Part shown: positions 1 to 64,000 of the stretch, in pieces
How positions within the stretch are numbered: the stretch's first letter is position 1
How the letters are laid out: every line of letters begins with the position of its first letter
Source of the DNA: Methylobacterium sp.
Lineage (GTDB): Bacteria; Pseudomonadota; Alphaproteobacteria; Rhizobiales; Beijerinckiaceae
NCBI GenBank assembly: GCA_013823325.1
Contig: PNLY01000005.1
Span: forward strand, 50,846 to 114,845
DNA: 64,000 nt
Direction: 5' to 3'
Made by a program: the position numbers and the translations under genes
The notes under the pieces: generated by a model
Database searches by the model: none
Told to the model about the DNA's origin: nothing
The model's input: the letters and a program-made list of their open reading frames with translations, nothing else

Positions 1-258
1 GAAGCCCTTGGCGTCGGTGAGCGGGCTCGGCGTCGTCGCCGTGCTCGCCAGCAAGGGCGCCTCGATCGCCAGCAGGATGCCGGTCACGCTCGGCGTGGTC
101 GAGACGATGCGCAGCGGCTTCCTGGTCAGCGTCAGTTCGCCGGCGGCGTGCCGGATGGTGCGGGGCCAATTGGCCTCCTGGCTGCTGGCCGGCTGGCCGC
201 TCCCGCCAAGTCCAACTGCGATGGTGATGATGGCGATGAAGAGCTTGATCAGGGGCAT
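1..258 (-). CDS. fepB: FepB-like ferric-siderophore periplasmic binding protein, N-terminal part (runs off the left edge)
   Basis: This is the N-terminal 86 codons of a periplasmic binding protein that delivers ferric catecholate to an ABC importer. A hydrophobic signal segment (IKLFIAIITIAVGLGG) is followed by WPRTIRHAAGEL, then RIVSTTPSVTGILLAIEAP and a TTPSPLTDAKGF segment. This matches the start of E. coli FepB (RIVST...LTGSLLAIDAP...GATTP) nearly position for position. The gene diverges from the FepC-like ATPase, so the binding protein and ATPase share one intergenic control region. Permease genes (fepD/fepG type) are not in the window and probably lie further left. The ATG was chosen because the signal peptide begins right after it. 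The call is firm at family level; the exact ligand is inferred from the neighbouring DHB genes. Confidence 0.88.
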   Translation of the reverse strand, partial: MPLIKLFIAIITIAVGLGGSGQPASSQEANWPRTIRHAAGELTLTRKPLRIVSTTPSVTGILLAIEAPLLASTATTPSPLTDAKGF

Positions 259-292
259 CGTCGGTATCTGGGCTGTGTCGGCCTGCGGGTCA

Positions 293-337
293 GGAACAAG
301 CTCCGACCATTGTTCCGCATGTCAGCGCATATGCGCT
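293..337. promoter_or_regulatory. Two inverted repeats in the fepB/fepC divergent promoter region
   Basis: The 257-base gap between the divergent fepB and fepC-like genes holds GGAACAA-N10-TTGTTCC (293-316) and, 7 bases further on, a perfect 14-base palindrome AGCGCATATGCGCT (324-337). Both lie 35-80 bases upstream of the fepB start. They could be operators for an iron-responsive or other regulator. Neither matches the classical Fur 19-mer, so the regulator is not assigned. Confidence 0.35.
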
Positions 338-515
338 TCATCCCCCATGACGGATCGTATTCCGCCATGCAATATGGACTGGGATCAGGCAGTCAGTTAT
401 CGAACGTAAAACCGCTGACGGTGACTGCTTTACCACAACTAGAGCCGAAAGGGATGCCGTCGAAGGCCACGAATTCGAGGACATCGACTGTAGATTGGAA
501 GAATTGAAAAGTACT

Positions 516-1346
516 ATGCAGCCAGACTCTCGCCTCCACGCCGATGCGCTGACGCTCCGCTACGAGGCGCGCACGATCTCGACCGGCCTCTCGCTCTCGA
601 TCGCCGACGGCTCGTTCACCGTGATCGTCGGCTCCAACGCCTGCGGCAAGTCGACCCTGCTGCGGGCCCTGTCGCGCTTGCTCACGCCAGCCGCCGGCCA
701 GGTGATCCTCGACGGCAGGCAGATCGGCGAGCGCCCGGCCAAGGAAGTCGCCAGGCGGCTCGGCCTGCTGCCGCAGAGCGCCATTGCCCCGGATGGCATC
801 ACCGTTGCCGACCTCGTCGCCCGCGGCCGTTACCCGCATCAATCCTTCCTGCGGCAATGGTCAAGGGCAGACGAGATGGCGGTCGCCGCTGCGATGCGGG
901 CGACGCGCGTCGATACGCTTTCGACGCGCCCGGTCGACGAGCTTTCCGGGGGCCAGCGCCAGCGGGTCTGGATTGCGATGGTTCTGGCGCAGGAGACGCC
1001 GATCCTGCTGCTCGACGAGCCGACGACCTTCCTCGACATTGCCCACCAGATCGAGCTGCTCGACCTGCTCGCCGAGCTCAACGCGCAGGGGCGGACGATC
1101 GTCGCAGTGCTGCACGATCTCAATCAGGCCTGCCGCTACGCCTCGCATCTCGTCGCGATGAAGGACGGCGCGATCGTCGCCGAGGGCAGCCCGGCAGACA
1201 TCGTCACGGCGGAGCTGATCGAGCAGGTCTTCGGCCTGCCCTGCATTGTCACCCCCGATCCGATCGCGGGAACCCCGCTGATCGTGCCCAGGGGACGGGG
1301 ACGGGGCCGGGCATCGCATCCCATCGAACGTTCGAAGTCGTCATGA
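516..1346 (+). CDS. fepC: Ferric-siderophore ABC transporter ATPase (FepC family)
   Basis: This is the cytoplasmic ATPase that would power ferric-siderophore import across the inner membrane. The 276-residue product has Walker A GSNACGKST (about residue 39), the ABC signature LSGGQRQR, Walker B ILLLDEPTTFLD and the switch histidine in VLHDLNQACRYA, all in the form typical of FepC/FhuC. An in-frame TTG lies 21 bases upstream, but the ATG is preferred: the homologous part begins right after it and a GGAAG lies upstream. The stop overlaps the start of the next gene (ATGA), so the two are translationally coupled. It is divergent from fepB. The assignment to catecholate rather than another siderophore comes from the surrounding DHB cluster. 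Confidence 0.88.
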   Translation: MQPDSRLHADALTLRYEARTISTGLSLSIADGSFTVIVGSNACGKSTLLRALSRLLTPAAGQVILDGRQIGERPAKEVARRLGLLPQSAIAPDGITVADLVARGRYPHQSFLRQWSRADEMAVAAAMRATRVDTLSTRPVDELSGGQRQRVWIAMVLAQETPILLLDEPTTFLDIAHQIELLDLLAELNAQGRTIVAVLHDLNQACRYASHLVAMKDGAIVAEGSPADIVTAELIEQVFGLPCIVTPDPIAGTPLIVPRGRGRGRASHPIERSKSS

Positions 1347-2614
1347 CCAAGCAGCTTCATATCGGACTGAGCCTGACGCCGACCTGGCTGAAAGGCCGGG
1401 CCGCGGATGATCCGGACACCAGGCCGGGCGATCCCGTCGAATTCAACCTCGCGCTGACCCGGATGGCCGAGCGGGCCAAGCTCGATTTCGTGTTCAAGCC
1501 CGACTATCTCCTGCTGCATCCGGGCGCCGCCGGCAGCGGTTTCGTCGGCCTCGACCCGACGCTGCTGCTGACCGCGCTCGCCTGCCGGACCGACAGAATC
1601 GGCCTCGTCACCACCATCTCGACCAGCTTCAACCCGCCTTTCGTGGTGGCGCGCCAGATCCAGTCGCTGCACTGGATCAGCAAGGGGCGTGTCGGCCTCA
1701 ACATCGTCACCTCGATCGAGGGCGCGGAGAATTTCGGCGATGCGCCGATGCCGCCGCCAGAGGTCCGCTATCGCAAGGCGGCCGAGTTCACTGAGGTCAT
1801 GCGCAAGCTCTGGCGGAGCTATCCGCATAAGGCGCTGACGGGCGGAGCGCCGAGTGCGGCGATCGATCACCGCGGCGAGTTCTTCAGCGTGAAGGGGCCG
1901 CTCAACGTTCCCGGCCACGCGGCGGGTCCGCCGCCTCTGTTCCAGGCCGGCGCCTCCGATATCGGGCGCGACTTCGCCTCCTCGATCGCCGACGCAACCT
2001 TCGCCGCCATGCCCGACCGCGAGGCCGGCATCGAGCTACGCGGCGACCTGCGCCGACGCGCGCAGGGGCATGGCCGCAGCCCGGATTCGGTGCGGGTGCT
2101 GCCGGGCCTGCATTTCTTCCTCGCCGAGACGCGCGAGGAGGCCTGGGCGCTGCATGCGCGGGCGCACGCCCATCTCACCGCCGAGCAGCGGCGCAAAATG
2201 GTGCAGTCCGTCCTCGGGCTCGACCTCGGCGACTTGCCCCCCGAGGCGCGGGTGACGCCGCAGATGCTGCCCCCGCCCGACACGCCGGTGCGCAGCCGCA
2301 CCCATGCCGAGCTGCTGCGACGCTTCATCGAGACGAACGAGCCGACGGTGGCGCAGGTGCTGGCGCGGCCGGAAGTGGTCGGCTCGGCCCATTGGGTCTG
2401 CGTCGGCACCGTCGACGACGTCCTCACCGAGATCACTGCCTGGTTCGAGGCGGGAGCGATCGACGGCGTGATCGCGATCCCCGGCGGCTCCATGCAGTCG
2501 CTGCGCCTGTTCCTGGAGGAGCTGGTGCCGGCGCTGGCGCGGCGCGGCCTGTTCCGCAGCGACTATGACGGTACGACGCTGCGCCAGCATCTGCGGATCG
2601 ATGCGGAATCGTAG
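1343..2614 (+). CDS. LLM-class flavin-dependent monooxygenase (NtaA/SnaA/DszA family)
   Basis: The 423-residue product is a bacterial-luciferase-like, FMNH2-dependent monooxygenase of the nitrilotriacetate monooxygenase component A group. Supporting segments are HIGLSLTPTWL at the start, LDFVFKPDYLLLHP, FVGLDPTLLLTALA, IGLVTTISTSFNPPFVVARQ and GRVGLNIVTSIEG, the usual TIM-barrel layout with the family's NxVTS motif. Such enzymes need reduced FMN from a separate reductase; none is adjacent. Its ATG overlaps the FepC-like stop by four bases, tying it to siderophore uptake. Oxidative breakdown of the imported siderophore or of another chelator to release iron is an inference only; a sulfur or chelator catabolism enzyme that happens to be coupled is the alternative. 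Confidence 0.85.
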   Translation: MTKQLHIGLSLTPTWLKGRAADDPDTRPGDPVEFNLALTRMAERAKLDFVFKPDYLLLHPGAAGSGFVGLDPTLLLTALACRTDRIGLVTTISTSFNPPFVVARQIQSLHWISKGRVGLNIVTSIEGAENFGDAPMPPPEVRYRKAAEFTEVMRKLWRSYPHKALTGGAPSAAIDHRGEFFSVKGPLNVPGHAAGPPPLFQAGASDIGRDFASSIADATFAAMPDREAGIELRGDLRRRAQGHGRSPDSVRVLPGLHFFLAETREEAWALHARAHAHLTAEQRRKMVQSVLGLDLGDLPPEARVTPQMLPPPDTPVRSRTHAELLRRFIETNEPTVAQVLARPEVVGSAHWVCVGTVDDVLTEITAWFEAGAIDGVIAIPGGSMQSLRLFLEELVPALARRGLFRSDYDGTTLRQHLRIDAES

Positions 2615-2621
2615 AGCGGCT

Positions 2622-3374
2622 TCAGCCACCCGAATCCCGCGTCGCCGCCTGCGCCGCGGCGAACAGGGCGGCGCGATGCCCCTCGGCCTCGGCCGTCTTG
2701 ACGAAAGAGACGGTGGTGACGACGCAGGCGATCTCGCCGAGCGCATTAAAGACCGGAGCAGCCTTGCCGGTCAGCAGCGAGAACAGGTGTTCGTTCAGCT
2801 CCGCACCGCCGTCGCGCCTGACGGCGTCGAGCATCTCGGCCGGCGGGCGGCTGCCTCGGAAGGAGGCCGGCTGCAGTTTGCGCGCCGCAGCGATCGCCTC
2901 TTTCGGCAGATGCGCCTGGAAGACGAAGCCGCAGGCGGTGTTGTCGACCGGCAGGACGTCGCCCAGCGTCACCGTGCTGAGCGCGAAATCGGTGTTGCGG
3001 TACCAGCGCACGATCGTCGGACCGCGCTCGGTCCAGATCGCGACGCCGCAGCTGGCGGCGATATCGGAGGCCAGCGTCTTCATCGCCCGCGCTGCGACCT
3101 CGACGGCGTCGATGCGCCTGAGCGCACGGACCCCGATGCTGAGCGCCACGGGGCCGAGGTCGTAATGGCCGGTGACCTCGTCCTGCGCCGCAAGCCCCTC
3201 CCGCACCAGGCTCTGCATATAGCGATGGGCGGTGGACGTGCCGGTACCCGCGCGCCGCGCGACCTCGCCCAGCACCAGAGGCCCGTCGGCCTTGGCCAGG
3301 ATGTCGAGGAAGCGGGCGGCGATCGAGACCGACTGGATCGTTGCCGAACGTTTGGTGCTGAGGCTGGTCGTCAT
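2622..3374 (-). CDS. IclR-family transcriptional regulator
   Basis: The 250-residue protein has an N-terminal winged helix (SVSIAARFLDILA, LGEVARRAGTGTSTAHRYMQSLVREGL, about residues 12-70) and a C-terminal IclR effector domain (RTDFAL-type segment, VDNTACGFVF, FNALGEIACVVTTVSF). I chose the ATG giving MTTSLSTKRS because the upstream 72 codons of the open frame show no domain and lie in the divergent promoter region. It converges on the flavin monooxygenase with a 7-base gap and is divergent from the TonB receptor, so it may control either. IclR proteins usually sense small organic acids; control of a siderophore receptor would be unusual. Confidence 0.85.
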   Translation of the reverse strand: MTTSLSTKRSATIQSVSIAARFLDILAKADGPLVLGEVARRAGTGTSTAHRYMQSLVREGLAAQDEVTGHYDLGPVALSIGVRALRRIDAVEVAARAMKTLASDIAASCGVAIWTERGPTIVRWYRNTDFALSTVTLGDVLPVDNTACGFVFQAHLPKEAIAAARKLQPASFRGSRPPAEMLDAVRRDGGAELNEHLFSLLTGKAAPVFNALGEIACVVTTVSFVKTAEAEGHRAALFAAAQAATRDSGG

Positions 3375-3554
3375 GCGAATCGCGGCCGGAAAGCGCGGCA
3401 TATGCCGGCCCGCGCTTTGTGACACCGGGAGCCGGCTGGGGACAAGCACCGCCCTCATTCGAGTGCTTCCAAACACCACGGCGCCCCAGGCCCGAAACTG
3501 CGACCGGAAAAGCACAACGGGCAGGCAATACGGCGGTTCTGTGCCCGCTTCATG

Positions 3555-3598
3555 TTGACATGCGGAATGCATCCCACACTGTAGGATCATTCAGTGTG
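3555..3598 (+). promoter_or_regulatory. Putative receptor promoter with inverted repeat CACACTG-N10-CAGTGTG
   Basis: In the 285-base IclR/receptor gap there is a perfect -35-like TTGACA (3555-3560). It is followed by a 7-base-arm inverted repeat CACACTG (3575-3581) and CAGTGTG (3592-3598), ending about 60 bases before the receptor ATG. A TAGGAT that could act as -10 sits inside the repeat, though the spacing (21 bases) is long. The placement fits an operator for the divergent IclR protein or an iron regulator. No start site has been mapped. Confidence 0.35.
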
Positions 3599-3659
3599 AC
3601 CTCGCGAGCCACGGCCTCGTCCCCAGCCAGCGAGATTTGATCGGGTGGTGGGGAACATC

Positions 3660-5741
3660 ATGTCGTCCAAGCTTGTCCTGATGCGCAGCGTGAGCTTCGC
3701 ATCGCTCATCGCCGTCGCCGCTGCGACGCCGGCCTTCGCGCAGAGCAATCCAGCACCGACGGCGGGGACGATCGAGCTCGATGCGATCACGGTCACCGGC
3801 GAGAAGGTCGAGCGCGACCTCAGGAACACCGCCTCGTCGGTCTCGGTCATCACCGACAAGGACATTGCCCGGGCGAACACCGGAAACGCCACCGTGTCCG
3901 AGATCCTCGTCGGCACGCCCAACGTGACCTACACCGATACGGTCAGCGCCCCGATCATCCGCGGCCAGGACACGCAAGGGCCGCTCACCGGCCAGAATTC
4001 GTTCTGGGGTGGCACGGTGCCGCGCGCCACGATCAATGTCGACGGCCACTATCTCAGCTACAACGAGTTCTATTTCGGCGCCACCTCGCCCTGGGACGTC
4101 AAGAGCATCGAGGTGTTCCGCGGGCCGCAGACGACCTCGCAGGGCGCCAACGCCATCGCCGGCGCGATCATCGTCAACACCAAGGATCCGAGCTTCACCC
4201 CGGAAGCAGGCTTCCTGACCGAATTCGGCAGCTATGCGACGCGGCGCGCGGCGCTGATGCTTTCGGGGCCGATCATCAAGGACCAGCTCGCCGGGCGCAT
4301 CACGCTCGATTATTCCGGCCGCGACACTTTCATCGACTACATCAGCCCGAACTTCCAGACGCGCTATGCCGATCGGGATTTCCGCAATCTGAACCTGCGG
4401 GCCAAGCTGCTCTGGCGCCCAAGCGAGCTGCCCGGGTTCGGGGCGAAGCTCACCTATTCGCGCAACGAGAGCAACCGGCCGAGCCAAGAGGCAGCCTCGG
4501 CGCCATTCGACCGGCTGAAGCACATCACCACGACGATGCCGAGCTTCCGGCAGAACAGCAATACCGGCATCCTCGACCTCAGCTACGATTTCGGCAACCG
4601 CTTCAAGGTCTTCAACCAGACCCAATACACCGACCTGTCGGTGAGCCGGAAGACCGGCCTGCTCGGCAATGGCGACGCCTATATCGACCAACGCAACATC
4701 TCGAACGAGCTCAGGGTAACCTATGGCGACCAGAGCGACGTGCTCAGCGGCGTTGCCGGCATCTACTACGCCCACACCAAGACGGACGAGATCCTCTATC
4801 TCACCGGTCAGTCGACCTTCGACGACACCAAGCGCAATCTCGGCGTCTTCGGCGAGTTCAGCTACCGCCTGACCGACCGTTGGACCTTCACCGGCTCGCT
4901 GCGCTTCCAGCAGGACCAGATCGAGCGCGTCGGCCGCACCGTTTTCGCGGCGCAGGGCGTCGACTATGACAAGACCTTCCAGGCCGTGCTGCCGAAGGCC
5001 TCGATCGCCTATGCGGTGACGCCCGACTGGACCGTCGGCGCGATGGTCAATCGCGGCTACAATCCCGGCGGCGTCTCGCTCAACCTCACCGCCGGCCGCT
5101 GGCAGCCGTTCAAGGAGGAGACGCTGTGGAACTATGAGCTGTTCACCCGCGCCAGCCTGCTGAACAACCGGCTGAATGTCAGCGGCAACCTGTTCTACAC
5201 CGACTTCCAGAACGCCCAGTACTTCATCCCGGTCGTGCTCACGACGGGCGTGGTCCAGTCCTATGCGATCAATGCCGAGAAGGCCCATGCCTATGGCCTC
5301 GAGGTCAGCGCTGACTATCGCCTGCTCGACAATCTGACCCTGAAGGCCGGCGCCGGCCTGCTGCGCACCGAGATCGACAAGATCTCCGCCAATACCGGCT
5401 ACAAGGGCAACGAGTTCGCGAAGTCGCCAGGCTACATGCTGAGCTTCGGCGTGAGCTGGGACGTCACCAGCAAGCTCAACCTAACCGCCCAGCTGCGCCA
5501 CACCGACGGCTACTATTCCGACGTCGCCAATACGCGCCTTTACCTGATCAAGCCCTATACGATCGCCGACATGCGCGCGAGCTACCAGGTCGCCGACAAT
5601 CTGCAGGTCTATGGCTACGTGAAGAACATCTTCGACGAACGCGCGCCGACTTATATGCAGCAGAACCGCGGCATCGGCGGCACCGAGGCGAGCATGACCG
5701 AGCCGCGCATGTTCGGCGCCGGCATCAAGGGCACGTTCTGA
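3660..5741 (+). CDS. TonB-dependent outer-membrane siderophore receptor
   Basis: The 693-residue product carries a Sec signal peptide ending ATPAFAQ, a TonB-box-like IELDAITVTG just after it, a plug domain (VSVITDKDIARAN, APIIRGQDTQGP, SIEVFRGPQTTSQGANAIAG, about residues 50-180) and a beta-barrel ending in aromatic-rich strands and a C-terminal phenylalanine (FGAGIKGTF). This is the standard layout of a ferric-siderophore receptor that passes its ligand to the periplasmic binding protein. The ATG is preferred over an in-frame GTG 15 bases upstream because a GGTGGGGA ribosome-binding site precedes it and the signal peptide starts there. Its place in the DHB cluster suggests a ferric catecholate ligand. 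Confidence 0.92.
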   Translation: MSSKLVLMRSVSFASLIAVAAATPAFAQSNPAPTAGTIELDAITVTGEKVERDLRNTASSVSVITDKDIARANTGNATVSEILVGTPNVTYTDTVSAPIIRGQDTQGPLTGQNSFWGGTVPRATINVDGHYLSYNEFYFGATSPWDVKSIEVFRGPQTTSQGANAIAGAIIVNTKDPSFTPEAGFLTEFGSYATRRAALMLSGPIIKDQLAGRITLDYSGRDTFIDYISPNFQTRYADRDFRNLNLRAKLLWRPSELPGFGAKLTYSRNESNRPSQEAASAPFDRLKHITTTMPSFRQNSNTGILDLSYDFGNRFKVFNQTQYTDLSVSRKTGLLGNGDAYIDQRNISNELRVTYGDQSDVLSGVAGIYYAHTKTDEILYLTGQSTFDDTKRNLGVFGEFSYRLTDRWTFTGSLRFQQDQIERVGRTVFAAQGVDYDKTFQAVLPKASIAYAVTPDWTVGAMVNRGYNPGGVSLNLTAGRWQPFKEETLWNYELFTRASLLNNRLNVSGNLFYTDFQNAQYFIPVVLTTGVVQSYAINAEKAHAYGLEVSADYRLLDNLTLKAGAGLLRTEIDKISANTGYKGNEFAKSPGYMLSFGVSWDVTSKLNLTAQLRHTDGYYSDVANTRLYLIKPYTIADMRASYQVADNLQVYGYVKNIFDERAPTYMQQNRGIGGTEASMTEPRMFGAGIKGTF

Positions 5742-5836
5742 ACGAGCGCACTCGGCGCATCTGACAGTCATGGGCCGGCGGAGCGATTGCGCCCGCCGCG
5801 CCCCTGTCACTCCTAATGTCCTGCAAGGAGGTTCGT

Positions 5837-6874
5837 ATGAACGACCTGTCGCGCCCGGCCGCGCCACCGCCCGGCCCGCCTTTGCGCCTGCTCCGGCAGA
5901 TCGCCGCCTATCGCACTTCCCATTGCATCCGCACCGCGGTCGAACTCGGCCTCCCCGCCTTGCTGCAGGAAAGGCCACAGACCGCCGGCGAGCTCGCCGA
6001 ACGCATCGACGGCAAGGCCGAGCTGCTGGCACGGCTGCTTGGGCACCTCGTCAATGAAGAGGTGATCGGTCGCGATGATGCAGGCCGCTATGTCGCCCTG
6101 CCGACGACGCGCGCTCTCGTTCCCGGCCATCCCCATTCGCTGGTGCCTTGGGTCCGTTTCGAGCTCGATCCGCTGCATGGGCGCGCCTGGGAGCGACTCG
6201 GCGAGCAGATCAGGGGCGGCACGCCTGCCTTCGAGCTCGCCCATGGCAGCCCATTCTTCAGCTGGCTAGGCCAGGATGAACCGGCGCAGGAGCGCTTCGA
6301 CATCCAGATGCGCGCGATCGCGACGGCCCTGATCGGTGTCGCGGTGCGCCACATCCAGTTCGCTGCTGCCGAGACGATCGTCGATGTCGGCGGCGGCGAC
6401 GGTTCGCTGCTGGCGGAATTGCTGAGCCGCAATGCCGGCACCACCGGCGTACTCTACGAGCTGCCGCGGGCGACCGAAGCGCTCAATCCGCGCTTCGCCG
6501 AGCTGGTGCAGGCCGGACGCGCCCGGGTGCAGCACGGCTCGTTCTTCGACGAGATCCCGTCCGGCGGCGACGCCTATGTCTTCAGCCGGATCCTGCACGA
6601 CTTCGACGACGAGGCCGCCGGCCGCATCCTCGCCAACGCGAAAGCCGCGACCAAGGGACCGGAGCGTTTCGTCGTGGTCGACATCATGGTCGATCCCGCT
6701 CGCGCCAGGCCGAACGAGACTTCGCAGGATCTGCTGATGATGGTGCTGATGGGCGGAAGGGAGCGCAGCGCCGGCGAGTTCTCGCAGCTGCTGATCGACA
6801 ACGGTTTCGAGACCGCCTCGGTCACGCCGACCGCGTCGCCCTTCCACATCCTCGAGTTCCGCCACCCACGCTGA
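5837..6874 (+). CDS. SAM-dependent O-methyltransferase (family 2, dimerization domain plus Rossmann domain)
   Basis: The 345-residue protein has an N-terminal helical dimerization domain (LRLLRQIAAYRTSHCIRTAVELGLPALL, RLLGHLVNEEVIG) and a C-terminal class I methyltransferase fold with SAM motif DVGGGDGSLL (183-192), acidic loop LYELPRA and RILHDFDDE around His254, the usual catalytic histidine of plant-type and CrtF-like O-methyltransferases. The start is fixed by a consensus AAGGAGG five bases upstream; a longer frame that starts earlier is not needed. It follows the receptor and converges on entD. Methylation of a catechol or of another cluster intermediate is possible, but no methylation is needed for known vibriobactin-type products, so its substrate is unknown. 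Confidence 0.82.
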   Translation: MNDLSRPAAPPPGPPLRLLRQIAAYRTSHCIRTAVELGLPALLQERPQTAGELAERIDGKAELLARLLGHLVNEEVIGRDDAGRYVALPTTRALVPGHPHSLVPWVRFELDPLHGRAWERLGEQIRGGTPAFELAHGSPFFSWLGQDEPAQERFDIQMRAIATALIGVAVRHIQFAAAETIVDVGGGDGSLLAELLSRNAGTTGVLYELPRATEALNPRFAELVQAGRARVQHGSFFDEIPSGGDAYVFSRILHDFDDEAAGRILANAKAATKGPERFVVVDIMVDPARARPNETSQDLLMMVLMGGRERSAGEFSQLLIDNGFETASVTPTASPFHILEFRHPR

Positions 6875-6896
6875 GGCGGGTGGCGCGTCGATTCGA

Positions 6897-7568
6897 TCAA
6901 ACCAGGATCAGCACCCGCGTCAGCAGCAGGTCGCCGCGGCGCGCGAAGCGGGCTTCGATCTCGCTGCCGGCCGGGAACTCCGGCGACAGCTCCTCGACGA
7001 GGCGCAGGCGCGCCCTGCCCTGCGCATCCCAGGCGATCAACTCGGAAGCGTGGAAGGACATCGGCTGGCGCAGCAGCGGATGCAGCGCCTTGAACAAGCT
7101 CTCCTTGGCCGAGAAGGCCAGCGTCACCGAGAAGGGGGCATTCCCGAGACGACGGCGCTCCCGAGGCGTCAGTGCCTCGGATGCGACCTCGCTCGCCCCC
7201 TGCCCGTCCATGACCCGCTCGATATCGACGCCGAGGCCGCGGCAGGCGCCGGCGCGCGCCGCGAGGGCGATGGCGACCTCGCCGGTATGCGAGATCGAGC
7301 CGACGATACGGTCGGGCCAGACCGGAGAGCGGTCGGACGCCATGCCGGGACAGGCGCCCTGCCCGGTCAGCAAGCGCAGGGCCTCACTGGCGCAGCGTCG
7401 CCCTGCCAGCCATTCGGCGCGACGCCGGGGTGCGGCGCGCGCGATGCGATCCGGCAGGACGATACCAGAACCAACTAGGCCGCACCCGCGCGAGAACCGC
7501 AGCGCGACGCAACGATAGTCGACGGGCTCGTCCTGCCAGGGATGGAGCAGCTCCGGTTCGCTCTCCAC
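6897..7568 (-). CDS. entD: 4'-phosphopantetheinyl transferase EntD
   Basis: This enzyme attaches the phosphopantetheine arm from CoA to the carrier domains of EntB and the NRPS proteins. The 223-residue protein shows the EntD/Sfp-type blocks in order: RRAEWLAGRRCA, VGSISHTGEVAIA, LGVDIERV (metal-binding Asp and Glu) and LAFSAKESLFKALHP. It is the last gene of the entC-entE-entB-entD run, 12 bases after entB, so it is co-transcribed with its substrates. Length and motifs match the EntD group rather than the longer Sfp group. Confidence 0.92.
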   Translation of the reverse strand: MESEPELLHPWQDEPVDYRCVALRFSRGCGLVGSGIVLPDRIARAAPRRRAEWLAGRRCASEALRLLTGQGACPGMASDRSPVWPDRIVGSISHTGEVAIALAARAGACRGLGVDIERVMDGQGASEVASEALTPRERRRLGNAPFSVTLAFSAKESLFKALHPLLRQPMSFHASELIAWDAQGRARLRLVEELSPEFPAGSEIEARFARRGDLLLTRVLILV

Positions 7569-7580
7569 CAGCGCTCCGGC

Positions 7581-8453
7581 TCAAGCCGCCAGGCGGCGCT
7601 GCTCGATCAGCGCCCACCAGCCGTTCAGCGTCGGCACGCGGGCGAGATCGTCGAAGCCGACGGTGACGCCGCGCTCCTTCAATTCGCCGGCGAGCACCAT
7701 GACCTGCACCGAATCGAGCCCGTAGAAGATCAGGTTCTCGTCAGGATCGAGTTCGGTCTCGTCCTCGACCAGCTCGAGCACGCGCGCCTGCAGCCATTCG
7801 CGCGTCGCCTGCGGACGCTCCGCCACACCCGCAAGACTGTCGGTCGAAACCAGCGCGCCGCAGCGCGTCGCGACATAGCGCAGCGCCATCAGATGCTCGG
7901 CCTCGGAGAAATCGGCGACGGCGTCACCGACCAGAAAGGGCTGGATATCGCTCATGAAGGCGTCGACCGCCGTCACCATGCAGCCGATATGGGCGTAGAC
8001 GCCGCCAATCACGAGCTGATCACGACCGAGTATCCGCATCCGCTCCAGCAGGTCGGAGCGCTTGAAGGCGCTGTAGCGCCATTTGGTCAGGACGATGTCC
8101 TCGGGCCCCGGCGCCAGCTCGGCGACAACCTCCTGGAGATCGGGCGCGGCCACGGTGAGGCCCGGCCCCCACATGTCGTTGAGCAGAGCGCGATCTCCAT
8201 GCGGCTGTTCATGCGGCTGGGCGGTGTAGACGACCGGCACGCCATTGGCCCGCGCCCAGGCGCGCAGGCGCACGAGATTGCCGATCAGCTGCGGCAGCAG
8301 CCGGCCCTTCGCGTCGTAGAAGCGCAGGAAATAGCGCTGCATGTCGTGGATCAGCAGGACGGCGCGCTTGGGATCCGGCCGCCATTGCGTGCGGTTGGCC
8401 GGAAAGGCGCTCGCCTGCGGCATCGGGTAGTCGGTGATCTGCGGAATGGCCAT
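7581..8453 (-). CDS. entB: EntB: isochorismatase fused to an aryl carrier domain
   Basis: This protein hydrolyses isochorismate to 2,3-dihydro-2,3-dihydroxybenzoate and carries DHB as a thioester. The first about 215 of 290 residues are the isochorismatase domain (MAIPQITDYP, RAVLLIHDMQRYF, PHEQPHGDRALLNDMWGPGL, LTKWRYSAFKRSDLLE, GVYAHIGCMVTAVDAF). The last 75 form the aryl carrier protein with FYGLDSVQVM, the phosphopantetheine serine at about 248 (E. coli Ser245). The ATG giving MAIPQ was chosen because it matches the EntB N terminus; the open frame upstream runs into entE. It lies 28 bases downstream of entE. The carrier domain looks intact, so it should serve the VibH- and Cy-type enzymes here. 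Confidence 0.95.
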   Translation of the reverse strand: MAIPQITDYPMPQASAFPANRTQWRPDPKRAVLLIHDMQRYFLRFYDAKGRLLPQLIGNLVRLRAWARANGVPVVYTAQPHEQPHGDRALLNDMWGPGLTVAAPDLQEVVAELAPGPEDIVLTKWRYSAFKRSDLLERMRILGRDQLVIGGVYAHIGCMVTAVDAFMSDIQPFLVGDAVADFSEAEHLMALRYVATRCGALVSTDSLAGVAERPQATREWLQARVLELVEDETELDPDENLIFYGLDSVQVMVLAGELKERGVTVGFDDLARVPTLNGWWALIEQRRLAA

Positions 8454-8481
8454 GTGAACTCTCGGATGGATGAGAAGGGGA

Positions 8482-10086
8482 TCAGGCGAGTTCGGCGCGC
8501 AGGCGCTTCTTGTCGATCTTGCCGACTGGAGTGAGCGGCATCGTCTCGATGAAACGGACGCGGTCGGGGAGCTTGTATTCGGCGACGCCGAGCTCCAGCA
8601 GGTGGCGCCGCAGAGCCGGTCCGCGCAGGGCCGCATCGCGGGCGACGATGAAGGCACAGCTCTTCTCGCCCAGCAGCACATCCTGCATGGCGACGAGCGC
8701 CGCATGCGTCACCTCGGGATGGCGCAGCAAGAGGTTCTCGATCTCCTCGGCCGCAACCTTCTCGCCGCCGCGATTGATCTGGTCCTTGACCCGGCCGACC
8801 ACGCGCAGATGGCCGCCGCGAACCCGCTGAACGACATCGCCGGAGTAGTAGAACCCATCGGCGTCGAAGACCTTGGCGTTGTGCTCGGGCGCGCGATAAT
8901 AGCCGCGGAAGGTGTAGGGGCCCCGCGTCGCCAGCTCGCCGCTGGCGCCCTCCGGGACCGGATCGCCGTCCTCGTCGACGATCCTGACCTCGTCATCGGG
9001 GCTGATCGGCCGCCCCTGGGTGGTGAAGACAAGCTCGTCGTCATCGTCGAAGCGGGTGTAGTTCACCAGCCCCTCGGCCATGCCGAACACCTGCTGCAGC
9101 GCGCAGCCGAACACCCCGGGCACCTGCCGCGCCAGCGCCTCGGCGAAGCTGGCGCCACCGACCTGCATCAGCCTGAGCGAGGCGAGCTTCGGCTTCTCTC
9201 TCCCCGCCGCCGCCAGCCAGAGCGCCACCGCCGTCGGCACCAGCGCGACCATGTCGACCTGGTGCTGCTCGATCAAAGCAAAGCAGGCGAGCGGCTCGGG
9301 GCTCGCCGCCAGCACGACGCAGCCGCCGGCATGGAAGACCCCAAGCGCGCCGGGCGAACTCAGCAGGAAATTGTGGCCGGCCGGCAGCGCGCAAAGGAAG
9401 CGCGTCTGCGGCGAGAGCCCACAGATCTCGGCACTCGCCCGGACACTGTAGTCGTAGTCGTTATGAGTGCGCGGGATCAGCTTCGGCGTGCCGGTGCTGC
9501 CGCCGGAGAGCTGGAAGAAGGCGACCTCGTCGGCGGGCGATGGCGACCCAGTCGGGGCCGCGCTGCTCTCCGACGCCAGCCAGCGCTCGAGATCGTTATA
9601 GGCGCGGTTGCCGCCGAGCAGCAGCACCAGCGACAGGCGCGGCGAGAGCTCCCTGAGCTCGGCGGTGAAGCTGTCGTCGGCGAAGAGTTCGTGCGCCCGG
9701 GCTCCGATCACCAGCCGCGGCTGGATCTGCTGCGCATAGGAGGTCATCTCCAGCCTGCGGTGGCTGAAGAGCGCATTGACCGGAGCGACGCCGATCTTCA
9801 GCAGCGCGAAGAAGACGATGTAGAACTCGGCGCAGTTCGGCAGCTGCACCAGTGCCGTGTCGCCCTGCCCGAGCCCTGCCTCGCTCAATCGCTGCGCCAG
9901 ATTCGAGGCTTTGCGGTCGAGCTCGGCATAGCTGATCTGCCTGTCGCCGCAGATGATCGCGATCGCGTCGGGGCGCTCCTGCCGCTGCGTGTCGAGGATG
10001 CGGGTCAGGGGCTGGTCGAGCCAGTAGCCCCGTGCGCGATAGCGCGCGGCGAACTCCGCCGGCCAGCGCTGGAAGTCGATGGTCAT
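8482..10086 (-). CDS. entE: EntE: 2,3-dihydroxybenzoate-AMP ligase
   Basis: This enzyme adenylates 2,3-dihydroxybenzoate and loads it on the EntB carrier domain. The 534-residue product (E. coli EntE is 536) opens MTIDFQRWPAEFAARYRARGYW, has the P-loop-like LSGGSTGTPKLIPRTHNDY, the aryl-acid pocket LPAGHNFLLSSPGALG, QVFGMAEGLVNYTR, the GDVV and GRVKDQINRGGEK hinge region and a C-terminal PVGKIDKKRLR with the catalytic lysine. It sits 17 bases after entC and 28 before entB in one operon. The start shown is the ATG 18 bases before the entC stop region; homology begins there. Confidence 0.95.
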   Translation of the reverse strand: MTIDFQRWPAEFAARYRARGYWLDQPLTRILDTQRQERPDAIAIICGDRQISYAELDRKASNLAQRLSEAGLGQGDTALVQLPNCAEFYIVFFALLKIGVAPVNALFSHRRLEMTSYAQQIQPRLVIGARAHELFADDSFTAELRELSPRLSLVLLLGGNRAYNDLERWLASESSAAPTGSPSPADEVAFFQLSGGSTGTPKLIPRTHNDYDYSVRASAEICGLSPQTRFLCALPAGHNFLLSSPGALGVFHAGGCVVLAASPEPLACFALIEQHQVDMVALVPTAVALWLAAAGREKPKLASLRLMQVGGASFAEALARQVPGVFGCALQQVFGMAEGLVNYTRFDDDDELVFTTQGRPISPDDEVRIVDEDGDPVPEGASGELATRGPYTFRGYYRAPEHNAKVFDADGFYYSGDVVQRVRGGHLRVVGRVKDQINRGGEKVAAEEIENLLLRHPEVTHAALVAMQDVLLGEKSCAFIVARDAALRGPALRRHLLELGVAEYKLPDRVRFIETMPLTPVGKIDKKRLRAELA

Positions 10087-10103
10087 GCCATGATCCTCGG
10101 ATG

Positions 10104-11264
10104 TCAGGCGGCGAGGCCGCAGGCGCTGAGCATGGTGCCGAGCTTGGCTTGCACCTCCTCCCATTCGGAGGCGGGATTGGAGGCCTCGACGATGCCCGCG
10201 CCGGCGAAGAGCCGCAGAGTGTCGCGCCGGGCGATGCCACAGCGGATGGTGATCGCCCATTCGCCATTGCCCTGCGCATCGCACCAGCCGACCAGGCCGG
10301 TGAACAGCCCGCGCTCGAAGGGCTCGACATAGCGGATCAGCTTATGGGCGCTCTCAGTCGGGAAGCCGCAGACCGCCGGCGTCGGATGGATGATGCAAGC
10401 GAGCTGGAGCGCGGTCATCGCCGGGTCGTTCAAGACGCCCTCGATCGGTGTCGAGAGATGCCACATCGCCGCGGTGTTCATCAGCGAGGGACCATCGGGA
10501 ATGTGGAGCTCGCCGCAGAGCGGCGCCAGGATCGAGCGGATGTTCTCGATCACCAGCCGGTGCTCGTACTGGTCCTTCTGCGAGCGCTCCAATTGCTCGG
10601 CCGCGGCACGATCGGCCTGCGGATCGGGCTGCCGCTTGGCCGAGCCGGCGAGCGGATTCGAGACGATCCGGCCGCCCTCCTTGCGGATCAGCAGCTCAGG
10701 GCTGACCCCGACGAGCTCGCCCTCGTCGGGCAAGGGAATTCTGAACAGATAGCCCTGGCTGTTCTGGGCGCGCAGGCTGGCCAGCAGCCGGCCGACATCC
10801 ATGCTCCCGGCAAAGCGCAGCTCGCGCACCACTGACAGCACCGCCTTGCGGACATCGCTATGGCGGAAATTGACGATGGCGTGCTCGACCGCCTTCTTGA
10901 AGCCGTCCTCGTCGGGAAGGCTGCGCTGGTCGAGCAGGTCGGGAACGCCCGGAGGCTCGCCTGCCGCCTCGGCCGGAGCCTGCTCGCGCCACTCATAGCC
11001 CGCCGGGACATAGAGGCAGGAGGGTTCGCGCACATCGAAGGGAATGGCGCCGATCAGGATCGGATTGGCCTGCCCTGCCCGCCTGGCCCGCTCGAAGGCT
11101 GCCTCAACCGCCGCGTGCAGACCCTGTCCGCGATCCTGCCCACCACGGGCTGGCACGGAGATCCACTCATGGATTCCCGATGACAACAATTCTCTGCCAT
11201 TTGATGCGAACAAGGCACCAAATTTGAAATTGATATTGTGTTTCAAGGCCAAACTTTCCAGCAT
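10104..11264 (-). CDS. entC: EntC: isochorismate synthase
   Basis: This enzyme isomerizes chorismate to isochorismate, the first committed step to DHB. The 386-residue protein has the chorismate-binding fold: SVPARGGQ, ILIGAIPFD, KAVLSVVRELRF, YLFRIPLP, SPELLIRKEGGRIVSNPLAGSAKR, EHRLVIENIRSILAPLC, HLSTPIEGV, LIHPTPAVCGFP-type (IIHPTPAVCGFPTESA) and FTGLVGWCD, all diagnostic of EntC/DhbC. It is first in the entCEBD operon and divergent from the free-standing cyclization-domain gene. The first 20 codons and the region upstream are noticeably AT-richer than the rest. No strong ribosome-binding site is visible upstream of the ATG. Confidence 0.94.
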   Translation of the reverse strand: MLESLALKHNINFKFGALFASNGRELLSSGIHEWISVPARGGQDRGQGLHAAVEAAFERARRAGQANPILIGAIPFDVREPSCLYVPAGYEWREQAPAEAAGEPPGVPDLLDQRSLPDEDGFKKAVEHAIVNFRHSDVRKAVLSVVRELRFAGSMDVGRLLASLRAQNSQGYLFRIPLPDEGELVGVSPELLIRKEGGRIVSNPLAGSAKRQPDPQADRAAAEQLERSQKDQYEHRLVIENIRSILAPLCGELHIPDGPSLMNTAAMWHLSTPIEGVLNDPAMTALQLACIIHPTPAVCGFPTESAHKLIRYVEPFERGLFTGLVGWCDAQGNGEWAITIRCGIARRDTLRLFAGAGIVEASNPASEWEEVQAKLGTMLSACGLAA

Positions 11265-11351
11265 TGAAGTTACTCTACTTCTAAAGAGGCTTCATTCAGC
11301 GATGCTGATCGCAGATGTTGACAGCTTCTTGCTTTCGTAAGAAGCAATGTC

Positions 11352-11380
11352 AATCGAAATCGATTTGCAGTAATCGATTA
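11352..11380. promoter_or_regulatory. Tandem AATCGATT palindromes between entC and the NRPS genes
   Basis: In the AT-rich 137-base divergent gap, AAATCGATTT (11357-11366) and TAATCGATTA (11371-11380) are perfect decamer palindromes 14 bases apart, with a further AATCGA half-site at 11352. They lie just upstream of the plus-strand NRPS start and could control both divergent operons. The motif does not fit the classical Fur, Irr or RirA consensus as I know them, so the regulator is unknown. Confidence 0.35.
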
Positions 11381-11401
11381 TAAATCTTCAAAACAAATGC
11401 C

Positions 11402-12997
11402 ATGAACATACGACAATTGACGCCGATGCAGGCGGCTTATTGGTTTGGCCGCCAATCACATACCTCCCTCGGAGGCGTGACGGCACATCTTTATGGCGAG
11501 TTCGACGGACGCGACCTCGAGCCCGAGCGGCTGCGCGATGCCGTTCGCAGGCTCTGCCGACTGCATCCGATGCTGCGGCTGCGGATCGATGCCGAAGGCT
11601 GCCAGCACCTCGATCCGGCAGCCGATCCATTGCCGGTCGAGGTCGAGGACATGCGGGAGCTCCCGGCGGACGCGCTGGAAGCACGCCTCCTCGCCAAGCG
11701 CCGGAGCTGGAGCCATCGCCGGCTCGATCTAGGCCGCGGCGAGGCGGCGGCGTTCGGCCTCAGCCTGCTGCCCGACAGCGCCTGCCGGCTGCATGTCGAC
11801 ACCGACATGATCGCGGTCGACCCGAACAGCTTCCGGCTCGTGATCGAGGATCTTGCCCGGCTCTACGATCATCCGGACCGACCGCAAGCGCCCGCCTCCC
11901 ACGGCTTCTTCGACTGGCTCGACCGGGCGGGCGCGGGAGCCGAAGGCGCAAAACGGCGCGAGCGCGACAGGGTTTGGTGGCGTGCCCGTCTCGCTGACAT
12001 CCCCCCGGCACCCGCGCTGCCCGCAACACTTCATGCTCCGGCAGAGCCGACAAGCGAGCGCCTGGCCGCCCGGCTCTCGTCCGATGAGCGCCGCGCGCTG
12101 GAAAGACGTGCTCGCGATCTTCGGGTGACGCCGTCCGTGCTGGCACTCGGCCTCTTCGCAGACGTGCTCGGCCGGGCGACGCGACAGGCCCGTTTCCGCC
12201 TGAACGTGCCGAGTTTCTGGCGTGCGCCGCTCGTTCCCGATGTCGAGCGGATCGTCGGCGAATTCTCGAACGTGCTGATCCTCGGCGTCGACCTCGCGGC
12301 CGCAGCGACATTGGCCGAGCTGTGCCACGACATCGGCCGCCAGATGGTCGAGGTCATCGCCCATGACGCCTATCCCGGCGTCAGCGTGATGCGCGACCTG
12401 TCGCGGCTGCACGGCTCCGTCCAGACCGCGCCGGTCGTCTTCACCGCCGGCCTCGGGCTCTCCGGCGGCGAGCTCTTCAACGAGACCACCACGCGCGTCT
12501 TCGGTCCGATGAACTGGGTGATCTCGCAAGGGCCGCAGGTGGCGATCGATGCCCAGGTCGCGGCCTGCGACGGCGGCATCCTGGTGAACTGGGACATCCG
12601 GCTCGACGCTCTGCCGGAAGCCTGGGCCCGCGAAACCTTCGCGGCCTATGTCGCGCTGCTGCGCGCGGCGCGGCCAGAGGCGCTCGACGCCGCACCGGCC
12701 GCGGCGAAGGCAGGGCCGGGCCGCAAGACCACCAACCCGACCGAAGACATGCTGGTCAGCCTGCTGGGGCGCCTGTCGCCGGGCGAAGCGGTGCACGGTT
12801 GTAGCGCGATAACCGCGGCCGCCAAGGCCGAAATCACCCGCTTCCTCGACCGCTACTGCCCCATTGGCGCGCCATCGCGTTCGGATTTCGACGAGGCGAC
12901 GACGCCTCGCAGCCTCGCCGATCTCGTCCGCGCCCGCTCGGGCGGCGCCTCCGACGAGATCGCGCGCATCTTCCTGGAGACGATCGATGCGGGATGA
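11402..12997 (+). CDS. Free-standing NRPS cyclization (Cy) domain protein, VibF Cy1-like
   Basis: The 531-residue product is a lone heterocyclization domain. It opens with the Cy core LTPMQAAYWFGRQ and has the Cy signature D135-x4-D140-x2-S143 (DMIAVDPNS) that replaces the condensation motif HHxxxDG. Later Cy segments include VPSFWRAP, GEFSNVLILGVDL, YPGVSVMRDLSR, PVVFTAGLGL and ISQGPQVAIDAQV. About 80 C-terminal residues (from NPTEDML to the end) resemble a decayed carrier domain but show no phosphopantetheine serine motif. The stop overlaps the next gene by 11 bases. In VibF, tandem Cy domains split amide formation and ring closure; this protein, with the intact motif, is the better candidate for cyclodehydration to the oxazoline. 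No adenylation domain is attached. Confidence 0.85.
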   Translation: MNIRQLTPMQAAYWFGRQSHTSLGGVTAHLYGEFDGRDLEPERLRDAVRRLCRLHPMLRLRIDAEGCQHLDPAADPLPVEVEDMRELPADALEARLLAKRRSWSHRRLDLGRGEAAAFGLSLLPDSACRLHVDTDMIAVDPNSFRLVIEDLARLYDHPDRPQAPASHGFFDWLDRAGAGAEGAKRRERDRVWWRARLADIPPAPALPATLHAPAEPTSERLAARLSSDERRALERRARDLRVTPSVLALGLFADVLGRATRQARFRLNVPSFWRAPLVPDVERIVGEFSNVLILGVDLAAAATLAELCHDIGRQMVEVIAHDAYPGVSVMRDLSRLHGSVQTAPVVFTAGLGLSGGELFNETTTRVFGPMNWVISQGPQVAIDAQVAACDGGILVNWDIRLDALPEAWARETFAAYVALLRAARPEALDAAPAAAKAGPGRKTTNPTEDMLVSLLGRLSPGEAVHGCSAITAAAKAEITRFLDRYCPIGAPSRSDFDEATTPRSLADLVRARSGGASDEIARIFLETIDAG

Positions 12998-15900
12998 TTT
13001 TTCCGATGCCGCGCCGGGCGGAGCCGTCGGGCGGGACGAAGTACCGCTGACCGACCTGCAGCAGGCCTATCTGCTCGGGCGCGAGCGGCATCTGCCGCTG
13101 GGCGGCGTCGCCATGCAGGAATTCCGCGAATATCGCGGTGCGATCGATGTCGCGGCGCTGCCGCCGCGCCTCCTTGCGATGGTCGCGCGGCATCCGGCCT
13201 TGCGCACGCATATCGACGCACAGCGCCGGGTTTCGTGGGTCTCATCCGAGCCGGCCGTCAACTATGACGAGATCGACCTGCGCGGCCTGCGGCAGGCAGA
13301 AGCGTTGGCCTGGATCGACGGGCAGCGCGAGGACTACGCCCATCGCCTATTCGACCTCACACGCTCGCCCTGGAACGTGACGGCGTTCCGCCTGCCGGAC
13401 CCGGAAGCGGATGATCCCGACCGGGCGACCTGCGTGCTGTTCGCCCGCTTCGATGCCATGATCCTCGATGGCCGCGCCATCGCTTCGCTGCTCGTCGAGC
13501 TGCTGGGCGGTGAAACACCACGCCTGGAGGCTGCGGCCCTGCCACCGCCGACCGACGAGGCGAAGCGGCGTAAGGACGCCGCCTATTGGGCTCACAAGCT
13601 CCAGCCGGTCGAAGGCCCGCCGCAACTGCCTTGGACCAAGCCGCTGGAGGCGATTCCCGCCTCGCGCTACGAGCGCGAGAGCCTGACTATCTCGCGCGAA
13701 CGTTTCTCAGCGCTCTGTCGCCTCGCCGCCAGGGAGCGCCTGTTCAAGAACACGGCAGTGACGGCCGTCGTCCTCGAAACCTTGTCACATTGGCTGAACG
13801 AAGGCGCACTCTGCGTCGGTATCCCCGTCGCGCCCGCCGCCTCGTCCGAACTTGCAAACCGGTCGAGCTTCATCGCCGTCAACTGGGATGCCCGGCAAGG
13901 CGACTTCCGCGAGCGCGCGCAATCCTTGCAGGGCGATGTGCTGGAAGGGCTGGAGCATCTTTCGCAAGCCGGCGTGCAGATCAGCCGGCTCCTGATGAAC
14001 GCCCAACCGGGCGGGCCGGCCCTGCCCGTCGTCGTGACCAACGGCCTCGGCTGGCCGAAGCTGGCGAAGGATGCCGGGATCCGGCACCATGCCGGCCTGA
14101 CCCAGACGCCGCAGGTCGCCGTCGATATCCGCTTCCGCGACGATGACGAGGGCAATCTCGTCGTCGACATCGACTACGCCCGCGAGGCGATCGACCGCGG
14201 AATCATCAGCGACATCCTCGCCGCGCTCGACCGGCAAGTCGCCACGATCTGCGAGCGCGGCGCCTTCGAGATCGTGCGGGGCGAGATGCTCGACCTCGGC
14301 CACTATCGGCTCAACGGCTCCGAGGATGAGTTCGCCTGCAGCCGCTTCCTGCAACGCATCGCCGACAACCTTTTCGCGGGAGATAGGGACAAGATCGCCC
14401 TGATCTCGGGCGCCCGCCGAATCTCGTATGGCGAACTCGGCACGAATGTCGGCAAGGCGGTGTCGGCGCTGCGCGAGCGCGGCGTCGGCAAGGGCAATGT
14501 CGTCGCGGTCTGCCTGCCGCGCGGGCCCGAGCACACTGCGATCACGCTCGCCTGTGCGCTTTCCGGCGCGATCTGGGTGCCGATCGACGCGGCCTCGCCG
14601 CCTGAGCGGCTGGACTATCTCCTCGCCAATTGCCGGCCGGCCCTGGTGGTGTCGACGGCTTCGGTTTCGGGGCATGAGGCGGCAACGCCCGAGGCCCTGT
14701 TGAGCGGCGAGCCACCGGCCGATCCGCTGGCGCTGCTGCCGGCGCTGGACGCGCTCTCGGCAAGCAATGAGCCCGCCTATTACCTCTACACCTCCGGCAC
14801 TACCGGCCGGCCCAAATGCGTGGTGCTCTCGAACCGGGCGACCTCGAACGTCATCGGCCGCACGCTGGAGAACTGGCAGGCGACGGAAAGCGACGTCTTC
14901 ATCTCGGTGACGCCGCTGCATCACGACATGTCGGTCTTCGACGTGTTCGGCTGCCTGACGGCGGCCGCGACGCTGGTCCAGCCGGCGCCCGGCGAGGAGA
15001 AGGACGCGATCGCCTGGAACCGGCTCGTCGCCGACCACAAGGTCACGCTCTGGTGCTCGGTGCCGGCGATCCTCGAGATGCTGCTGTCCTGCCGGCAAGG
15101 CGACGAACTGCGCTCGCTCCGGCTGATCGCCCAGGGCGGCGACTACATCAAGCCGGCGGTGATCGCCGAACTGCGCCGTCTCGATCCGGCGCTGCGGCTG
15201 GTTTCGCTCGGCGGGCCGACCGAGACGACGATCTGGAGCATCTGGCACGAGATCGGCCCCGAGGACACCGGACAGGTCCCGTATGGCCGGCCGCTGCCGG
15301 GCAACCGCTATTTCATCCTGAACGAGCGCGGCGAGCATTGCCCGTCCGGAGCCGTCGGGCGCATCCACACCGCGGGCGTCAATGTCGCGCTCGGCTATCT
15401 CCAGGACGGCGTGCTCGGCCAGAGCGACTTCGTCACCGTCGCCGATGAAGCCGGCGAGCCGGTGCGCGCCTTCCGCACCGGCGATCGTGGCCGCTATCGC
15501 CATGACGGCACCATCCTCTTCGCCAGCCGGGTCGACGGCTATGTCAAGGTCCGCGGCGTGCGCGTCTCCTTGCCTGATATCGAGGCGGAGCTCGGCGCCC
15601 ATCCCGATATCCGCCAATTGCTGGTGGTCGATTGCGGCGTCGAGCAGCGCGGCGAGGCTGAGATCGGCGTCATCTATGTGCCGGCGCAGGCGGGCAAGCC
15701 GAGCGCCTTCGACTTGCGCGCCCATGCAAGGCGTGTGCTGCCGGAGTCGCATGTCCCGACCCGCTTCGTCGAGGTCGAGACATTGCCGCTTTCGGCGAAC
15801 GGCAAGCCCGATCGCCGCAAGGCTCGCGAATTGCTGGCCGCTGCCGCGGAGCGCCGCGAACCGGCGGCAAGGGCTGCACCGCCAGCCAATCCGCGCAACA

Positions 15901-16121
15901 GCAGGATTCTCGACCTTTACCTCGCCGTGCTCGGCCAGCCAGCCTCGCCGGAGATCGACGATACCACCGATTTCGTCCGCCTCGGCCTGCTGCCCTCCCA
16001 CCTCAAATCCGTGGCGAGCCGAATCCGCGACGAGCTCGGCACTGATCTGACGCCGCATCAACTGCTGCGCTGCCGCAATGCCGGGCAAGTCGCGCTGCTG
16101 CTCCGCGACCAGGAGCGGTGA
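12987..16121 (+). CDS. NRPS: Cy-like domain, adenylation domain, degenerate carrier domain (VibF Cy2-A-like)
   Basis: The 1044-residue protein has a Cy-like domain (residues 18-430; VPLTDLQQAYLLGRE), an adenylation domain (about 450-950; YTSGTTGRPK at 601-610, GGPTETTIW at 742-750, TGDRGRY, NGKPDRR with Lys940) and a short carrier-like tail (970-1040). The Cy signature is altered to D156-x4-D161-x2-A164. The carrier motif reads LGLLPSHL: an ungapped comparison puts Pro1003 at the phosphopantetheine-serine position with a serine one residue later, so this carrier may be inactive. Specificity residues read by eye are D-M-F-C-A-G-L-I-W, neither the usual Thr nor Cys code; Thr (or Ser) activation is inferred from VibF. 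The ATG lies inside the preceding gene; the longer upstream frame is antisense-like arginine-rich sequence. Confidence 0.88.
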   Translation: MRDDFSDAAPGGAVGRDEVPLTDLQQAYLLGRERHLPLGGVAMQEFREYRGAIDVAALPPRLLAMVARHPALRTHIDAQRRVSWVSSEPAVNYDEIDLRGLRQAEALAWIDGQREDYAHRLFDLTRSPWNVTAFRLPDPEADDPDRATCVLFARFDAMILDGRAIASLLVELLGGETPRLEAAALPPPTDEAKRRKDAAYWAHKLQPVEGPPQLPWTKPLEAIPASRYERESLTISRERFSALCRLAARERLFKNTAVTAVVLETLSHWLNEGALCVGIPVAPAASSELANRSSFIAVNWDARQGDFRERAQSLQGDVLEGLEHLSQAGVQISRLLMNAQPGGPALPVVVTNGLGWPKLAKDAGIRHHAGLTQTPQVAVDIRFRDDDEGNLVVDIDYAREAIDRGIISDILAALDRQVATICERGAFEIVRGEMLDLGHYRLNGSEDEFACSRFLQRIADNLFAGDRDKIALISGARRISYGELGTNVGKAVSALRERGVGKGNVVAVCLPRGPEHTAITLACALSGAIWVPIDAASPPERLDYLLANCRPALVVSTASVSGHEAATPEALLSGEPPADPLALLPALDALSASNEPAYYLYTSGTTGRPKCVVLSNRATSNVIGRTLENWQATESDVFISVTPLHHDMSVFDVFGCLTAAATLVQPAPGEEKDAIAWNRLVADHKVTLWCSVPAILEMLLSCRQGDELRSLRLIAQGGDYIKPAVIAELRRLDPALRLVSLGGPTETTIWSIWHEIGPEDTGQVPYGRPLPGNRYFILNERGEHCPSGAVGRIHTAGVNVALGYLQDGVLGQSDFVTVADEAGEPVRAFRTGDRGRYRHDGTILFASRVDGYVKVRGVRVSLPDIEAELGAHPDIRQLLVVDCGVEQRGEAEIGVIYVPAQAGKPSAFDLRAHARRVLPESHVPTRFVEVETLPLSANGKPDRRKARELLAAAAERREPAARAAPPANPRNSRILDLYLAVLGQPASPEIDDTTDFVRLGLLPSHLKSVASRIRDELGTDLTPHQLLRCRNAGQVALLLRDQER

Positions 16122-16163
16122 GGCAGCTCGCCGCCGCCCGCATAATCCAAATTGGAGATTCCC

Positions 16164-17531
16164 ATGTCGCAGGCCGATTCGCGCCGCGCTTTGATGCCGC
16201 TCACTTTGCCGCAGCTCGATTTCTGGGAGGAATTCACCTTCCATCCCGACGAGCCGATCGCGACCGTGGCGCATTGCCTCGACATCGACGGCGTGACCAA
16301 CGAGCCGATATTGGTCGCGGCCATCATCCAGACCATTACCGAATCCGACGCGCTCTGCGTGCGCTTCCATGTCGAAGCGGACCGCGAGATGCCGCTTCAG
16401 AGCTGCGATCCACAGTTGCGGCCTGTCCTTCAGCAGATCGACCTGAGGGGTGTCACGAATCCCCTGCAGGAAGCAAGAGAGCGGATGGAAGCGGATATCG
16501 CGGCGCCGCTCGACCTGCGCGGTGACGGCCTTGCGGCAACCTGGCTGCTGCGCGTCGGTGAGCGGCGCTATCTCTGGTATATCCGCGCCCACCATATCGT
16601 CCTCGACGGCTATGGCTTCACGCTGATCGAGCAGCGCTGCGGCCAGCTCTATTCGCAGCGCCTCGTAGGGAGCGACGCCGGTCCAGCCTTCCACCCCTTC
16701 GCCAGCTTCATCGCGGAAGAGAAGGCCTATCGGGCCAGCCGCCGCCACGAGAGCGACCGCGCCTATTGGCGAAGCGAGTTCGCCGCGCACGCGCCGCTGC
16801 CGATCCTGCATCGAGGCGACAAGCAAGCCGGCGAAGCACCGCACGAGGTCCATGGCACGCTGTCGGCTGATGTGAGCGCCGGATTGCGCGGGCTTTCGCA
16901 GAAGACGGATATCGGCTGGCCCGATTTGCTGGTGCTGCTCTCCGGGCTCCATCTCTCGCGCCGCCTGCCGCGGCAACGGATCGAGGGGCGCGAGGTCCTG
17001 GCCTTCTGGCTGCCGTTCATGAGCCGCTGGGGCAGCCTCGCCGCCCACACGCCCGCCATGGTCGTCAACATCCTGCCCTTCCATCTGTCTTTGGGACCGC
17101 AGGAGAGCCTCGAAGACGTCCTGCGCGGGAACGCCGCAACGCTGAGGAGCCAGCGCCGCCATGGCCGCTACCGGATCGAGCAGATCGCCATGGACAACGG
17201 CATGCCCGCGGGCAGCCGCTACTTCTTCTCGCCATTGATCAATGTGCTGCCGTTCAGCGCGCCAAGCTTCCATGGCTGCACGGTGACGCGGGAGATCATG
17301 GGCAGCGGCCAGGGCGAGGGCATCGACCTCACCTTCCGCGGCGAAGACGATGGCAGCGGATTGAGCTTCGCGATGTCGGCCGACCCGGCGATGTTCGCGA
17401 GGGAACCGTTCGAGCGGCATGGCGAGGCATTGCCGGCCTTCCTGGCGCGGGCACTCGTCCCGGAGGCGCTGGCTCGACCGATTGCGGAGCTCCTGGCGGA
17501 GCAGCGAGAGGATGCGCTCGGCTTGGTGTGA
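16164..17531 (+). CDS. vibH: VibH-like free-standing condensation enzyme (DHB-polyamine amide synthase)
   Basis: In V. cholerae, VibH joins DHB from the VibB carrier to norspermidine without any adenylation domain. The 455-residue product keeps the active motif RAHHIVLDGYG (H143, H144, D148) and long VibH-like stretches: IGWPDLLVLLSGLHL, FWLPFMSRWGS, MVVNILPFHL, RHGRYRIEQIAMDNG, YFFSPLINVLPF and GEGIDLTFRG. The match to VibH as I recall it is much closer than to ordinary condensation domains. The ATG is set by GGAG six bases upstream; a TTG 12 bases earlier is less likely. It follows the Cy-A protein with a 42-base gap. It predicts a polyamine (spermidine or norspermidine) backbone, as in agrobactin or vibriobactin. 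Confidence 0.92.
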   Translation: MSQADSRRALMPLTLPQLDFWEEFTFHPDEPIATVAHCLDIDGVTNEPILVAAIIQTITESDALCVRFHVEADREMPLQSCDPQLRPVLQQIDLRGVTNPLQEARERMEADIAAPLDLRGDGLAATWLLRVGERRYLWYIRAHHIVLDGYGFTLIEQRCGQLYSQRLVGSDAGPAFHPFASFIAEEKAYRASRRHESDRAYWRSEFAAHAPLPILHRGDKQAGEAPHEVHGTLSADVSAGLRGLSQKTDIGWPDLLVLLSGLHLSRRLPRQRIEGREVLAFWLPFMSRWGSLAAHTPAMVVNILPFHLSLGPQESLEDVLRGNAATLRSQRRHGRYRIEQIAMDNGMPAGSRYFFSPLINVLPFSAPSFHGCTVTREIMGSGQGEGIDLTFRGEDDGSGLSFAMSADPAMFAREPFERHGEALPAFLARALVPEALARPIAELLAEQREDALGLV

Positions 17532-17701
17532 GCCAGCGCGCAACGGTTTTTCCAATAGGCGTGCGCGAGACGGAGGCGCGGGGAACCCCTATCCCGGATG
17601 GGAGAGGGGCAGGGGTGAGGGACCGCCGCTGATTATTAAAGTGAGACGGCAGCGCAGCGCCTTCTATGGATAGGGCAGGTTCTCATCCCTGCCCTTCTCC
17701 A

Positions 17702-17764
17702 CCGATCCCGGGTCTACCCGAGATCGGCACTCAAAGTGTCGAAGTCGGATAAATCCGACTTCGA
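17702..17764. repeat. Adjacent perfect and near-perfect palindromes in a 299-base convergent gap
   Basis: Between the vibH-like gene and the opposing C-T-C gene no coding frame is convincing. The gap holds CCGATC-C-CGGGT-CT-ACCCG-A-GATCGG (17702-17728) and a perfect 12-base-arm palindrome TCGAAGTCGGAT-AA-ATCCGACTTCGA (17739-17764). Both are enclosed by longer inverted CCCTTCTCC / GGGAGAAGGG segments (near 17691 and 17768). Upstream is a purine-rich GGGAGAGGGGCAGGGGTGAGGG-type segment. There is no T-run, so this looks more like a dispersed REP-like element than a simple terminator, though it could end transcription from both sides. Confidence 0.6.
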
Positions 17765-17830
17765 TGCGGGAGAAGGGTTCCCCGCGCTCTTCATCAGTTG
17801 CTTGGGTAGCTTGGTGAGCAGCGGTGGCGC

Positions 17831-20803
17831 TCACCCCTCCAGTAGATGGGCACCCAGCTCGGCCAGCGTCACCTGCGCCCCGCCAGCCCGGCCCATCAGC
17901 GCGAAGACCGCGCTGGTCGTCGTCGTGATCTTCTCGACCTCCTGCGGCCCGTAATGCTCGGAGCGATAGCTCATCAGCACGCGGATCGAGCGCTCACCGG
18001 CAAGATCGGCCTCCTCCATCACCTCGAAATGCAGGCCGAGCATGGATTCGTGCCGCTCGGGGTCGACCTGCCGAAACGCGATGCTGCGCCCGTCCGGCAG
18101 CGCCAGCTCGCCGTTCAGCTTGTTCTTGGCGTGGATCTGGATGAAGACCTCGAAGAGATGGTCGCGGCCCGGCGTCATGCCGAGCGCCTCCTCGACCAAG
18201 TCGATCGGGATCTCGCTCGCTGGCAGCGAGTCGTTGACCAGGTTCCTGACCTGGCCGACCAGCCCGCCAAGGCTCATCGTCTCGTCGAAGCGGATGCGAT
18301 GGGCGACGACGGTGGTGAAGTAGCCGACCGTGTCGAAGAATGCAGCGTCGCTGCGGCCGGAGGCCGAGGTGCCGACCACCAGCTCCGGCAGAGAGCCGAG
18401 CTGGCGCAGCGAAGCGGCGATACCGGCATAGACCACGTTGAACAGCGAAGCGCTGCTCTTTTTGGCGAGGGCGTAGAGCCCTTCCGTCGCCTTCCGGTCG
18501 AGCTTGAACTCGACCCAGCCGCCTGCGGCGGACGCCTCTTCCCGGGCAGGCTCAGCCCGCTCCTGACGCTGGAGGATCGGCTGGGGCTGTGGCGCCCCGC
18601 GCAGCATATCCGTCCAGTAGCCGAGATGCGCCTGGTCGACGCCAACAGCATCCTGAAGCCGGGCGAATTCATGGAAAGGCGCCGGTGCATCCGACCAGAC
18701 AGGCATGCCGCCGGCCGCGCGCATGCGGTAGCAATAGGCGATCTCGTCCATCATCAGGTTGACCGACCACTCGTCAAGCACGACGTGATGGAACAGGAAG
18801 GAGAGCACCTGCCGGCCCGTCGCCGGATCGATCAGGAAGCGCAGGCGGAACGGCAGTTCGCTGGCGAGGTCGAAATGGTGCAGCGCCTCGTCGCGGCGAT
18901 CGACGCCCACGCTCTCGGCGCTGGTCCAGAACCATTTGTAGTGCGGCAGCTCGGCCGCCGGCACGACCTGCTGGACGATCCTCTCGCCCTCGCGCCGGAA
19001 CAGGCTGCGCAGGCCTGAATGACGTTCGAGCACATCGGTGAAGGCGCGCCCGTACAGGGCTTCGTCGACCGGTTCGAGGAAATCGAGCGCGAAGGGCAGG
19101 TTGAAGATCTCGTTGAAGCCGAAGGCGGCATAAGCCTTCCAGAGCGAAGCCTGCGCCAGCGAGAGCGGCGCGCTCGGCGCCTCTTCGATCGGCGCGGCAC
19201 GCGACGTTTCCGTGACCGCGTCGCCGGTACGACGCGCCTTGAGCGCGAGCGCCGCGGCGCTCGGATAGCTGAACAGGTCGTTGAAATGCAGCTCGATGCC
19301 ATGCTGGCTGAGCAGACGCCCGATGATGCGCGTCGCGATCAACGAGTGGCCGCCATGGTCGAAGAAGTCATCGTCCGGCCCCAGTTCCGGCGCGTTGAGG
19401 GCGGCGCGGAACTCGGCGAGGATGAGGGCGATCACCGCATCGGCCGCCGGCGCCTCGGCTGCGATCGTCCTCCCCTGCAGCTTGTATGCAGCAACAGCTG
19501 GCGAGACACCCGGCAAAGCGCCCTCGCCTTCCTTCAACCAGGCCAGGAAGCGCTCCAGGAGAACAGGGCCGATCCGCGGCGAGAGTCCCTGCCCCGTGAC
19601 AAGCTCGATCGCGATGCCGCCCTGCTTGCCGCGTCCGACAGCGAACGCCAGATCGGGGCGGGTCTCCAGCGTCGGCAGCGGCAGCCGTTCGATCGATACG
19701 CCCGGCATCTGCAAGCCGTCCGCGGGATCGTCGAGCCAATTGACGAACAGGATCGGACGCTCAGCCCTGCCTGCGCAGCGCGTCGGCGCAGTCGCCGTCC
19801 GGCCGAGCCGATCCTGGATCGCGCGAACGATCGCTTCTACCGGCGCCTGTCCGTCCGCCGTCAGGAGGACAGTTTCTCCACCCGTGACGGATGAGGGGGG
19901 ATCGCCGATCTGCGCAGCCGGCCCGCTCGGGACCAGCAGGTCGATCTCCCGCTTGCCGGACAGAGCGGACAGGTAGCGGGCGAACAGCGCGGCGAGATAG
20001 GCGAGAACCGCCTGATCCGATGCATCCGGCGCGAGGCCGTTCAGGAGCTCCAGCCCGATCGTGACGCCGTATCGACCGGCCAGTGCCCGTTCGGACTGCG
20101 GGGCACGGAGATTGCCGAAATCGACGATGTCAGGACCCGTGGCGTTTTCGCTTCGACACATCCAGCCCGGCAGCATCGCCGAGGCCTCGCCCGCTGCCAG
20201 CAGTGGTGTCCCGGGAGCCCGCGTCACGGAGCGAGAGGCCGACGGGATCGGCTCGCCCGCATAGGCCCTCCCAAGTGCGAACAGGAGTTCCGCGGCGGGG
20301 TGCGCCGCCTCGAGGATACGATGCAGGACCAGCGCGAGAACCGCCTCCTGCGGGCAGCTGATCACGAGCGCCTCGAAAGGCGGCTCGCCATCGCTGTCCC
20401 AACCTGCACCCTGCCGGTCGAGGATCGCCGCGATCGCCTGTTCCGGCGTCTCGGCCCGGATCATGCTGACGATGCGCGCCTCTTCCCCAGCGAAGCGCTT
20501 GTGCAGCTCGCCATCCTCGCCGAAGCGGAAGCGGGCATTCAGATCGGGGCGAGCGCGCACGACATCACGCACCGCGCCGACGAGGCGCGCCAGATCAGGC
20601 TCTCCGGTCAGCCGGCAAGCCACGACATGCTTCAGCACCGCCGCGGGAACCTGCTGCTGCGCCAGCCAGACGTGTTCTTCGTATGCGCTTGGAGCCGGCG
20701 CCGCCGACTCGTTTGGCGTCGCCTTCCCAGAGAACATATGCAGGGCGGCCTCGAGGCGCCGCTGCTCGGCGCGCGTCAGCACATGGTCGAAGTCGGCAGC
20801 CAT
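17831..20803 (-). CDS. NRPS: degenerate condensation domain, carrier domain, condensation domain (VibF C1-T-C2-like)
   Basis: The 990-residue protein has three parts. Residues 38-440 form a condensation-like fold whose HHxxxDG site has decayed to LHRILEA (160-166). Residues 455-525 form a carrier domain with a perfect FFDHGGHSL (Ser487). Residues 545-985 form a condensation domain with HHVVLDEWS (672-680), FNVVYAGIAASLRQ, VVGTSASGRSD and DTVGYFTTVVAHRI. VibF ends in the same C1-T-C2 order and its C1 was reported as not needed for catalysis, so this looks like the detached C-terminal half of a VibF-type enzyme. C2 would transfer the DHB-oxazoline acyl group to the DHB-polyamine made by the VibH-like enzyme. 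It is on the minus strand, 53 bases downstream of the viuB-like gene. Confidence 0.88.
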   Translation of the reverse strand: MAADFDHVLTRAEQRRLEAALHMFSGKATPNESAAPAPSAYEEHVWLAQQQVPAAVLKHVVACRLTGEPDLARLVGAVRDVVRARPDLNARFRFGEDGELHKRFAGEEARIVSMIRAETPEQAIAAILDRQGAGWDSDGEPPFEALVISCPQEAVLALVLHRILEAAHPAAELLFALGRAYAGEPIPSASRSVTRAPGTPLLAAGEASAMLPGWMCRSENATGPDIVDFGNLRAPQSERALAGRYGVTIGLELLNGLAPDASDQAVLAYLAALFARYLSALSGKREIDLLVPSGPAAQIGDPPSSVTGGETVLLTADGQAPVEAIVRAIQDRLGRTATAPTRCAGRAERPILFVNWLDDPADGLQMPGVSIERLPLPTLETRPDLAFAVGRGKQGGIAIELVTGQGLSPRIGPVLLERFLAWLKEGEGALPGVSPAVAAYKLQGRTIAAEAPAADAVIALILAEFRAALNAPELGPDDDFFDHGGHSLIATRIIGRLLSQHGIELHFNDLFSYPSAAALALKARRTGDAVTETSRAAPIEEAPSAPLSLAQASLWKAYAAFGFNEIFNLPFALDFLEPVDEALYGRAFTDVLERHSGLRSLFRREGERIVQQVVPAAELPHYKWFWTSAESVGVDRRDEALHHFDLASELPFRLRFLIDPATGRQVLSFLFHHVVLDEWSVNLMMDEIAYCYRMRAAGGMPVWSDAPAPFHEFARLQDAVGVDQAHLGYWTDMLRGAPQPQPILQRQERAEPAREEASAAGGWVEFKLDRKATEGLYALAKKSSASLFNVVYAGIAASLRQLGSLPELVVGTSASGRSDAAFFDTVGYFTTVVAHRIRFDETMSLGGLVGQVRNLVNDSLPASEIPIDLVEEALGMTPGRDHLFEVFIQIHAKNKLNGELALPDGRSIAFRQVDPERHESMLGLHFEVMEEADLAGERSIRVLMSYRSEHYGPQEVEKITTTTSAVFALMGRAGGAQVTLAELGAHLLEG

Positions 20804-20856
20804 GGCTGGTCTCCTCTAGGCTTCGGCAGATGTCGATGGATGGCGGGCCGGCCGCC

Positions 20857-21690
20857 TCACTCGTCGAAATCGTCGTGCACGGCGACGGCGCCGCGGCGCC
20901 AGTAGCCATGGGCGCGGACCCATTTGCGATTGGCGCCGCGCTCGTCGACGAGGACGCTGCGCAACTGCTTGGCCGCGCTGGATTCACAGGCGAGCCAGGC
21001 GAAGTAGTCGCCATCGGGGAAAGCCAGAACCGGCAAGGCCGCGAGCAGCGCCGCACCGGGTTGCGCCCCGGCGGCACGATGAGCCCAGACCACCTCGACG
21101 CCGGGCGGGCGCGGCAGCAGCAGCTCCTCTTCCGCTCCACCGACCTCGACCAAAGCGAGTGCCCGGCTGCCCTGCGGCAGCTCTTCCAGGCGCCGTGCCA
21201 GAGCAGGCAGCCCGGTCTCGTCGGCGACCAGCAGATGCCAGTCGAAATCGAAGGGAACGATGAAGGAGCCGCGCGGGCCGGCGATCCAGGCGGAATCGCC
21301 CGGCTTGGCCTGCGCCGCCCAGCGGCTGGCCGGGCCGTCATGCAGCAGGGCGAAGTCGATATCGAGCTCGCCCGCCTGCGGATCATGCCGCCGCGGCGTG
21401 AAGTCGCGCGCCAGTGGCCGCGGACCGCTCTCGGGGAAGGCCAGACCATCCGGGCCGACCACGGGCAGGACCGGGCTTGTCTCGCCGGGCGCTGCGAAGA
21501 ACATCTTCACATGGTCGTCGAAGCCGAGGCTGGTGAAGCCTTCGAGCTCCGGCCCGCCCAGCGTCACCCGGCGCATCGACGGGCTCAGATCGGTCACGCG
21601 TAGGACGTCGAGGCGCCGCAACGCCACCTTGTGGCGCTGGCGCTTCGGCAGGCGTCCGTCCGGCACGCCTGTTTCAGTGGCGCTGGTCAT
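20857..21690 (-). CDS. viuB: Siderophore-interacting protein / ferric-siderophore reductase (ViuB family)
   Basis: This is a cytoplasmic FAD-dependent reductase that releases iron from imported ferric siderophore. The 277-residue protein has the SIP family blocks: LSPSMRRVTLGGPEL, DDHVKMFF, RDFTPRRHDPQAGELDIDFALH-like (RDFTPRRHDP and ELDIDFALL), GPASRWAAQAKPGDSAWIAGPRGSF for FAD, then WHLLVADETGLPAL, and the C-terminal GDYFAWLACESSAAKQLR and KWVRAHGYWRRG with the conserved lysine. The ATG giving MTSATETG was chosen because the preceding 37 codons are in the hemP gap and show no homology. It is upstream of and co-directional with the C-T-C NRPS gene, suggesting a hemP-viuB-NRPS transcript. Confidence 0.92.
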   Translation of the reverse strand: MTSATETGVPDGRLPKRQRHKVALRRLDVLRVTDLSPSMRRVTLGGPELEGFTSLGFDDHVKMFFAAPGETSPVLPVVGPDGLAFPESGPRPLARDFTPRRHDPQAGELDIDFALLHDGPASRWAAQAKPGDSAWIAGPRGSFIVPFDFDWHLLVADETGLPALARRLEELPQGSRALALVEVGGAEEELLLPRPPGVEVVWAHRAAGAQPGAALLAALPVLAFPDGDYFAWLACESSAAKQLRSVLVDERGANRKWVRAHGYWRRGAVAVHDDFDE

Positions 21691-21797
21691 GGTCTGGATT
21701 CCTTGCGGTTGGCGGCCCGTTCGCGACATGACCGCATCGAGCCTTTGCGGCCGCGCGAGGCGGCCCTGTGATCTGCGGCGAGGCCCCGAGGGCGGCG

Positions 21798-22007
21798 TCA
21801 CTTGGTCAGGATCAGCTTTCCCTGCCGCGTGATCCTGAGACGATAGAGCTCACCATGGTGCTCGATCCCGATCTCCGTCTCGCCCTTGAAGACTGCCGCG
21901 CTGGCGACCGTCCTGACCGGCCGCATCGCCGCTGGACGAGTCAGGCGGCAGGCCCGATCGAGGCATCCGGGGCCGGTCGAGACCGACAGGAGGGGCTGGC
22001 TGTTCAT
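21798..22007 (-). CDS. hemP: Hemin uptake protein HemP
   Basis: The 69-residue product ends YRLRITRQGKLILTK, the diagnostic HemP C terminus, preceded by the EIGIEHHGEL strand. HemP (HmuP) is a small regulator-like protein tied to haem uptake in many proteobacteria. No haem receptor or HmuTUV genes are in the window, so here it stands with siderophore genes and may have been recruited to iron control of this transcript. It is followed after 107 bases by the viuB-like gene on the same strand. The upstream 80 bases are AT-rich and likely hold the promoter. Confidence 0.85.
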   Translation of the reverse strand: MNSQPLLSVSTGPGCLDRACRLTRPAAMRPVRTVASAAVFKGETEIGIEHHGELYRLRITRQGKLILTK

Positions 22008-22184
22008 GGAAAAAGACTCGGAACGATAAGCTGCGGCGAATACGCGACCAGCTTAGCCGAGATCAAAAATCCAAGCAATTACAATAGTTTATATGTATAA
22101 GCATTCAAAACTCCGGATGAGACGTGCAGCTCGCCTCATCCGTTCAGGTCATGCGCGCCTCTGCTGGGCACTGGCTCGATACTG

Positions 22185-23393
22185 CTACGCCGTCGCACGG
22201 CGCCCGGCCGTGAGGGCCAGGATCGCGACGAGCAAGGGCGCGAAGGACAGCATCAGCACCATGTTCCAGCCGAAGGCGGAGAGCAGGCCTCCGGAGAGGA
22301 AGGAGCCGATCGCCATCGTGCCGAACACCGCGAAATCGTTGAAGGACTGCACGCGGGCCTTCTCTTCCGGGCGATGGCATTCCAGGACCATGGCCGAGGC
22401 GCCGACGAAGCCGAAGTTCCAGCCGAGGCCGAGCAGGATCAGCGTTGCCCAGAAATGCGTGACGTCGATGCCGAACAGCCCGACCGCCGACGCGGCCCCG
22501 GTCAGGATGAGGCCGGCAGCGACGACCTTCGCCGCGCCGAAGCGCGTGATCAGCCGCCCGGTCCAGAAGCTCGGCCCATACATGGCGACGACGTGCCATT
22601 GCAGCCCGAGATTGGCCGATTCCTGCGAGAGCCCGCACAGCTTCATCGCCAGCGGCGCCGCCGTCATCAGGAAGTTCATCAAGAGGTAGGAGACGACCCC
22701 GCAGATCACCGCGAGGACGAATCGGGGCTGGCGCACGATCACGCCGAGCGGCCGCCCGCCCGCCTGTTCCGCGGCAGTCGGCATCGGCAGCTTGACGCCG
22801 AGCAGGATGAGGGCGGACAGCGCCGCGACCGCCGCCTGGCCGACATAGGTGGCCGCGAAGAGATAGGGCGGCCAGAGGTTCATCGTATGCGTCACCAGTT
22901 GCGCGCCGATGACCCCCGCGAAGACGCCGCCCGCCATCACCGCGGACAGGGCACGCGGGCGCCTTGCCGGCGCGGCGCAATCGGTCGCGGCGAAGCGGAA
23001 GGACAGGACGACCGCGGCGTAGATGCCGGCACAGAACGTGGCGAAGCAGAACAGCCAGAACGAGGCGACGAGCATGGCGAGGCTCGCCAGCGCGCCGGCG
23101 AGGACACCGCTGCCGGTGCCCAGCATGAACACCATGCCGCGGCCATGGCGCTGCGCGATCGCGCCGGCCGGCAGCGTGCAGAGCGCCATGCCGACGACGA
23201 AGATCGAGACCGGCATCGTCGCGAGGGCCTTGCTGGGCGCCAGCATGTCGCCGACGACCGCGCCCGTGGCGAAGACGACGGTGGCGTTGGCGCCGGCGAG
23301 CGCCTGGCAGACCGCCAGACGCAGCACATTGCTGCGCTCCCGCCGAAGCGAAATCGCCGCCTCGGCGTCCGGAAGAATGGATGTCGTGGTCAT
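22185..23393 (-). CDS. Major facilitator superfamily transporter
   Basis: The 402-residue protein has about twelve hydrophobic segments with short loops (for example VVGDMLAPSKALATMPVSIFVVGMALCTLPAG, AIAQRHGRG after TM2, and LILLGLGWNFGFVGASAMVLE). The RHGRG loop matches the MFS motif A position. It probably exports a small molecule with proton antiport. Standing beside the siderophore cluster, it could be the siderophore exporter (EntS/AlcS role), but nothing in the sequence fixes the substrate, and the adjacent AraC regulator suggests a separate two-gene unit. The ATG giving MTTTSILPD is preferred; the 34 upstream codons look like promoter sequence. Confidence 0.82.
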   Translation of the reverse strand: MTTTSILPDAEAAISLRRERSNVLRLAVCQALAGANATVVFATGAVVGDMLAPSKALATMPVSIFVVGMALCTLPAGAIAQRHGRGMVFMLGTGSGVLAGALASLAMLVASFWLFCFATFCAGIYAAVVLSFRFAATDCAAPARRPRALSAVMAGGVFAGVIGAQLVTHTMNLWPPYLFAATYVGQAAVAALSALILLGVKLPMPTAAEQAGGRPLGVIVRQPRFVLAVICGVVSYLLMNFLMTAAPLAMKLCGLSQESANLGLQWHVVAMYGPSFWTGRLITRFGAAKVVAAGLILTGAASAVGLFGIDVTHFWATLILLGLGWNFGFVGASAMVLECHRPEEKARVQSFNDFAVFGTMAIGSFLSGGLLSAFGWNMVLMLSFAPLLVAILALTAGRRATA

Positions 23394-23534
23394 GCGGCGA
23401 CCTGAGTTCTCCAGTGGGCCCGGCGACGCAGCCCGCTTCCCGCTTTTGCGAGCGACGAAGCGGTTGCAGCAAGCGCATCGGCCCTCGCCAGCCATGTCTT
23501 CCGCCTATCAGGAATCCCACTGACCTACTTTCGA

Positions 23535-23570
23535 TGCTTTGCCAAAAACTATAGAATATCAGACAAAGCA
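23535..23570. promoter_or_regulatory. Inverted repeat TGCTTTG/CAAAGCA upstream of the AraC gene
   Basis: TGCTTTG (23535-23541) and CAAAGCA (23564-23570) flank an AT-rich 22-base spacer and end 8 bases before the AraC-family ATG. In the divergent AraC/MFS gap this could be an autoregulatory site. Inference from position only. Confidence 0.25.
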
Positions 23571-23578
23571 GGCGCGCC

Positions 23579-24436
23579 ATGAGCTGGTCCATCATCACCA
23601 CCCCGCCCGATGCCCTGCCGCCGCGACCGATGACAATGCGGGCGCAATCGATTCCGCCCCGGCACCATTTCCCGGACCATGCTCATGACTGGCACCAGCT
23701 GGTCTATGCGATCGAGGGCGTGCTGACCGTCTCTACCATCGGGCAGACCTTCATCACCTCGCCGGACCAGGCGGCCTGGCTGCCGACGGGCGTGCCGCAT
23801 CGCGTCGGATCGCTGCTCGGCGCGGAGTTCCGGAGCCTGTGGATCGCGACCGAGGCGGGAAGCGCCCTGCCACGCGCCCCGACGGTCCTGGCAGTGTCGC
23901 CGCTGCTCAAGGCCCTGATCGTCGAAGCGGCGGCGATCGAGGGCCAGGGCGACCCCGACGGCTATGGCGGGCGGGTGGTGACCCTCATACTCGACCAGTT
24001 GCGCCGCGCCCCGGCCTTGCCGACAGCCTTGCCCTGGCCGCGCGACGGCCGCCTCGCCGCGCTCTGCGAGGCGCTCTATCTCGATCCGGCCGATGAGCGC
24101 AGCGCCGCGGACTGGGCCCGGGAGCTCGGCCTCTCCAGCCGGACCCTGACACGCCGGTTCGAGGCCGAGATCGGCGCGCCGCTGCGATCATGGAAGCGCC
24201 GCCTGCGCCTATTCCGGGCAATCGAACTGCTCAGCGGCGGGATGTCGGTGACGCAGACCGCGATGGAACTCGGCTACGGCTCGGCCTCGGCTTTCATCTT
24301 CGCTTTCAAGGCGGAGATGGGCGCAAGCCCGCATGCCCATGCCCGCCAGAACAGCCGGCGCGGCAAGCCGGCGATCGATTTTCCGGTGCACCCTGCCCGG
24401 GCAATCGCGCATACTCCGCGCGCCCCGGAATCATGA
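23579..24436 (+). CDS. AraC-family transcriptional regulator with N-terminal cupin domain
   Basis: The 285-residue protein has an N-terminal cupin sensor (HHFPDHAHDWHQLVYAIEGVLTV, PDQAAWLPTGVPHRV, residues 28-80) and two C-terminal helix-turn-helix units (SAADWARELGLSSRTLTRRFEAEIG and SVTQTAMELGYGSASAFIFAFKAEMG, residues 175-260). Regulators of this architecture commonly control the divergent MFS exporter gene, which is the arrangement here. The effector is unknown. The next gene, a GntR regulator, starts 18 bases downstream on the same strand, so the two may be co-transcribed. Confidence 0.9.
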   Translation: MSWSIITTPPDALPPRPMTMRAQSIPPRHHFPDHAHDWHQLVYAIEGVLTVSTIGQTFITSPDQAAWLPTGVPHRVGSLLGAEFRSLWIATEAGSALPRAPTVLAVSPLLKALIVEAAAIEGQGDPDGYGGRVVTLILDQLRRAPALPTALPWPRDGRLAALCEALYLDPADERSAADWARELGLSSRTLTRRFEAEIGAPLRSWKRRLRLFRAIELLSGGMSVTQTAMELGYGSASAFIFAFKAEMGASPHAHARQNSRRGKPAIDFPVHPARAIAHTPRAPES

Positions 24437-24454
24437 TCTCTCGGCAAGGCGACA

Positions 24455-25213
24455 ATGGCGATGGCGATGACCGGCGAGCCGGGCACAGCAGAGCTTTCGG
24501 ACGCGGTTCCGGCCGGCAGGCCGGGAATCGGCGACAAGCTCTATGATGCCCTGACCAGCGCGATCGTGACGGGAGAGATCGCCCCGGGCGAGAAGCTGAG
24601 CGAGCCGGTGATCGCACGCCGCTACGGCGTCAGCCGCGCGCCCGTCCGCGAGGCGATCCGCCGCCTGCAGGAGCGCGGGCTGGTCAGCTACGTCACCAAC
24701 CAGGGCGCGCGCGTCGCCCAGCCGAGCGCCGACGAATTCCTGGCGCTGCTCGACGTACGCGAGGCGACCGAGGGCATGGCGGCGCGGCTGGCGGCGGAGA
24801 GCATGAGCGACGCGGAGATCGCGGCGCTCGAGGCGCTGGTCCAGGGCCATCGCGGCGAGATCGAGCGCAACCCGACGGGCGCCTATCTGCAGGACGAGCC
24901 CGAGGCCGATTTCCATCGCCGGATCGCCAAGGGCAGCGGCAATCCCATCTTGGCGGAGCTGCTCTGCGAGCAGTTCTATCCGCGGCTGCGCCTGTGCCGG
25001 CGGCTGCATTCGACCGTACCCGGTCGCGGCCGTGAGGCCTGGCACGAGCATATCCGCATCACCGAGGCGATCAGCCATCGCGACGGCGAACTGGCCGAGA
25101 TCCTGATGCGCCGCCATATCCGGGCAGCGCGCACCGCGCTGCAGGCCGCGCTCGCCAGCGCCGAAAGCGCCAGGCCCATGGCACGGCGGCGCGGTGGCCG
25201 CTCAGCCGGCTGA
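24455..25213 (+). CDS. GntR-family regulator (FCD/FadR subgroup)
   Basis: The 252-residue protein has an N-terminal GntR winged helix ([50 protein letters not shown], residues 29-80) and a C-terminal FCD domain with the Asp/His ligand pattern ([35 protein letters not shown]). It has three possible ATG starts within 13 bases; the first has AAGG upstream. It converges on the Ttt/prp operon and overlaps the end of tctA by 12 bases. It is the natural candidate to bind the two TTGTCGACA sites in the prpD promoter, a palindrome style common for this subgroup. Confidence 0.9.
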
Positions 25214-26722
25214 GGCGGGCTGAGCCTCGGCCTCCTCGGCGCGCCGTCGCCGCCAGGCGAGCAGAGGCGGCACGGTGAGGACCAGCGCCGCGATGGCGAG
25301 CAACGAGGCCGAGATCGGCGTGCCGACCAGCACGCTCCAATCGCCCTGGCTGACGGCGAGCGCCCGCCGCAGCTGAATCTCGGCCTGCGGGCCGAGGATC
25401 AGGCCGATCAGCGCCGGCGCCACCGGAAAATCGTAGACGCGGGCGACGTAGCCGATCAGGCCGAGCCCACACATCAGGGCAAGGTCGATCCACGAGGTGG
25501 AGAGGCCCCAGACGCCGACGAGCGCGAACACGACGATGCCGCCATAGATGTATTGGCGCGGGATCAGCAGCAGCCTGACCCAGATGCCAACCAGCGGCAG
25601 GTTGAGGACGAGCAGGATCAGGTTGCCGATATAGAGCGAGGCGATCAGGCCCCAGAGCAGGTCGGGATTGGTGGCGAACAGCAGCGGCCCGGGTTGCAAA
25701 CCGTAATTCTGGAAGGCGGCTAGCAGGACCGCGGCCGTCGCGGTCGAGGGCAGGCCGAGCGTCAGCAGCGGCACGAGGATGCCGGCGGCGGCGGCGTTGT
25801 TGGCGGCCTCAGGCCCGGCGACGCCCTCGATAGCGCCCTGGCCGAACTCCTCGGGATGCGGCGTCAGGCGGCGCTCCAGCGCATAGGAGAGGAAGGTCGG
25901 GATCTCCGTGCCGCCAGCCGGCAGCGCTCCGATCGGGAAGCCGATGACGCTGCCGCGCAGCCAGGGTTTCCAGGACCGCGCCCAGTCCTGCCGCGTCATC
26001 CAGTAGCCGCCGGAGAGCGGATTGATCGCGGGCGGCGCCGAGGCGTGCCGACTGGCGACATAGAGCGTCTCGCCGATGGCGAAAAGCGAGACCAGCACCA
26101 CGGTGAAAGAGACGCCGTCGAGCAGTTCGAGCATGCCGAAGACCATGCGCGTCTGGCCGGTCTGGGTGTCGATGCCGATTGTGCCGAGCGCGAGGCCGAA
26201 GAACAGGGCGGTAAAGCCACGCAGCAGCGAGCGCCCCATCACCACCGCGACCGAGGTGAAGGAGAGCACCATCAGCGCGAAATAATCCTCGGGGCCGAAG
26301 ACGAAGGCGAGCTCGGCGATCGCCGGCGCCAGGAAGGTGAGCGCGAGCGTGCCGATCGTACCCGCGACGAAGGAACCGATGGCCGCCGTCGCCAGCGCCG
26401 CGGCCCCGCGGCCGCTGCGGGCCATGCGGTTGCCTTCCAGCGCAGTCATCACCGAGCCGCTCTCGCCGGGCGTGTTGAGCAGTATCGAGGTGGTCGATCC
26501 CCCATAGAGCGCCCCGTAGAGGATGCCGGCGAACATGATGAAGGCCGAGGCCGGGTTGATCTGCGCCGTCACCGGCATCAGCAAGGCAATGGTCAGGGCC
26601 GGGCCGATGCCAGGCAGGACACCGACGGCGGTGCCCAGCGCGCAGCCGACGAACGCCCAGAACAGGTTGATCGGCTGCAGTGCGACGGCAAAGCCGCCGA
26701 TGAGCTGGTTCAGGATGTCCAT
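25202..26722 (-). CDS. tctA: Tripartite tricarboxylate transporter large permease TctA
   Basis: The 506-residue inner-membrane protein has the TctA hallmarks: [82 protein letters not shown], and about 12 hydrophobic spans. It forms the large membrane subunit of a Ttt importer with TctB, fed by the periplasmic TctC protein. Its start is four bases from the TctB stop, consistent with coupling. The downstream prpB and prpD logic suggests a tricarboxylate such as 2-methylcitrate as the cargo, but Ttt cargo cannot be read from the permease. Confidence 0.93.
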
Positions 26723-26726
26723 CGCC

Positions 26727-27218
26727 TCACCCGATCAGCGGCAGGAAGCCGCCGAGGCTGATGCCGAGGCGGGAGAAGCCGAGCCAGGCGGCACTGCCGA
26801 GCGCAAAGCCGATCACGAGGTCGAGGCCGGTGCGGCGCGAACCGAAGGCATGGGTGACGAGGGCGAAGGCCAGCATCGCCGTCAGTGGGAAGCCGAGCCA
26901 GCGCATCGTCAGCAAGGGGACGGCCACCCCTGCCAGCGCCAGCAGGAAGGCAGGGTGGGAGGGCGGCGCCTCCGCCTCGTCCGCGACGGCGGCGAACTCC
27001 CCGCGCAGCGCCTGAAGGATCAGGAGGATGCCCAGCACGGTCAGGCCGAGGCCGACGGCAAGCACGATCGCCGCCGGACCGAGACCGATATAGTTGGTCG
27101 TAGAGGAAATGCTCCGCGCGCCGTTGAGCCAGAGCGCGCCCATGATGGCCAGGGCGAGTCCCATCCACCAGGGCTTGGACCGGCGATCCCGCTGCTCTGC
27201 TTGTCGTTTGCCTGTCAT
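26727..27218 (-). CDS. tctB: Tripartite tricarboxylate transporter small permease TctB
   Basis: The 163-residue protein has four predicted membrane spans ([75 protein letters not shown] split in two, and [17 protein letters not shown]) and the IGLGPA segment usual in TctB. It is the small membrane subunit, between tctC and tctA as in standard tctCBA operons. Confidence 0.88.
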
Positions 27219-27261
27219 GATCGCCCGCTCCCCGGAGTCGATTGGACGCGGCGCGTGGCCA

Positions 27262-28212
27262 CTATTTGAGGATGCCGACCTCCTTGAGCGCGCTCGTCCA
27301 GTTCGCCTCCTCCTCCTTGAGGAAGGCGTTGAACTTGTCGCCGGGGAGATAGGCGTCCTCCCAGCCCTGTGTCTTCAGGGTCTCCTTCCAGGCTGGCGTC
27401 TCGTGCAGCTTGGCGAAGCGTTCGAGCCAGAGCTTCTTGGCCCCCTCGCTCATGCCGGGCGGGCCGACGAAGCCGCGCCAGTTGCCGATCTCGACCGGGA
27501 TGCCGGATTCCTTCAGCGTCGGCGCATTGATGCCGTCGACGCGGGACGGGCCGGAAACGGCGATGATCCTGATGCGCCCGGATTCGGCGAACTGCCGGAA
27601 CTCGGAGGCGCCCGAAATCGCCGCCTTGATCTTGCCGCCGCCGAGCGCTGCCAGGATCTCGCCGCCCGAGAAGGACACGAAGTTGATCTTGGCGACCGGC
27701 GCGCCAGCGTGCTTGGCGAGCAGCGCCAGCATGACATGGTCGGCGCCGCCGGCCGAGCCGCCGCCGACCGAGAGCGCGCTCGGATCGGCCTTGAGCGCCG
27801 CGATGAAGTCCTGCGGCGTCTTGATCGGCGAGTTCGCGGGAACGGCGATCGCGTTGTATTCGTTGGTCAGCCGGAGCAAGGGCGTCGTATCGGCCAGCGA
27901 GACCGGCGTCTTGTTGGTGATGACGCCGCCGACCATGATCACGCCGGTCACCAGCAGGGCGTTGTCGTCGCCCTTCGCCGTGCGGACGAACTCGGCGAGG
28001 CCGATCGTGCCGGCCGCGCCCCCCTTGTTGGTGAACGAGGCGCCGTCCGTGAAGATCTTGCTCTGGGCGAAGGCCGCCATGGTGTGGCGCCCGGCACCAT
28101 CCCAGCCACCGCCGGGGTTGGCGGGGATCATCACCTTTGCCGGATCGGCGAAGGCCGTCACCGCGCCGAGCCCGAGCACCAGCGCGCCGGCCATCGTCAA
28201 ACGCTTCAGCAT
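27262..28212 (-). CDS. tctC: Tripartite tricarboxylate transporter substrate-binding protein TctC (Bug family)
   Basis: The 316-residue periplasmic protein starts with a Sec signal (MLKRLTMAGALVLGLGAVTAFA), then MIPANPGGGWDGAGR, the ligand-anchoring loop of Bug/TctC proteins, NKGGAAGTIGLAEF, SVGGGSAGGADHVMLALLAK and VSFSGGEILAALGGGKIKAAISGASEF. The chosen ATG has a GGGAGGAG site seven bases upstream, which overrules a longer frame starting 60 bases earlier. It is 49 bases upstream of tctB and 78 downstream of prpB. It captures the carboxylate for TctAB. Confidence 0.93.
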   Translation of the reverse strand: MLKRLTMAGALVLGLGAVTAFADPAKVMIPANPGGGWDGAGRHTMAAFAQSKIFTDGASFTNKGGAAGTIGLAEFVRTAKGDDNALLVTGVIMVGGVITNKTPVSLADTTPLLRLTNEYNAIAVPANSPIKTPQDFIAALKADPSALSVGGGSAGGADHVMLALLAKHAGAPVAKINFVSFSGGEILAALGGGKIKAAISGASEFRQFAESGRIRIIAVSGPSRVDGINAPTLKESGIPVEIGNWRGFVGPPGMSEGAKKLWLERFAKLHETPAWKETLKTQGWEDAYLPGDKFNAFLKEEEANWTSALKEVGILK

Positions 28213-28290
28213 CGTTTTCTCCTCCCGTTGTTCGTTACGCCGCCTTGTCCGGTCGGTCGTCTCGTGCCGCATCCTGCGCGGCGGCCGTCC

Positions 28291-29220
28291 TCATGACGTC
28301 TCGCGCTGCGGCATGCCCTCGGGGATCACAGTCGCGACGATCGAGGCGTCGAGCGCCTCGTAGTCGGCGAGCCCGACGGTCCGGTAGAGCTCGGCGCGCG
28401 TCTGCATCTCGTCGACCATGGCGTGGGTGCCGCCGTCGCGGGCGAGCGCGGCATAGAGCCGCTGCTGCGCCTTGTTGGCGACGCGAAGCGAGGAGACCGG
28501 CCAGATCACCATGCGATAGCCCATCGCCTCGAACTCGTCGGCGGTGAAGAAGGGCGTGCGGCCGAACTCGGTCATGTTGGCGAGCAGCGGCACGCCGGGT
28601 ACGCGCCTGGCGAATTCGCGGAACATCTCGGCCGTGTTCAGCGCCTCCGGAAAGATCGCGTCGGCGCCGGCTTCGAGATAGAGCTTCGCGCGGGCGACCG
28701 CACCGTCGATGCCCTCGCTTGCCGCAGCATCGGTGCGGGCGATCAGATAGAGATGGCGGCGGGCCCTGGCGGCGGCGGCGACCTTGGCTGCCATGTCATG
28801 GGCGTCAGCCAGCTTCTTGTCGTTGAGATGGCCGCATTTCTTCGGCAGCAACTGATCCTCGATATGGACCGCGCCGGCGCCGGCCTCCTCGAAGACGCGC
28901 ACCATGTGCATGACGTTGAGCGCCTCGCCATAGCCGGTATCGCCATCGACCAGCAGCGGCAGGCCGCTGGCGCGGGCGATCTGGCGGATGAAGAAGGCGA
29001 CCTCGTCGACGGTGATGATGCCGAGATCGGGCAGGCCCATCGACGCCGTCATCGCCGCGCCGGAGAGATAAAGGCCTTCGAAGCCGGCCGCCCTGGCCTG
29101 CAGCGCCGCCATGCCGTTATGGGCGCCGGGCAGGCGCAGGATGCCGCCGCGCTCGACCAGCGCGCGGAAGCGCTGGCCGGCCGGCTCGCTGGGCAGTTCG
29201 GAGGCGACGAGATAGGGCAT
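28291..29220 (-). CDS. prpB: 2-methylisocitrate lyase family protein (PrpB / isocitrate lyase superfamily)
   Basis: PrpB cleaves 2-methylisocitrate to pyruvate and succinate. The 309-residue protein has the superfamily's GAHNGMAALQARAAGFEGLYLSGA start, metal-binding LLVDGDTGYGEA (Asp92, Asp94), HIEDQLLPKKCGH with the catalytic Cys129 in KKCGH, and LIARTDAAA. Length agrees with PrpB (about 295). It follows prpD by six bases and precedes the transporter genes. Close relatives with the same motifs include oxaloacetate decarboxylase and dimethylmalate lyase, so the substrate is inferred from the prpD neighbour. Confidence 0.87.
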   Translation of the reverse strand: MPYLVASELPSEPAGQRFRALVERGGILRLPGAHNGMAALQARAAGFEGLYLSGAAMTASMGLPDLGIITVDEVAFFIRQIARASGLPLLVDGDTGYGEALNVMHMVRVFEEAGAGAVHIEDQLLPKKCGHLNDKKLADAHDMAAKVAAAARARRHLYLIARTDAAASEGIDGAVARAKLYLEAGADAIFPEALNTAEMFREFARRVPGVPLLANMTEFGRTPFFTADEFEAMGYRMVIWPVSSLRVANKAQQRLYAALARDGGTHAMVDEMQTRAELYRTVGLADYEALDASIVATVIPEGMPQRETS

Positions 29221-29226
29221 GGGCGC

Positions 29227-30678
29227 TCAGTTGCAGTAGAGGTCGACGTAGTCGTGGACCGGCATCGCCTCGAGCTTCGCCTGGTCGAGCGAGACATCGA
29301 GGATCCGGCGCTGGCGCTTCTCGACGAAGCGGCGGGCGAGATTGGTGCGGAACTTCGCCTCGAGCAGCGGAATGCCGTCGGCGCGGCGGCGCTTATGGCC
29401 GATCGGGTATTCGACCACGAGTTCTGGCAGCACCGTGCCGTCCTTCAGCGTCACGGTCATGCCATTGGCGATCGAGCGCTTGTCCGGATCGTGATAGTCG
29501 CGGGTGAAGGCGGGATCCTCGACGCATTCGATCTTGTCGCGCAGCGCGTCGATGCGCGGATCGGCGGCGACGTCGTCCTCATAGTCGGCGGCGGTGAGCC
29601 GGCCGAAGATCAGCGGCACGGCGACCATGTACTGGATGGTATGGTCGCGATCGGCCGGATTATGCAGCGGGCCGCGCTTGTCGATGATGCGGATGCAGGC
29701 TTCGTGGGTGCGGATGCGGATCGAGGCGATATCGTCGCTGCTACGGCCCATCTCGCGCAGGCGCTGATGCAGGCTCATCGCCGCCTCGACCGCGGTCTGC
29801 GAGTGGAACTCGGCCGGATAGGAGATCTTGAACAGCACGTGCTCCATCACATAGGAGCCGTAGGGGCGCTGGAACTTGAAGCTCTGGCCGCGAAACGAGG
29901 CGTCGTAGAAGCCCCAGGTCTTGGCGGTGAGCACCGACGGGTAGCCCATCTCGCCGGTCTGGGCGATCAAGGCGAGCTTCACCGCCCGGCTGGTCGCATC
30001 GCCGGCCGCCCAGCTCTTGCGCGAGCCGGCATTCGGCGCGTGGCGATAGGTCCGGAGCGCCTGGCCGTCGACGAAGGCGAGCGACAGCGCATTGACGATC
30101 TCGTCGCGATCGAGCCCCAGCATCCCGGCCACGACGGCGGTCGAGGCGACCTTGACCAGGATGACATGGTCGATGCCGACCTTGTTGAAGGCGTTCTCCA
30201 GCGCCAGGCAGCCCTGGATTTCGTGCGCCTTGATCATCGCGGTCAGCACGTCGCGCATGGTCAGGGCAGGACGGCGGGCCGCGACCGCGGTCCGTGACAG
30301 CCAGTCGGCCACGGCGAGGATGCCGCCGAGATTGTCGGACGGGTGGCCCCATTCGGCGGCCAGCCAGCAATCGTTGAAATCGAGCCAGCGGATCATCGTT
30401 CCGATATTGAAGGCGGCCTGGACCGGATCGAGCTGGTAGGGCGTGCCGGGCACCCGCGCTCCGTTCGGCACGACGGTACCGGGCACGACCGGGCCGAGCA
30501 GCTTGGTGCAGGCGGGATAGTCGAGCGCCTCCAGCCCGCAGCCGAGCGTGTCGATCAGGCAATTGCGGGCCGTCTCATAGGCGAGCGCGCTGTCGACACG
30601 ATAGCCCAGCACATAGTCGGCGATGTCGACGAGGACGCCGTCCGGAGCCGGCCGTTCGTTGTTGCTGCCGCTCGCCAT
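29227..30678 (-). CDS. prpD: 2-methylcitrate dehydratase PrpD (MmgE/PrpD family)
   Basis: PrpD dehydrates 2-methylcitrate to 2-methyl-cis-aconitate. The chosen ATG gives 483 residues, the same length as E. coli PrpD; an open frame 23 codons longer reaches into the operator region. Segments include ARNCLIDTLGCGLEAL, FNIGTMIRWLDFNDCWLAAEWGHPSDNLGGILAVADWL, KAHEIQGCLALENAFNKVGIDHV, AGDATSRAVKLALIA and FHSQTAVEAAM with the family's FH motif. It leads the prpD-prpB-tctCBA operon. prpC (methylcitrate synthase) is not present, so methylcitrate would come from outside or from an enzyme encoded elsewhere. Confidence 0.93.
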   Translation of the reverse strand: MASGSNNERPAPDGVLVDIADYVLGYRVDSALAYETARNCLIDTLGCGLEALDYPACTKLLGPVVPGTVVPNGARVPGTPYQLDPVQAAFNIGTMIRWLDFNDCWLAAEWGHPSDNLGGILAVADWLSRTAVAARRPALTMRDVLTAMIKAHEIQGCLALENAFNKVGIDHVILVKVASTAVVAGMLGLDRDEIVNALSLAFVDGQALRTYRHAPNAGSRKSWAAGDATSRAVKLALIAQTGEMGYPSVLTAKTWGFYDASFRGQSFKFQRPYGSYVMEHVLFKISYPAEFHSQTAVEAAMSLHQRLREMGRSSDDIASIRIRTHEACIRIIDKRGPLHNPADRDHTIQYMVAVPLIFGRLTAADYEDDVAADPRIDALRDKIECVEDPAFTRDYHDPDKRSIANGMTVTLKDGTVLPELVVEYPIGHKRRRADGIPLLEAKFRTNLARRFVEKRQRRILDVSLDQAKLEAMPVHDYVDLYCN

Positions 30679-30727
30679 GGCCCGATCGTCCCCTCGCATC
30701 GCAGCGGTCGCTTCGCATCGGCCGCCT

Positions 30728-30803
30728 ATTGTCGACATAAATTGCAAACATAAGCTAAGAATGCAAGTTCGCCACGCTATTCAATCCCTAAATTGTCGAC
30801 AAT
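30728..30803. promoter_or_regulatory. Two TTGTCGACA operator-like palindromes upstream of prpD
   Basis: ATTGTCGACAT (30728-30738) and the perfect 12-base palindrome ATTGTCGACAAT (30792-30803) lie 50 and 115 bases before the prpD ATG, in an AT-rich patch of the 321-base gap between prpD and the upstream methyltransferase stop. Paired TTGTNNACAA-type palindromes are typical operators of FCD-type GntR regulators, and one is encoded at the far end of the operon. The remainder of the gap (30804-30999) shows no gene. Confidence 0.6.
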
Positions 30804-30999
30804 AATATCCAAGCGAGACAGACGCCTTCCGCCGCAGCCGGGCTGAAGCCGCGCTGGCGAGGCGTGACAGGTCGAAGAGGGGTGACCGGCCGGGGACAGG
30901 GAAAAGCGCGCATGGGCCCACGCGGCCAGGTATCGCGGCCGGCACTGATCTGCCCGCATCTGGACGGGTCGCCGTCTCCTGCGCGCTGCGGCTGGAGCC

Positions 31000-31656
31000 T
31001 CAGCCCTTCCGCGCCGTCAGCACGAACATCGGCACGTCGCCAGGATAGGGCGAGGCCGGAAACAGATGCTGCCAGCTCCGCGCCGGACCGAAGCCGGCTT
31101 CGGCCAACATCATCCGGGCTTCCTCCTCCGTCAGCCCGTCATGGCGCGGCAGGCTGTTGGCGAGGATCTCAGGATAGGTCGAGCGGTACTGGGCCGCGAC
31201 CGACCAGAGGCCGTCCGAGACCAGCAACACCCCACCGGGACGCAGAATGGCATGAGCCCTGCGCAGCGCCGCCATCGGCTCGGGCAAGGTCCAGAGCACG
31301 TTCCGCAGGGTCACGATGTCGGCGGAACCAGGAGCGAACGAGGCCTCTTCGATTAGGGCATGCTCGAAGGTGATATCGAGCCCGGAAGCTGCGGCCGCCT
31401 GCCGGGCTGCCGCGAGCATGCCCTCCGAACCGTCGCAGGCCCGCACGCGATGCCCCAGCGAGGCGGCGATCAGCGCACAGGCACCGGTGCCAGTGCCGAG
31501 ATCGACGACATCCTTCGCCTCCTCCCCTTCGAAGGCAGCAGCGAGGACGTCGCGCCAGAGCGAAGCCTGCGCGACATGGGACGCGACGCCGTCGAAGGCC
31601 GGCGCGCGCCGGGTCCAGTAGTCGGAAACCTGGGTCTGCGCTTCAGCCGCCTTCAT
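31000..31656 (-). CDS. Class I SAM-dependent methyltransferase
   Basis: The 218-residue protein has the SAM-binding motif VVDLGTGTGACALIAASLGH, the acidic loop RACDGSEGMLAAAR and VTLRNVLWTLPEPMAALRRAHAILRPGGVLLVSDGLW, the usual small-molecule methyltransferase pattern of the Methyltransf_11 type. A GGAGG site that overlaps the stop of the upstream ATPase gene sits five bases before its ATG, so it is translated as the last gene of the riboswitch-controlled ABC operon. Its substrate is unknown; the riboswitch suggests a link to corrinoid or metal metabolism. Confidence 0.85.
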   Translation of the reverse strand: MKAAEAQTQVSDYWTRRAPAFDGVASHVAQASLWRDVLAAAFEGEEAKDVVDLGTGTGACALIAASLGHRVRACDGSEGMLAAARQAAAASGLDITFEHALIEEASFAPGSADIVTLRNVLWTLPEPMAALRRAHAILRPGGVLLVSDGLWSVAAQYRSTYPEILANSLPRHDGLTEEEARMMLAEAGFGPARSWQHLFPASPYPGDVPMFVLTARKG

Positions 31657-31658
31657 GG

Positions 31659-32432
31659 CTACCTCCGTTCGGTCTCGATCAGATATTCGATGTGCCGGCG
31701 CCCCGACGCCCCCTCACGGATCGACACAGCCACGCCGAAGATGCGCTGGATCGCCTCTGCGGTCAGGACCTCGTCCGGCGCCCCCGCCGCCTGCAGCCGC
31801 CCCTCATGCAGCAATGCGATCTCGTCGCAGAACATCGCCGCGAGGTTGAGGTCGTGCAGCGCCATGATGCAGGTGATGCCGAGCCGGCGGACCAGGCCGA
31901 GGATCGAGAGCTGATGCTGGATGTCGAGATGGTTGGTCGGCTCGTCCAGGATCAGCTCGCTCGGCTCCTGCGCCAACGCGCGGGCGATATGGACGCGCTG
32001 GCGCTCACCGCCCGAAAGCGTGTGCCAGAACTGGTCGTGCCGCTCGGCGAGCCCGACCCGCGCCAGCGCTTCGTTCACTGCCGCCTCGTCGGTGCCGTTC
32101 CAGGAGGCGAGTGCGGCGCGATGCGGTGTGCGGCCGAGGCGGACGACATCGCAGACCGAGAGCTGGATCTCGGTGGTCGCCTGCTGCTCGACGAAGGCGA
32201 GGCGACGGGCAAGCTCGCGCCGCGGCACGCCGGCGATGTCGCGCTCGTCGAGCGTGACGACGCCGCTCGCGACGTTGCGCAGGCGGCAGAGCAGCCGTAG
32301 CAGGCTCGACTTGCCCGAGCCGTTCGGTCCGATCAGCCCGAGCACACGGCCGGGAGCCGCCTGCAGCGTCACCCCGTCGACGATCATCTTGCCGGCAGCG
32401 CCCCAGCGCACCTCACGGGTCGCGAGCGTCAT
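31659..32432 (-). CDS. ABC transporter ATPase, FecE/BtuD type, in a cobalamin-riboswitch operon
   Basis: The 257-residue ATPase has Walker A LIGPNGSGKSSLL, signature TLSGGERQRVHIARALAQ, Walker B LILDEPTNHLD and switch MALHDLNLA, typical of iron-chelate/B12 importers. The ATG overlaps the stop of the permease gene by four bases (ATGA). A longer open frame reading through the permease in another frame is not real. Because the operon is preceded by a cobalamin riboswitch, a corrinoid (BtuD-like) role is more likely than ferric siderophore. Confidence 0.9.
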   Translation of the reverse strand: MTLATREVRWGAAGKMIVDGVTLQAAPGRVLGLIGPNGSGKSSLLRLLCRLRNVASGVVTLDERDIAGVPRRELARRLAFVEQQATTEIQLSVCDVVRLGRTPHRAALASWNGTDEAAVNEALARVGLAERHDQFWHTLSGGERQRVHIARALAQEPSELILDEPTNHLDIQHQLSILGLVRRLGITCIMALHDLNLAAMFCDEIALLHEGRLQAAGAPDEVLTAEAIQRIFGVAVSIREGASGRRHIEYLIETERR

Positions 32433-33472
32433 GCCGGACGCCTCGCGCGATAGAGGATGAGCGCAAACACCGGCGCGCCGAACAGCGCTGTCACCACCCC
32501 GATCGGCAGGATCTGCTGCGGGATCAGCACGCGCGAGAGGATGTCGGCGAGGATCATGAAGATCGCGCCGACGACGAGGCAGGCCGGCAGCAGGCGGGCA
32601 TGGCCGGAGCCAACTAGGAATCGGGCGGCATGGGGGATGATCAAGCCGACGAAGCCGACCGTGCCGACGATCGAGACCATCACTGCCGTCATCACGGCGG
32701 TGGTGGCGAAGAGCACGACCTTGACCCGCGTGACGGCGACGCCGAGCGAGGCAGCGGCATCGACGCCGAAGGCGAAGGCGTCGAGCGCCTTGGCGTGCAG
32801 CATGCAGATGCCGAAGCCGATGAAGGCGACCGGCGCGGCGATCCAGAGATCGGGCCAGCGCACGCCGCCGAAATTGCCGAGCAGCCAGAACATCACGCCG
32901 CGCGCCTGCTCGGCGCTGGCCATCGTCGTGACGATCGTCGCGGTCGCCGCGTTGAAGAGCTGCGAGGTCGCGACGCCGGCGAGGATGACGCGATCGCTCG
33001 CCCCGCCCGCCCCTGTCGCCAGCAGCGCGACCACGGCAAGCGCGGCGCATGAGCCGATGAAGGCTCCGGCGGAAACCGTCAGCGCCGTGCCGCCAATGCC
33101 GACGCCGAGGATCAGCACCGCGACGGCGCCGGTCGAGGCGCCGGCGGAGATGCCGAGGACATAAGGCTCCGCCAGCGGGTTGCGCAGCAGCGCCTGCAGG
33201 ATCGCGCCGGAAAGCGCGAGCGCGCCGCCGCACAGGCCTGCCATTAGCGCCCGGCTCAGGCGGTAATCGAAGATCACGCCCTGCTGGATCGCGCTGACCG
33301 GAAAATCGAGATCGAAGAGCCCGTTGCCAAGCGCTCGCAGCGCCACATCGAACGGAATGCGCATCTCGCCGATCGTTACCGCCAGCGCCACCGAGACCGT
33401 GAGCGCGACGATGGAGGCCAGCGCGATGGCGATCCGCGCCGGCCAGTTCGGGCCGTGAGCAGCGTGGCTCAA
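32429..33472 (-). CDS. ABC transporter permease, FecCD/BtuC type
   Basis: The 347-residue permease has about ten membrane spans and the FecCD signatures DYRLSRALMAGLCGGALALSGAILQALLRNPLAEPYVLGISAGAS, FWLLGNFGGVRW, VGLIIPHAARFLVG and PQQILPIGVVTALFGAPVFALIL. The start is a TTG that overlaps the binding-protein stop (TTGA); no ATG exists before the first membrane span, so a TTG or coupled start is needed. It is the homodimeric channel of the importer whose ATPase and binding protein flank it. Confidence 0.9.
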   Translation of the reverse strand: MSHAAHGPNWPARIAIALASIVALTVSVALAVTIGEMRIPFDVALRALGNGLFDLDFPVSAIQQGVIFDYRLSRALMAGLCGGALALSGAILQALLRNPLAEPYVLGISAGASTGAVAVLILGVGIGGTALTVSAGAFIGSCAALAVVALLATGAGGASDRVILAGVATSQLFNAATATIVTTMASAEQARGVMFWLLGNFGGVRWPDLWIAAPVAFIGFGICMLHAKALDAFAFGVDAAASLGVAVTRVKVVLFATTAVMTAVMVSIVGTVGFVGLIIPHAARFLVGSGHARLLPACLVVGAIFMILADILSRVLIPQQILPIGVVTALFGAPVFALILYRARRPA

Positions 33473-34506
33473 GGAGACAGGCCGAAGCCGGAGATCGCCT
33501 TGGCCAGCGTCTCGATGCCGTCGACCGTGTCGAGCCCGGCGCGAGTGGCGCCGACATCCAGGATGACGATGCGGTTGTTCCTGACCGCGTCGAGCTTGCT
33601 GGCGACGGGATCGGTCTTGAGGAAGTCGAGCTTCTTCTCGATGTCATCGGCGGGAAAGCGGCGGCGATCCATCTTCACCGTGACGATCACCGCGGGATTG
33701 GCTGCGGCGATGCTCTCCCAGCCGACCAGCGGCCATTCCTCATTGGTGGTGATGATGTTGCGGGCGCCGAGCTTCGACAGGATGTAGGCGGGCACGCCGT
33801 TCTTGCCGGCCATGAAGCCGTCGCCCTTGATGTCCTTGCTGGAGAACCAGACCACGACCGGGACGTCCCGGGCCTTGACGTTCGCCACCGCCGCGACCGC
33901 CTTGTCCTCGCGCGCCTTGAGCTGGGCGACGAGCGCCTCGGCCCGGTCGGAGACGTCGAAGATCTGCCCGAACTCGCGGATGTTGCGATAGACCAGCTCC
34001 ATCGTGAACATCTGGGTGCGCACACCATCGCCAGCGCCGGAATTGTCCTTGCCGACGCAGTCGGTCGGCGAAACATAGGTCGGGACCTTGACCTTGGCGA
34101 ACTGATCGCGCTTGCCGACGATACCGTTGGGCCCGACATGCCATTCGAACATCGCCGTGACGAGGTCGGGCTCCTGGGCGAGCACCGCCTCGAAGCTCGG
34201 ATCATTGTCGGCGAGGCGCTTCACCTTGGTATTCACCGCCTCATAGGACTTGGCGACCGGCGAGAACCAGACCGCGGTGCCGACGACGCGATCGCCCAGA
34301 CCAAGCGCGTAGAGGATTTCGGTCTGGGTCTGGCCGATCGCGACGACGCGCTTGGGTGGGCCGGCGAAGGTCACGCTCTCCCGGCAATTCTCCAGGGTCA
34401 GCGGATACTGCGTCGGCGCGGCGGAGGCCTCCCCTGCTAACAGAGCGCCGAGGAGCGCCGCGGCGGCCCCTTGCAGCAGGCGGGTGGCATTCCGAGTAGC
34501 CGGCAC
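33469..34506 (-). CDS. ABC transporter periplasmic binding protein, BtuF/FecB type
   Basis: I chose a GTG start: it directly precedes a Sec signal (RNATRLLQGAAAALLGALLAGEASAAP), has GAGG eight bases upstream, and avoids an AT-rich, lysine/phenylalanine-containing stretch that looks like leader sequence. ATG starts 99 and 108 bases upstream are open alternatives. The 345-residue product has the helical-backbone binding-protein layout: KRVVAIGQTQTEILYALGLGDRVVGTA, SFEAVLAQEPDLVTA, GQIFDVSDRAEALVAQLKARE, and PLVGWESIAAANPAVIV. The cobalamin riboswitch upstream makes a corrinoid the most likely ligand; a metal chelate remains possible. Confidence 0.87.
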   Translation of the reverse strand: MPATRNATRLLQGAAAALLGALLAGEASAAPTQYPLTLENCRESVTFAGPPKRVVAIGQTQTEILYALGLGDRVVGTAVWFSPVAKSYEAVNTKVKRLADNDPSFEAVLAQEPDLVTAMFEWHVGPNGIVGKRDQFAKVKVPTYVSPTDCVGKDNSGAGDGVRTQMFTMELVYRNIREFGQIFDVSDRAEALVAQLKAREDKAVAAVANVKARDVPVVVWFSSKDIKGDGFMAGKNGVPAYILSKLGARNIITTNEEWPLVGWESIAAANPAVIVTVKMDRRRFPADDIEKKLDFLKTDPVASKLDAVRNNRIVILDVGATRAGLDTVDGIETLAKAISGFGLSP

Positions 34507-34521
34507 GGCGGAAACCTCAAA

Positions 34522-34536
34522 TGTAACAATGTTGCA
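34522..34536. promoter_or_regulatory. Palindrome TGTAACA-A-TGTTGCA just upstream of the binding-protein start
   Basis: TGTAACA (34522-34528) and TGTTGCA (34530-34536) form an inverted repeat with one mismatch, 16 bases upstream of the GTG start and downstream of the riboswitch. It is in the leader, so it could be an operator for an additional repressor or chance in an AT-rich patch. Confidence 0.25.
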
Positions 34537-34727
34537 TTTCTGATAGAAGTGACGGCGCACGGCCGTCAAGCTCCCCGCGAGGGCGCGGGCGGTCTTCGTG
34601 AACATGGGTCTCATCGCTCCCCGAGATGGCGGGCGGGGAGCTGCGCAGGAGCGTGGATGGATGGAAGGTCGCGGGACCGCCATCGACACACAGCTCCGGA
34701 ACACCCCGTCCGAAAGACGTCTTCGAC

Positions 34728-34904
34728 GACCGGGGCAGGTCTCCTGGCTCGCGGGTCAGCGCCGCTTCCGCCCGGCCTTCCCGGCGCCGTCGGCGCCAGT
34801 GGACGATGGGCGGAGAGCTCGCCGCTTACAGTTGCGGGGGCAGCCTCGGCTTCGGCGGAATACGCCTCACCGAATTCCCTCTTAGCTCCGGAGCAATCCG
34901 GAGA
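34728..34904 (-). promoter_or_regulatory. Cobalamin (B12) riboswitch
   Basis: Read on the minus strand, the conserved core appears in order: an outer hairpin CTCCGGA-ttgc-TCCGGAG (34886-34903), AGGGAA (34875-34880), GGTGA (about 34867-34871), the signature GCTGCCCCCGCAACTGTAAGC (34824-34844; split here as GCTGCCCCCG plus CAACTGTAAGC), and the 3' B12 box AGCCAGGAGACCTGCC (34734-34749). A C/G-rich hairpin follows (about 34704-34735) and may be the expression platform. It precedes the binding-protein gene by about 220 bases and should repress the importer operon when adenosylcobalamin is plentiful. Boundaries are approximate. The plus strand of this 514-base gap shows no gene. Confidence 0.92.
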
Positions 34905-35020
34905 ACCTCGATCGCGGCCACCCTATAAGGCCGTGCCGCACCGTCAAGCCCGCCCGCAGCCGACGGCGATGGCCACAGCCTCCGGGCTTGCTAAGGTAAG
35001 GCCGGGCCAAGGGGTGGGGC

Positions 35021-35974
35021 ATGCAAAGCGAATACCGGGTCGCCATCGTCGTGCTGCCGAACTTCACCCTGCTGGCCTTGTCCAGTGTCGTCGACACGCT
35101 CCGGCTAGCGAACCGGGCGCTCGGGCGCGAGGCCTACGCCTGGAACGTCTACGGCCTGCAGGACACCGTGGTGGCCTCGAGCCATGTCGGCATCGTTCCC
35201 GACAGCCTGCTGACGGGCGTGCATGACGACGAAGTCGATATCGCCATCGTCTGCGGCGGGATCGGCGGTCATCTCTACAATGAGCGCCATTTGCGCGCCT
35301 GGTTGCGGGATCTCGACAGCCGCGGCGCCATCATCGGCGCGATCTCGACCGGCATCTGGCAGGTGGCCCGTGCCGGCCTGCTCGACAGCTATCGCTGCGC
35401 CGTCCACTGGGACGACCTGCCGTCCTTCTCCGCGACCTTCCCTCTGGTGGAGGTGCGCCCCGAGATCTTCGTGCATGACCGGCGCCGGCTCACCTGCTCG
35501 GGCGGCGTCGCGGTCATCGACATGATCCTCTATCTCGTCGCGGTGCAATTCGGCATCGCCCAGGCCGACAGCGTCGCGGACCTCTTGATCCATGCCCGGA
35601 TCCGCTCCTCCGACGAGAAGCAGCGCGGCACCGCCGGCAGCCCGCAGGCGACGCCGCGGACCGTCCGCAGGGCAGTGACCCTGATGGAGCGCAATATCGA
35701 GGCGACGCTCCCGATCACGGCCATCGCCCGCGAGATCGGCTGCTCGACCCGCCAGCTCGAACGCCTTTTCACCGAGGCGTTCGGCATGTCGCCCAAGCGC
35801 TATTACGATGGCGTGCGCCTGCGCCACGCGCGCAAGCTCCTGGTCGAAACCGACGTCCCGCTCTCGGACGTGGCAGTGCAATGCGGCTACCCATCCCAGG
35901 CGCAGTTCGCGACGCGGTTCCGGACCGCCTTCGGCAAGCCGCCGCTACGCTACCGCCTCCATGCCCACCGTTGA
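35021..35974 (+). CDS. GlxA-family AraC regulator (DJ-1/PfpI sensor plus AraC HTH), GbdR-like
   Basis: The 317-residue protein has an N-terminal DJ-1/PfpI-like domain (VAIVVLPNFTLLALSSVVDTLRLANR, DIAIVCGGIGGHLY, GAIIGAISTGIWQVARAGLL, ATFPLVEVRPEIFVHD, TCSGGVAVIDMILYLV) and a C-terminal AraC domain (LPITAIAREIGCSTRQLERLFTEAFGMSPKRYY, VPLSDVAVQCGYPSQAQFATRFRTAFG). This architecture includes GbdR, which activates glycine betaine, dimethylglycine and sarcosine catabolism in Pseudomonas. It precedes the flavoprotein-sox operon on the same strand, separated by a 151-base promoter region, and is the likely activator. Confidence 0.9.
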   Translation: MQSEYRVAIVVLPNFTLLALSSVVDTLRLANRALGREAYAWNVYGLQDTVVASSHVGIVPDSLLTGVHDDEVDIAIVCGGIGGHLYNERHLRAWLRDLDSRGAIIGAISTGIWQVARAGLLDSYRCAVHWDDLPSFSATFPLVEVRPEIFVHDRRRLTCSGGVAVIDMILYLVAVQFGIAQADSVADLLIHARIRSSDEKQRGTAGSPQATPRTVRRAVTLMERNIEATLPITAIAREIGCSTRQLERLFTEAFGMSPKRYYDGVRLRHARKLLVETDVPLSDVAVQCGYPSQAQFATRFRTAFGKPPLRYRLHAHR

Positions 35975-36125
35975 GACGCCGGCGCCGTCAAGCGATGCTG
36001 CAACGCCGCGAAAGCTCTGTCGCCTATCGAGAAAAGATGTCGCTTTCTTGAAAGTCATAGCTGCCACCGTTCCATAGCCTCCTTTCAAACGCTGCCCGTC
36101 GAGAGGGCGCCGGGAGAATTCCAGA

Positions 36126-37727
36126 ATGGCCCGCCTGGATGAGCGGTCGACGGCCGGCAAGCCGTTGCCCGTCCGTGAGCATGCACGCCTACTGGTCATC
36201 GGAGCTGGCCCGGCCGGCCTGTCGGCAGCGCTCGAAGCCGCCCGGCGCGGCGTCGCGGTCGTGCTGGTCGACGAGCATCCGGTCGATCATGCGCTCATGG
36301 GCCTGGACGTGCCCTTCCATTTCGGCCAGCGCATGGGCGGGGCAGTCCGCAACAAGTCTCGGATGATCGAGACCATCGCCGCAGCGGATGAGCGGATCGC
36401 GGAAGCCTTCGAGGCGGGCGTCGACGTCCGGCTCGGCATTTCCGTCTGGGGCCTGTTCTCGCCGCGCCCGGGCCTGCGCTGGCTGCACGGCCACGTCGCC
36501 GGCCTCAGCGACGGCGAGAGCAGCTGGTTCCTCTCCTTCGACGCGGCGATCGTCGCGACCGGACGCCGCGATGTCGGCCTCGCCTTTGCCGGCTGGGAGC
36601 TGCCCGGCGTGATGGGCGTGACCGCCGCCAGCACCCTGCTGCAACGCTACGAGGCCTTCGACGGCCGGGCGCTGACGATCCTTGGCTCCGGCGTGGAAGC
36701 GACCGGATTCGCCAAGGCGGCCCTCGCTGCCGGACGCGAGATTGTCGCGCTGATCGAGGTGGGAGAGACGCCGCGCGATCCCGCCGGTTGCGCGGAGCTC
36801 GCCGAACGGGGCGTGCCCGTGTTGACGCAGACGATGATCGCCCGCGCCATCGGCGGTCATGACGGCGTCGAGAGCGTGCTGGTGCGAAGGCTGGACGGCG
36901 ATGCTGCGGACGCAAGGGAGGAACTTGCCTGCGATACCGTCGTCCTCGCCACGGGCGCCGCGCCCGTGATCGAGCTGCTCGACGTGGCCGGCGCCGAGAT
37001 CGGCTTTGTCCCGCATCGCGGCGGCTATGTCCCGCTGCTCGACGCCGACGGCCGGACCTCGGTTGCCGGCCTCTTCGCCGCCGGTGACTGCGCCGGCATC
37101 TGGTCCGACAAGACGGTCGATCCCGCCATCGCGGCAGCGGAAGGCGTTCGTTCCGCGAGCGCGGCCTGCGACGAGCTTGCAGGCGGCACCACGACGATGT
37201 GGCAGCCTGCACCTGCGGCCGAGCCGAGCCCGGCCGACGAGGATGTCGAGGACGTACGCTCCGCCTGGGTCGCCGCAGCGATGACTGTCGCCGATGCCGG
37301 CACGCATCTCTGTCAGTGCGAGGAGGTCAACCTGGCTGACCTGCTCGGCGTCCGCCCGCCACGCTATCTGTCGGGCAAGGACGGCGAGCGCAACTCACAT
37401 GATCTAGCCGCGCTCGCCGCCGACGGGCAGGTCAGCCAGGACCAGATCAAGCGCCTCACCCGTGCCGGCATGGGTCCTTGCCAGGGCCGCCGCTGTCGTG
37501 AGCAGGTCGGCGCGGTGCTGGCCAAGGCCACCGGCACGCCGCTCGCCCGGATGCCGCTGCCGAGCCATCGCGCCCCGGTCCGGCCTTTGCCGCTCTCGGC
37601 CTTCGCCGAGGATCACGAGCCCGATCTCCTCGCCCGGAACTGGGAAGGCTGGTTCGGCATCGCCAGCCAATGGGAGCCGTTCTGGACCTTGTCCTCGGAT
37701 GCAGCCAGCACGGAGGACCGGCCATGA
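36126..37727 (+). CDS. FAD/NAD-binding dehydrogenase subunit with C-terminal [2Fe-2S] site (OoxA/HcnB-like)
   Basis: The 533-residue protein has an N-terminal dinucleotide fold (LLVIGAGPAGLSAALEAARRGVAVVLVDE, residues 22-50), a second fold (ALTILGSGVEATGFAKAALAAGRE), ATGAAPV, a FAD motif GLFAAGDCAGIW, and a C-terminal BFD-like iron-sulfur site, CQCEEVN plus GPCQGRRC (four cysteines in CxC and Cx4C pairs). This layout is that of the alpha subunit of opine oxidases, hydrogen-cyanide synthase HcnB and D-hydroxyproline dehydrogenases, which oxidize the C-N bond of N-substituted amino acids. It overlaps the next gene by four bases. The small ferredoxin-like third subunit (HcnA type) is missing. 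A tail of about 40 residues shared with no known domain follows the cysteine pair. Confidence 0.83.
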   Translation: MARLDERSTAGKPLPVREHARLLVIGAGPAGLSAALEAARRGVAVVLVDEHPVDHALMGLDVPFHFGQRMGGAVRNKSRMIETIAAADERIAEAFEAGVDVRLGISVWGLFSPRPGLRWLHGHVAGLSDGESSWFLSFDAAIVATGRRDVGLAFAGWELPGVMGVTAASTLLQRYEAFDGRALTILGSGVEATGFAKAALAAGREIVALIEVGETPRDPAGCAELAERGVPVLTQTMIARAIGGHDGVESVLVRRLDGDAADAREELACDTVVLATGAAPVIELLDVAGAEIGFVPHRGGYVPLLDADGRTSVAGLFAAGDCAGIWSDKTVDPAIAAAEGVRSASAACDELAGGTTTMWQPAPAAEPSPADEDVEDVRSAWVAAAMTVADAGTHLCQCEEVNLADLLGVRPPRYLSGKDGERNSHDLAALAADGQVSQDQIKRLTRAGMGPCQGRRCREQVGAVLAKATGTPLARMPLPSHRAPVRPLPLSAFAEDHEPDLLARNWEGWFGIASQWEPFWTLSSDAASTEDRP

Positions 37728-38905
37728 CGGCGAGCCATGATCGCAAAGGCGCCGATGTCATCGTCGTCGGCGGCGGCGTGACCGGGCTGAGCACCGCCTG
37801 GTGGCTGGCCCGGGCCGGCGTCGACGTGATGGTCATCGAGAAGGGCATCGTCGGCTGGGGCGCCTCGGGCCGCAATGGCGGCGGCGCGACGCATCACCAG
37901 AGCCCGCTCTTCGCCGAGGAGCAGCGGCTCTGGCCGCTGATGGACGAGTTGCTGGGCTATCCGACCGAGTACCAGCCCAAGCGCGTCCGCATGGCCCTGA
38001 GCGATGCGCAGATGGACGAGTTCAGGATCGGCGTCGATAACACGCGAGGCCAGGGCTTTCCGGCCGAATGGCTCGATGCCGCGCAGGTGCGCGAGATGGT
38101 GCCGCTCGCCGGCGACAATGTCCGGGGCGGCGTCTATTACGAGCGCGGCGGCCACGCCAATCCGCAGCGGACCGTGCAGGCCTATGCCTGGGCCTTGCAG
38201 GACCTGGGCGGGCGCATCCTGCAGCATACGGCGGCGACCGGCTTCGAGCGGCGCGGCGATAGGATCGTCGCCGTCGAGACCAGCGCCGGCAGCTTTTCCT
38301 GCAATACGCTGGTGCTGGCGGCCGGGCCGCAGACCGGCATCCTCACGGCCCTGCTCGACAGCGAGGTGCCGGTGACCCCGGCCCGGGCCGAGATGATCGT
38401 CACCGAGCCGCTGCCGCTGATGCCGATCGGCGGCGTCGACGGCAACCATCTCTATGGCCGCCAGACGCTGCGCGGCAACCTCGCCTATGGCGGCGGCCCG
38501 CATGAATGGTTGAGGCCAGAGGACGATGGTGTCGCGGCTCGGCCGTCGAGCCCGCTGGCGCGCAATGTCGCCAAGCGCCTTGTCGAACTCTTCCCCAAGG
38601 CCGCGCATATCCGCGTCATCCGCAGCTGGGCCGGTGTGATCGAGAACACGCCGGACGGACGGCCGGTGATCGACCGGCTGCCAACCGCCGGCAACGTCAT
38701 CGCCGCGACCATGTCGAGCGTGGGCTTCGGCCTGTCGCCAGCGACGGGTCGCGCCATCTCGCAGCTCGTGCTCGACGGGCGCTGCGACTTCGCCGACCTG
38801 TCGAGCTTCCGCCTGTCGCGCTTCGGCAATCTCAGCCCGGACTGGCGCGAGGAGCGCGGCTGGCTGCCCCCGCAAACGGATGATGACGATGCTCGCGCGG
38901 CCTGA
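37724..38905 (+). CDS. FAD-dependent amino-acid oxidoreductase subunit (DAO family, OoxB/HcnC-like)
   Basis: The 393-residue protein has an FAD motif DVIVVGGGVTGLSTAWWLARAGVDVMVIEK (residues 10-40), GWGASGRNGGGATHHQSP for covalent or tight FAD binding, and C-terminal RSWAGVIENTPDGRPVIDRLP with SSVGFGLSPATGRAISQLVLD, characteristic of the DAO superfamily. It starts ATGA-overlapped with the OoxA/HcnB-like gene, and such pairs form heteromeric dehydrogenases. It probably oxidizes a secondary amine. The stop runs into the soxB start region, so all of these genes are coupled. Confidence 0.85.
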   Translation: MTASHDRKGADVIVVGGGVTGLSTAWWLARAGVDVMVIEKGIVGWGASGRNGGGATHHQSPLFAEEQRLWPLMDELLGYPTEYQPKRVRMALSDAQMDEFRIGVDNTRGQGFPAEWLDAAQVREMVPLAGDNVRGGVYYERGGHANPQRTVQAYAWALQDLGGRILQHTAATGFERRGDRIVAVETSAGSFSCNTLVLAAGPQTGILTALLDSEVPVTPARAEMIVTEPLPLMPIGGVDGNHLYGRQTLRGNLAYGGGPHEWLRPEDDGVAARPSSPLARNVAKRLVELFPKAAHIRVIRSWAGVIENTPDGRPVIDRLPTAGNVIAATMSSVGFGLSPATGRAISQLVLDGRCDFADLSSFRLSRFGNLSPDWREERGWLPPQTDDDDARAA

Positions 38906-40166
38906 ACCGATCGCCGACCGCTATTCGGCCTGGCGGCTGCTGACGGAGAGTCTCTCCAGCAATCGCGGCTGGAAGCCGGCCTGGCGCAAGCCGGAGCCGA
39001 AACCAGCCTATGACGTCATCATCGTCGGCGGCGGCGGCCATGGTCTGGCGACCGCCCATTACCTCGCCAGCGTGCACGGCATCACCAATGTCGCCGTAGT
39101 CGAGAAGGGACCGATCGGCCTCGGCAATGCCGGCCGCAACACCACGATCGTGCGCTCGAACTATGGGCTGCCGAGCAATACGCGCTTCTACGAATGGTCG
39201 CTGAAGCTGTGGGAGGGACTGGAGCAGGACCTCAACTACAACGTCATGATGAGCCAGCGCGGCGTGCTCAACCTGTTCCATTCGGACTCGCAGCGCGACG
39301 CCACCGCCCGGCGCGGCAACTCGATGCGCCTGCAGGGCGTCGACGCCGAACTGCTCGACCGCGAGCAGGTCAGGGCGATGGCGCCGTTCATCGCGATCGA
39401 CAATCCGATGTTCCCGATCTTCGGCGGGCTGCTGCAGCGGCGCGGCGGCACGGCCCGGCACGACGCGGTGGTCTGGGGCTTCGCCCGCGCTGCCGACCGC
39501 CGCGGCGTCGACATCATCGAGCATTGCGAGGTCACCGGCATCCGCCGCGAAGGCGGGCGCGTCATCGGCGTCGAGACGACGCGCGGCTTCATCGGTGCGA
39601 AGAAGGTCGGCGTCGCGGTCGCCGGCAACACCTCGCGGCTGGCAACGATGGCGGGCCTCAAGCTGCCGGTCGAGTCGCATCTGCTGCAGGCCTTCGTCTC
39701 CGAGGCGATCAAGCCGATGATCGACAGCGTCGTCACCTTCGGCGCCGGGCATTTCTACATCAGCCAGTCGGACAAGGGCGGGCTCGTCTTCGGCGGCGAT
39801 CTCGACGGCTACAACTCCTATTCGCAGCGCGGGAACCTGCCGCTGGTCGAGCACCTGATGGGCGCCGCCGTGTCGATGATCCCGTCGATGTCGCGCCTGC
39901 GGGTGCTCCGGCAATGGGCCGGGATCATGGACATGACGATGGATTCCTCGCCCTTCATCTGCAAGACGCCGATCGACGGGCTCTATTTCAACGGCGGCTG
40001 GTGCTATGGCGGCTTCAAGGCCACGCCCGGCTCGGGCTGGTGCTTCGCCCACACCATCGCCAACGACGCGCCGCACGCCTTCAACGCCGACCTGACGATC
40101 GAGCGCTTCCGCGACGGCCGCATGATCGACGAGCGGGGCGCCGGCCCCAATCCCTGGGCGCAGTGA
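38880..40166 (+). CDS. soxB: Sarcosine oxidase beta subunit SoxB
   Basis: This is the catalytic subunit of heterotetrameric sarcosine oxidase, with FAD and covalent FMN, oxidizing sarcosine to glycine and formaldehyde equivalents. The 428-residue protein starts with RYSAWRLLTESL, then YDVIIVGGGGHGLATAHYLA, KGPIGLGNAGRNTTIVRSNY, FSRQGVLNL-like MSQRGVLNLFHSDSQ, ESHLLQAFVSEAIKP, LRQWAGIMDMTMDSSPFICKTP and FNGGWCYGGFKATPGSGWCFAHTIA, all SoxB hallmarks. Three ATGs lie close together; the first is shown and overlaps the previous gene by 26 bases. It is followed 10 bases later by soxD. Confidence 0.95.
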   Translation: MMTMLARPEPIADRYSAWRLLTESLSSNRGWKPAWRKPEPKPAYDVIIVGGGGHGLATAHYLASVHGITNVAVVEKGPIGLGNAGRNTTIVRSNYGLPSNTRFYEWSLKLWEGLEQDLNYNVMMSQRGVLNLFHSDSQRDATARRGNSMRLQGVDAELLDREQVRAMAPFIAIDNPMFPIFGGLLQRRGGTARHDAVVWGFARAADRRGVDIIEHCEVTGIRREGGRVIGVETTRGFIGAKKVGVAVAGNTSRLATMAGLKLPVESHLLQAFVSEAIKPMIDSVVTFGAGHFYISQSDKGGLVFGGDLDGYNSYSQRGNLPLVEHLMGAAVSMIPSMSRLRVLRQWAGIMDMTMDSSPFICKTPIDGLYFNGGWCYGGFKATPGSGWCFAHTIANDAPHAFNADLTIERFRDGRMIDERGAGPNPWAQ

Positions 40167-40176
40167 GGCGGCGGCG

Positions 40177-40452
40177 ATGCACCTGATCCCCTGCCCCTAT
40201 TGCGGCCAGCGCCCCCAGGACGAGTTCCACTATCGCGGCGACGCCACCGTGAAACGTCCGGCGCCGGACGCCGGCGAGCAGGCCTTCTACGACTATGTCT
40301 ACACGCGGGAGAACCCCCGTGGCTGGCATGACGAGTGGTGGCACCACTATGCCGGCTGCCGGCAGTGGATCAAGGTCCGGCGCAACACGCTGACCCATGC
40401 CGTCGCGGCCTCCGCCGGGCCTGCCGACGCGTTGCCGGAGGCGACGCCATGA
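40177..40452 (+). CDS. soxD: Sarcosine oxidase delta subunit SoxD
   Basis: The 91-residue protein has the zinc-binding pattern CPYCGQRPQDEFHYRGD and WWHHYAGCRQW (two cysteines, a histidine and a further cysteine), DYVYTRENPRGWHDEWW and NTLTHAV. SoxD caps the tetramer. It overlaps the soxA start by four bases. Confidence 0.94.
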   Translation: MHLIPCPYCGQRPQDEFHYRGDATVKRPAPDAGEQAFYDYVYTRENPRGWHDEWWHHYAGCRQWIKVRRNTLTHAVAASAGPADALPEATP

Positions 40453-43373
40453 CCTCGCGACGCCTCCCGGCTGGCGGCCTGATCGACCGCAGCAAAACCA
40501 TCCGCTTCAGCTTCGACGGGCGTGAGCTCTCCGGTCATCCCGGCGACACGCTCGCCTCGGCCTTGCTCGCCAATGGCGTGCGCCTGGTCGGCCGCAGCTT
40601 CAAATACCACCGGCCGCGCGGGATCATGACCGCCGGCCCCGACGAGCCGAACGCGCTGGTCGAGCTACGCGAGGGCGCGCGGCGCGAGCCGAACAGCAAG
40701 GCGACCGAGATCGAGCTGCATGACGGGCTCGTCAGCCGCAGCCAGAACCGCTGGCCCTCGCTCGCCTTCGACGTGATGGCGCTCAATGCGCTGGCCGGCA
40801 AGGCGCTCTCGGCCGGCTTCTACTACAAGACCTTCATGTGGCCCAAGCGCTTCTGGGAGACGCTCTACGAGCCGCTGATCCGCCGGGCCGCCGGCCTCGG
40901 CCGCGCCGCGACCGAAGCCGACCCGGACCATTACGAGGCGATGCATGCGCATTGCGACGTGCTGGTGGTCGGTTCGGGCGCCGCGGGCCTGGCGGCGACC
41001 CGCGCTGCTGGCGAGGCCGGGGCGCGCGTCATCCTGTGCGAACGCGATGCCCTGGTCGGCGGCGGGCTGCTGATCTGCCCGCAGCACCAGGCCTGGCATG
41101 CCGAGATGCTCGCTGCGCTGAAGGCGCTGCCGAACGTCGAGATCCTGCCGCGGACCAATGTCTTCGGCTATTACGACCACAACCTGCTCGGCGGGCTGGA
41201 GCAGGTTGCCGACCACCGGCGAGAGCCCGGCGAGCACGAGGTCCGCCAGCGCTACCGGACCTTCCGGGCCAAGCAGGTCGTGCTGGCGGCCGGCGCGAGC
41301 GAGCGTCTGATCGCCCTGCCCGGCAATGACCGGCCGGGCGTGATGATGGCCGGTGCCGCCCTGACCTATCTGCGCCGTTTCGGCGTCGCTCCCGGGGAGA
41401 ACGTCGTCGTCTTCACCAACAACGACAGCGCCTATGAGACCGCCCTCGCCCTGGCGGAGGCCGGCCTCGGACAGGTGACGCTCGCTGACGTCAGGCCGCA
41501 GAGCGAGCTCGCCGGCGTGGTCGCGGCGCGCGGTGTCCAGGTCCGGCTCGGCACCGAGGTGGCGGGCTTCGACGGCAAGGTCGCGCTGCTGCGCCCGCGC
41601 GGCGGCACGCTCGGCGATCCTGTCGTCGCCGACCTGCTCTGCCTCTCGGGCGGCTGGAACCCGAACGTCCAGCTCGCCAGCCAGTCAGGTGCGAAGACAC
41701 GATGGGATGCCACGCTGGCGAGCCATGTGCCGGGCGAGCCGGTGCAAGGCGAGCGCTCCGCCGGTGCGGCTCGTGGCCTCTTCGGCATCGGCGCGGCCGC
41801 GCATGACGGCGCCGAGGCGGGCGAGGCCGCAGCCACCGCAGCGGGCTTCCAAAGCAAGCCCGGCTTCGCCTTGCCCGAGCTCGGCCGGAGCGAGCAGGCG
41901 CTGGCGCCGCTCTGGGAGGTCAAGGCGCCCGGCAAAAGCTTCGTCGACCTGCAACACGACGTCACCGCCGAGGACATCCGCCTGGCCCATCGCGAGGGCT
42001 ATGCCCATATCGAGCACGCCAAGCGCTATACGACGCATGCCATGGCGACCGACCAGGGCAAGCTCGGCAGCCTGGTCGGCGCGGCGATCCTGGCCGAAGC
42101 ACGCGGCGAGCCGGTCGAGGCGGTCGGCGTGCCCACCCATCGGCCCTACACCATGCCGGTCGCGGTGGGGGCGCTGGCCGGCCATACCTCGGGCGCACAT
42201 TTCCAACCGGTCCGACGCACCGCGCTGCACGACTGGCATCTGCGCAACGGCGCGGCGATGCAGCCGACCGGCGCCTGGCTGCGGCCGTTCTACTACCAGA
42301 AGCCCGGCGAGACCGGTTGGGCGCCGATCTTCCGCGAGGCGCGGGCGGTGCGCTCGGCCGTCGGCATCTGCGACGTCTCGACCCTCGGCAAGATCGACGT
42401 GCAGGGGCCGGACGCCGCGACCTTCCTCGACCGCCTCTACATCAACAGCTTCTCGACGCTCGCGGTCGGCAAATGCCGCTATGGCGTGATGCTGCGCGAG
42501 GACGGCATCGTCTTCGACGACGGCACCACCTCGCGGCTCGGCGACGAGCATTTCCTGGTGACGACGACGACCGGGAATGCCGCACCGGTGCTGGAGCACA
42601 TGGAATTCCACGCCCAGACGGTCTGGCCCGAGCTCGACGTGCAGTTCTGCTCGGTCACCGACCAATGGGCGCAGATCGCGGTCGCCGGTCCGAAGGCGCG
42701 CGAGACGCTCGCCGCGGCGGTCGAGGGGCTCGACCTATCGAACGAGGCCTTCCCGTTCATGGGCGTCGGCGAGGGCACGATCGCCGGCGTGCCGGTCCGC
42801 CTGTTCCGGATCAGCTTCTCGGGCGAGCTGGCCTATGAGGTCGCGGTGCCGTCCAGCCAGGCCGAGACGGTCTGGGAGGCGATCCTCGCGGAGGGCAAGC
42901 CCTTCGGCATCGAACCCTATGGCCTGGAGGCGATGAGCCTGATGCGGGTCGAGAAGGGCCATGCCGCCGGTCCCGAACTGAACGGCCAGACCACCGCGGC
43001 CGATCTCGGCATGGGCCGGATGATGAAGAAGGCGGGCGATGTCATCGGCCGTGTCCTCGCCAGTCGCCCTGGTCTCGCCGATCCCGGCCGGCCGCGCCTC
43101 GTCGGCGTCCGCCCGGTCGATCCCGCGCAACGCCTGCGCGGCGGCGCCCATATCGTCGGAGAGCCCGGCTCGGGAACGAGCCTCGGCTGGGTCAGCAGCG
43201 TCACCCAGTCCATCGAGCACAAGTGCTGGATCGGCCTCGCGCTGGTCGAGAACGGCGAGAGCCTGAAGGGCCAGCGCCTGTTCGCGGTCTCGCCGCTGCA
43301 CCAGGAAAGCGTCGCGGTGACGATCACCAGCCCGCACCATGTCGATCCGGAGAACGCCCGTGTCCGCGCCTGA
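40449..43373 (+). CDS. soxA: Sarcosine oxidase alpha subunit SoxA
   Basis: The 974-residue protein has an N-terminal ferredoxin-like segment (KTIRFSFDGRELSGHPGDTLASALLANGVRLV, FKYHRPRGI), an NAD-binding fold (DVLVVGSGAAGLAATRAAGEAG, residues 176-200), GASERLIALPGNDRPGVM, and a C-terminal GcvT-like folate-binding region (FYYQKPGETGW, VGICDVSTLGKIDVQGPDA, RYGVMLREDGIVFDDGTTSR, FRISFSGELAYEVAVP, KGHAAGPELNGQTTAADLGMG). This is the standard alpha subunit that transfers the one-carbon unit to tetrahydrofolate. It is ATGA-coupled to soxD and its end overlaps the GTG of soxG. Confidence 0.95.
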   Translation: MTSRRLPAGGLIDRSKTIRFSFDGRELSGHPGDTLASALLANGVRLVGRSFKYHRPRGIMTAGPDEPNALVELREGARREPNSKATEIELHDGLVSRSQNRWPSLAFDVMALNALAGKALSAGFYYKTFMWPKRFWETLYEPLIRRAAGLGRAATEADPDHYEAMHAHCDVLVVGSGAAGLAATRAAGEAGARVILCERDALVGGGLLICPQHQAWHAEMLAALKALPNVEILPRTNVFGYYDHNLLGGLEQVADHRREPGEHEVRQRYRTFRAKQVVLAAGASERLIALPGNDRPGVMMAGAALTYLRRFGVAPGENVVVFTNNDSAYETALALAEAGLGQVTLADVRPQSELAGVVAARGVQVRLGTEVAGFDGKVALLRPRGGTLGDPVVADLLCLSGGWNPNVQLASQSGAKTRWDATLASHVPGEPVQGERSAGAARGLFGIGAAAHDGAEAGEAAATAAGFQSKPGFALPELGRSEQALAPLWEVKAPGKSFVDLQHDVTAEDIRLAHREGYAHIEHAKRYTTHAMATDQGKLGSLVGAAILAEARGEPVEAVGVPTHRPYTMPVAVGALAGHTSGAHFQPVRRTALHDWHLRNGAAMQPTGAWLRPFYYQKPGETGWAPIFREARAVRSAVGICDVSTLGKIDVQGPDAATFLDRLYINSFSTLAVGKCRYGVMLREDGIVFDDGTTSRLGDEHFLVTTTTGNAAPVLEHMEFHAQTVWPELDVQFCSVTDQWAQIAVAGPKARETLAAAVEGLDLSNEAFPFMGVGEGTIAGVPVRLFRISFSGELAYEVAVPSSQAETVWEAILAEGKPFGIEPYGLEAMSLMRVEKGHAAGPELNGQTTAADLGMGRMMKKAGDVIGRVLASRPGLADPGRPRLVGVRPVDPAQRLRGGAHIVGEPGSGTSLGWVSSVTQSIEHKCWIGLALVENGESLKGQRLFAVSPLHQESVAVTITSPHHVDPENARVRA

Positions 43374-43974
43374 CCGACGCTCGCGCTTTCCGGCCTCGCA
43401 GGCTCGCAAGGGCGGGCGCAGCGGCGATGCACCGCTCGCGATCGTCGAACGGCCGGCGACACTGGTGCAGGTGACCGCGCGCAAGGGTCGGCAGGCCGAA
43501 CTTGCCGCCGCCATCGGCAAGGCGTTGGCGCTCGAATTGCCCGAGGCCGGCCGCGTCGCGACCGCCGCGGATAAGACCGCCCTCTGGCTCCAGCCCGGCA
43601 GCTGGCTGATCGAGGCCCCGGCCGGGCAACGCCGCGTGCTGCCGGCCTCCCTCACGCAAGCCTTGAACGGCATCGCCGCAGTGGTCGACCAGAGCCATGG
43701 CCGCTGCATCATCGAGATCTCCGGCGCGGAGGCGCGCGCGGTGCTCGCCCGGCTGTGCCGGCTCGATCTGCACGAGCGGGCCTTCGCGGTGGGCCACAGT
43801 GCTGCGACGCTGGTCGGCCATGTCTCCTGCCTGATCCATCGCGCGGACGGCGAAACTACGTGCTTCCGGCTGCTCGTCGGCTCGACCTTTGCGGAGTGGC
43901 TGCTCGACGAGATCACAGCGGCTGCCGCCTCCTATGGCTGGAGCTTCAACTCGGCCGGCGAGGCCGCCGCATGA
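43360..43974 (+). CDS. soxG: Sarcosine oxidase gamma subunit SoxG
   Basis: The 204-residue protein matches SoxG by position after soxA and by ALPEAGRVATAADKTALWLQPGSWLIEAP, IAAVVDQSHGRCIIEISGAEARAVLARLCRLDLHERAF-type and FRLLVGSTFAEWLLDEI (short segments ALELPEAGR, GSWLIEAP, VDQSHGRC, RLDLHERAFA). The GTG start has GGAG seven bases upstream and overlaps the soxA stop; an ATG 21 bases upstream is the alternative. It completes the soxBDAG operon. Confidence 0.9.
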   Translation: MSAPDRRSRFPASQARKGGRSGDAPLAIVERPATLVQVTARKGRQAELAAAIGKALALELPEAGRVATAADKTALWLQPGSWLIEAPAGQRRVLPASLTQALNGIAAVVDQSHGRCIIEISGAEARAVLARLCRLDLHERAFAVGHSAATLVGHVSCLIHRADGETTCFRLLVGSTFAEWLLDEITAAAASYGWSFNSAGEAAA

Positions 43975-44008
43975 TGCTCTCCGACTTCAGCACCGGAACC
44001 CCAATGCC

Positions 44009-45214
44009 ATGACGATCCACCGGCCCAACCGCCAGCTCGGCTTCCAGACGCGCTCGATCCATCAGGGCTACGATCCCCTGCTGGAGCGCGGCTCGGTCTC
44101 GCCGCCGATCTACATGACCTCGACCTTCGCCTTCCCGAACGTGGCCGCCGCCGATGCGGTCGTCGCGGACGAGGTCGAGGGCTTTCTCTACGGGCGCGAG
44201 CACAATCCGACGCAGGCGCTGCTGGAGCAGCGCGTCGCCTCGCTGGAAGGCGCGGAGGCCGGCGTCGCCGCCGCCTCCGGCATGGCTGCGATCAGCTCGC
44301 TCTTCTTCTCGCTGCTCTCGCCCGGCGACGAAATCATCGTCCACGAGACGCTCTACAACAACACCACGGCGCTGACCGGCGAGGGCCTGCCGCGCTTCGG
44401 CATCAAGGTCGTCAAGGTCGATCTATCGGAGCCGGCCAACCTGACCGCCGCGGTGACGGAGAAGACCCGGCTCGTCTATTTCGAGACGCCGATCAATCCG
44501 ACCGGCGAAGTGCTCGACATCGCCGCGATCGCCACGCTCGCGCATCAGGCGGGCCTGCGCGTCGTGGTCGACTCGACCTTCGCCTCGCCGGCCCTGCAGC
44601 GGCCGCTGGAACACGGCGCCGACATCGTCGTGCATTCGCTGACCAAATACATCAACGGCCATGGCGACCTGCTCGGCGGCATCGTGCTCGGCGATGCGGA
44701 GACGATGCACAAGGTGCGCGGCCTCGGCCTGCGCTATCTCACCGGTGCGACGCTCTCGCCGATGGCCTGCTTCCTGGTGCTGCGCGGGCTGAAGACACTG
44801 AAGGTCAGGATGCGCCAGCACAGCGAGAACGCGCTCGCTGTGGCGCAGATGCTCGACGCGCACCCGGCGGTCAGGGTCGTGCGCTATCCCTTCCTGGGGA
44901 GCTATCCGCGCAACGCCATCGCCCGCAAGCAGATGGCCGGCGGCAGCGGCATGATGTCGTTCGAGCTGCATGCGGGATACGACGGCGCCATGGCGATGAT
45001 GGACAAGCTCAAGCTGATCGCCCGCGCCGTCAGCCTCGGCGACGTCGAATCCCTGATCATGCATCCCGGCGGCCTGCTGCAGGCGCGCCGCAAGGTCTAT
45101 CCCGACGCCAGGCTCGGCACCGGCGTGACCATGGACCTGATGCGCCTGTCGATCGGCCTGGAAGACGCCGAGGACCTGATCGACGACCTCAAACAGGCAC
45201 TCGACGGAGGCTGA
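44009..45214 (+). CDS. PLP-dependent gamma-family lyase (methionine gamma-lyase / cystathionine gamma-lyase related)
   Basis: The 401-residue protein is a Cys/Met-metabolism PLP enzyme: [83 protein letters not shown] with PLP-lysine Lys213 and Asp188, and [13 protein letters not shown]. At the place where methionine gamma-lyase has its diagnostic cysteine (YGC) this protein reads LYNNTTAL, so it is not a classic MGL. It may cleave a C-S bond or act on another gamma- or beta-substituted amino acid released by the preceding oxidases. It lies 34 bases after soxG and four before the permease gene, so it belongs to the operon. Confidence 0.87.
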
Positions 45215-45218
45215 TGCG

Positions 45219-46184
45219 ATGAGCGGAGACGTCCTGAGCTATGCGTTCTGGCGGATCATCCACTCGATCCCGCTCGTCATCGGCGTCTCCATCATCGGCT
45301 TCGGCATCATGCACCTGGCGCCGGGCGGGCCGCTGGCGGTCTACACGCTGAACCCGACCATCACCGTCACCGACATCGAGCGCATCAAAGTCGCGCTCGG
45401 CCTCGATCAGCCCATCCATGTCCAGTACCTGACCTGGGCCAAGGCAATGCTGACCGGGACCTGGGGCTTCACCTTCTTCGGGGGGCGGCCGGTGCTGGAG
45501 GTGATCGTCGAGCGCCTGCCGGCGACGATGGTCCTGATGGGCACCTCGATGGCGCTCGCCATGCTGATCGGCACGGCGATCGGCATGCTCGGCGCGATCC
45601 GGCGCCATTCGATCTTCGACTATCTCGCCACAACCGGCGCGATGCTGGCCCTGTCCTTTCCGACCTTCTGGTTCGGTCTGATGGCGATCTGGATCTTCGC
45701 GATCCAGCTCGGCTGGCTGCCCTCCGGAGGCATGTACGAGCTCGGCGAGGAGGGCAATCCCTGGGACCTGCTGCGCCATCTCGTCCTGCCGACGATGGTG
45801 CTGACCCTCGTTCTGGTCGCGACCTGGAGCCGCTATGCCCGCTCCAGCTTCCTCGACGTGATCCAGCAGGACTATATCCGCACCGCCCGCTCGAAGGGCT
45901 TAAGCACTCGCGCCGTGCTGTTCGGCCACGCCTTCCGCAATGCGGTGATCCCGCTGGTCGCCCTGTTCGGCGTGCAGCTGCCGACGCTCTTCTCGGGCGC
46001 GCTCGTCGCCGAGACGATCTTCAGCTGGCCCGGCATGGGGCGCCTCTTCGTCGATGCGCTCAACATGAAGGAATACCCGATCCTGATGGGGATGATCATG
46101 TTCACGGCGCTCTTCGTCGTGGTCGGCAACCTGATCGCGGACATCGCCATCGCGCTGATCGATCCGCGCGTGAAGCTGGGGTGA
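45219..46184 (+). CDS. ABC transporter permease, DppB/OppB type
   Basis: The 321-residue inner-membrane protein has six spans and the DppB signature (MSGDVLSYAFWRIIHSIPLVIGVSIIGFGIMHLAPGGPL start; LGLDQPIHVQYLTWAKAMLTG; RYARSSFLDVIQQDYIRTARSKGLSTRAVLFGHAFRNAVIPLV, containing the EAA loop; TIFSWPGMGRLFVDA). It is one half of a peptide/nickel-type import channel with the next gene. It is part of the run that begins at the OoxA/HcnB-like gene. Confidence 0.92.
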   Translation: MSGDVLSYAFWRIIHSIPLVIGVSIIGFGIMHLAPGGPLAVYTLNPTITVTDIERIKVALGLDQPIHVQYLTWAKAMLTGTWGFTFFGGRPVLEVIVERLPATMVLMGTSMALAMLIGTAIGMLGAIRRHSIFDYLATTGAMLALSFPTFWFGLMAIWIFAIQLGWLPSGGMYELGEEGNPWDLLRHLVLPTMVLTLVLVATWSRYARSSFLDVIQQDYIRTARSKGLSTRAVLFGHAFRNAVIPLVALFGVQLPTLFSGALVAETIFSWPGMGRLFVDALNMKEYPILMGMIMFTALFVVVGNLIADIAIALIDPRVKLG

Positions 46185-46188
46185 GGGC

Positions 46189-47094
46189 ATGGCCATGACC
46201 GACATCCCAGCCTCCACCTCCGTATCCGCCGCTGCGCCGAGCCGCTCCTACGGTCAGATGATCGTGCGGCGCTTCATGAGCCATCGCATGGCGGTCGCCG
46301 GCGCGGTGCTGGTGGTGCTGCTCTGCTCGTCGGCCCTGTTCGCGCAGTTCGTCGCGCCGCACGACCCGACGACGATCGACACGGCCAAGCGCTTCCTGCC
46401 GCCCCTCGCCTCCTGGACTTATCCGCTCGGCACCGACGATCTCGGCCGCGATACGCTGAGCAGGCTGCTCTATGGCGGCCAGGTCTCGCTGATGGTCGGC
46501 ATCGTCGCGATGCTGACGACCATGCTGACCGGCACGCTGGTCGGGCTCGCCGCCGGCTACTATGGCGGCATCGTCGACAACCTCTTGATGCGCTTCGTCG
46601 ACACGCTTTTGTGCTTCCCGCAGGTCTTCCTGCTGCTGGTCGTCGCGGCCTTCGTGCCGCCGACCATCCTGTCGATCTCGCTGATCATCGGCCTGACCTC
46701 CTGGATGGAGGTCTCGCGCATCGTGCGGGCCCAGGTCTCGACGCTGAAGGAGATGGACTTCGTCCAGGCCTCGCGCGGCTTCGGCGCCTCGAACTGGCGG
46801 ATCATGCTGGTCGAACTCTTGCCGAACATCGCCGCGCCCGTGCTGGTCGCGGCGACGCTCAAGGTCGCGACCGCGGTGCTGATGGAATCCTATATCAGCT
46901 TCCTCGGCTACGGCGTGCAGCCGCCAATGGCGAGCTGGGGCAACATGCTGACCAATGCCCAGGGCTATTTCGACACCGTGCCCTTCCTGGCGATCCTGCC
47001 GGGCATCCTGATCACCTTCACCGTGATGGGCTTCAACTTCCTGGGCGACGGCCTGCGGGACGCCGTCGACGCCAGGCTGAAGATCGATCCGTAG
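46189..47094 (+). CDS. ABC transporter permease, DppC/OppC type
   Basis: The 301-residue protein has an N-terminal cytoplasmic leader, the DppC segment HDPTTIDTAKRFLPPLASWTYPLGTDDLGRDTLSRLLYGGQVSLMVG, an EAA-type loop (IVRAQVSTLKEMDFVQASRGFGASNWRIM) and VLMESYISFLGYGVQPPMASWGNML near the end. It pairs with the DppB-like protein. No DppD/DppF ATPase genes follow in this operon, so the ATPase must come from elsewhere. Confidence 0.93.
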   Translation: MAMTDIPASTSVSAAAPSRSYGQMIVRRFMSHRMAVAGAVLVVLLCSSALFAQFVAPHDPTTIDTAKRFLPPLASWTYPLGTDDLGRDTLSRLLYGGQVSLMVGIVAMLTTMLTGTLVGLAAGYYGGIVDNLLMRFVDTLLCFPQVFLLLVVAAFVPPTILSISLIIGLTSWMEVSRIVRAQVSTLKEMDFVQASRGFGASNWRIMLVELLPNIAAPVLVAATLKVATAVLMESYISFLGYGVQPPMASWGNMLTNAQGYFDTVPFLAILPGILITFTVMGFNFLGDGLRDAVDARLKIDP

Positions 47095-47126
47095 TCCAAA
47101 GCCAACAACCAAGAGGGGAGACCAGC

Positions 47127-48764
47127 ATGTCCACGACATCGTCACCGACCCGGCGCTCGCTGCTCAAGACCGCTGCGGCATCGAGCCTGATCCTGCCGAC
47201 CGGCGCGATCTTCAGCCCGGCGATCGCCCAGCGCCGCGACCGCATCATCCTCGGCACCACCCAGGAACCGGTGCAGTTCAACCCGCTCCTTTACGTCAAT
47301 GCCGGCGCCGAGAATATTCCCGAAGCCTGCCTGTTCGATGCGCTCTGGGACGTCAACGAGAAGGGCGAGTTCATCGCGAACCTCGCGGCGCGCATCCCGA
47401 CCCGCGAGAACGGCGACATCTCCGCCGACGGCAAGACCTGGCGCATCAACCTGAAGCGCGACGTGAAATGGAGCGACGGCCAGCCCTTCACCGCCCGCGA
47501 CGTCGAGTTCACCTACCAGACCATCGTCAATCCCAAGGTCGCGGTGCGCTCGCGCAGCGGCTTCGACCTGATCGAGAGCTTCAAGCGGGTCGACGACCAC
47601 ACCGTCGAGATCGCGCTGTCGCGCCCCTTCGTGCCCTTCATGTGGGCCTGGCAGAACATGCACATCGTGCCGCACCACCTGCTCTCCAAGGAGGAGAACA
47701 TCAACACCTCGGGCTTCAACGCCCAGCCGGTCGGCACCGGTCCCTATCTCTTGAAGTCGCGCACGGCCGGCAGCCACATGGTCTACGAGGCCAACCCGAA
47801 CTATCATCGCGGCGCCGCCAAGATCAAACAGTTCATCCATAAGTTCGTGCCCGACCAGCTCGTGGCCTATGGCCAAGCGAGGACGGGCGAGATCGACTAT
47901 CTCGGCGTCTCCGGCGTGCCCTTCGACCGCTGGGGCGAGGCGGCCAAGCTGCCGGACCGGACCTTCTTCCCGCTCGCGCAGCCCTGGGTGCAGTTCGTCT
48001 ACTTCAATTGCGGCAAGCCGCAGTTCAAGGACCCGAAGGTGCGGCGCGCGCTCTACATCGCGCTCGAAATGCAGAAGACGATCGATGACGTCTTCTTCGG
48101 CGCCTACAAGCGCACGCTCTCCTACCTGCACACCAGCCACTGGGCCTACAACCACGACCTCAAGGACACCGGCCCCAATCCGCAGCTCGCGGCCAAGATG
48201 CTCGACGAGGCCGGCTGGAAGGTCGGCGCCGACGGCGTCCGCGAGAAGGACGGCGTCAAGATGAAGTTCTCGATGTCGACGACGGCCGGTTTCCCGGCGC
48301 GCCAGGCGACGCAGGCGATCTTCCAGCAGAACTGGAAGGCGATCGGCGTCGAGATGGAGATCAAGAACATGCCGGCCTCGGTGGTCTGGGGCGAGTACAC
48401 CACCAAGTCGCAGTTCGACACGCTGCTGGTCTCCTGGGAGCCGACCGTCGGCATGGACCCCGACTACACCGCAAGGGCCCATTCCAAGATGATCCCGGTG
48501 AAGACCGGCAGCGGCTCGAACTACACCCAGTACGAGAACGCCGAGGTCGACCGGCTGCTCGAGGACGGCGTGAAGCAGACCGACCAGGCCGAACGCAAGA
48601 AGACCTATGCCCGCATCCAGGAGATCCTGCTGGAGGAGGTGCCGTTCGGTCCGCAGGGCGGTGTCTTCCAGGGCCAGATCGCCCACAAGTCGCTGCAGGG
48701 CATCAAGCCCAACCAGTATGTCGTCGACGCTGCCTGGAACGTCCACGAATGGTCGTGGGGCTGA
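47127..48764 (+). CDS. ABC transporter substrate-binding protein, DppA/OppA type, with a Tat-like signal
   Basis: The 545-residue protein begins with a twin-arginine-like signal (TRRSLLKTAAASSLILPTGAIF, ending SPAIAQ), followed by the SBP_bac_5 pattern: GTTQEPVQFNPLLY, LNLKRDVKWSDGQPFTARDVEFTYQTI-like (DVKWSDGQPFTARDVEF), HLLSKEENINTSGFNAQPVGTGPY, QFVYFNCGKPQFKDPKVRRALYIAL and YENAEVDRLLEDG. A GAGGGGAG site sits seven bases before the ATG. It supplies the two upstream permeases. Ligands of this family range from peptides to opines and glycosides; here an N-alkyl amino-acid compound is inferred from the oxidases. Confidence 0.93.
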   Translation: MSTTSSPTRRSLLKTAAASSLILPTGAIFSPAIAQRRDRIILGTTQEPVQFNPLLYVNAGAENIPEACLFDALWDVNEKGEFIANLAARIPTRENGDISADGKTWRINLKRDVKWSDGQPFTARDVEFTYQTIVNPKVAVRSRSGFDLIESFKRVDDHTVEIALSRPFVPFMWAWQNMHIVPHHLLSKEENINTSGFNAQPVGTGPYLLKSRTAGSHMVYEANPNYHRGAAKIKQFIHKFVPDQLVAYGQARTGEIDYLGVSGVPFDRWGEAAKLPDRTFFPLAQPWVQFVYFNCGKPQFKDPKVRRALYIALEMQKTIDDVFFGAYKRTLSYLHTSHWAYNHDLKDTGPNPQLAAKMLDEAGWKVGADGVREKDGVKMKFSMSTTAGFPARQATQAIFQQNWKAIGVEMEIKNMPASVVWGEYTTKSQFDTLLVSWEPTVGMDPDYTARAHSKMIPVKTGSGSNYTQYENAEVDRLLEDGVKQTDQAERKKTYARIQEILLEEVPFGPQGGVFQGQIAHKSLQGIKPNQYVVDAAWNVHEWSWG

Positions 48765-48776
48765 TGCGCTGACCAG

Positions 48777-48818
48777 GGCCCGGAGGCGGACGCGGCGACG
48801 CGCTCCCGATTCCGGGCC
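48777..48818. terminator. Candidate bidirectional terminator between convergent genes
   Basis: GGCCCGGA (48777-48784) and TCCGGGCC (48811-48818) form an 8-base stem around a GC-rich loop that can fold further, exactly between the stops of the Dpp-like binding protein and aconitase X. There is no clear T-run, so termination strength is uncertain. Confidence 0.4.
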
Positions 48819-50525
48819 TCAGGCGAGCCAGGCGGGAAGCCTTGCAGGAGCGGCCCCCGTCAGGGCCGCCTCGACGCAATCGTCGAGCGTCCCCAACCTC
48901 ACGACACAGCCGGAAAGCCCCGGCCCGTAATGGGCGTATTTGCCGGAATTGGTCAGGACGACCTTGGCCTGCTCCGGAAAGACCGGGCGGGTGATCGAGC
49001 ACCAGCAGAGATCGGGGATGAGCGCGACGCCGCTTCGACGGAGTTTTCCCAGCGTGCCGTCAGCCTGCGCCGCAGCGATCACATCCCGGCCTGCCGTTAT
49101 GATGACGGAGAGGCTCGCCGTGACGGGACGGCCGTCGAGCCGCTCGGCGAACGCCCGGCATTCGCCGAGCGAGGCGTGCGGACTGCCGATGGCGACGAGA
49201 TCGACGCCGGCCGGTCCATCGCCCAGCTTGCGCCAGCCAGCGACAAGGTCTTCGCGGGTGACGACGACTTCGTCCTCCGGGCTGCCGCCGAGGCTATCCG
49301 CCTCAGGCGTGATCCCCTCGATATGCAGCATCGCCGCGGCCGAGGTCGTGCCGAAGGCGGCGCAGAGCGCCTTGAGATCGTCCTGGGTCGGCCGGGTGTT
49401 CGTCAGGCCCTTGATCAACGGAATCCGGTCGGGCGAGGCCAGGCCCGTTAGATAGCCGATCAGCGGCCAGGCGGAGGAGTCGATACCGTCCGGCACCTCC
49501 ACCCGGACCGCTCGCCTCGCCCGCCGCCCCTCGTCGAGAAAGGGGCCAGCGAGCGGCGCGCGGCCGGTGACGGCGATGCAGAAATCGAGGAAGTCCGGGT
49601 GCTTGGCAGTGCGAGCACCGAGCACGGAATTGGCGAAGATCACCGCATTCGATTCCGACCAGCCGATCGGCTCGCCGAAGCGCGGCGGCTCCGGGAGCGT
49701 GTAGGGCGCGCAGGTGAAGCTCGCCTGGCAGCCCATGCGGACATAGGTCTCGGCAAGGCGCGCCGCCGGCTCGCCGAATTCTGGCGCGACGCCCTGGCGG
49801 CGCCAGTTCACGTGATCGACGGAGATCGCGTTCATCGTCGTCGGAGTGCGGGCGCGCGCGCCGAACTCTTCCATCTTTTCGGCGAAGACCAGATTGGCCG
49901 GTCCGGCATAGATGCAGCCATCGACATGCGCCCGGGTCACGTCGATGAGCGCCCGCGCGCCCTGCTGGCTCGCCATGGCGACGAGGATGCGCATGGCCTG
50001 CTGCGCGGCGACCCCGTCGCGTCCAGCGAGCATGCGGCGATCCGCAGCCGTCAGAGCCAACTCCTCATGCGCTGCCGCAGCGAGAGCGATCCGCATGCGC
50101 CCGCCATCGGCCACTATGCCGTCCGGCGTGATCGTCGCTTCCTTCGCGGACGACAAGGCTGCGAAGGCCCCCTCCGACAGGCGGATCACCGGGATGCGGC
50201 GACCGAACATCTCGGAGGCGACGATCGCCCCGAGCGTCAACGTATCCTCGGGGCCGGAAAAGACCAAAGCGGCGGGATTTCGGCCCGAGAGGGCAAGCTC
50301 CAGTAGCACGCCGGAGCCGGAGCAGGAGCCGCGGCTGGTCGGCATCAGCACGATCGCGCCGGCGAGCGAGGCACCGTGCAAGGGATGATGCACATCGATC
50401 ACCATCCCGGAAGACGGATCGACGCCGCCCCAGAAGCTCAGGGGCTCGCCGAGGACCACGATCGGCCCGGCGGCATCCCCCACTGCGACGATGATGCCGT
50501 GGTCCTGTCGCGAGGCGAAGTTCAT
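48819..50525 (-). CDS. Aconitase X family hydro-lyase, fused small and large domains (putative cis-3-hydroxy-L-proline dehydratase)
   Basis: The 568-residue protein fuses the swivel (small, DUF126) domain at the N terminus, with its [17 protein letters not shown] motif, to the aconitase X catalytic domain ([117 protein letters not shown]). The family holds cis-3-hydroxy-L-proline dehydratase in bacteria and mevalonate-5-phosphate dehydratase in archaea; the bacterial role is favoured. It follows the enolase-superfamily gene by 107 bases at the end of the TRAP operon, consistent with catabolism of the imported compound. Confidence 0.85.
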
Positions 50526-50632
50526 AGCGCTGATCGACGAAGCCGGATGCGGAACAGGCAGAGTTCAAAGCCCCTCCCCGCGGCAGTGATATCACCGAAT
50601 GGCAGGCGCGGAAGACTGCGTCCAGGGACAGC

Positions 50633-51814
50633 CTATAGCTTGAACATCTCCCGCGCCGTCTCATGCGCCCGGATGTAGTCCCAGTCATAGGTGACGCCGA
50701 GGCCGGGACCGGTCGGGACCGGGAAGCAGCCATCCTTGTCGACGCCGTCGAGCTGGTCGCTGTAGCCGCAGGCATAGACCGGCGGCACCGCGTTCGGGCA
50801 ATCGGGGCCGACCAGCGCCAGCTCGTAGAAATTGGTGTTGCGGGTCGCGGCCATGCAGTGGCGATGGGCCGGGCCGCAGGCATGGATCTCGACATCGACG
50901 CCGAAGGCCTCGGCGAGATGGGCGATCTTCATCGCGCCGGTGATGCCGAGATCGTATTCCGGATCGGAGCGCAGCGCGTCGGTCCCGCCATTGATCAGGA
51001 AATCGGCCTTCGGCTCGAAGCCGCGCAGATATTCGGTCTGCAGGATCGGCGTCTTCAGCATCTCGCGCAGCTTCTTGTGGGCGAAGGCCGAGACGCCGCA
51101 ATCGCGCATCGGATCCTCGTACCAGAAGTAGTTGCCCTCGTCGCACGCACGCCCGACATAGAGCGCATCAGCGAAGGTCCTGAGCTCGTTGGCGGGGTCG
51201 AGCATCAGCGTCATCCGGTCGCCGACCGCCTTGGCGACGTGCAGGACGTTGGCGGCTTCCTCGCGCGCGTCGCCATCATGCCAGCCATGGACCTTGAAGG
51301 CGCGGTAGCCGAGCTCGTAGCAGGCCTCGGCGAAGTCAACGAAGGCCTCCTTGCTGTCGAGGCCGCCATTGCGGTCGCCATGATAGGTCGAGGCATAGGT
51401 CTTGAGCTTCGTGCGGTAGCCGCCGAGCAGTTGCGAGACCGAGGCGCCGAAGCGCTTGCCGGCGAGGTCCCAGAGCGCGATGTCGATCGGCCCGATGCCC
51501 ATGCCGTCATGCTGGCGCAGCTCGCGCTTCATGTCGTTCCAGATCTCCTCGCGGTGATCGGGATTGCGGCCGAGGATGTTGGGCGCCAGCGAGAGCGTCT
51601 GCGCCATGGTGGCGCGGGTGCCGCCCCAATGCATGACATATTGCCCTTCGGCGCCGTCCTCGCTGCGGATGACGACGGCGAACTTGGTCAGTTGCAGCTC
51701 TGAATTCGGCTTGTAGCCGATATTGTAGACGGCGCGGGCGTTATCGGCGGACGGCCCGAGATTCCTGGCCTTGAACGAGAATTCGACGATCTCGACTTCG
51801 CTGATCCTGGTCAT
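50633..51814 (-). CDS. Enolase-superfamily dehydratase or epimerase (mandelate-racemase subgroup)
   Basis: The 393-residue protein has a capping domain and a modified TIM barrel. Visible catalytic residues are K174-x-H176 (AFKVHGWH), metal ligands Asp206 (MLDPAN), Glu233 (WYEDPM) and Glu261 (TEYL), and a His-Asp dyad Asp284/His311 with the same 27-residue spacing as in mandelate racemase. The second lysine of the usual KxK is His here. Sugar-acid dehydratases and hydroxyproline-related enzymes share this fold. Placed 10 bases after dctM, it acts on the TRAP cargo, but the exact substrate is not readable. Confidence 0.88.
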   Translation of the reverse strand: MTRISEVEIVEFSFKARNLGPSADNARAVYNIGYKPNSELQLTKFAVVIRSEDGAEGQYVMHWGGTRATMAQTLSLAPNILGRNPDHREEIWNDMKRELRQHDGMGIGPIDIALWDLAGKRFGASVSQLLGGYRTKLKTYASTYHGDRNGGLDSKEAFVDFAEACYELGYRAFKVHGWHDGDAREEAANVLHVAKAVGDRMTLMLDPANELRTFADALYVGRACDEGNYFWYEDPMRDCGVSAFAHKKLREMLKTPILQTEYLRGFEPKADFLINGGTDALRSDPEYDLGITGAMKIAHLAEAFGVDVEIHACGPAHRHCMAATRNTNFYELALVGPDCPNAVPPVYACGYSDQLDGVDKDGCFPVPTGPGLGVTYDWDYIRAHETAREMFKL

Positions 51815-51823
51815 GAGGGTCCC

Positions 51824-53098
51824 TTAGAAACCGGCCACACGCGGCAGCCACAGGCTGAGCGCGGGCACATAGGTGATGATGGCGAGAGCGACGATCAGCG
51901 CGATCAGGAAGGGCCAGAGCTCGCGGAAGAGCGGCCCGAGTTTTTCACGGGTGATCGCCATGGCGACGAAGCAGAGCACCCCCACCGGCGGCGTCACCTG
52001 GCCGATGACGAGGTTGACCAGGAGCACGATGCCGAAATGCACGAGGTCGATCTGCAAGGCGGTCAGCAGCGGCAGGAGGATCGGCACCAGGATGATCATG
52101 ATGGCGATCGTCTCCATGAACATGCCGGCGATCAGCAAAGCGATGTTCAGGATCAGCAGCACGACCAGCGGGTCGGTCGAGATCGACTTCATGAAGTCGG
52201 TGACGAGCTGGGGCGCCTGGTCGACGGCGAGGATCCAGCTGAAGGGCGAGGCTGCCGCGACGATAGCGAGGATGACCGCGGTCTCGCGCGCCGTGCCGAC
52301 CAGGATCGCCGGCAGGTCGGCGAGGCGGATCGTGCGATAGACCAGCATGCCGACGACGAGAGAGTAGGCGGCGGCGACGCCGGCGATCTCGGTCGCGGTG
52401 AACAGCCCGGCGCGGAAGCCGACGATGATCAGCACGGGCATCAGCAGAGCCAGCGAAGCGTATTTGAACTCGGTCCAGAGATTGGCGAGCGAGAAGGCGC
52501 CAGCCGGCCGGAAGTCGCGCTTCAGCGCGAGGATGGCGATGGTCGCCATGATGCAGCCGGCCATGACGAGCCCGGGAATGATGCCGGCGACGAACAGGCT
52601 GCCCAGCGAGATGTTCGCCTGCCAGGCATAGACCACCATCAGGATCGAGGGCGGAATGATCGGCCCGAGCGTGCCGGCGACGGCCGAGAGCGCCGCGCCG
52701 AAGGCGCGCGGATAGCCCATCTTCTCGAGCTGCGGCACGAAGACCCGGGCGGCAGCGGCCGTGTCGGCCACGGAGGAGCCGGAGATGCCTGAGAGGAAGA
52801 CCTCGCCGACGACGAGCGTATGGGCCGGGCCGCCGCGGATATGGCCGACCAGCGCCTTGGTGAAGCTGAACAGCCGCTCGGAAATGCCGGACGCGTTCAT
52901 CAGCGAGCCGGCGAGCGTGAACAGCGGGATCGCCAGCAGCGGGAAGGACTGCACGCCGGCGACGATGCGCTGAGCGGCCACGGTGAGCGGGATGCCCTCC
53001 ATGAAGATCACCAGCAGGGCCGAGCCCGCCATGGCGATCCAGATCGGCGTGCCGACGACGATGAGCAGGGCGAAGGCGCCGAGGAGCAAGGTCACCAT
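51824..53098 (-). CDS. dctM: TRAP transporter large permease DctM
   Basis: The 424-residue membrane protein has about twelve spans and DctM motifs (IPLFTLAGSLMNASGISERLFSFTKALVGHIRGGPAHTLVVGEVFLSGISGSSVADTAA, IIPPSILMVVYAWQANISLGSLFVAGIIPGL, LLINIALLIAGMFMETIAIMIILVPILLPLL-like, INLVIGQVTPPVGVLCFV-like). It is the cation-driven channel subunit of the TRAP importer. It follows dctQ by five bases and is followed by the enolase-superfamily gene. Confidence 0.94.
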   Translation of the reverse strand: MVTLLLGAFALLIVVGTPIWIAMAGSALLVIFMEGIPLTVAAQRIVAGVQSFPLLAIPLFTLAGSLMNASGISERLFSFTKALVGHIRGGPAHTLVVGEVFLSGISGSSVADTAAAARVFVPQLEKMGYPRAFGAALSAVAGTLGPIIPPSILMVVYAWQANISLGSLFVAGIIPGLVMAGCIMATIAILALKRDFRPAGAFSLANLWTEFKYASLALLMPVLIIVGFRAGLFTATEIAGVAAAYSLVVGMLVYRTIRLADLPAILVGTARETAVILAIVAAASPFSWILAVDQAPQLVTDFMKSISTDPLVVLLILNIALLIAGMFMETIAIMIILVPILLPLLTALQIDLVHFGIVLLVNLVIGQVTPPVGVLCFVAMAITREKLGPLFRELWPFLIALIVALAIITYVPALSLWLPRVAGF

Positions 53099-53103
53099 GG
53101 CCG

Positions 53104-53616
53104 CTACTCGCGCGTCGTGATATCGGACCAGAGCGCGCCCGCGGGCCCCTCATCCAGCAGGTTGCGCAGGAGATGCAGCAGCGAGAGCACGCTGCCGGCG
53201 AAGAGCGGCGCGATCATCCAGCCGGCCGAGATACCGAGCATCGGCGTGATGTTCGGCATCTCGCGCTGGAGATAGCGCCAGGAGAAGAAAGTCAGCGTTC
53301 CCAGCACTACTGCCGTTGTCAGGAAAGCGAGGAGGCCGAAAGCGCAGGCGAGCCAGCGCGGTGCGAACATTGCGATCACGTCGATGATGATGTGGGTGCG
53401 CGCGTGGAAGGCGCTGGCGATGCCGAGGAAGACCATCCAGGCGAAGAGCAGCAGGATGAGCTCCTCCGACCAGGTCAGCGGATCGCTCAGCACATAGCGG
53501 AAGACAACGGCGGCGCAGACCAGCATCACGATGGCAGCGTGGAGGATCGCGAGAGCGGCATCCTCCGCGCGGCTCGACCAGTCGTCGAGCCGCCGGATCA
53601 GGGTGAGGCCGGTCAT
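53104..53616 (-). CDS. dctQ: TRAP transporter small permease DctQ
   Basis: The 170-residue protein has four membrane spans and the DctQ segments YVLSDPLTWSEELILLLFAWMVFLGIASAFHARTHIIIDVIAMF and ALCFGLLAFLTTAVV-like. It joins DctM in the membrane complex. It lies between dctP and dctM with nine- and five-base gaps. Confidence 0.93.
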   Translation of the reverse strand: MTGLTLIRRLDDWSSRAEDAALAILHAAIVMLVCAAVVFRYVLSDPLTWSEELILLLFAWMVFLGIASAFHARTHIIIDVIAMFAPRWLACAFGLLAFLTTAVVLGTLTFFSWRYLQREMPNITPMLGISAGWMIAPLFAGSVLSLLHLLRNLLDEGPAGALWSDITTRE

Positions 53617-53625
53617 CGTGCCGGA

Positions 53626-54624
53626 CTAGCGCTGGCGCTGCTTGTCGATCGCCGCGAGCACGCGTTCGAGATGGGCCTTGCCCCAGCGCCCCTCCATCGC
53701 GGTCGCGACGACCTTGGACTTGGCGGCGAAGGCGTCGCGATCGACGTCCTCGACGATCTTGGAGCGGCCGGACTTGCGGATGTCCTCCAGCATCGAGGCT
53801 TCGCGCTTCTGCTGGAGATAGGTGTTCATCGCCGAGGCGCGGGCAGCCTCCGCGAACAGCACCTCGCGATGCTCGGGCTTCAGCCTGGCGAGGCTGTCCT
53901 TGTTGATGACGATCATGTTGTTCTGGAGCATGTGCTTGGTCATCGCGACGAAGCCCTGCACCTCGTAGAACTTGCGCGAGAAGATCGTCGGGATCGGGTT
54001 CTCCTGCCCGTCGACCGTCTTCTGCTGGAGCGCGGTATAGACCTCGCCGAACGGCACCGGCGTCGGCGCCGCGCCATAGGCCTTGATCGTCTCGACCCAG
54101 ACCGGGCTTTCCGGCACGCGTATCTTCAGGCCCTGCAGGTCCTCCGGCTTCTTCACGGCGCGGTCGAGCGTCGTCATGTTGCGCCAGCCCCAGTACCAGA
54201 TGCGGGTCACCGGCACGATGTTGTGCTTGTCGCGCAACTCGTCGAACACGGGATCGAAGGCGTCGGAGCGGATGATCGCTTCGGCCTCGCTCCAATCCTT
54301 CCAGAGGAAGGGCGCGCTGGGGATTTCCAGCGCCGGCACCAGCGAGGAGGCTGCCGCCATCGACGGCGCGGACAGGTCGAGCGCGCCCTCCTTGACCTGC
54401 TTGAAGAGGTCGACCTCCTTGCCGAGCTGTTCGGCCGGAAAGACCCGGATGGTGACGGCGCCGCCGGTACCCTTGTTCACCCGCTCGGCGAACTCCTGGA
54501 AGAGTTCGCCGGCGATCTCGGCGGTGGTGTTGGCGTGGCCGAAGCGCAGGGTCTGCGCCTGCGCCGCGCCGGCGATCAAGCTGCCGGCGATCAAGGCCGC
54601 GGCGGCGATGCGTCTCAGGATCAT
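53626..54624 (-). CDS. dctP: TRAP transporter periplasmic binding protein DctP
   Basis: The 332-residue protein starts with a Sec signal (ILRRIAAAALIAGSLIAGAAQA) and has DctP motifs LRFGHANTTAEIAGELFQEFAERVNKGTGGAVTIRVFPAEQLGKEVDLFKQVKEGALDLSAPS, LKIRVPESPVWVETIKAYGAAPTPVPFGEVYTALQQKTVDGQENPIPTIF, with the carboxylate-binding arginine in the IRVP segment (LKIRVPESP). It is 53 bases after the GntR gene. DctP proteins bind organic acids or their hydroxy derivatives. Confidence 0.94.
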   Translation of the reverse strand: MILRRIAAAALIAGSLIAGAAQAQTLRFGHANTTAEIAGELFQEFAERVNKGTGGAVTIRVFPAEQLGKEVDLFKQVKEGALDLSAPSMAAASSLVPALEIPSAPFLWKDWSEAEAIIRSDAFDPVFDELRDKHNIVPVTRIWYWGWRNMTTLDRAVKKPEDLQGLKIRVPESPVWVETIKAYGAAPTPVPFGEVYTALQQKTVDGQENPIPTIFSRKFYEVQGFVAMTKHMLQNNMIVINKDSLARLKPEHREVLFAEAARASAMNTYLQQKREASMLEDIRKSGRSKIVEDVDRDAFAAKSKVVATAMEGRWGKAHLERVLAAIDKQRQR

Positions 54625-54677
54625 GCGTGTCCTCCCTGGTGTTGAACCGGACCGTTTTCGGCCTCGGGGCGTTGCGG

Positions 54678-55337
54678 CTATTTGATCAATCGCTCGTAGG
54701 ATCCTTCGAGATGCAGGCGCATGGCCTGCGCTGCCGCATCGGGATCGCCGGCTTCGAGCGCGTCGACGATGCGCAAATGCTCCCGGTGGGTCAGGCCGAC
54801 ATCCTGCTCGCGGGTCAGGTAGAGCCGCGAGATGTGCAGGTGGAAGCGCAGGTCGTCATAGCTCTTGAGCGCGACCTGGTTGCCGGCGGCCTGCAGGATG
54901 AGGCGGTGGAAGCGGTCGTCGCCCTCGGTGAAGCCGCGATGGCTGCGATATTCGCGCGACGGCTCGCCGGCCATCATCGTCGCGACCTCGCCGCGCAGCG
55001 CCGCGATGACATCCGGGCCGGGCCTGCGCCTGGCTGCCTCAGCCGCAGCCCAAGGCTCGATCACGCCGCGAAAATTGTAGACGTCCTCGTAATAGCGCCG
55101 GTCAGGCAGCGGCGCCGTGGCGAAACCGATGAAGGGCTCGGCCTTGACCAGCCCCTCGGCGACGAGCCGGGCCAGCGCCTCGCGGATCGGCGTCGACGAG
55201 ACCTGAAGCTCCCGCGCCAGCCCGTCGACATTGAGCTTCTCCCCCGGCGCATAGGCCTGGTCGAGGATACGTTCCTTGATCGCCTCGTAGACCTGATCGC
55301 CGAGCACGACCCGTTCGATCTTGCGTGCACCGCTCAA
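54678..55337 (-). CDS. GntR-family regulator (FCD subgroup), first gene of the TRAP operon
   Basis: The 219-residue protein has an N-terminal winged helix (DQVYEAIKERILDQAYAPGEKLNVDGLARELQVSSTPIREALARLVAEGLV, residues 14-66) and an FCD domain (FRGVIEPWAAAEAARR, GDDRFHRLILQAAGN, HREHLRIVDALEAGD with the metal-binding histidines). It is the first gene of GntR-dctPQM-enolase-acnX on the minus strand and probably represses the operon until the imported compound binds. Confidence 0.9.
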   Translation of the reverse strand: MSGARKIERVVLGDQVYEAIKERILDQAYAPGEKLNVDGLARELQVSSTPIREALARLVAEGLVKAEPFIGFATAPLPDRRYYEDVYNFRGVIEPWAAAEAARRRPGPDVIAALRGEVATMMAGEPSREYRSHRGFTEGDDRFHRLILQAAGNQVALKSYDDLRFHLHISRLYLTREQDVGLTHREHLRIVDALEAGDPDAAAQAMRLHLEGSYERLIK

Positions 55338-55357
55338 TGCTTGGCATCCTGCATCTT

Positions 55358-55373
55358 GGATCGTGCATGATCC
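55358..55373. promoter_or_regulatory. Imperfect palindrome GGATCGTGCATGATCC before the GntR-TRAP operon
   Basis: GGATC and GATCC arms flank GTGCAT, 20 bases before the GntR start, in a region with repeated TGCATC/TGCATG words. An autoregulatory GntR site is plausible. The arms are short, so chance is possible. Confidence 0.25.
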
Positions 55374-55490
55374 TGGAATGAACGATCGGGCAAGTCAACC
55401 CACCGCTCCGCACCACCACTGGTTTCACGGTGTGCCGTCCCAAGCTTCATACCTGGCCGTGGCCTGCCCAGATGTCAGCCGTCGCGCAGC

Positions 55491-56393
55491 CTATTGCTGC
55501 TGCGCCGCCAGGCTCTCGCTGCGTAGAAAGCGGATGAACTCCTCGACCAGGCGGGTGCGCTGGCTGTGCGAAGGGAACAGCACGCCGAAATTATAGGGCA
55601 CGTCCGGCTCGAAGCGGCGCCAGACGAGCCCCCTGGAGGCGAAGGCATTGGCGGTGAAGCGGTCGGTGACGGTGATACCGACGCCACTGGCCACGAGCTC
55701 ACAGGCCACGGCGGCGATCGGCGTGTCGACGCGGATATCCGGGACGGAACCGGCATCGTCGAGAGCCTGCTGGAACGGCAGATGCGGGAAGCTATCACGC
55801 CCCTTGCCGACGAAGGCCAGTCCGTGCAGGTCGCGCGGCGTGATCACCTCGCGCGCCGCGAGGGGATGATCGGGCAGCATCACGCAGACCCCGATGGCGG
55901 GGTCGAACAGCTCGATCTCGACCCCCGGCTTCTCCATCGGCAGCATGGCGAAGCCGATGTCGAACTGGCGGGTCGAGACCCAGGAGGCGATCGTCTCCGA
56001 ACGCTGGACCTGGAGCGCGGCGGCGACGCCCTGGTGCTCTCTCAGGAAGCGGGCGAGCGCCGCCGGCAGGAACTGGTGGGCCAGCGCCGGCATGCTGACG
56101 ATCCTGAGCTGCTCGACGCGCCGCTCCTTGATCTGGGCCGCACGCTCGGCGATGCGCTCCAGCCCGACGAAGCTGCGCTCGACCTCGTCATGCAAAGCGA
56201 GCGCTTCCGCCGTCGGCCAGCTGCGCCCATCCGCCCGGGTGAAAAGGGCGAAGCCGAGGCGCTCCTGCAATTCCTTCAACAGCCTGGAGATCGAGGGCTG
56301 CGACGTCCGCAGCATGCGCGCAGCCTGGGTGAAGCTGCCGACATGCAGCACCGCGTTGAAGGCCTCCCAGTGCTTGTGACCGATCTGCGTCAA
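55491..56393 (-). CDS. LysR-family transcriptional regulator (OccR/NocR-like)
   Basis: The 300-residue protein has an N-terminal HTH (WEAFNAVLHVGSFTQAARMLRTSQPSISRLLKELQERLGFALFTRADGR) and a LysR effector domain. It resembles the opine-responsive OccR/NocR branch of LysR in its early residues and the AVACELVASGVGITVTDRFTANAFASRGLVWRRF segment. It is divergent from the Pot-type binding protein, so it probably activates that operon with an opine-like or polyamine-like inducer. Confidence 0.88.
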   Translation of the reverse strand: MTQIGHKHWEAFNAVLHVGSFTQAARMLRTSQPSISRLLKELQERLGFALFTRADGRSWPTAEALALHDEVERSFVGLERIAERAAQIKERRVEQLRIVSMPALAHQFLPAALARFLREHQGVAAALQVQRSETIASWVSTRQFDIGFAMLPMEKPGVEIELFDPAIGVCVMLPDHPLAAREVITPRDLHGLAFVGKGRDSFPHLPFQQALDDAGSVPDIRVDTPIAAVACELVASGVGITVTDRFTANAFASRGLVWRRFEPDVPYNFGVLFPSHSQRTRLVEEFIRFLRSESLAAQQQ

Positions 56394-56429
56394 ATCAAGG
56401 CACTCCCTCGCCAGCGCACTGCAATCTCG

Positions 56430-56516
56430 GTGAGAGCTGCCTCACACCTCATATCAAATCCGGATCGATCGATCCATATTTCGTCAATTGACAGATACCC
56501 CTGCGACCGGAACCCT
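56430..56516. promoter_or_regulatory. LysR-type control region: two palindromes and a perfect -35 box
   Basis: The 157-base divergent gap contains GTGAG-N6-CTCAC (56430-56445), a perfect palindrome GGATCGATCGATCC (56462-56475), then TTGACA (56488-56493) with a weak -10 at about 56511, 35 bases before the ABC operon ATG. Palindromes 10-60 bases upstream of the -35 box suit LysR recognition and activation sites. Confidence 0.4.
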
Positions 56517-56550
56517 GAGGGCAATCAGGCAAGAAAGAGGGGTCGCCGGC

Positions 56551-57600
56551 ATGAATTCTCCGCGTCACGGAATCTGTTCGCTCGCGCTCGGAATGGCGCT
56601 GTCCGCCACGGGCTGGATGGCGTCCGGCGCTCTCGCGCAGGACACCATGTACATCGCCGGCTATGGCGGCTCGTTCGAGCGTCTGATGCGGGATTCGGTG
56701 ATCCCGTCCTTCGAGAAGGCCAACTCCGTCAAGATCGAATACGTCGCCGGACAGTCGACCGCGACGCTGGCGAAGCTGCAGGCCCAGCGCAGCAAGCAGG
56801 AGATCGATATCGCGATCGTCGATGACGGCCCGATGTATCAGGCGGTGCAGTTCGGCTTCTGCGCACCGATCCAGAAGGCGCCGGTGCTGGACGACATCTA
56901 TCCGATCGCGAAGCTCGCCGACCAGGCCATCGCGTTCGGCATCGGCGTCACCGCGCCGGTCTACAACACCAAGATCTTCAAGGAGAAAGGCCTGCCCGTC
57001 CCGACCTCCTGGGGCGATCTCGGCAACAGCGCCTATAAGGGCCAGCTCGCGCTTCTGGGCGCCGCCAGCACGACCGGCTTGCACGGGCTGATCATGGTCG
57101 CACGCGCCAAGGGCGGCGGCGAAGCCAATATCGCCCCCGGCTTCAAGGCCTTCAAGGACGAGATTCGGCCGAACATCGTGACCTTCGCTCCCTCGGCGCC
57201 GAAGCTGGAGGAGCTGCTGCAGAGCGGCGAGATCGCGATGACGGTGGTCGCGCGCTCGCGCGCCGTCGCACTGAAGAAGGAAGGGCTGCCGCTGCAGGCC
57301 GTCGAGCCCGAGGAAGGCGCCGCGGCGCTGATGGTGACGATGTGCCCGGTCGTCGACAGCGACGTGCCGGCGCAGGCGCAGGAATTCATCCAGCACATGC
57401 TTTCGCCCGAGATCCAGAAGGTCTTCGCCAAGGCGGGCTACGGCCCGGTCAACCGCAAGACCGAGCTGACCGAGCAAGAGAAGGAGGGCCTCGCCGTCGG
57501 CGACGAGGCCGTCGGCAAGCTCGCCAAGATCGACTGGCCGGTCGTCAACCAGAACCGCGCCGCCTGGACGCAGCGCTGGAACCGCGAAGTCGAACGCTGA
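56551..57600 (+). CDS. ABC transporter substrate-binding protein, PotD/PotF-like
   Basis: The 349-residue periplasmic protein has a Sec signal (LALGMALSATGWMASGALAQ), then DTMYIAGYGGSFERLMRDSVIPSFEKANSVKIEYVAGQSTATLAKLQAQRSKQEIDIAIVDDGPMYQAV and GVTAPVYNTKIFKEKGLPVPTSWGDL, a group-2 binding protein of the spermidine/putrescine or 2-aminoethylphosphonate type. GAGGGG lies eight bases upstream of the ATG. Related proteins bind opines and other polyamine-like solutes in rhizobia. A hairpin-rich gap separates it from the ATPase gene, allowing more binding protein than membrane parts. Confidence 0.9.
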   Translation: MNSPRHGICSLALGMALSATGWMASGALAQDTMYIAGYGGSFERLMRDSVIPSFEKANSVKIEYVAGQSTATLAKLQAQRSKQEIDIAIVDDGPMYQAVQFGFCAPIQKAPVLDDIYPIAKLADQAIAFGIGVTAPVYNTKIFKEKGLPVPTSWGDLGNSAYKGQLALLGAASTTGLHGLIMVARAKGGGEANIAPGFKAFKDEIRPNIVTFAPSAPKLEELLQSGEIAMTVVARSRAVALKKEGLPLQAVEPEEGAAALMVTMCPVVDSDVPAQAQEFIQHMLSPEIQKVFAKAGYGPVNRKTELTEQEKEGLAVGDEAVGKLAKIDWPVVNQNRAAWTQRWNREVER

Positions 57601-57613
57601 GCCCAGCCTTCTT

Positions 57614-57688
57614 GCAATTCCGGACGCAGAACCGCTGCACATTTCTGCTGGAATTGCGTTCAGTCCGGCCGGCCCTGCCCGGCCGGAC
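57614..57688 (+). repeat. Two strong hairpins between the binding-protein and ATPase genes
   Basis: A compound stem pairs GCAATTCC with GGAATTGC (57614-57621 / 57650-57657) and GCAGAA with TTCTGC inside (57626-57631 / 57643-57648). It is followed by a perfect 10-base-arm hairpin GTCCGGCCGG-CCCTGC-CCGGCCGGAC (57663-57688). No T-run follows, so they probably act as mRNA-stabilizing or partial attenuating structures that give unequal expression within the operon. Confidence 0.6.
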
Positions 57689-57715
57689 CCTTCCCCGAAC
57701 GAGCCTTCCAAGCCC

Positions 57716-58789
57716 ATGGCCAAGATCGCGCTCGAGGCGCTGACCAAGCGCTTCGCCAATTTCACCGCGCTCGCGGGGATCGACCTTTCGATCGAACCGG
57801 GCGAATTCGTCGGGCTGCTCGGCCCCTCCGGCTGCGGCAAGACCACGACCCTCAACATCGTCGCCGGCTTCGAGGAGCCGAGCGGCGGGCGCGTCCTGCT
57901 CGACGGCCGCGATCTTGCGGGCGTGCCGGCGAACCGGCGCGGCATGGGCATCGTCTTCCAGAGCTATGCGCTGTTTCCGCACATGACCGTGGCGGAGAAC
58001 ATCTCCTTCGGGCTGGAGATGCGCGGCATGGGCCGCACCGAGCGCGACCAGGCGATCCGCCAGGCGCTCGACCTCGTCCATCTCTCGGCCATGAGCGAGC
58101 GCTATCCGCGCCAGCTCTCCGGCGGCCAGCAGCAGCGGGTCGCCCTGGCGCGGGCGCTCGCCATCGAGCCGGCCCTGCTCCTGCTCGACGAGCCCCTGTC
58201 CAATCTCGACGCCAAGCTGCGCGAGGAGATGCAGGTCGAGATTCGCGCGATCCAGCGCCGCGTCGGCACGACGACGATCATGGTGACGCACGACCAGGCC
58301 GAGGCGCTCGCGACCTGCGACAAGATCGCGGTGATGGATGCCGGCCGCATCGTCCAGCTCGCCGACCCGCTGACGCTCTACGATGCGCCCGCGAGCCGTT
58401 TCGCCGCGGCCTTCGTCGGGCGCTCCTTGCAATTGCCGGCCACGGTCACCGCCGTCGACGGGTCGATCGCGCGCCTGCGGATCGAGGGCTTGCCGGCAGA
58501 GGTCGGCGGGCGGCTGCATCGCCCTGTGCCGGTCGGCGAGACCGTTCTGATCGCGCTGCGGCCAGAAAAGGTCCTGCTCGGCGCTCCCGGAGCGGGCGCG
58601 CTCGACGGCCGCCTGCAATCGCGGGTGTTCCAGGGCAGCTCCTGGCTGTTCGCGGTGCAGACGAGCGTCGGCAGCGTTTTGGTTTCCGAGCCGCATCGTG
58701 GCGCCCCGCGCTTCCAGGAGGGCGACGAGGTCTCGATCGCCTGGACGCCCGAGGACGCCGCCGTAGTGCCGGAGGCAGCCCGTGGCTGA
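57716..58789 (+). CDS. ABC transporter ATPase, PotA type
   Basis: The 357-residue ATPase has Walker A LLGPSGCGKTTTLN, the PotA-type FQSYALFPHMTVAENISFGLEMRG, signature QLSGGQQQRVALARALA, Walker B LLLLDEPLSNLDAKLREEM, switch MVTHDQAEAL, and a C-terminal TOBE domain (about 270-350). It powers the adjacent permeases. It overlaps the first permease gene by eight bases. Confidence 0.95.
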   Translation: MAKIALEALTKRFANFTALAGIDLSIEPGEFVGLLGPSGCGKTTTLNIVAGFEEPSGGRVLLDGRDLAGVPANRRGMGIVFQSYALFPHMTVAENISFGLEMRGMGRTERDQAIRQALDLVHLSAMSERYPRQLSGGQQQRVALARALAIEPALLLLDEPLSNLDAKLREEMQVEIRAIQRRVGTTTIMVTHDQAEALATCDKIAVMDAGRIVQLADPLTLYDAPASRFAAAFVGRSLQLPATVTAVDGSIARLRIEGLPAEVGGRLHRPVPVGETVLIALRPEKVLLGAPGAGALDGRLQSRVFQGSSWLFAVQTSVGSVLVSEPHRGAPRFQEGDEVSIAWTPEDAAVVPEAARG

Positions 58790-59642
58790 TCCCAAGCGCC
58801 GCGCACCCTATCTGCTGAGCCTGCCGGCGTTGCTGGTCTTCGCGGCGCTGCTGGTGACGCCGCTCGCCATGATCGCCGGCCTCAGCTTTCAGGCCTTCGA
58901 CCTGAACACCGGCCAGATCGGCGGCTTCACCCTCGGCAACTATGCCGACACGCTGGGCGATCCCTATTATCACACGATCTTCCTGCGCACGGTCGGCATC
59001 GCGCTGGCGACGACGGCGATCTGCATCCTGATCGGCGCGCCGGAGGCCTATTTCCTGTCGCGCATGCGCGCGCCCTGGCGCTCGATCTTCCTGATCGTGA
59101 CCTTGAGCCCACTCTTGATCTCGGTGGTGGTGCGCACGCTGGGCTGGGCCCTGCTGTTCGGCCGCAACGGCGTGATCAACCAGGCGCTCGCCGCGCTCGG
59201 CCTCGCTTCGGGCCCGATCCCGATGCTCTACACCGTCCAGGGCGTCGTCATCGCGCTGGTCCATGTCGCGGTGCCGTTCATGGTGATCTCGGTCTGGGCC
59301 GCGCTACAGCGCCTCGACCCCAAGGTGATCCGCGCCGCAAGCTCGCTCGGGGCGAGCGAGTTCACGATCTTCCGGCGGATCGTGCTGCCGCAAGTCATCC
59401 CCGGCATCCTCTCTGGCTCGCTGATCGTCTTCGCGCTTGCCGCCAGCGCCTTCGCGACGCCGGCGATCATCGGCGGGCGCCAGCTCAAGGTGGTGGCAAC
59501 CGCGACCTATGACGAGTTCCTGGGCACGCTGAACTGGCCGCTGGGCGCCGCCATCGCCATCGTCCTGCTGATCGTCAATGCCGCGATCATGCTGACCTAC
59601 AACCGCATCGTCGAGCGGCGCTATCAGAGGTTCGCGCAATGA
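58782..59642 (+). CDS. ABC transporter permease, PotB type
   Basis: The 286-residue permease begins with a GTG that overlaps the ATPase stop. It has six spans (LPALLVFAALLVTPLAMIAGLSFQAF, FLRTVGIALATTAICILIGAPEAYFLSRM and others), and the EAA loop RAASSLGASEFTIFRRIVLPQVIPGILSGSLIVFALAASAFATPAIIGG. It is one of the two channel subunits with the next gene, which it overlaps by four bases (ATGA). Confidence 0.93.
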   Translation: MADPKRRAPYLLSLPALLVFAALLVTPLAMIAGLSFQAFDLNTGQIGGFTLGNYADTLGDPYYHTIFLRTVGIALATTAICILIGAPEAYFLSRMRAPWRSIFLIVTLSPLLISVVVRTLGWALLFGRNGVINQALAALGLASGPIPMLYTVQGVVIALVHVAVPFMVISVWAALQRLDPKVIRAASSLGASEFTIFRRIVLPQVIPGILSGSLIVFALAASAFATPAIIGGRQLKVVATATYDEFLGTLNWPLGAAIAIVLLIVNAAIMLTYNRIVERRYQRFAQ

Positions 59643-60433
59643 GCCGCAACGGAGCCTTCGCGGTCGCCTTCCACACGTTGTTCGTCGCCTTCATGCTGGC
59701 GCCGCTGGTGGTGGTAATGTGGATGTCGCTGACACCCTCGAACCTCTTGTCGCTGCCGACGACCTCGTTCTCGCTGCGCTGGTTCTGGGCGATCCTGCGC
59801 CACAGCCAGTTCATCGACGCCTTCTGGTTCAGCATCCTGCTCGGCGTGCTTTCGGCGAGCCTCGCCATGGTGCTGGCCGTGCCGGCCGCGCTCGCTCTGG
59901 CGCGCCATCGCTTCCCGGGCCGCGACGGTTTCGTCGCGCTCTTCCTGTCGCCGCTGATCATCCCGCATGTCGTGCTCGGCGTCGCCTTCCTGCGCTTCTT
60001 CACCCAGATCGGCACGACCGGGACCTTCATCGGGCTGCTCGGCGCCCATGTGCTCGTCATCTTCCCCTATGGGCTGCGGCTGGTGCTGGCGGCGCTGACG
60101 ACGAGCGATCCGGCGATCGAGCGGGCGGCGATCTCGCTCGGTGCCTCGCAATGGACAGTGTTCCGGCGGGTGCTGTTCCCGTTGATGATCCCCGGCGTCG
60201 CCGGCGGCTGGGTCATCTCCTTCATCCAGAGCTTCGACGAGGTGACGATGACCGTGTTCGTCGCGACCCCGTCCTCGATGACGCTGCCGGTGCGGATGTA
60301 CCACTACATCGAGGAATCGATCGATCCGCTGGTGGCCTCGGTCTCGACCGTCGTCATCCTCCTCACCTTCCTGCTCATGGCCGTCGTGGACCGCATCTAC
60401 GGGCTGGACCGCATCCTGGTCGGCAAGGGCTGA
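59639..60433 (+). CDS. ABC transporter permease, PotC type
   Basis: The 264-residue permease has six spans and the EAA loop RAAISLGASQWTVFRRVLFPLMIPGVAGGWVISFIQSFDEVTMTVFVATPSSMTLPVRMYHYIEESIDPLVASVSTV, the usual PotC/PotI C-terminal half. It completes the importer (binding protein, ATPase, two permeases). The next gene, a DAO-family flavoprotein, starts 40 bases downstream. Confidence 0.93.
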   Translation: MSRNGAFAVAFHTLFVAFMLAPLVVVMWMSLTPSNLLSLPTTSFSLRWFWAILRHSQFIDAFWFSILLGVLSASLAMVLAVPAALALARHRFPGRDGFVALFLSPLIIPHVVLGVAFLRFFTQIGTTGTFIGLLGAHVLVIFPYGLRLVLAALTTSDPAIERAAISLGASQWTVFRRVLFPLMIPGVAGGWVISFIQSFDEVTMTVFVATPSSMTLPVRMYHYIEESIDPLVASVSTVVILLTFLLMAVVDRIYGLDRILVGKG

Positions 60434-60473
60434 GCGCCCCGCCGGCCGATCCTGACCTTTCGAGGATTGGACA

Positions 60474-61595
60474 ATGAAAGCGATCGTTGTAGGGGCCGGC
60501 GTCGTCGGCTCATCGGTGGCCTATCGCCTGGCGCAGGCCGGGGCCGAGGTCACCATCGTCGAGGAAAGGCGCCCGGGCGGCGGCACCTCCAGCGTGACCT
60601 ATGCCTGGGTCAATGCCTGCGAGAAGCTGACCTCGGAAGCCTATTTCCGCCTGAATTTCGCTGGTCGCCAGGCGCATGAGGACATCCTCGCCGAGTTCCC
60701 CGGCGCGGACTGGTACCATCGGCCCGGCGTGCTGCAATGGCAGGACGCGGAAGCCGAGGCCGGCGGCCGCGACGGCACCGACCCGCTCGCCAAGCTGCGG
60801 CAATTGATCGCCTGGGGCTATCCTGCCGAGGTCCTCAGCCTCGACGACGTCCGCAAGCTCGAGCCGCAAATCAATCCCGAGGCGATCGGCAACGCCCCGG
60901 TCATCCACTATCCCCGGGACGGCTGGCTCGATCCGGTGCCCTATTCCGGCGCCCTGGTCGCTGCCGCCCAGGAGCGGCATGGCGCGACGTTCGTCGAAGG
61001 CCGCGTCGACCGCCTGGCGCTCACCGGCGAGCGCTGCACCGGCGTCGTGCTGGCCGATGGCCGGACGATCGAGGCCGATATCGTGGTGAACTGCGCCGGC
61101 CGCTGGCTCAACGATCTCGTCCAGGCGCCGCAGCATCGCATTCCGCTGGCGCCGACGCTCGGCATCGTCGCCTATACCCCGCCGGCCGGCACGCCGCTGC
61201 GGAGCGCGCTGCGCACGCCGCTGGTCAACATGCGCCCCGATGGCGGCGGGCGCTTCCTGCTGCGCTCGAACGAGCTCGACCGGCTGCTGGCGAGCGACGA
61301 AGGCGCACTGCCCTCGCATCCACAGGCGCAGGAGCTGATGCGCCGCGCCGCCCGGACCGTCCCGGCGCTGAAGCATGTCGAGGTCGAGGCGGTCCGGATC
61401 GCGACGCGGCCGATCCCGAAGGACTCCTATTCGGCCGTCGGTCCGGTGCCCGGCCTGTCCGGCTACTACGCCGTGGTCAGCCATAGCGGCGTGACGCTCG
61501 GCGCCTTCCTCGGCGAGCTCGTCGCCGACGAGCTCGTCCATGGCCGCGAGCGCGGCGAGCTCGCCGAATTCCGCCCGAGCCGCTTCTTCAACTGA
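60474..61595 (+). CDS. FAD-dependent amino-acid oxidoreductase (DAO superfamily)
   Basis: The 373-residue protein has the FAD motif AIVVGAGVVGSSVAYRLAQAGAEVTIVEE, PGGGTSSVTYAWVNACEK, GWLDPVPYSGALVAAAQERHGATFVEG, IVVNCAGRWLNDLV, and a C-terminal IATRPIPKDSYSAVGPVPGLSGYYAVVSHSGVTLGAFLG, a layout of glycine/sarcosine oxidase-like and D-amino-acid dehydrogenases. Unlike the earlier sox/Ooxx pair it is alone. It likely oxidizes an amine released from the imported solute. Confidence 0.88.
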   Translation: MKAIVVGAGVVGSSVAYRLAQAGAEVTIVEERRPGGGTSSVTYAWVNACEKLTSEAYFRLNFAGRQAHEDILAEFPGADWYHRPGVLQWQDAEAEAGGRDGTDPLAKLRQLIAWGYPAEVLSLDDVRKLEPQINPEAIGNAPVIHYPRDGWLDPVPYSGALVAAAQERHGATFVEGRVDRLALTGERCTGVVLADGRTIEADIVVNCAGRWLNDLVQAPQHRIPLAPTLGIVAYTPPAGTPLRSALRTPLVNMRPDGGGRFLLRSNELDRLLASDEGALPSHPQAQELMRRAARTVPALKHVEVEAVRIATRPIPKDSYSAVGPVPGLSGYYAVVSHSGVTLGAFLGELVADELVHGRERGELAEFRPSRFFN

Positions 61596-61605
61596 GGACG
61601 ATCCG

Positions 61606-62658
61606 ATGCGTGTCGCCATCATGGGCGCGGGCGCCGCCGCCTTCGCCGCCGCCGCCTTTCTCGCCGAAAACGGGCATGAGGCCGTGCTCTGGTCGCCCTC
61701 GGGCATGAGCACGGAGGCGCTCGCCGCCGGCGCGCCTCTCGTCAGCGAGGGCAAGATCGCCGGGGAGTTCCGGCCCGGCGTAGCGCCGAGCTGCGCGGCC
61801 GCGCTCGACCGCGCCGACGCCGTCCTGATCGCCCTGCCGGCGAACGGGCACAAGCGCGTCATGGACGCGATGGCGCGGCTGCTGTCGCCGGGACAGCCGG
61901 TCATCATCTCCTCGCATGCCTCGCTCGGCGCCTTCTACTTGTCGCGGCTGCTCGCCGCGCGCGGCATCGAGGTGCCGATCATCGCCCTCAGCACCACGAT
62001 CCTGCGTTCGCGCCGCACCGGACCGAGCATGGTCAAGATCGCCACCATCCGCAGCAAGGTCGACGTCGCTACCTTGCCCCGGCGCCTCGCCGATGACGGG
62101 CTTACTCTCTGCCGCGCGCTGTTCGGCGACCGCTTCCGAGCCGTCGACGGCCTGCTCGCGGTGTCGCTGAGCAACGTCAATCCGCAGAGCCATATGGCGT
62201 TGGCGCTGGCCAACTTCACCCGGATGGAGAAGGGCGAGGCCTGGGGGCAGAGCGAGCACCTGACCATGGCGGTCGGGCGCCTGCTCGAAGCCATCGATGC
62301 CGAGCGGCTTGCCCTCGCCGCCGCGTTCGGCCTCACCGTTCGGACCATGCGCGAGCACTACTCGCTGACCTATGGCGTGCCGGACGCCCCCCTCGGCGAG
62401 ACCTCCCGCATGCTGGCGCAGACCCAGCCGACGACGCTGGGGCCGGCGACCATCGACACCCGTTACACGCTTGAGGACGTCCCGTTCGGGTTGCTGCCGC
62501 TCGCCGAGCTCGGGCGCCTGGCCGGCGTGGCGATGCCGCTGCATCAGGCAGGCCTTGCGATCTTCTCAGGCCTTTACGGGCGCGATCTCGCCGAAGACAA
62601 CGACATCCTGCCCGAGCTGATGAAAAGCGGGCTCAGCCGCGAGCAACTTCTCGCCTGA
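61606..62658 (+). CDS. NAD/NADP octopine/nopaline dehydrogenase family protein
   Basis: The 350-residue protein has a dinucleotide-binding start (VAIMGAGAAAFAAAAFLAENGHEAVLWSPSG), VLIALPANGHKRVMDAMA, ILRSRRTGPSMVKIATIRSKVDVATLP, and the family signature SLSNVNPQSHMALALANFTRMEKGE with EHYSLTYGVPDAPLGETSRML. Octopine/nopaline dehydrogenases reversibly join an amino acid and an alpha-keto acid. The ATG has GAGG eight bases upstream. It closes the ABC-flavoprotein operon by a 10-base gap from the flavoprotein stop. It could degrade or equilibrate an imported opine. Confidence 0.87.
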   Translation: MRVAIMGAGAAAFAAAAFLAENGHEAVLWSPSGMSTEALAAGAPLVSEGKIAGEFRPGVAPSCAAALDRADAVLIALPANGHKRVMDAMARLLSPGQPVIISSHASLGAFYLSRLLAARGIEVPIIALSTTILRSRRTGPSMVKIATIRSKVDVATLPRRLADDGLTLCRALFGDRFRAVDGLLAVSLSNVNPQSHMALALANFTRMEKGEAWGQSEHLTMAVGRLLEAIDAERLALAAAFGLTVRTMREHYSLTYGVPDAPLGETSRMLAQTQPTTLGPATIDTRYTLEDVPFGLLPLAELGRLAGVAMPLHQAGLAIFSGLYGRDLAEDNDILPELMKSGLSREQLLA

Positions 62659-62689
62659 GCGCAGGCGCTGATCGAATCAGGCGATTCGG

Positions 62690-62848
62690 TCAGCGCGTTT
62701 TCTGGCAGGCCGCAGCTTTCCGACGCCGTTGATCGGCCGCCGGCAGCGCCGTGACCGCAAGGGATATAGGCCCGCCCAGGCTTATGAAAGCCTTCCTCGC
62801 ACGTGCTTCCCGCGCCTTGCGGAGAGCGGCCTCGCGACGCCGGTCCAT
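62690..62848 (-). CDS. Possible small basic protein, unassigned
   Basis: A 52-residue frame beginning MDRRREAALRKAREARARKA, with AAGG seven bases before the ATG, lies in the 364-base gap before minC. It is very Arg/Lys/Ala-rich and has one short hydrophobic patch (FISLGGPISLAVTALP). I recognize no family, and composition-driven chance frames are common at this GC content. Confidence 0.2.
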   Translation of the reverse strand: MDRRREAALRKAREARARKAFISLGGPISLAVTALPAADQRRRKAAACQKTR

Positions 62849-62977
62849 GGGAACACCTTCGCCGCTGCATCCAGGGCGGATCACAATTTATCTTATTGCC
62901 AGATAACGGCTTTCTTTTTCAGCGCCCGAATTCCTGCCCCGCTTTTCCCGGGAAGCGTCCCAAAGATTTACCGCTCG

Positions 62978-62985
62978 TTAACCAT
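62978..62985 (+). promoter_or_regulatory. CtrA-like TTAACCAT half-site upstream of minC
   Basis: TTAACCAT lies 37 bases before the minC ATG in an AT-rich segment. This eight-base word is the core of alphaproteobacterial CtrA binding sites, and min genes are reported CtrA targets in rhizobia. A full TTAA-N7-TTAA is not present (the second half reads ATTC), so this is only suggestive. Apart from the possible small frame noted separately, the rest of the 62659-63022 gap shows no feature. Confidence 0.4.
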
Positions 62986-63022
62986 TCGATTCCTACATCT
63001 GGGGAACCGAAAATTTACCAAG

Positions 63023-63772
63023 ATGACCGCCGTGTTAACCCAACCCCGGCCGATCCGCCTCAAGGGGCGCTCCTATCTCGCGTTGACGCTGACACCCGAG
63101 CTGCCCTTCGAGGACTGGCTGGTGCGGCTCGACGATCTCGCCGGCCGCTCCGCCGGCTTCTTCCTGCGGCGGCCGGTGGTGCTCGACGTCGAAGGGCTGG
63201 AGATCGACCGCGCGCAATTGCGCGATCTCGTCGGCAAGCTCGGCACGCGCAATGTCCGGATCATGGGGATCGAGGGCGCACGTCCCTCCATGCTGGGGGC
63301 CGACCTGCCCCCGGCCATGTCGGGCGGCAAGGCGACCGGCGACATCGAGGAGCCGGCGGCCGCGCCGGCCAAGGAGGCGCCCGCCCCCGCTCCGGTCGAG
63401 AGCGCCGCAGAGATGCCCGCGGCGCCGCTGCCGACCACGGGCGCACCGACCTCGCTCGTCGTGACCCAGCCGGTACGTTCGGGCCAGTCACTCTTCTCCG
63501 AGGGCGATATCACCATCCTCGGCTCGGTCGCCTCGGGCGCCGAGGTCATCGCCGGCGGCTCGATCCATATCTACGGCACGCTGCGCGGCCGGGCGATGGC
63601 CGGCACCCTCGGCAACGCCGCCGCGCGCATCTTCTGCCGCAAGCTCGAGGCCGAGATGGTCGCCATCGACGGCTTCTACAAGACGGCCGAGGACCTCGAG
63701 CCCGGCCTGCGCGGCAAGCCCGCCCAATTCTGGCTCGAAGGCGAGACCTTCACCGCCGGATCAATAGCTTAA
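63023..63772 (+). CDS. minC: Septum-site-determining protein MinC
   Basis: MinC inhibits FtsZ ring assembly away from mid-cell. The 249-residue protein has an N-terminal domain (IRLKGRSYLALTLTPELPFEDWLVRLDDLA), a proline/alanine-rich linker (about residues 100-145) and a C-terminal beta-helix domain (GQSLFSEGDITILGSVASGAEVIAGGSIHIYGTLRGRAMAG, CRKLEAEMVAIDG, FYKTAEDL), the conserved MinD-binding half. The ATG right after AAAATTTACCAAG is used; a longer open frame upstream has no homology. It is 39 bases before minD. Confidence 0.94.
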   Translation: MTAVLTQPRPIRLKGRSYLALTLTPELPFEDWLVRLDDLAGRSAGFFLRRPVVLDVEGLEIDRAQLRDLVGKLGTRNVRIMGIEGARPSMLGADLPPAMSGGKATGDIEEPAAAPAKEAPAPAPVESAAEMPAAPLPTTGAPTSLVVTQPVRSGQSLFSEGDITILGSVASGAEVIAGGSIHIYGTLRGRAMAGTLGNAAARIFCRKLEAEMVAIDGFYKTAEDLEPGLRGKPAQFWLEGETFTAGSIA

Positions 63773-63811
63773 ATCGACAGACGGCGCGTCCCCAGGAACT
63801 AGGAGAGGTCA

Positions 63812-64000
63812 ATGGGCAAGGTCATCGTGGTCACATCGGGCAAGGGCGGCGTCGGCAAGACGACCTCCTCGGCCGCCCTCGGCGCAGCCCTGGCGCAGAA
63901 CGGCGACAAGGTCGTGGTCGTCGACTTCGACGTCGGCCTGCGCAATCTCGATCTCGTCATGGGCGCCGAGCGCCGCGTGGTCTACGACCTCGTCAACGTG
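63812..64000 (+). CDS. minD: Septum-site-determining protein MinD (5' part, runs off the right edge)
   Basis: The first 63 codons show [20 protein letters not shown] (deviant Walker A), [22 protein letters not shown] and VVYDLVNV, which is the MinD N terminus. MinD is a membrane-associated ATPase that recruits MinC and is driven to oscillate by MinE. AGGAGAGG lies four bases before the ATG. minE is expected beyond the edge. Confidence 0.96.

Follow-up and report, generated by a model that had tools for sequence, protein, structure and literature searches.

VibF of Vibrio cholerae is a single protein with the domain order Cy1-Cy2-A-C1-T-C2. In the stretch of DNA analysed here (the window, 64,000 nucleotides of contig PNLY01000005.1 from Methylobacterium sp.), the parts of such a synthetase are encoded by separate genes on both strands. 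The question arises whether a VibF-like gene has recently been broken at this locus or whether the split is an established layout, and how the A and Cy domains reach a carrier. A preliminary description had listed three proteins, encoded at 11402-12997 and 12987-16121 on the plus strand and at 17831-20803 on the minus strand. All three are genuine, with open and uninterrupted reading frames, but a fourth NRPS gene had been overlooked. It is located at 16164-17531 on the plus strand, has a putative ATG start behind GGAGA, and codes for a free-standing condensation domain of the VibH type (amide synthase).

The first plus-strand protein is a stand-alone Cy1 (approximately 11411-12664, motif DMIAVDPNS) with a C-terminal Ser-less carrier-like domain, Tx1 (approximately 12689-12994). 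The second consists of Cy2 (approximately 13044-14306, DAMILDGRA, lacking the last Ser of DxxxxDxxS), A (approximately 14355-15836) and a Ser-less carrier-like domain, T* (approximately 15894-16118, GLLPSHLK). The minus-strand protein is composed of a degenerate condensation domain, C1* (approximately 19508-20683, LHRILEA), the carrier T (approximately 19211-19459, GGHSL) and C2 (approximately 17861-19171, HHVVLDE). The plus-strand genes for Cy1, Cy2-A-T* and VibH and the minus-strand gene for C1*-T-C2 are arranged convergently. The convergent intergenic region of 299 bases (17532-17830) has a repeat-like, GC-rich appearance by eye.

Pfam recognizes Condensation (98 bits) in the Cy1 protein, AMP-binding (254 bits) and, below the gathering threshold of 30.6, Condensation (25 bits) in the Cy2-A-T* protein, and PP-binding (46 bits) together with one Condensation match (135 bits), which is C2, in the C1*-T-C2 protein. 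C1* is not recognized by Pfam. Its AlphaFold2 model (mean pLDDT 79), however, matches solved condensation domains with a Foldseek E-value of 4.5e-20, and so the preliminary description was right in placing a degenerate C1 ahead of the carrier. Three positions of HHxxxDG are lost in LHRILEA, namely the first His, Asp and Gly. As the second His is retained, here and in most relatives, we only infer that C1* is catalytically dead, by analogy to VibF (PMC5577590). HHxxxDE, the form found in C2 of the window, is the rule in the family (60 of 66). For the protein encoded at 16164-17531, the best solved relative is VibH (1l5a, 234 bits; runner-up 137), and its HHIVLDG fits the HHI..DG motif described for amide synthases (PMC7962358). 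The comparison of A-domain specificity covered two shared motifs only.

From 93 loci and the window, 292 C and Cy domains were extracted, of which 179 from 54 sources, picked for readability, were placed in a FastTree domain tree. Pure clades were obtained for Cy1 (43 of 43), Cy2 (41 of 41), VibH (26 of 26) and C1 (25 of 25), with support values of 0.985-1.0. The clade labelled C2 (44 of 44, support 0.41) includes six ordinary C domains from other NRPSs; once they are removed, C2 of the family forms a clade of 38 of 38 with support 1.0. Two actinobacterial Cy domains labelled Cy1 grouped with Cy1. Serratia domains occur in all clades, those of Pseudomonas and Paracoccus in some only. Since the domain labels come from profiles seeded with homologues from the window, the tree tests clustering and not naming. 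Among the homologues covered, which do not include VibF itself, the domains cluster position by position, and a grouping with unrelated NRPS families was not seen. Nor was an intact VibF-like gene encountered in a closely related genome. To sample gammaproteobacteria, genomes of an order, a genus, a family and a class around an Aeromonas genome or anguibactin-type genomes were searched. No VibF-like single ORF occurred among the matches listed, but this absence means little given the limited match lists and the E-value cut-off: one search was limited to E up to 1e-90, and those of the genus and the family yielded no genomes beyond the ones already drawn. One of the searches showed a frame of 2430 residues with only an 18-bit match.

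The domain that follows A had been described as a weak carrier. It is indeed carrier-like (Pfam PP-binding, 23.5 bits against a gathering threshold of 20.8), but in alignments with homologues and in the profile comparison with T a Pro occupies the column of the attachment Ser. When the T* and T profiles are compared by hhalign (63% probability, E 7e-5), the two motifs align without a gap. In 42 non-redundant T* sequences the attachment column holds Pro (37), Leu (4) or Phe (1), a His follows two residues past it in 40 of 42, and a Cys is found further on in 41 of 42. In Serratia, T* reads GLKLPHIK. A role of T* as a working carrier was rejected, as it has no Ser. Without this residue it should not carry an amino acid, so that A must load the carrier of the minus-strand protein, where GGHSL (found in 68 of 75 T hits) is the sole intact carrier motif across the three proteins. 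As anticipated in the preliminary description, A and both Cy domains must therefore act in trans on a carrier that resides on another polypeptide, encoded on the opposite strand.

The four proteins have homologues with 84-90% identity in Bosea lupini (locus L044), the nearest named relative, so the block is no assembly artefact. The same split was found in Boseaceae BT-24-1, Labrenzia, Agrobacterium vitis, Roseibium, Serratia and Photorhabdus. From 388 relatives the best 80 were taken as named loci, and all 80 could be mapped. When two plasmid records and the window are added, both Cy1 and Cy2 are present in 77 rows; among these, which derive from the best 80 of the 388 relatives, the two domains are split in 20 (11 alphaproteobacterial, 9 gammaproteobacterial) and fused in 57. 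Seven of the nine named split loci from Alphaproteobacteria have the C1*-T-C2 gene directly downstream in convergent orientation; of the remaining two, L047 ends at a contig edge, and L107 has none in the stretch examined. The convergent four-gene block is also present in genomes G052, G424 and G178, the first two being the genomes of loci L044 and L046. In Roseibium aggregatum RF14 the C1*-T-C2 gene is encoded more than 100 kb away on the same plasmid. A full-length relative of protein P0004 occurs in 1 of 148 other genomes drawn within the family of the window. On the Paracoccus sp. MA plasmid (L169) the gene is interrupted inside Cy2, and in L192 (genome G1562) the relative is spread over several frames or interrupted. 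A search of Rhodobacterales for further single-chain forms (4 of 292 genomes, E up to 1e-80) returned no new clear one.

All split Cy1 proteins (20 of 20) carry the C-terminal domain Tx1 of about 100 residues, which is found in none of the 57 fused proteins, where merely 18-58 residues separate Cy1 and Cy2. A profile of the alphaproteobacterial Tx1 sequences detects all nine gammaproteobacterial ones (E 1e-19 to 1.5e-6; best other match 0.59). In the reverse search, 10 of 11 alphaproteobacterial sequences are detected (E 1e-13 to 5e-4), and the remaining one scores 0.075, close to the best non-member (0.12). Because the profiles match reciprocally, Tx1 is most likely a single homologous domain. 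Its AlphaFold2 model (pLDDT 80) has four main helices. In a Foldseek search, carrier domains take the first five places (best probability 0.82, best E 0.66, none significant), and hits six and seven are larger proteins that may contain a carrier domain. Comparison by hhalign gives weak probabilities of 6.2% against T and 3.5% against T*; fifteen slices of other domains reach at most 1.8% against T.

A tree of split and fused forms needs 6 changes, 4 of them forced by well supported branches, and the fused forms of an E. coli plasmid, Citrobacter and Serratia H1w nest inside a mostly split clade; the tree was computed by a quick method with midpoint root, carries a long-branch warning and is poorly resolved in the relevant part. 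Given this nesting and the presence of Tx1 in all split proteins, these nested fused proteins appear to have arisen by fusion with loss of Tx1, and would hence be derived. The split form may have been transferred horizontally.

How the split arose and what the locus produces can both be explained in more than one way. A recent breakage of a single VibF-like gene in a decaying locus would agree with the VibF parts lying in order and with the single-chain form of Paracoccus denitrificans. However, the conservation of the split from Bosea lupini to Photorhabdus led us to reject it, and with Tx1 confined to the split proteins and some fused forms nested among split ones, it is doubtful whether the pieces found here arose by cutting of a longer gene. 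The proteins are also under purifying selection. Between the window and B. lupini, dN/dS is 0.20 for Cy1, 0.59 for Tx1, 0.16 for Cy2, 0.16 for A, 0.34 for T*, 0.18 for VibH, 0.29 for C1*, 0.15 for T and 0.13 for C2, and thus 0.13-0.59 over all domains, degenerate ones included. We see next to no chance for a recent breakage; the split is an old layout of the family.

As to the product, we are confident that the locus represents a polyamine-catechol-oxazoline siderophore line of the vibriobactin, agrobactin and serratiochelin kind, spread over separate proteins in a trans layout. It is improbable that the product carries a different terminal amine, for instance N-hydroxyhistamine, as in the acinetobactin and pseudomonine type. 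Pseudomonas loci with Cy-Cy-A-T* and C1-T-C2, and Acinetobacter loci with Cy1-Cy2-T*, have no VibH-type gene in the stretch examined, which would suit such an ending. By contrast, a VibH-type gene follows the Cy2-A gene in the window and in all nine named alphaproteobacterial split loci (in Agrobacterium vitis locus L049 it adjoins the split synthetase), and the VibH clade of the domain tree is pure.

For the polyamine-ending line, the neighbouring genes supply further parts: genes for aryl-acid synthesis, a phosphopantetheinyl transferase, a receptor and a reductase-type protein adjoin the NRPS block. Divergent from the Cy1 gene, an isochorismate synthase of the EntC type (10104-11264, minus strand; Chorismate_bind) is encoded and is conserved in relatives. 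It is followed on the same strand by an EntE-type aryl-acid AMP ligase (8482-10284), whose ORF overlaps the adjoining gene so that the true start is probably later, and by an EntB-type isochorismatase with a carrier domain (7581-8705), for which the homologue of 290 aa in B. lupini indicates a start probably near 8453. This carrier, apart from the NRPS proteins, is presumably the aryl carrier. A 4'-phosphopantetheinyl transferase (6897-7568, minus strand) and a siderophore-receptor-like TonB-dependent receptor (3645-5741, plus strand; 217 bits against a TIGR01783 cut-off of 223.5) are encoded beyond. An O-methyltransferase gene of the Methyltransf_2 family (5816-6874, plus strand) lies between these two and is also present in the siderophore clusters of Bosea and Roseibium (51-56% identical). 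On the other side, a siderophore-interacting protein (20857-21801, minus strand) is encoded immediately upstream of the C1*-T-C2 gene. With a gap of 53 bases on the same strand, the two genes probably share one transcript. An MFS transporter and possible siderophore exporter is encoded at 22185-23495 (minus strand).

An inverted repeat (TTGACA.GCTTCTT...AAGAAGC..TGTCAA, 11318-11353) lies in the promoter region from which the EntC-type and Cy1 genes diverge. The repeat is identical in Bosea lupini and in Boseaceae BT-24-1 (L045) and is a possible candidate for a regulator site. A second NRPS locus, with open frames of 2658 and 753 aa, is found on contig C31 of genome G000 (approximately 28000-35700) and probably has counterparts elsewhere in the genus.

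By analogy to the chemistry of characterised relatives (PMC5577590, PMC5635690, PMC12005286, PMC11308372), which backs such a pathway and from which substrates, product, polyamine, aryl acid and order of steps are taken, the line would operate as follows. EntC/B/E-type enzymes would synthesize the aryl acid and attach it to the carrier on the isochorismatase protein, and the VibH-type protein would couple one aryl group to the free polyamine. The A domain would activate an amino acid, probably threonine, and load it in trans onto GGHSL of the C1*-T-C2 protein. Cy2 would attach a second aryl group, Cy1 as a separate protein would close the oxazoline ring, and C2 would pass the aryl-oxazoline to the aryl-polyamine. 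The identity of the aryl acid is uncertain, since a gene for 2,3-dihydro-DHB dehydrogenase (dhbA/entA) is absent from the cluster: among matches above 100 bits, no counterpart was found at 6897-8705 or in Bosea lupini L044. It occupies the corresponding place in Boseaceae BT-24-1, Roseibium, A. vitis and others. In the source genome (95% complete) the best of 74 hits reaches 171 bits against a cut-off of 300.

The preliminary description knew of no case with this split, but the split layout and trans-loading are already known in kind. For serratiochelin of Serratia plymuthica, three genes homologous to vibF (SchF1, SchF2, SchF3) are described beside the vibH homologue schH (PMC5635690, PMC7962358), and the window agrees with this type in having separate Cy, Cy-A and C-T-C proteins and a free-standing VibH homologue. 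The Serratia loci that we compared (L108-L110, from S. marcescens and S. ureilytica, which we equate with the sch genes by content and order) likewise code for Cy1-Tx1, Cy2-A-T*, VibH and, on the opposite strand, C1-T-C2, but differ in that the minus strand encodes VibH and that C1-T-C2 lies upstream of Cy1. Vibriobactin synthesis by VibF and VibH, as described in PMC5577590, shares with the window two Cy, one A and two C domains (one of them inactive), one carrier and a separate VibH. VibF, likened here by description and not by sequence, is one polypeptide, whereas the window has three ORFs on two strands.

Loading onto the carrier of another protein has been published for anguibactin (AngR to AngM; PMC5577590), pseudomonine (PmsG; PMC11308372) and acinetobactin (BasA to BasB; PMC12005286). 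In the anguibactin system (AngR/AngN/AngM), the Cy and PCP domains of AngR are described as apparently non-functional, and the system differs from the window by both Cy domains being on one protein and by the use of cysteine and N-hydroxyhistamine (PMC5577590). AngM-like proteins (C1N-T-C2) and AngN-like proteins, which end in T*, resemble parts of the window. For acinetobactin (BasA/BasB/BasD) and pseudomonine (PmsD/PmsG), the amino acid likewise goes to a carrier that sits on a second protein, but the amine is N-hydroxyhistamine (PMC12005286, PMC11308372), and the Acinetobacter and Pseudomonas loci have both Cy domains on one protein.

With trans-loading known in kind, we took a census of the domain ends in 94 loci and the window, which comprises 174 polypeptides after score limits, with Tx1 matches below 70 residues ignored; a number of the rows are closely related, and the counts are partly circular, since the sequences used to build the T*, Tx1 and C1 profiles belong to this set. 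Independent of these profiles are the Pfam PP-binding match of T* in the window, the hhalign comparison of T* and T, and the test of Tx1 from alpha- to gammaproteobacteria. Cy or A without an intact carrier is found in 101 polypeptides (50 Cy1-Cy2-A-T*, 20 Cy1-Tx1, 20 Cy2-A-T*, 7 Cy1-Cy2-T*, 3 A-T* and 1 Cy1-Cy2), and carrier plus C2 apart from A in 64. Outside both counts are the single chain of P. denitrificans, two pieces from Paracoccus sp. MA, and six actinobacterial Cy1-A-T proteins of another family. A Ser-less carrier-like domain ends 100 of the 101 trans polypeptides, the exception being Advenella (L070) with Cy1-Cy2 and no T*. That the trans-acting parts nearly always end in a dead carrier-like domain may be the new point of this analysis.

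All 64 separate carrier polypeptides start with C1 or its N-lobe: 25 are C1-T-C2, 35 show an N-lobe match only, one has a broken C1 match, and three at locus edges are C1-T-T-C2. C1-T-T-C2 proteins, with two tandem carriers, also occur in L196-L198 (from G568, G543 and G828). In 30 of the 35 N-lobe-only proteins fewer than 340 residues precede C2, so that the second half of C1 is really short; in three, residues are present but unmatched. Neither degenerate domain is found in the single-chain Cy1-Cy2-A-T-C2 protein of Paracoccus denitrificans or in the A-T-C2 piece of Paracoccus sp. MA. The anguibactin-like loci, L190 and L192 were examined later and do not enter the census counts. In the anguibactin-like clusters AngN-like proteins end in T* (GLRPSHLK, GLRPTHLK), and AngM-like proteins start with the N-lobe of C1. 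One AngR-like protein, whose A domain is more distant, has a terminal carrier in which GGDE replaces GGxS. The T* of L190 (Rhodobacterales) lacks the HLK part, and L192 is too interrupted to judge.

We tentatively propose that carrier and condensation domains which are catalytically dead now serve for docking throughout the family, and that both disappear where A and carrier share one chain. Polypeptides that reach the shared carrier from outside would end in the Ser-less T* (GL[RL]PxHLK) or in Tx1, the latter being the docking end of the stand-alone Cy1. The carrier polypeptide would open with a degenerate condensation domain, at times the N-lobe alone, which receives the trans parts. T*, Tx1 and C1* would then be retained because they recruit A, Cy1 and Cy2 to the protein that bears the carrier. 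The near-universal retention in trans, the absence in one cis lineage, the polar conservation and the retained N-lobe speak for docking; the single cis lineage, the partly circular profiles, the Advenella exception and the weak structural evidence for Tx1 speak against it. Searches of the open-licence literature, one of them restricted to rare phrases, listed no docking role for such carriers, which does not prove that none has been described.

We give a nearly even chance to the alternative in which T*, Tx1 and C1* are remnants or have a purely structural role, with T* steadying A and C1* only dimerising the carrier protein, and no docking at all. The C1 domain of VibF is reported to be catalytically inactive and to improve dimer binding (PMC5577590), and this reading would also fit the lack of T* in Advenella, the restriction of the double absence to one lineage (Paracoccus denitrificans and Paracoccus sp. 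MA), and Tx1 being the least constrained domain. A mirror-tree test over 55 loci did not find a specific link between T* and C1* either (partial correlation 0.18, compared to 0.12-0.43 in the other four pairs). However, a mere fold-keeper does not obviously need the polar signature of T*, with its conserved His and Cys. T* is retained on 7 of 8 Cy1-Cy2 proteins that have no A domain, and three A-T* proteins retain it without any Cy. The N-lobe of C1*, too, persists where the C-lobe has little room.

In summary, the Bosea cluster extends the split, serratiochelin-like layout to a further genus, and the comparison of layouts points to an old split form, with some fused forms being derived. A parallel to the proposed docking may be seen in the X domain of glycopeptide synthetases, a recruiting platform with condensation fold (PMC11546977). 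If the docking proposal is true, it would provide a new docking part for assembly-line engineering and a rule for locating trans-acting partners in genomes, and it would explain why domains that were earlier called non-functional, the AngR carrier and the VibF C1 (PMC5577590), have been retained in this family.
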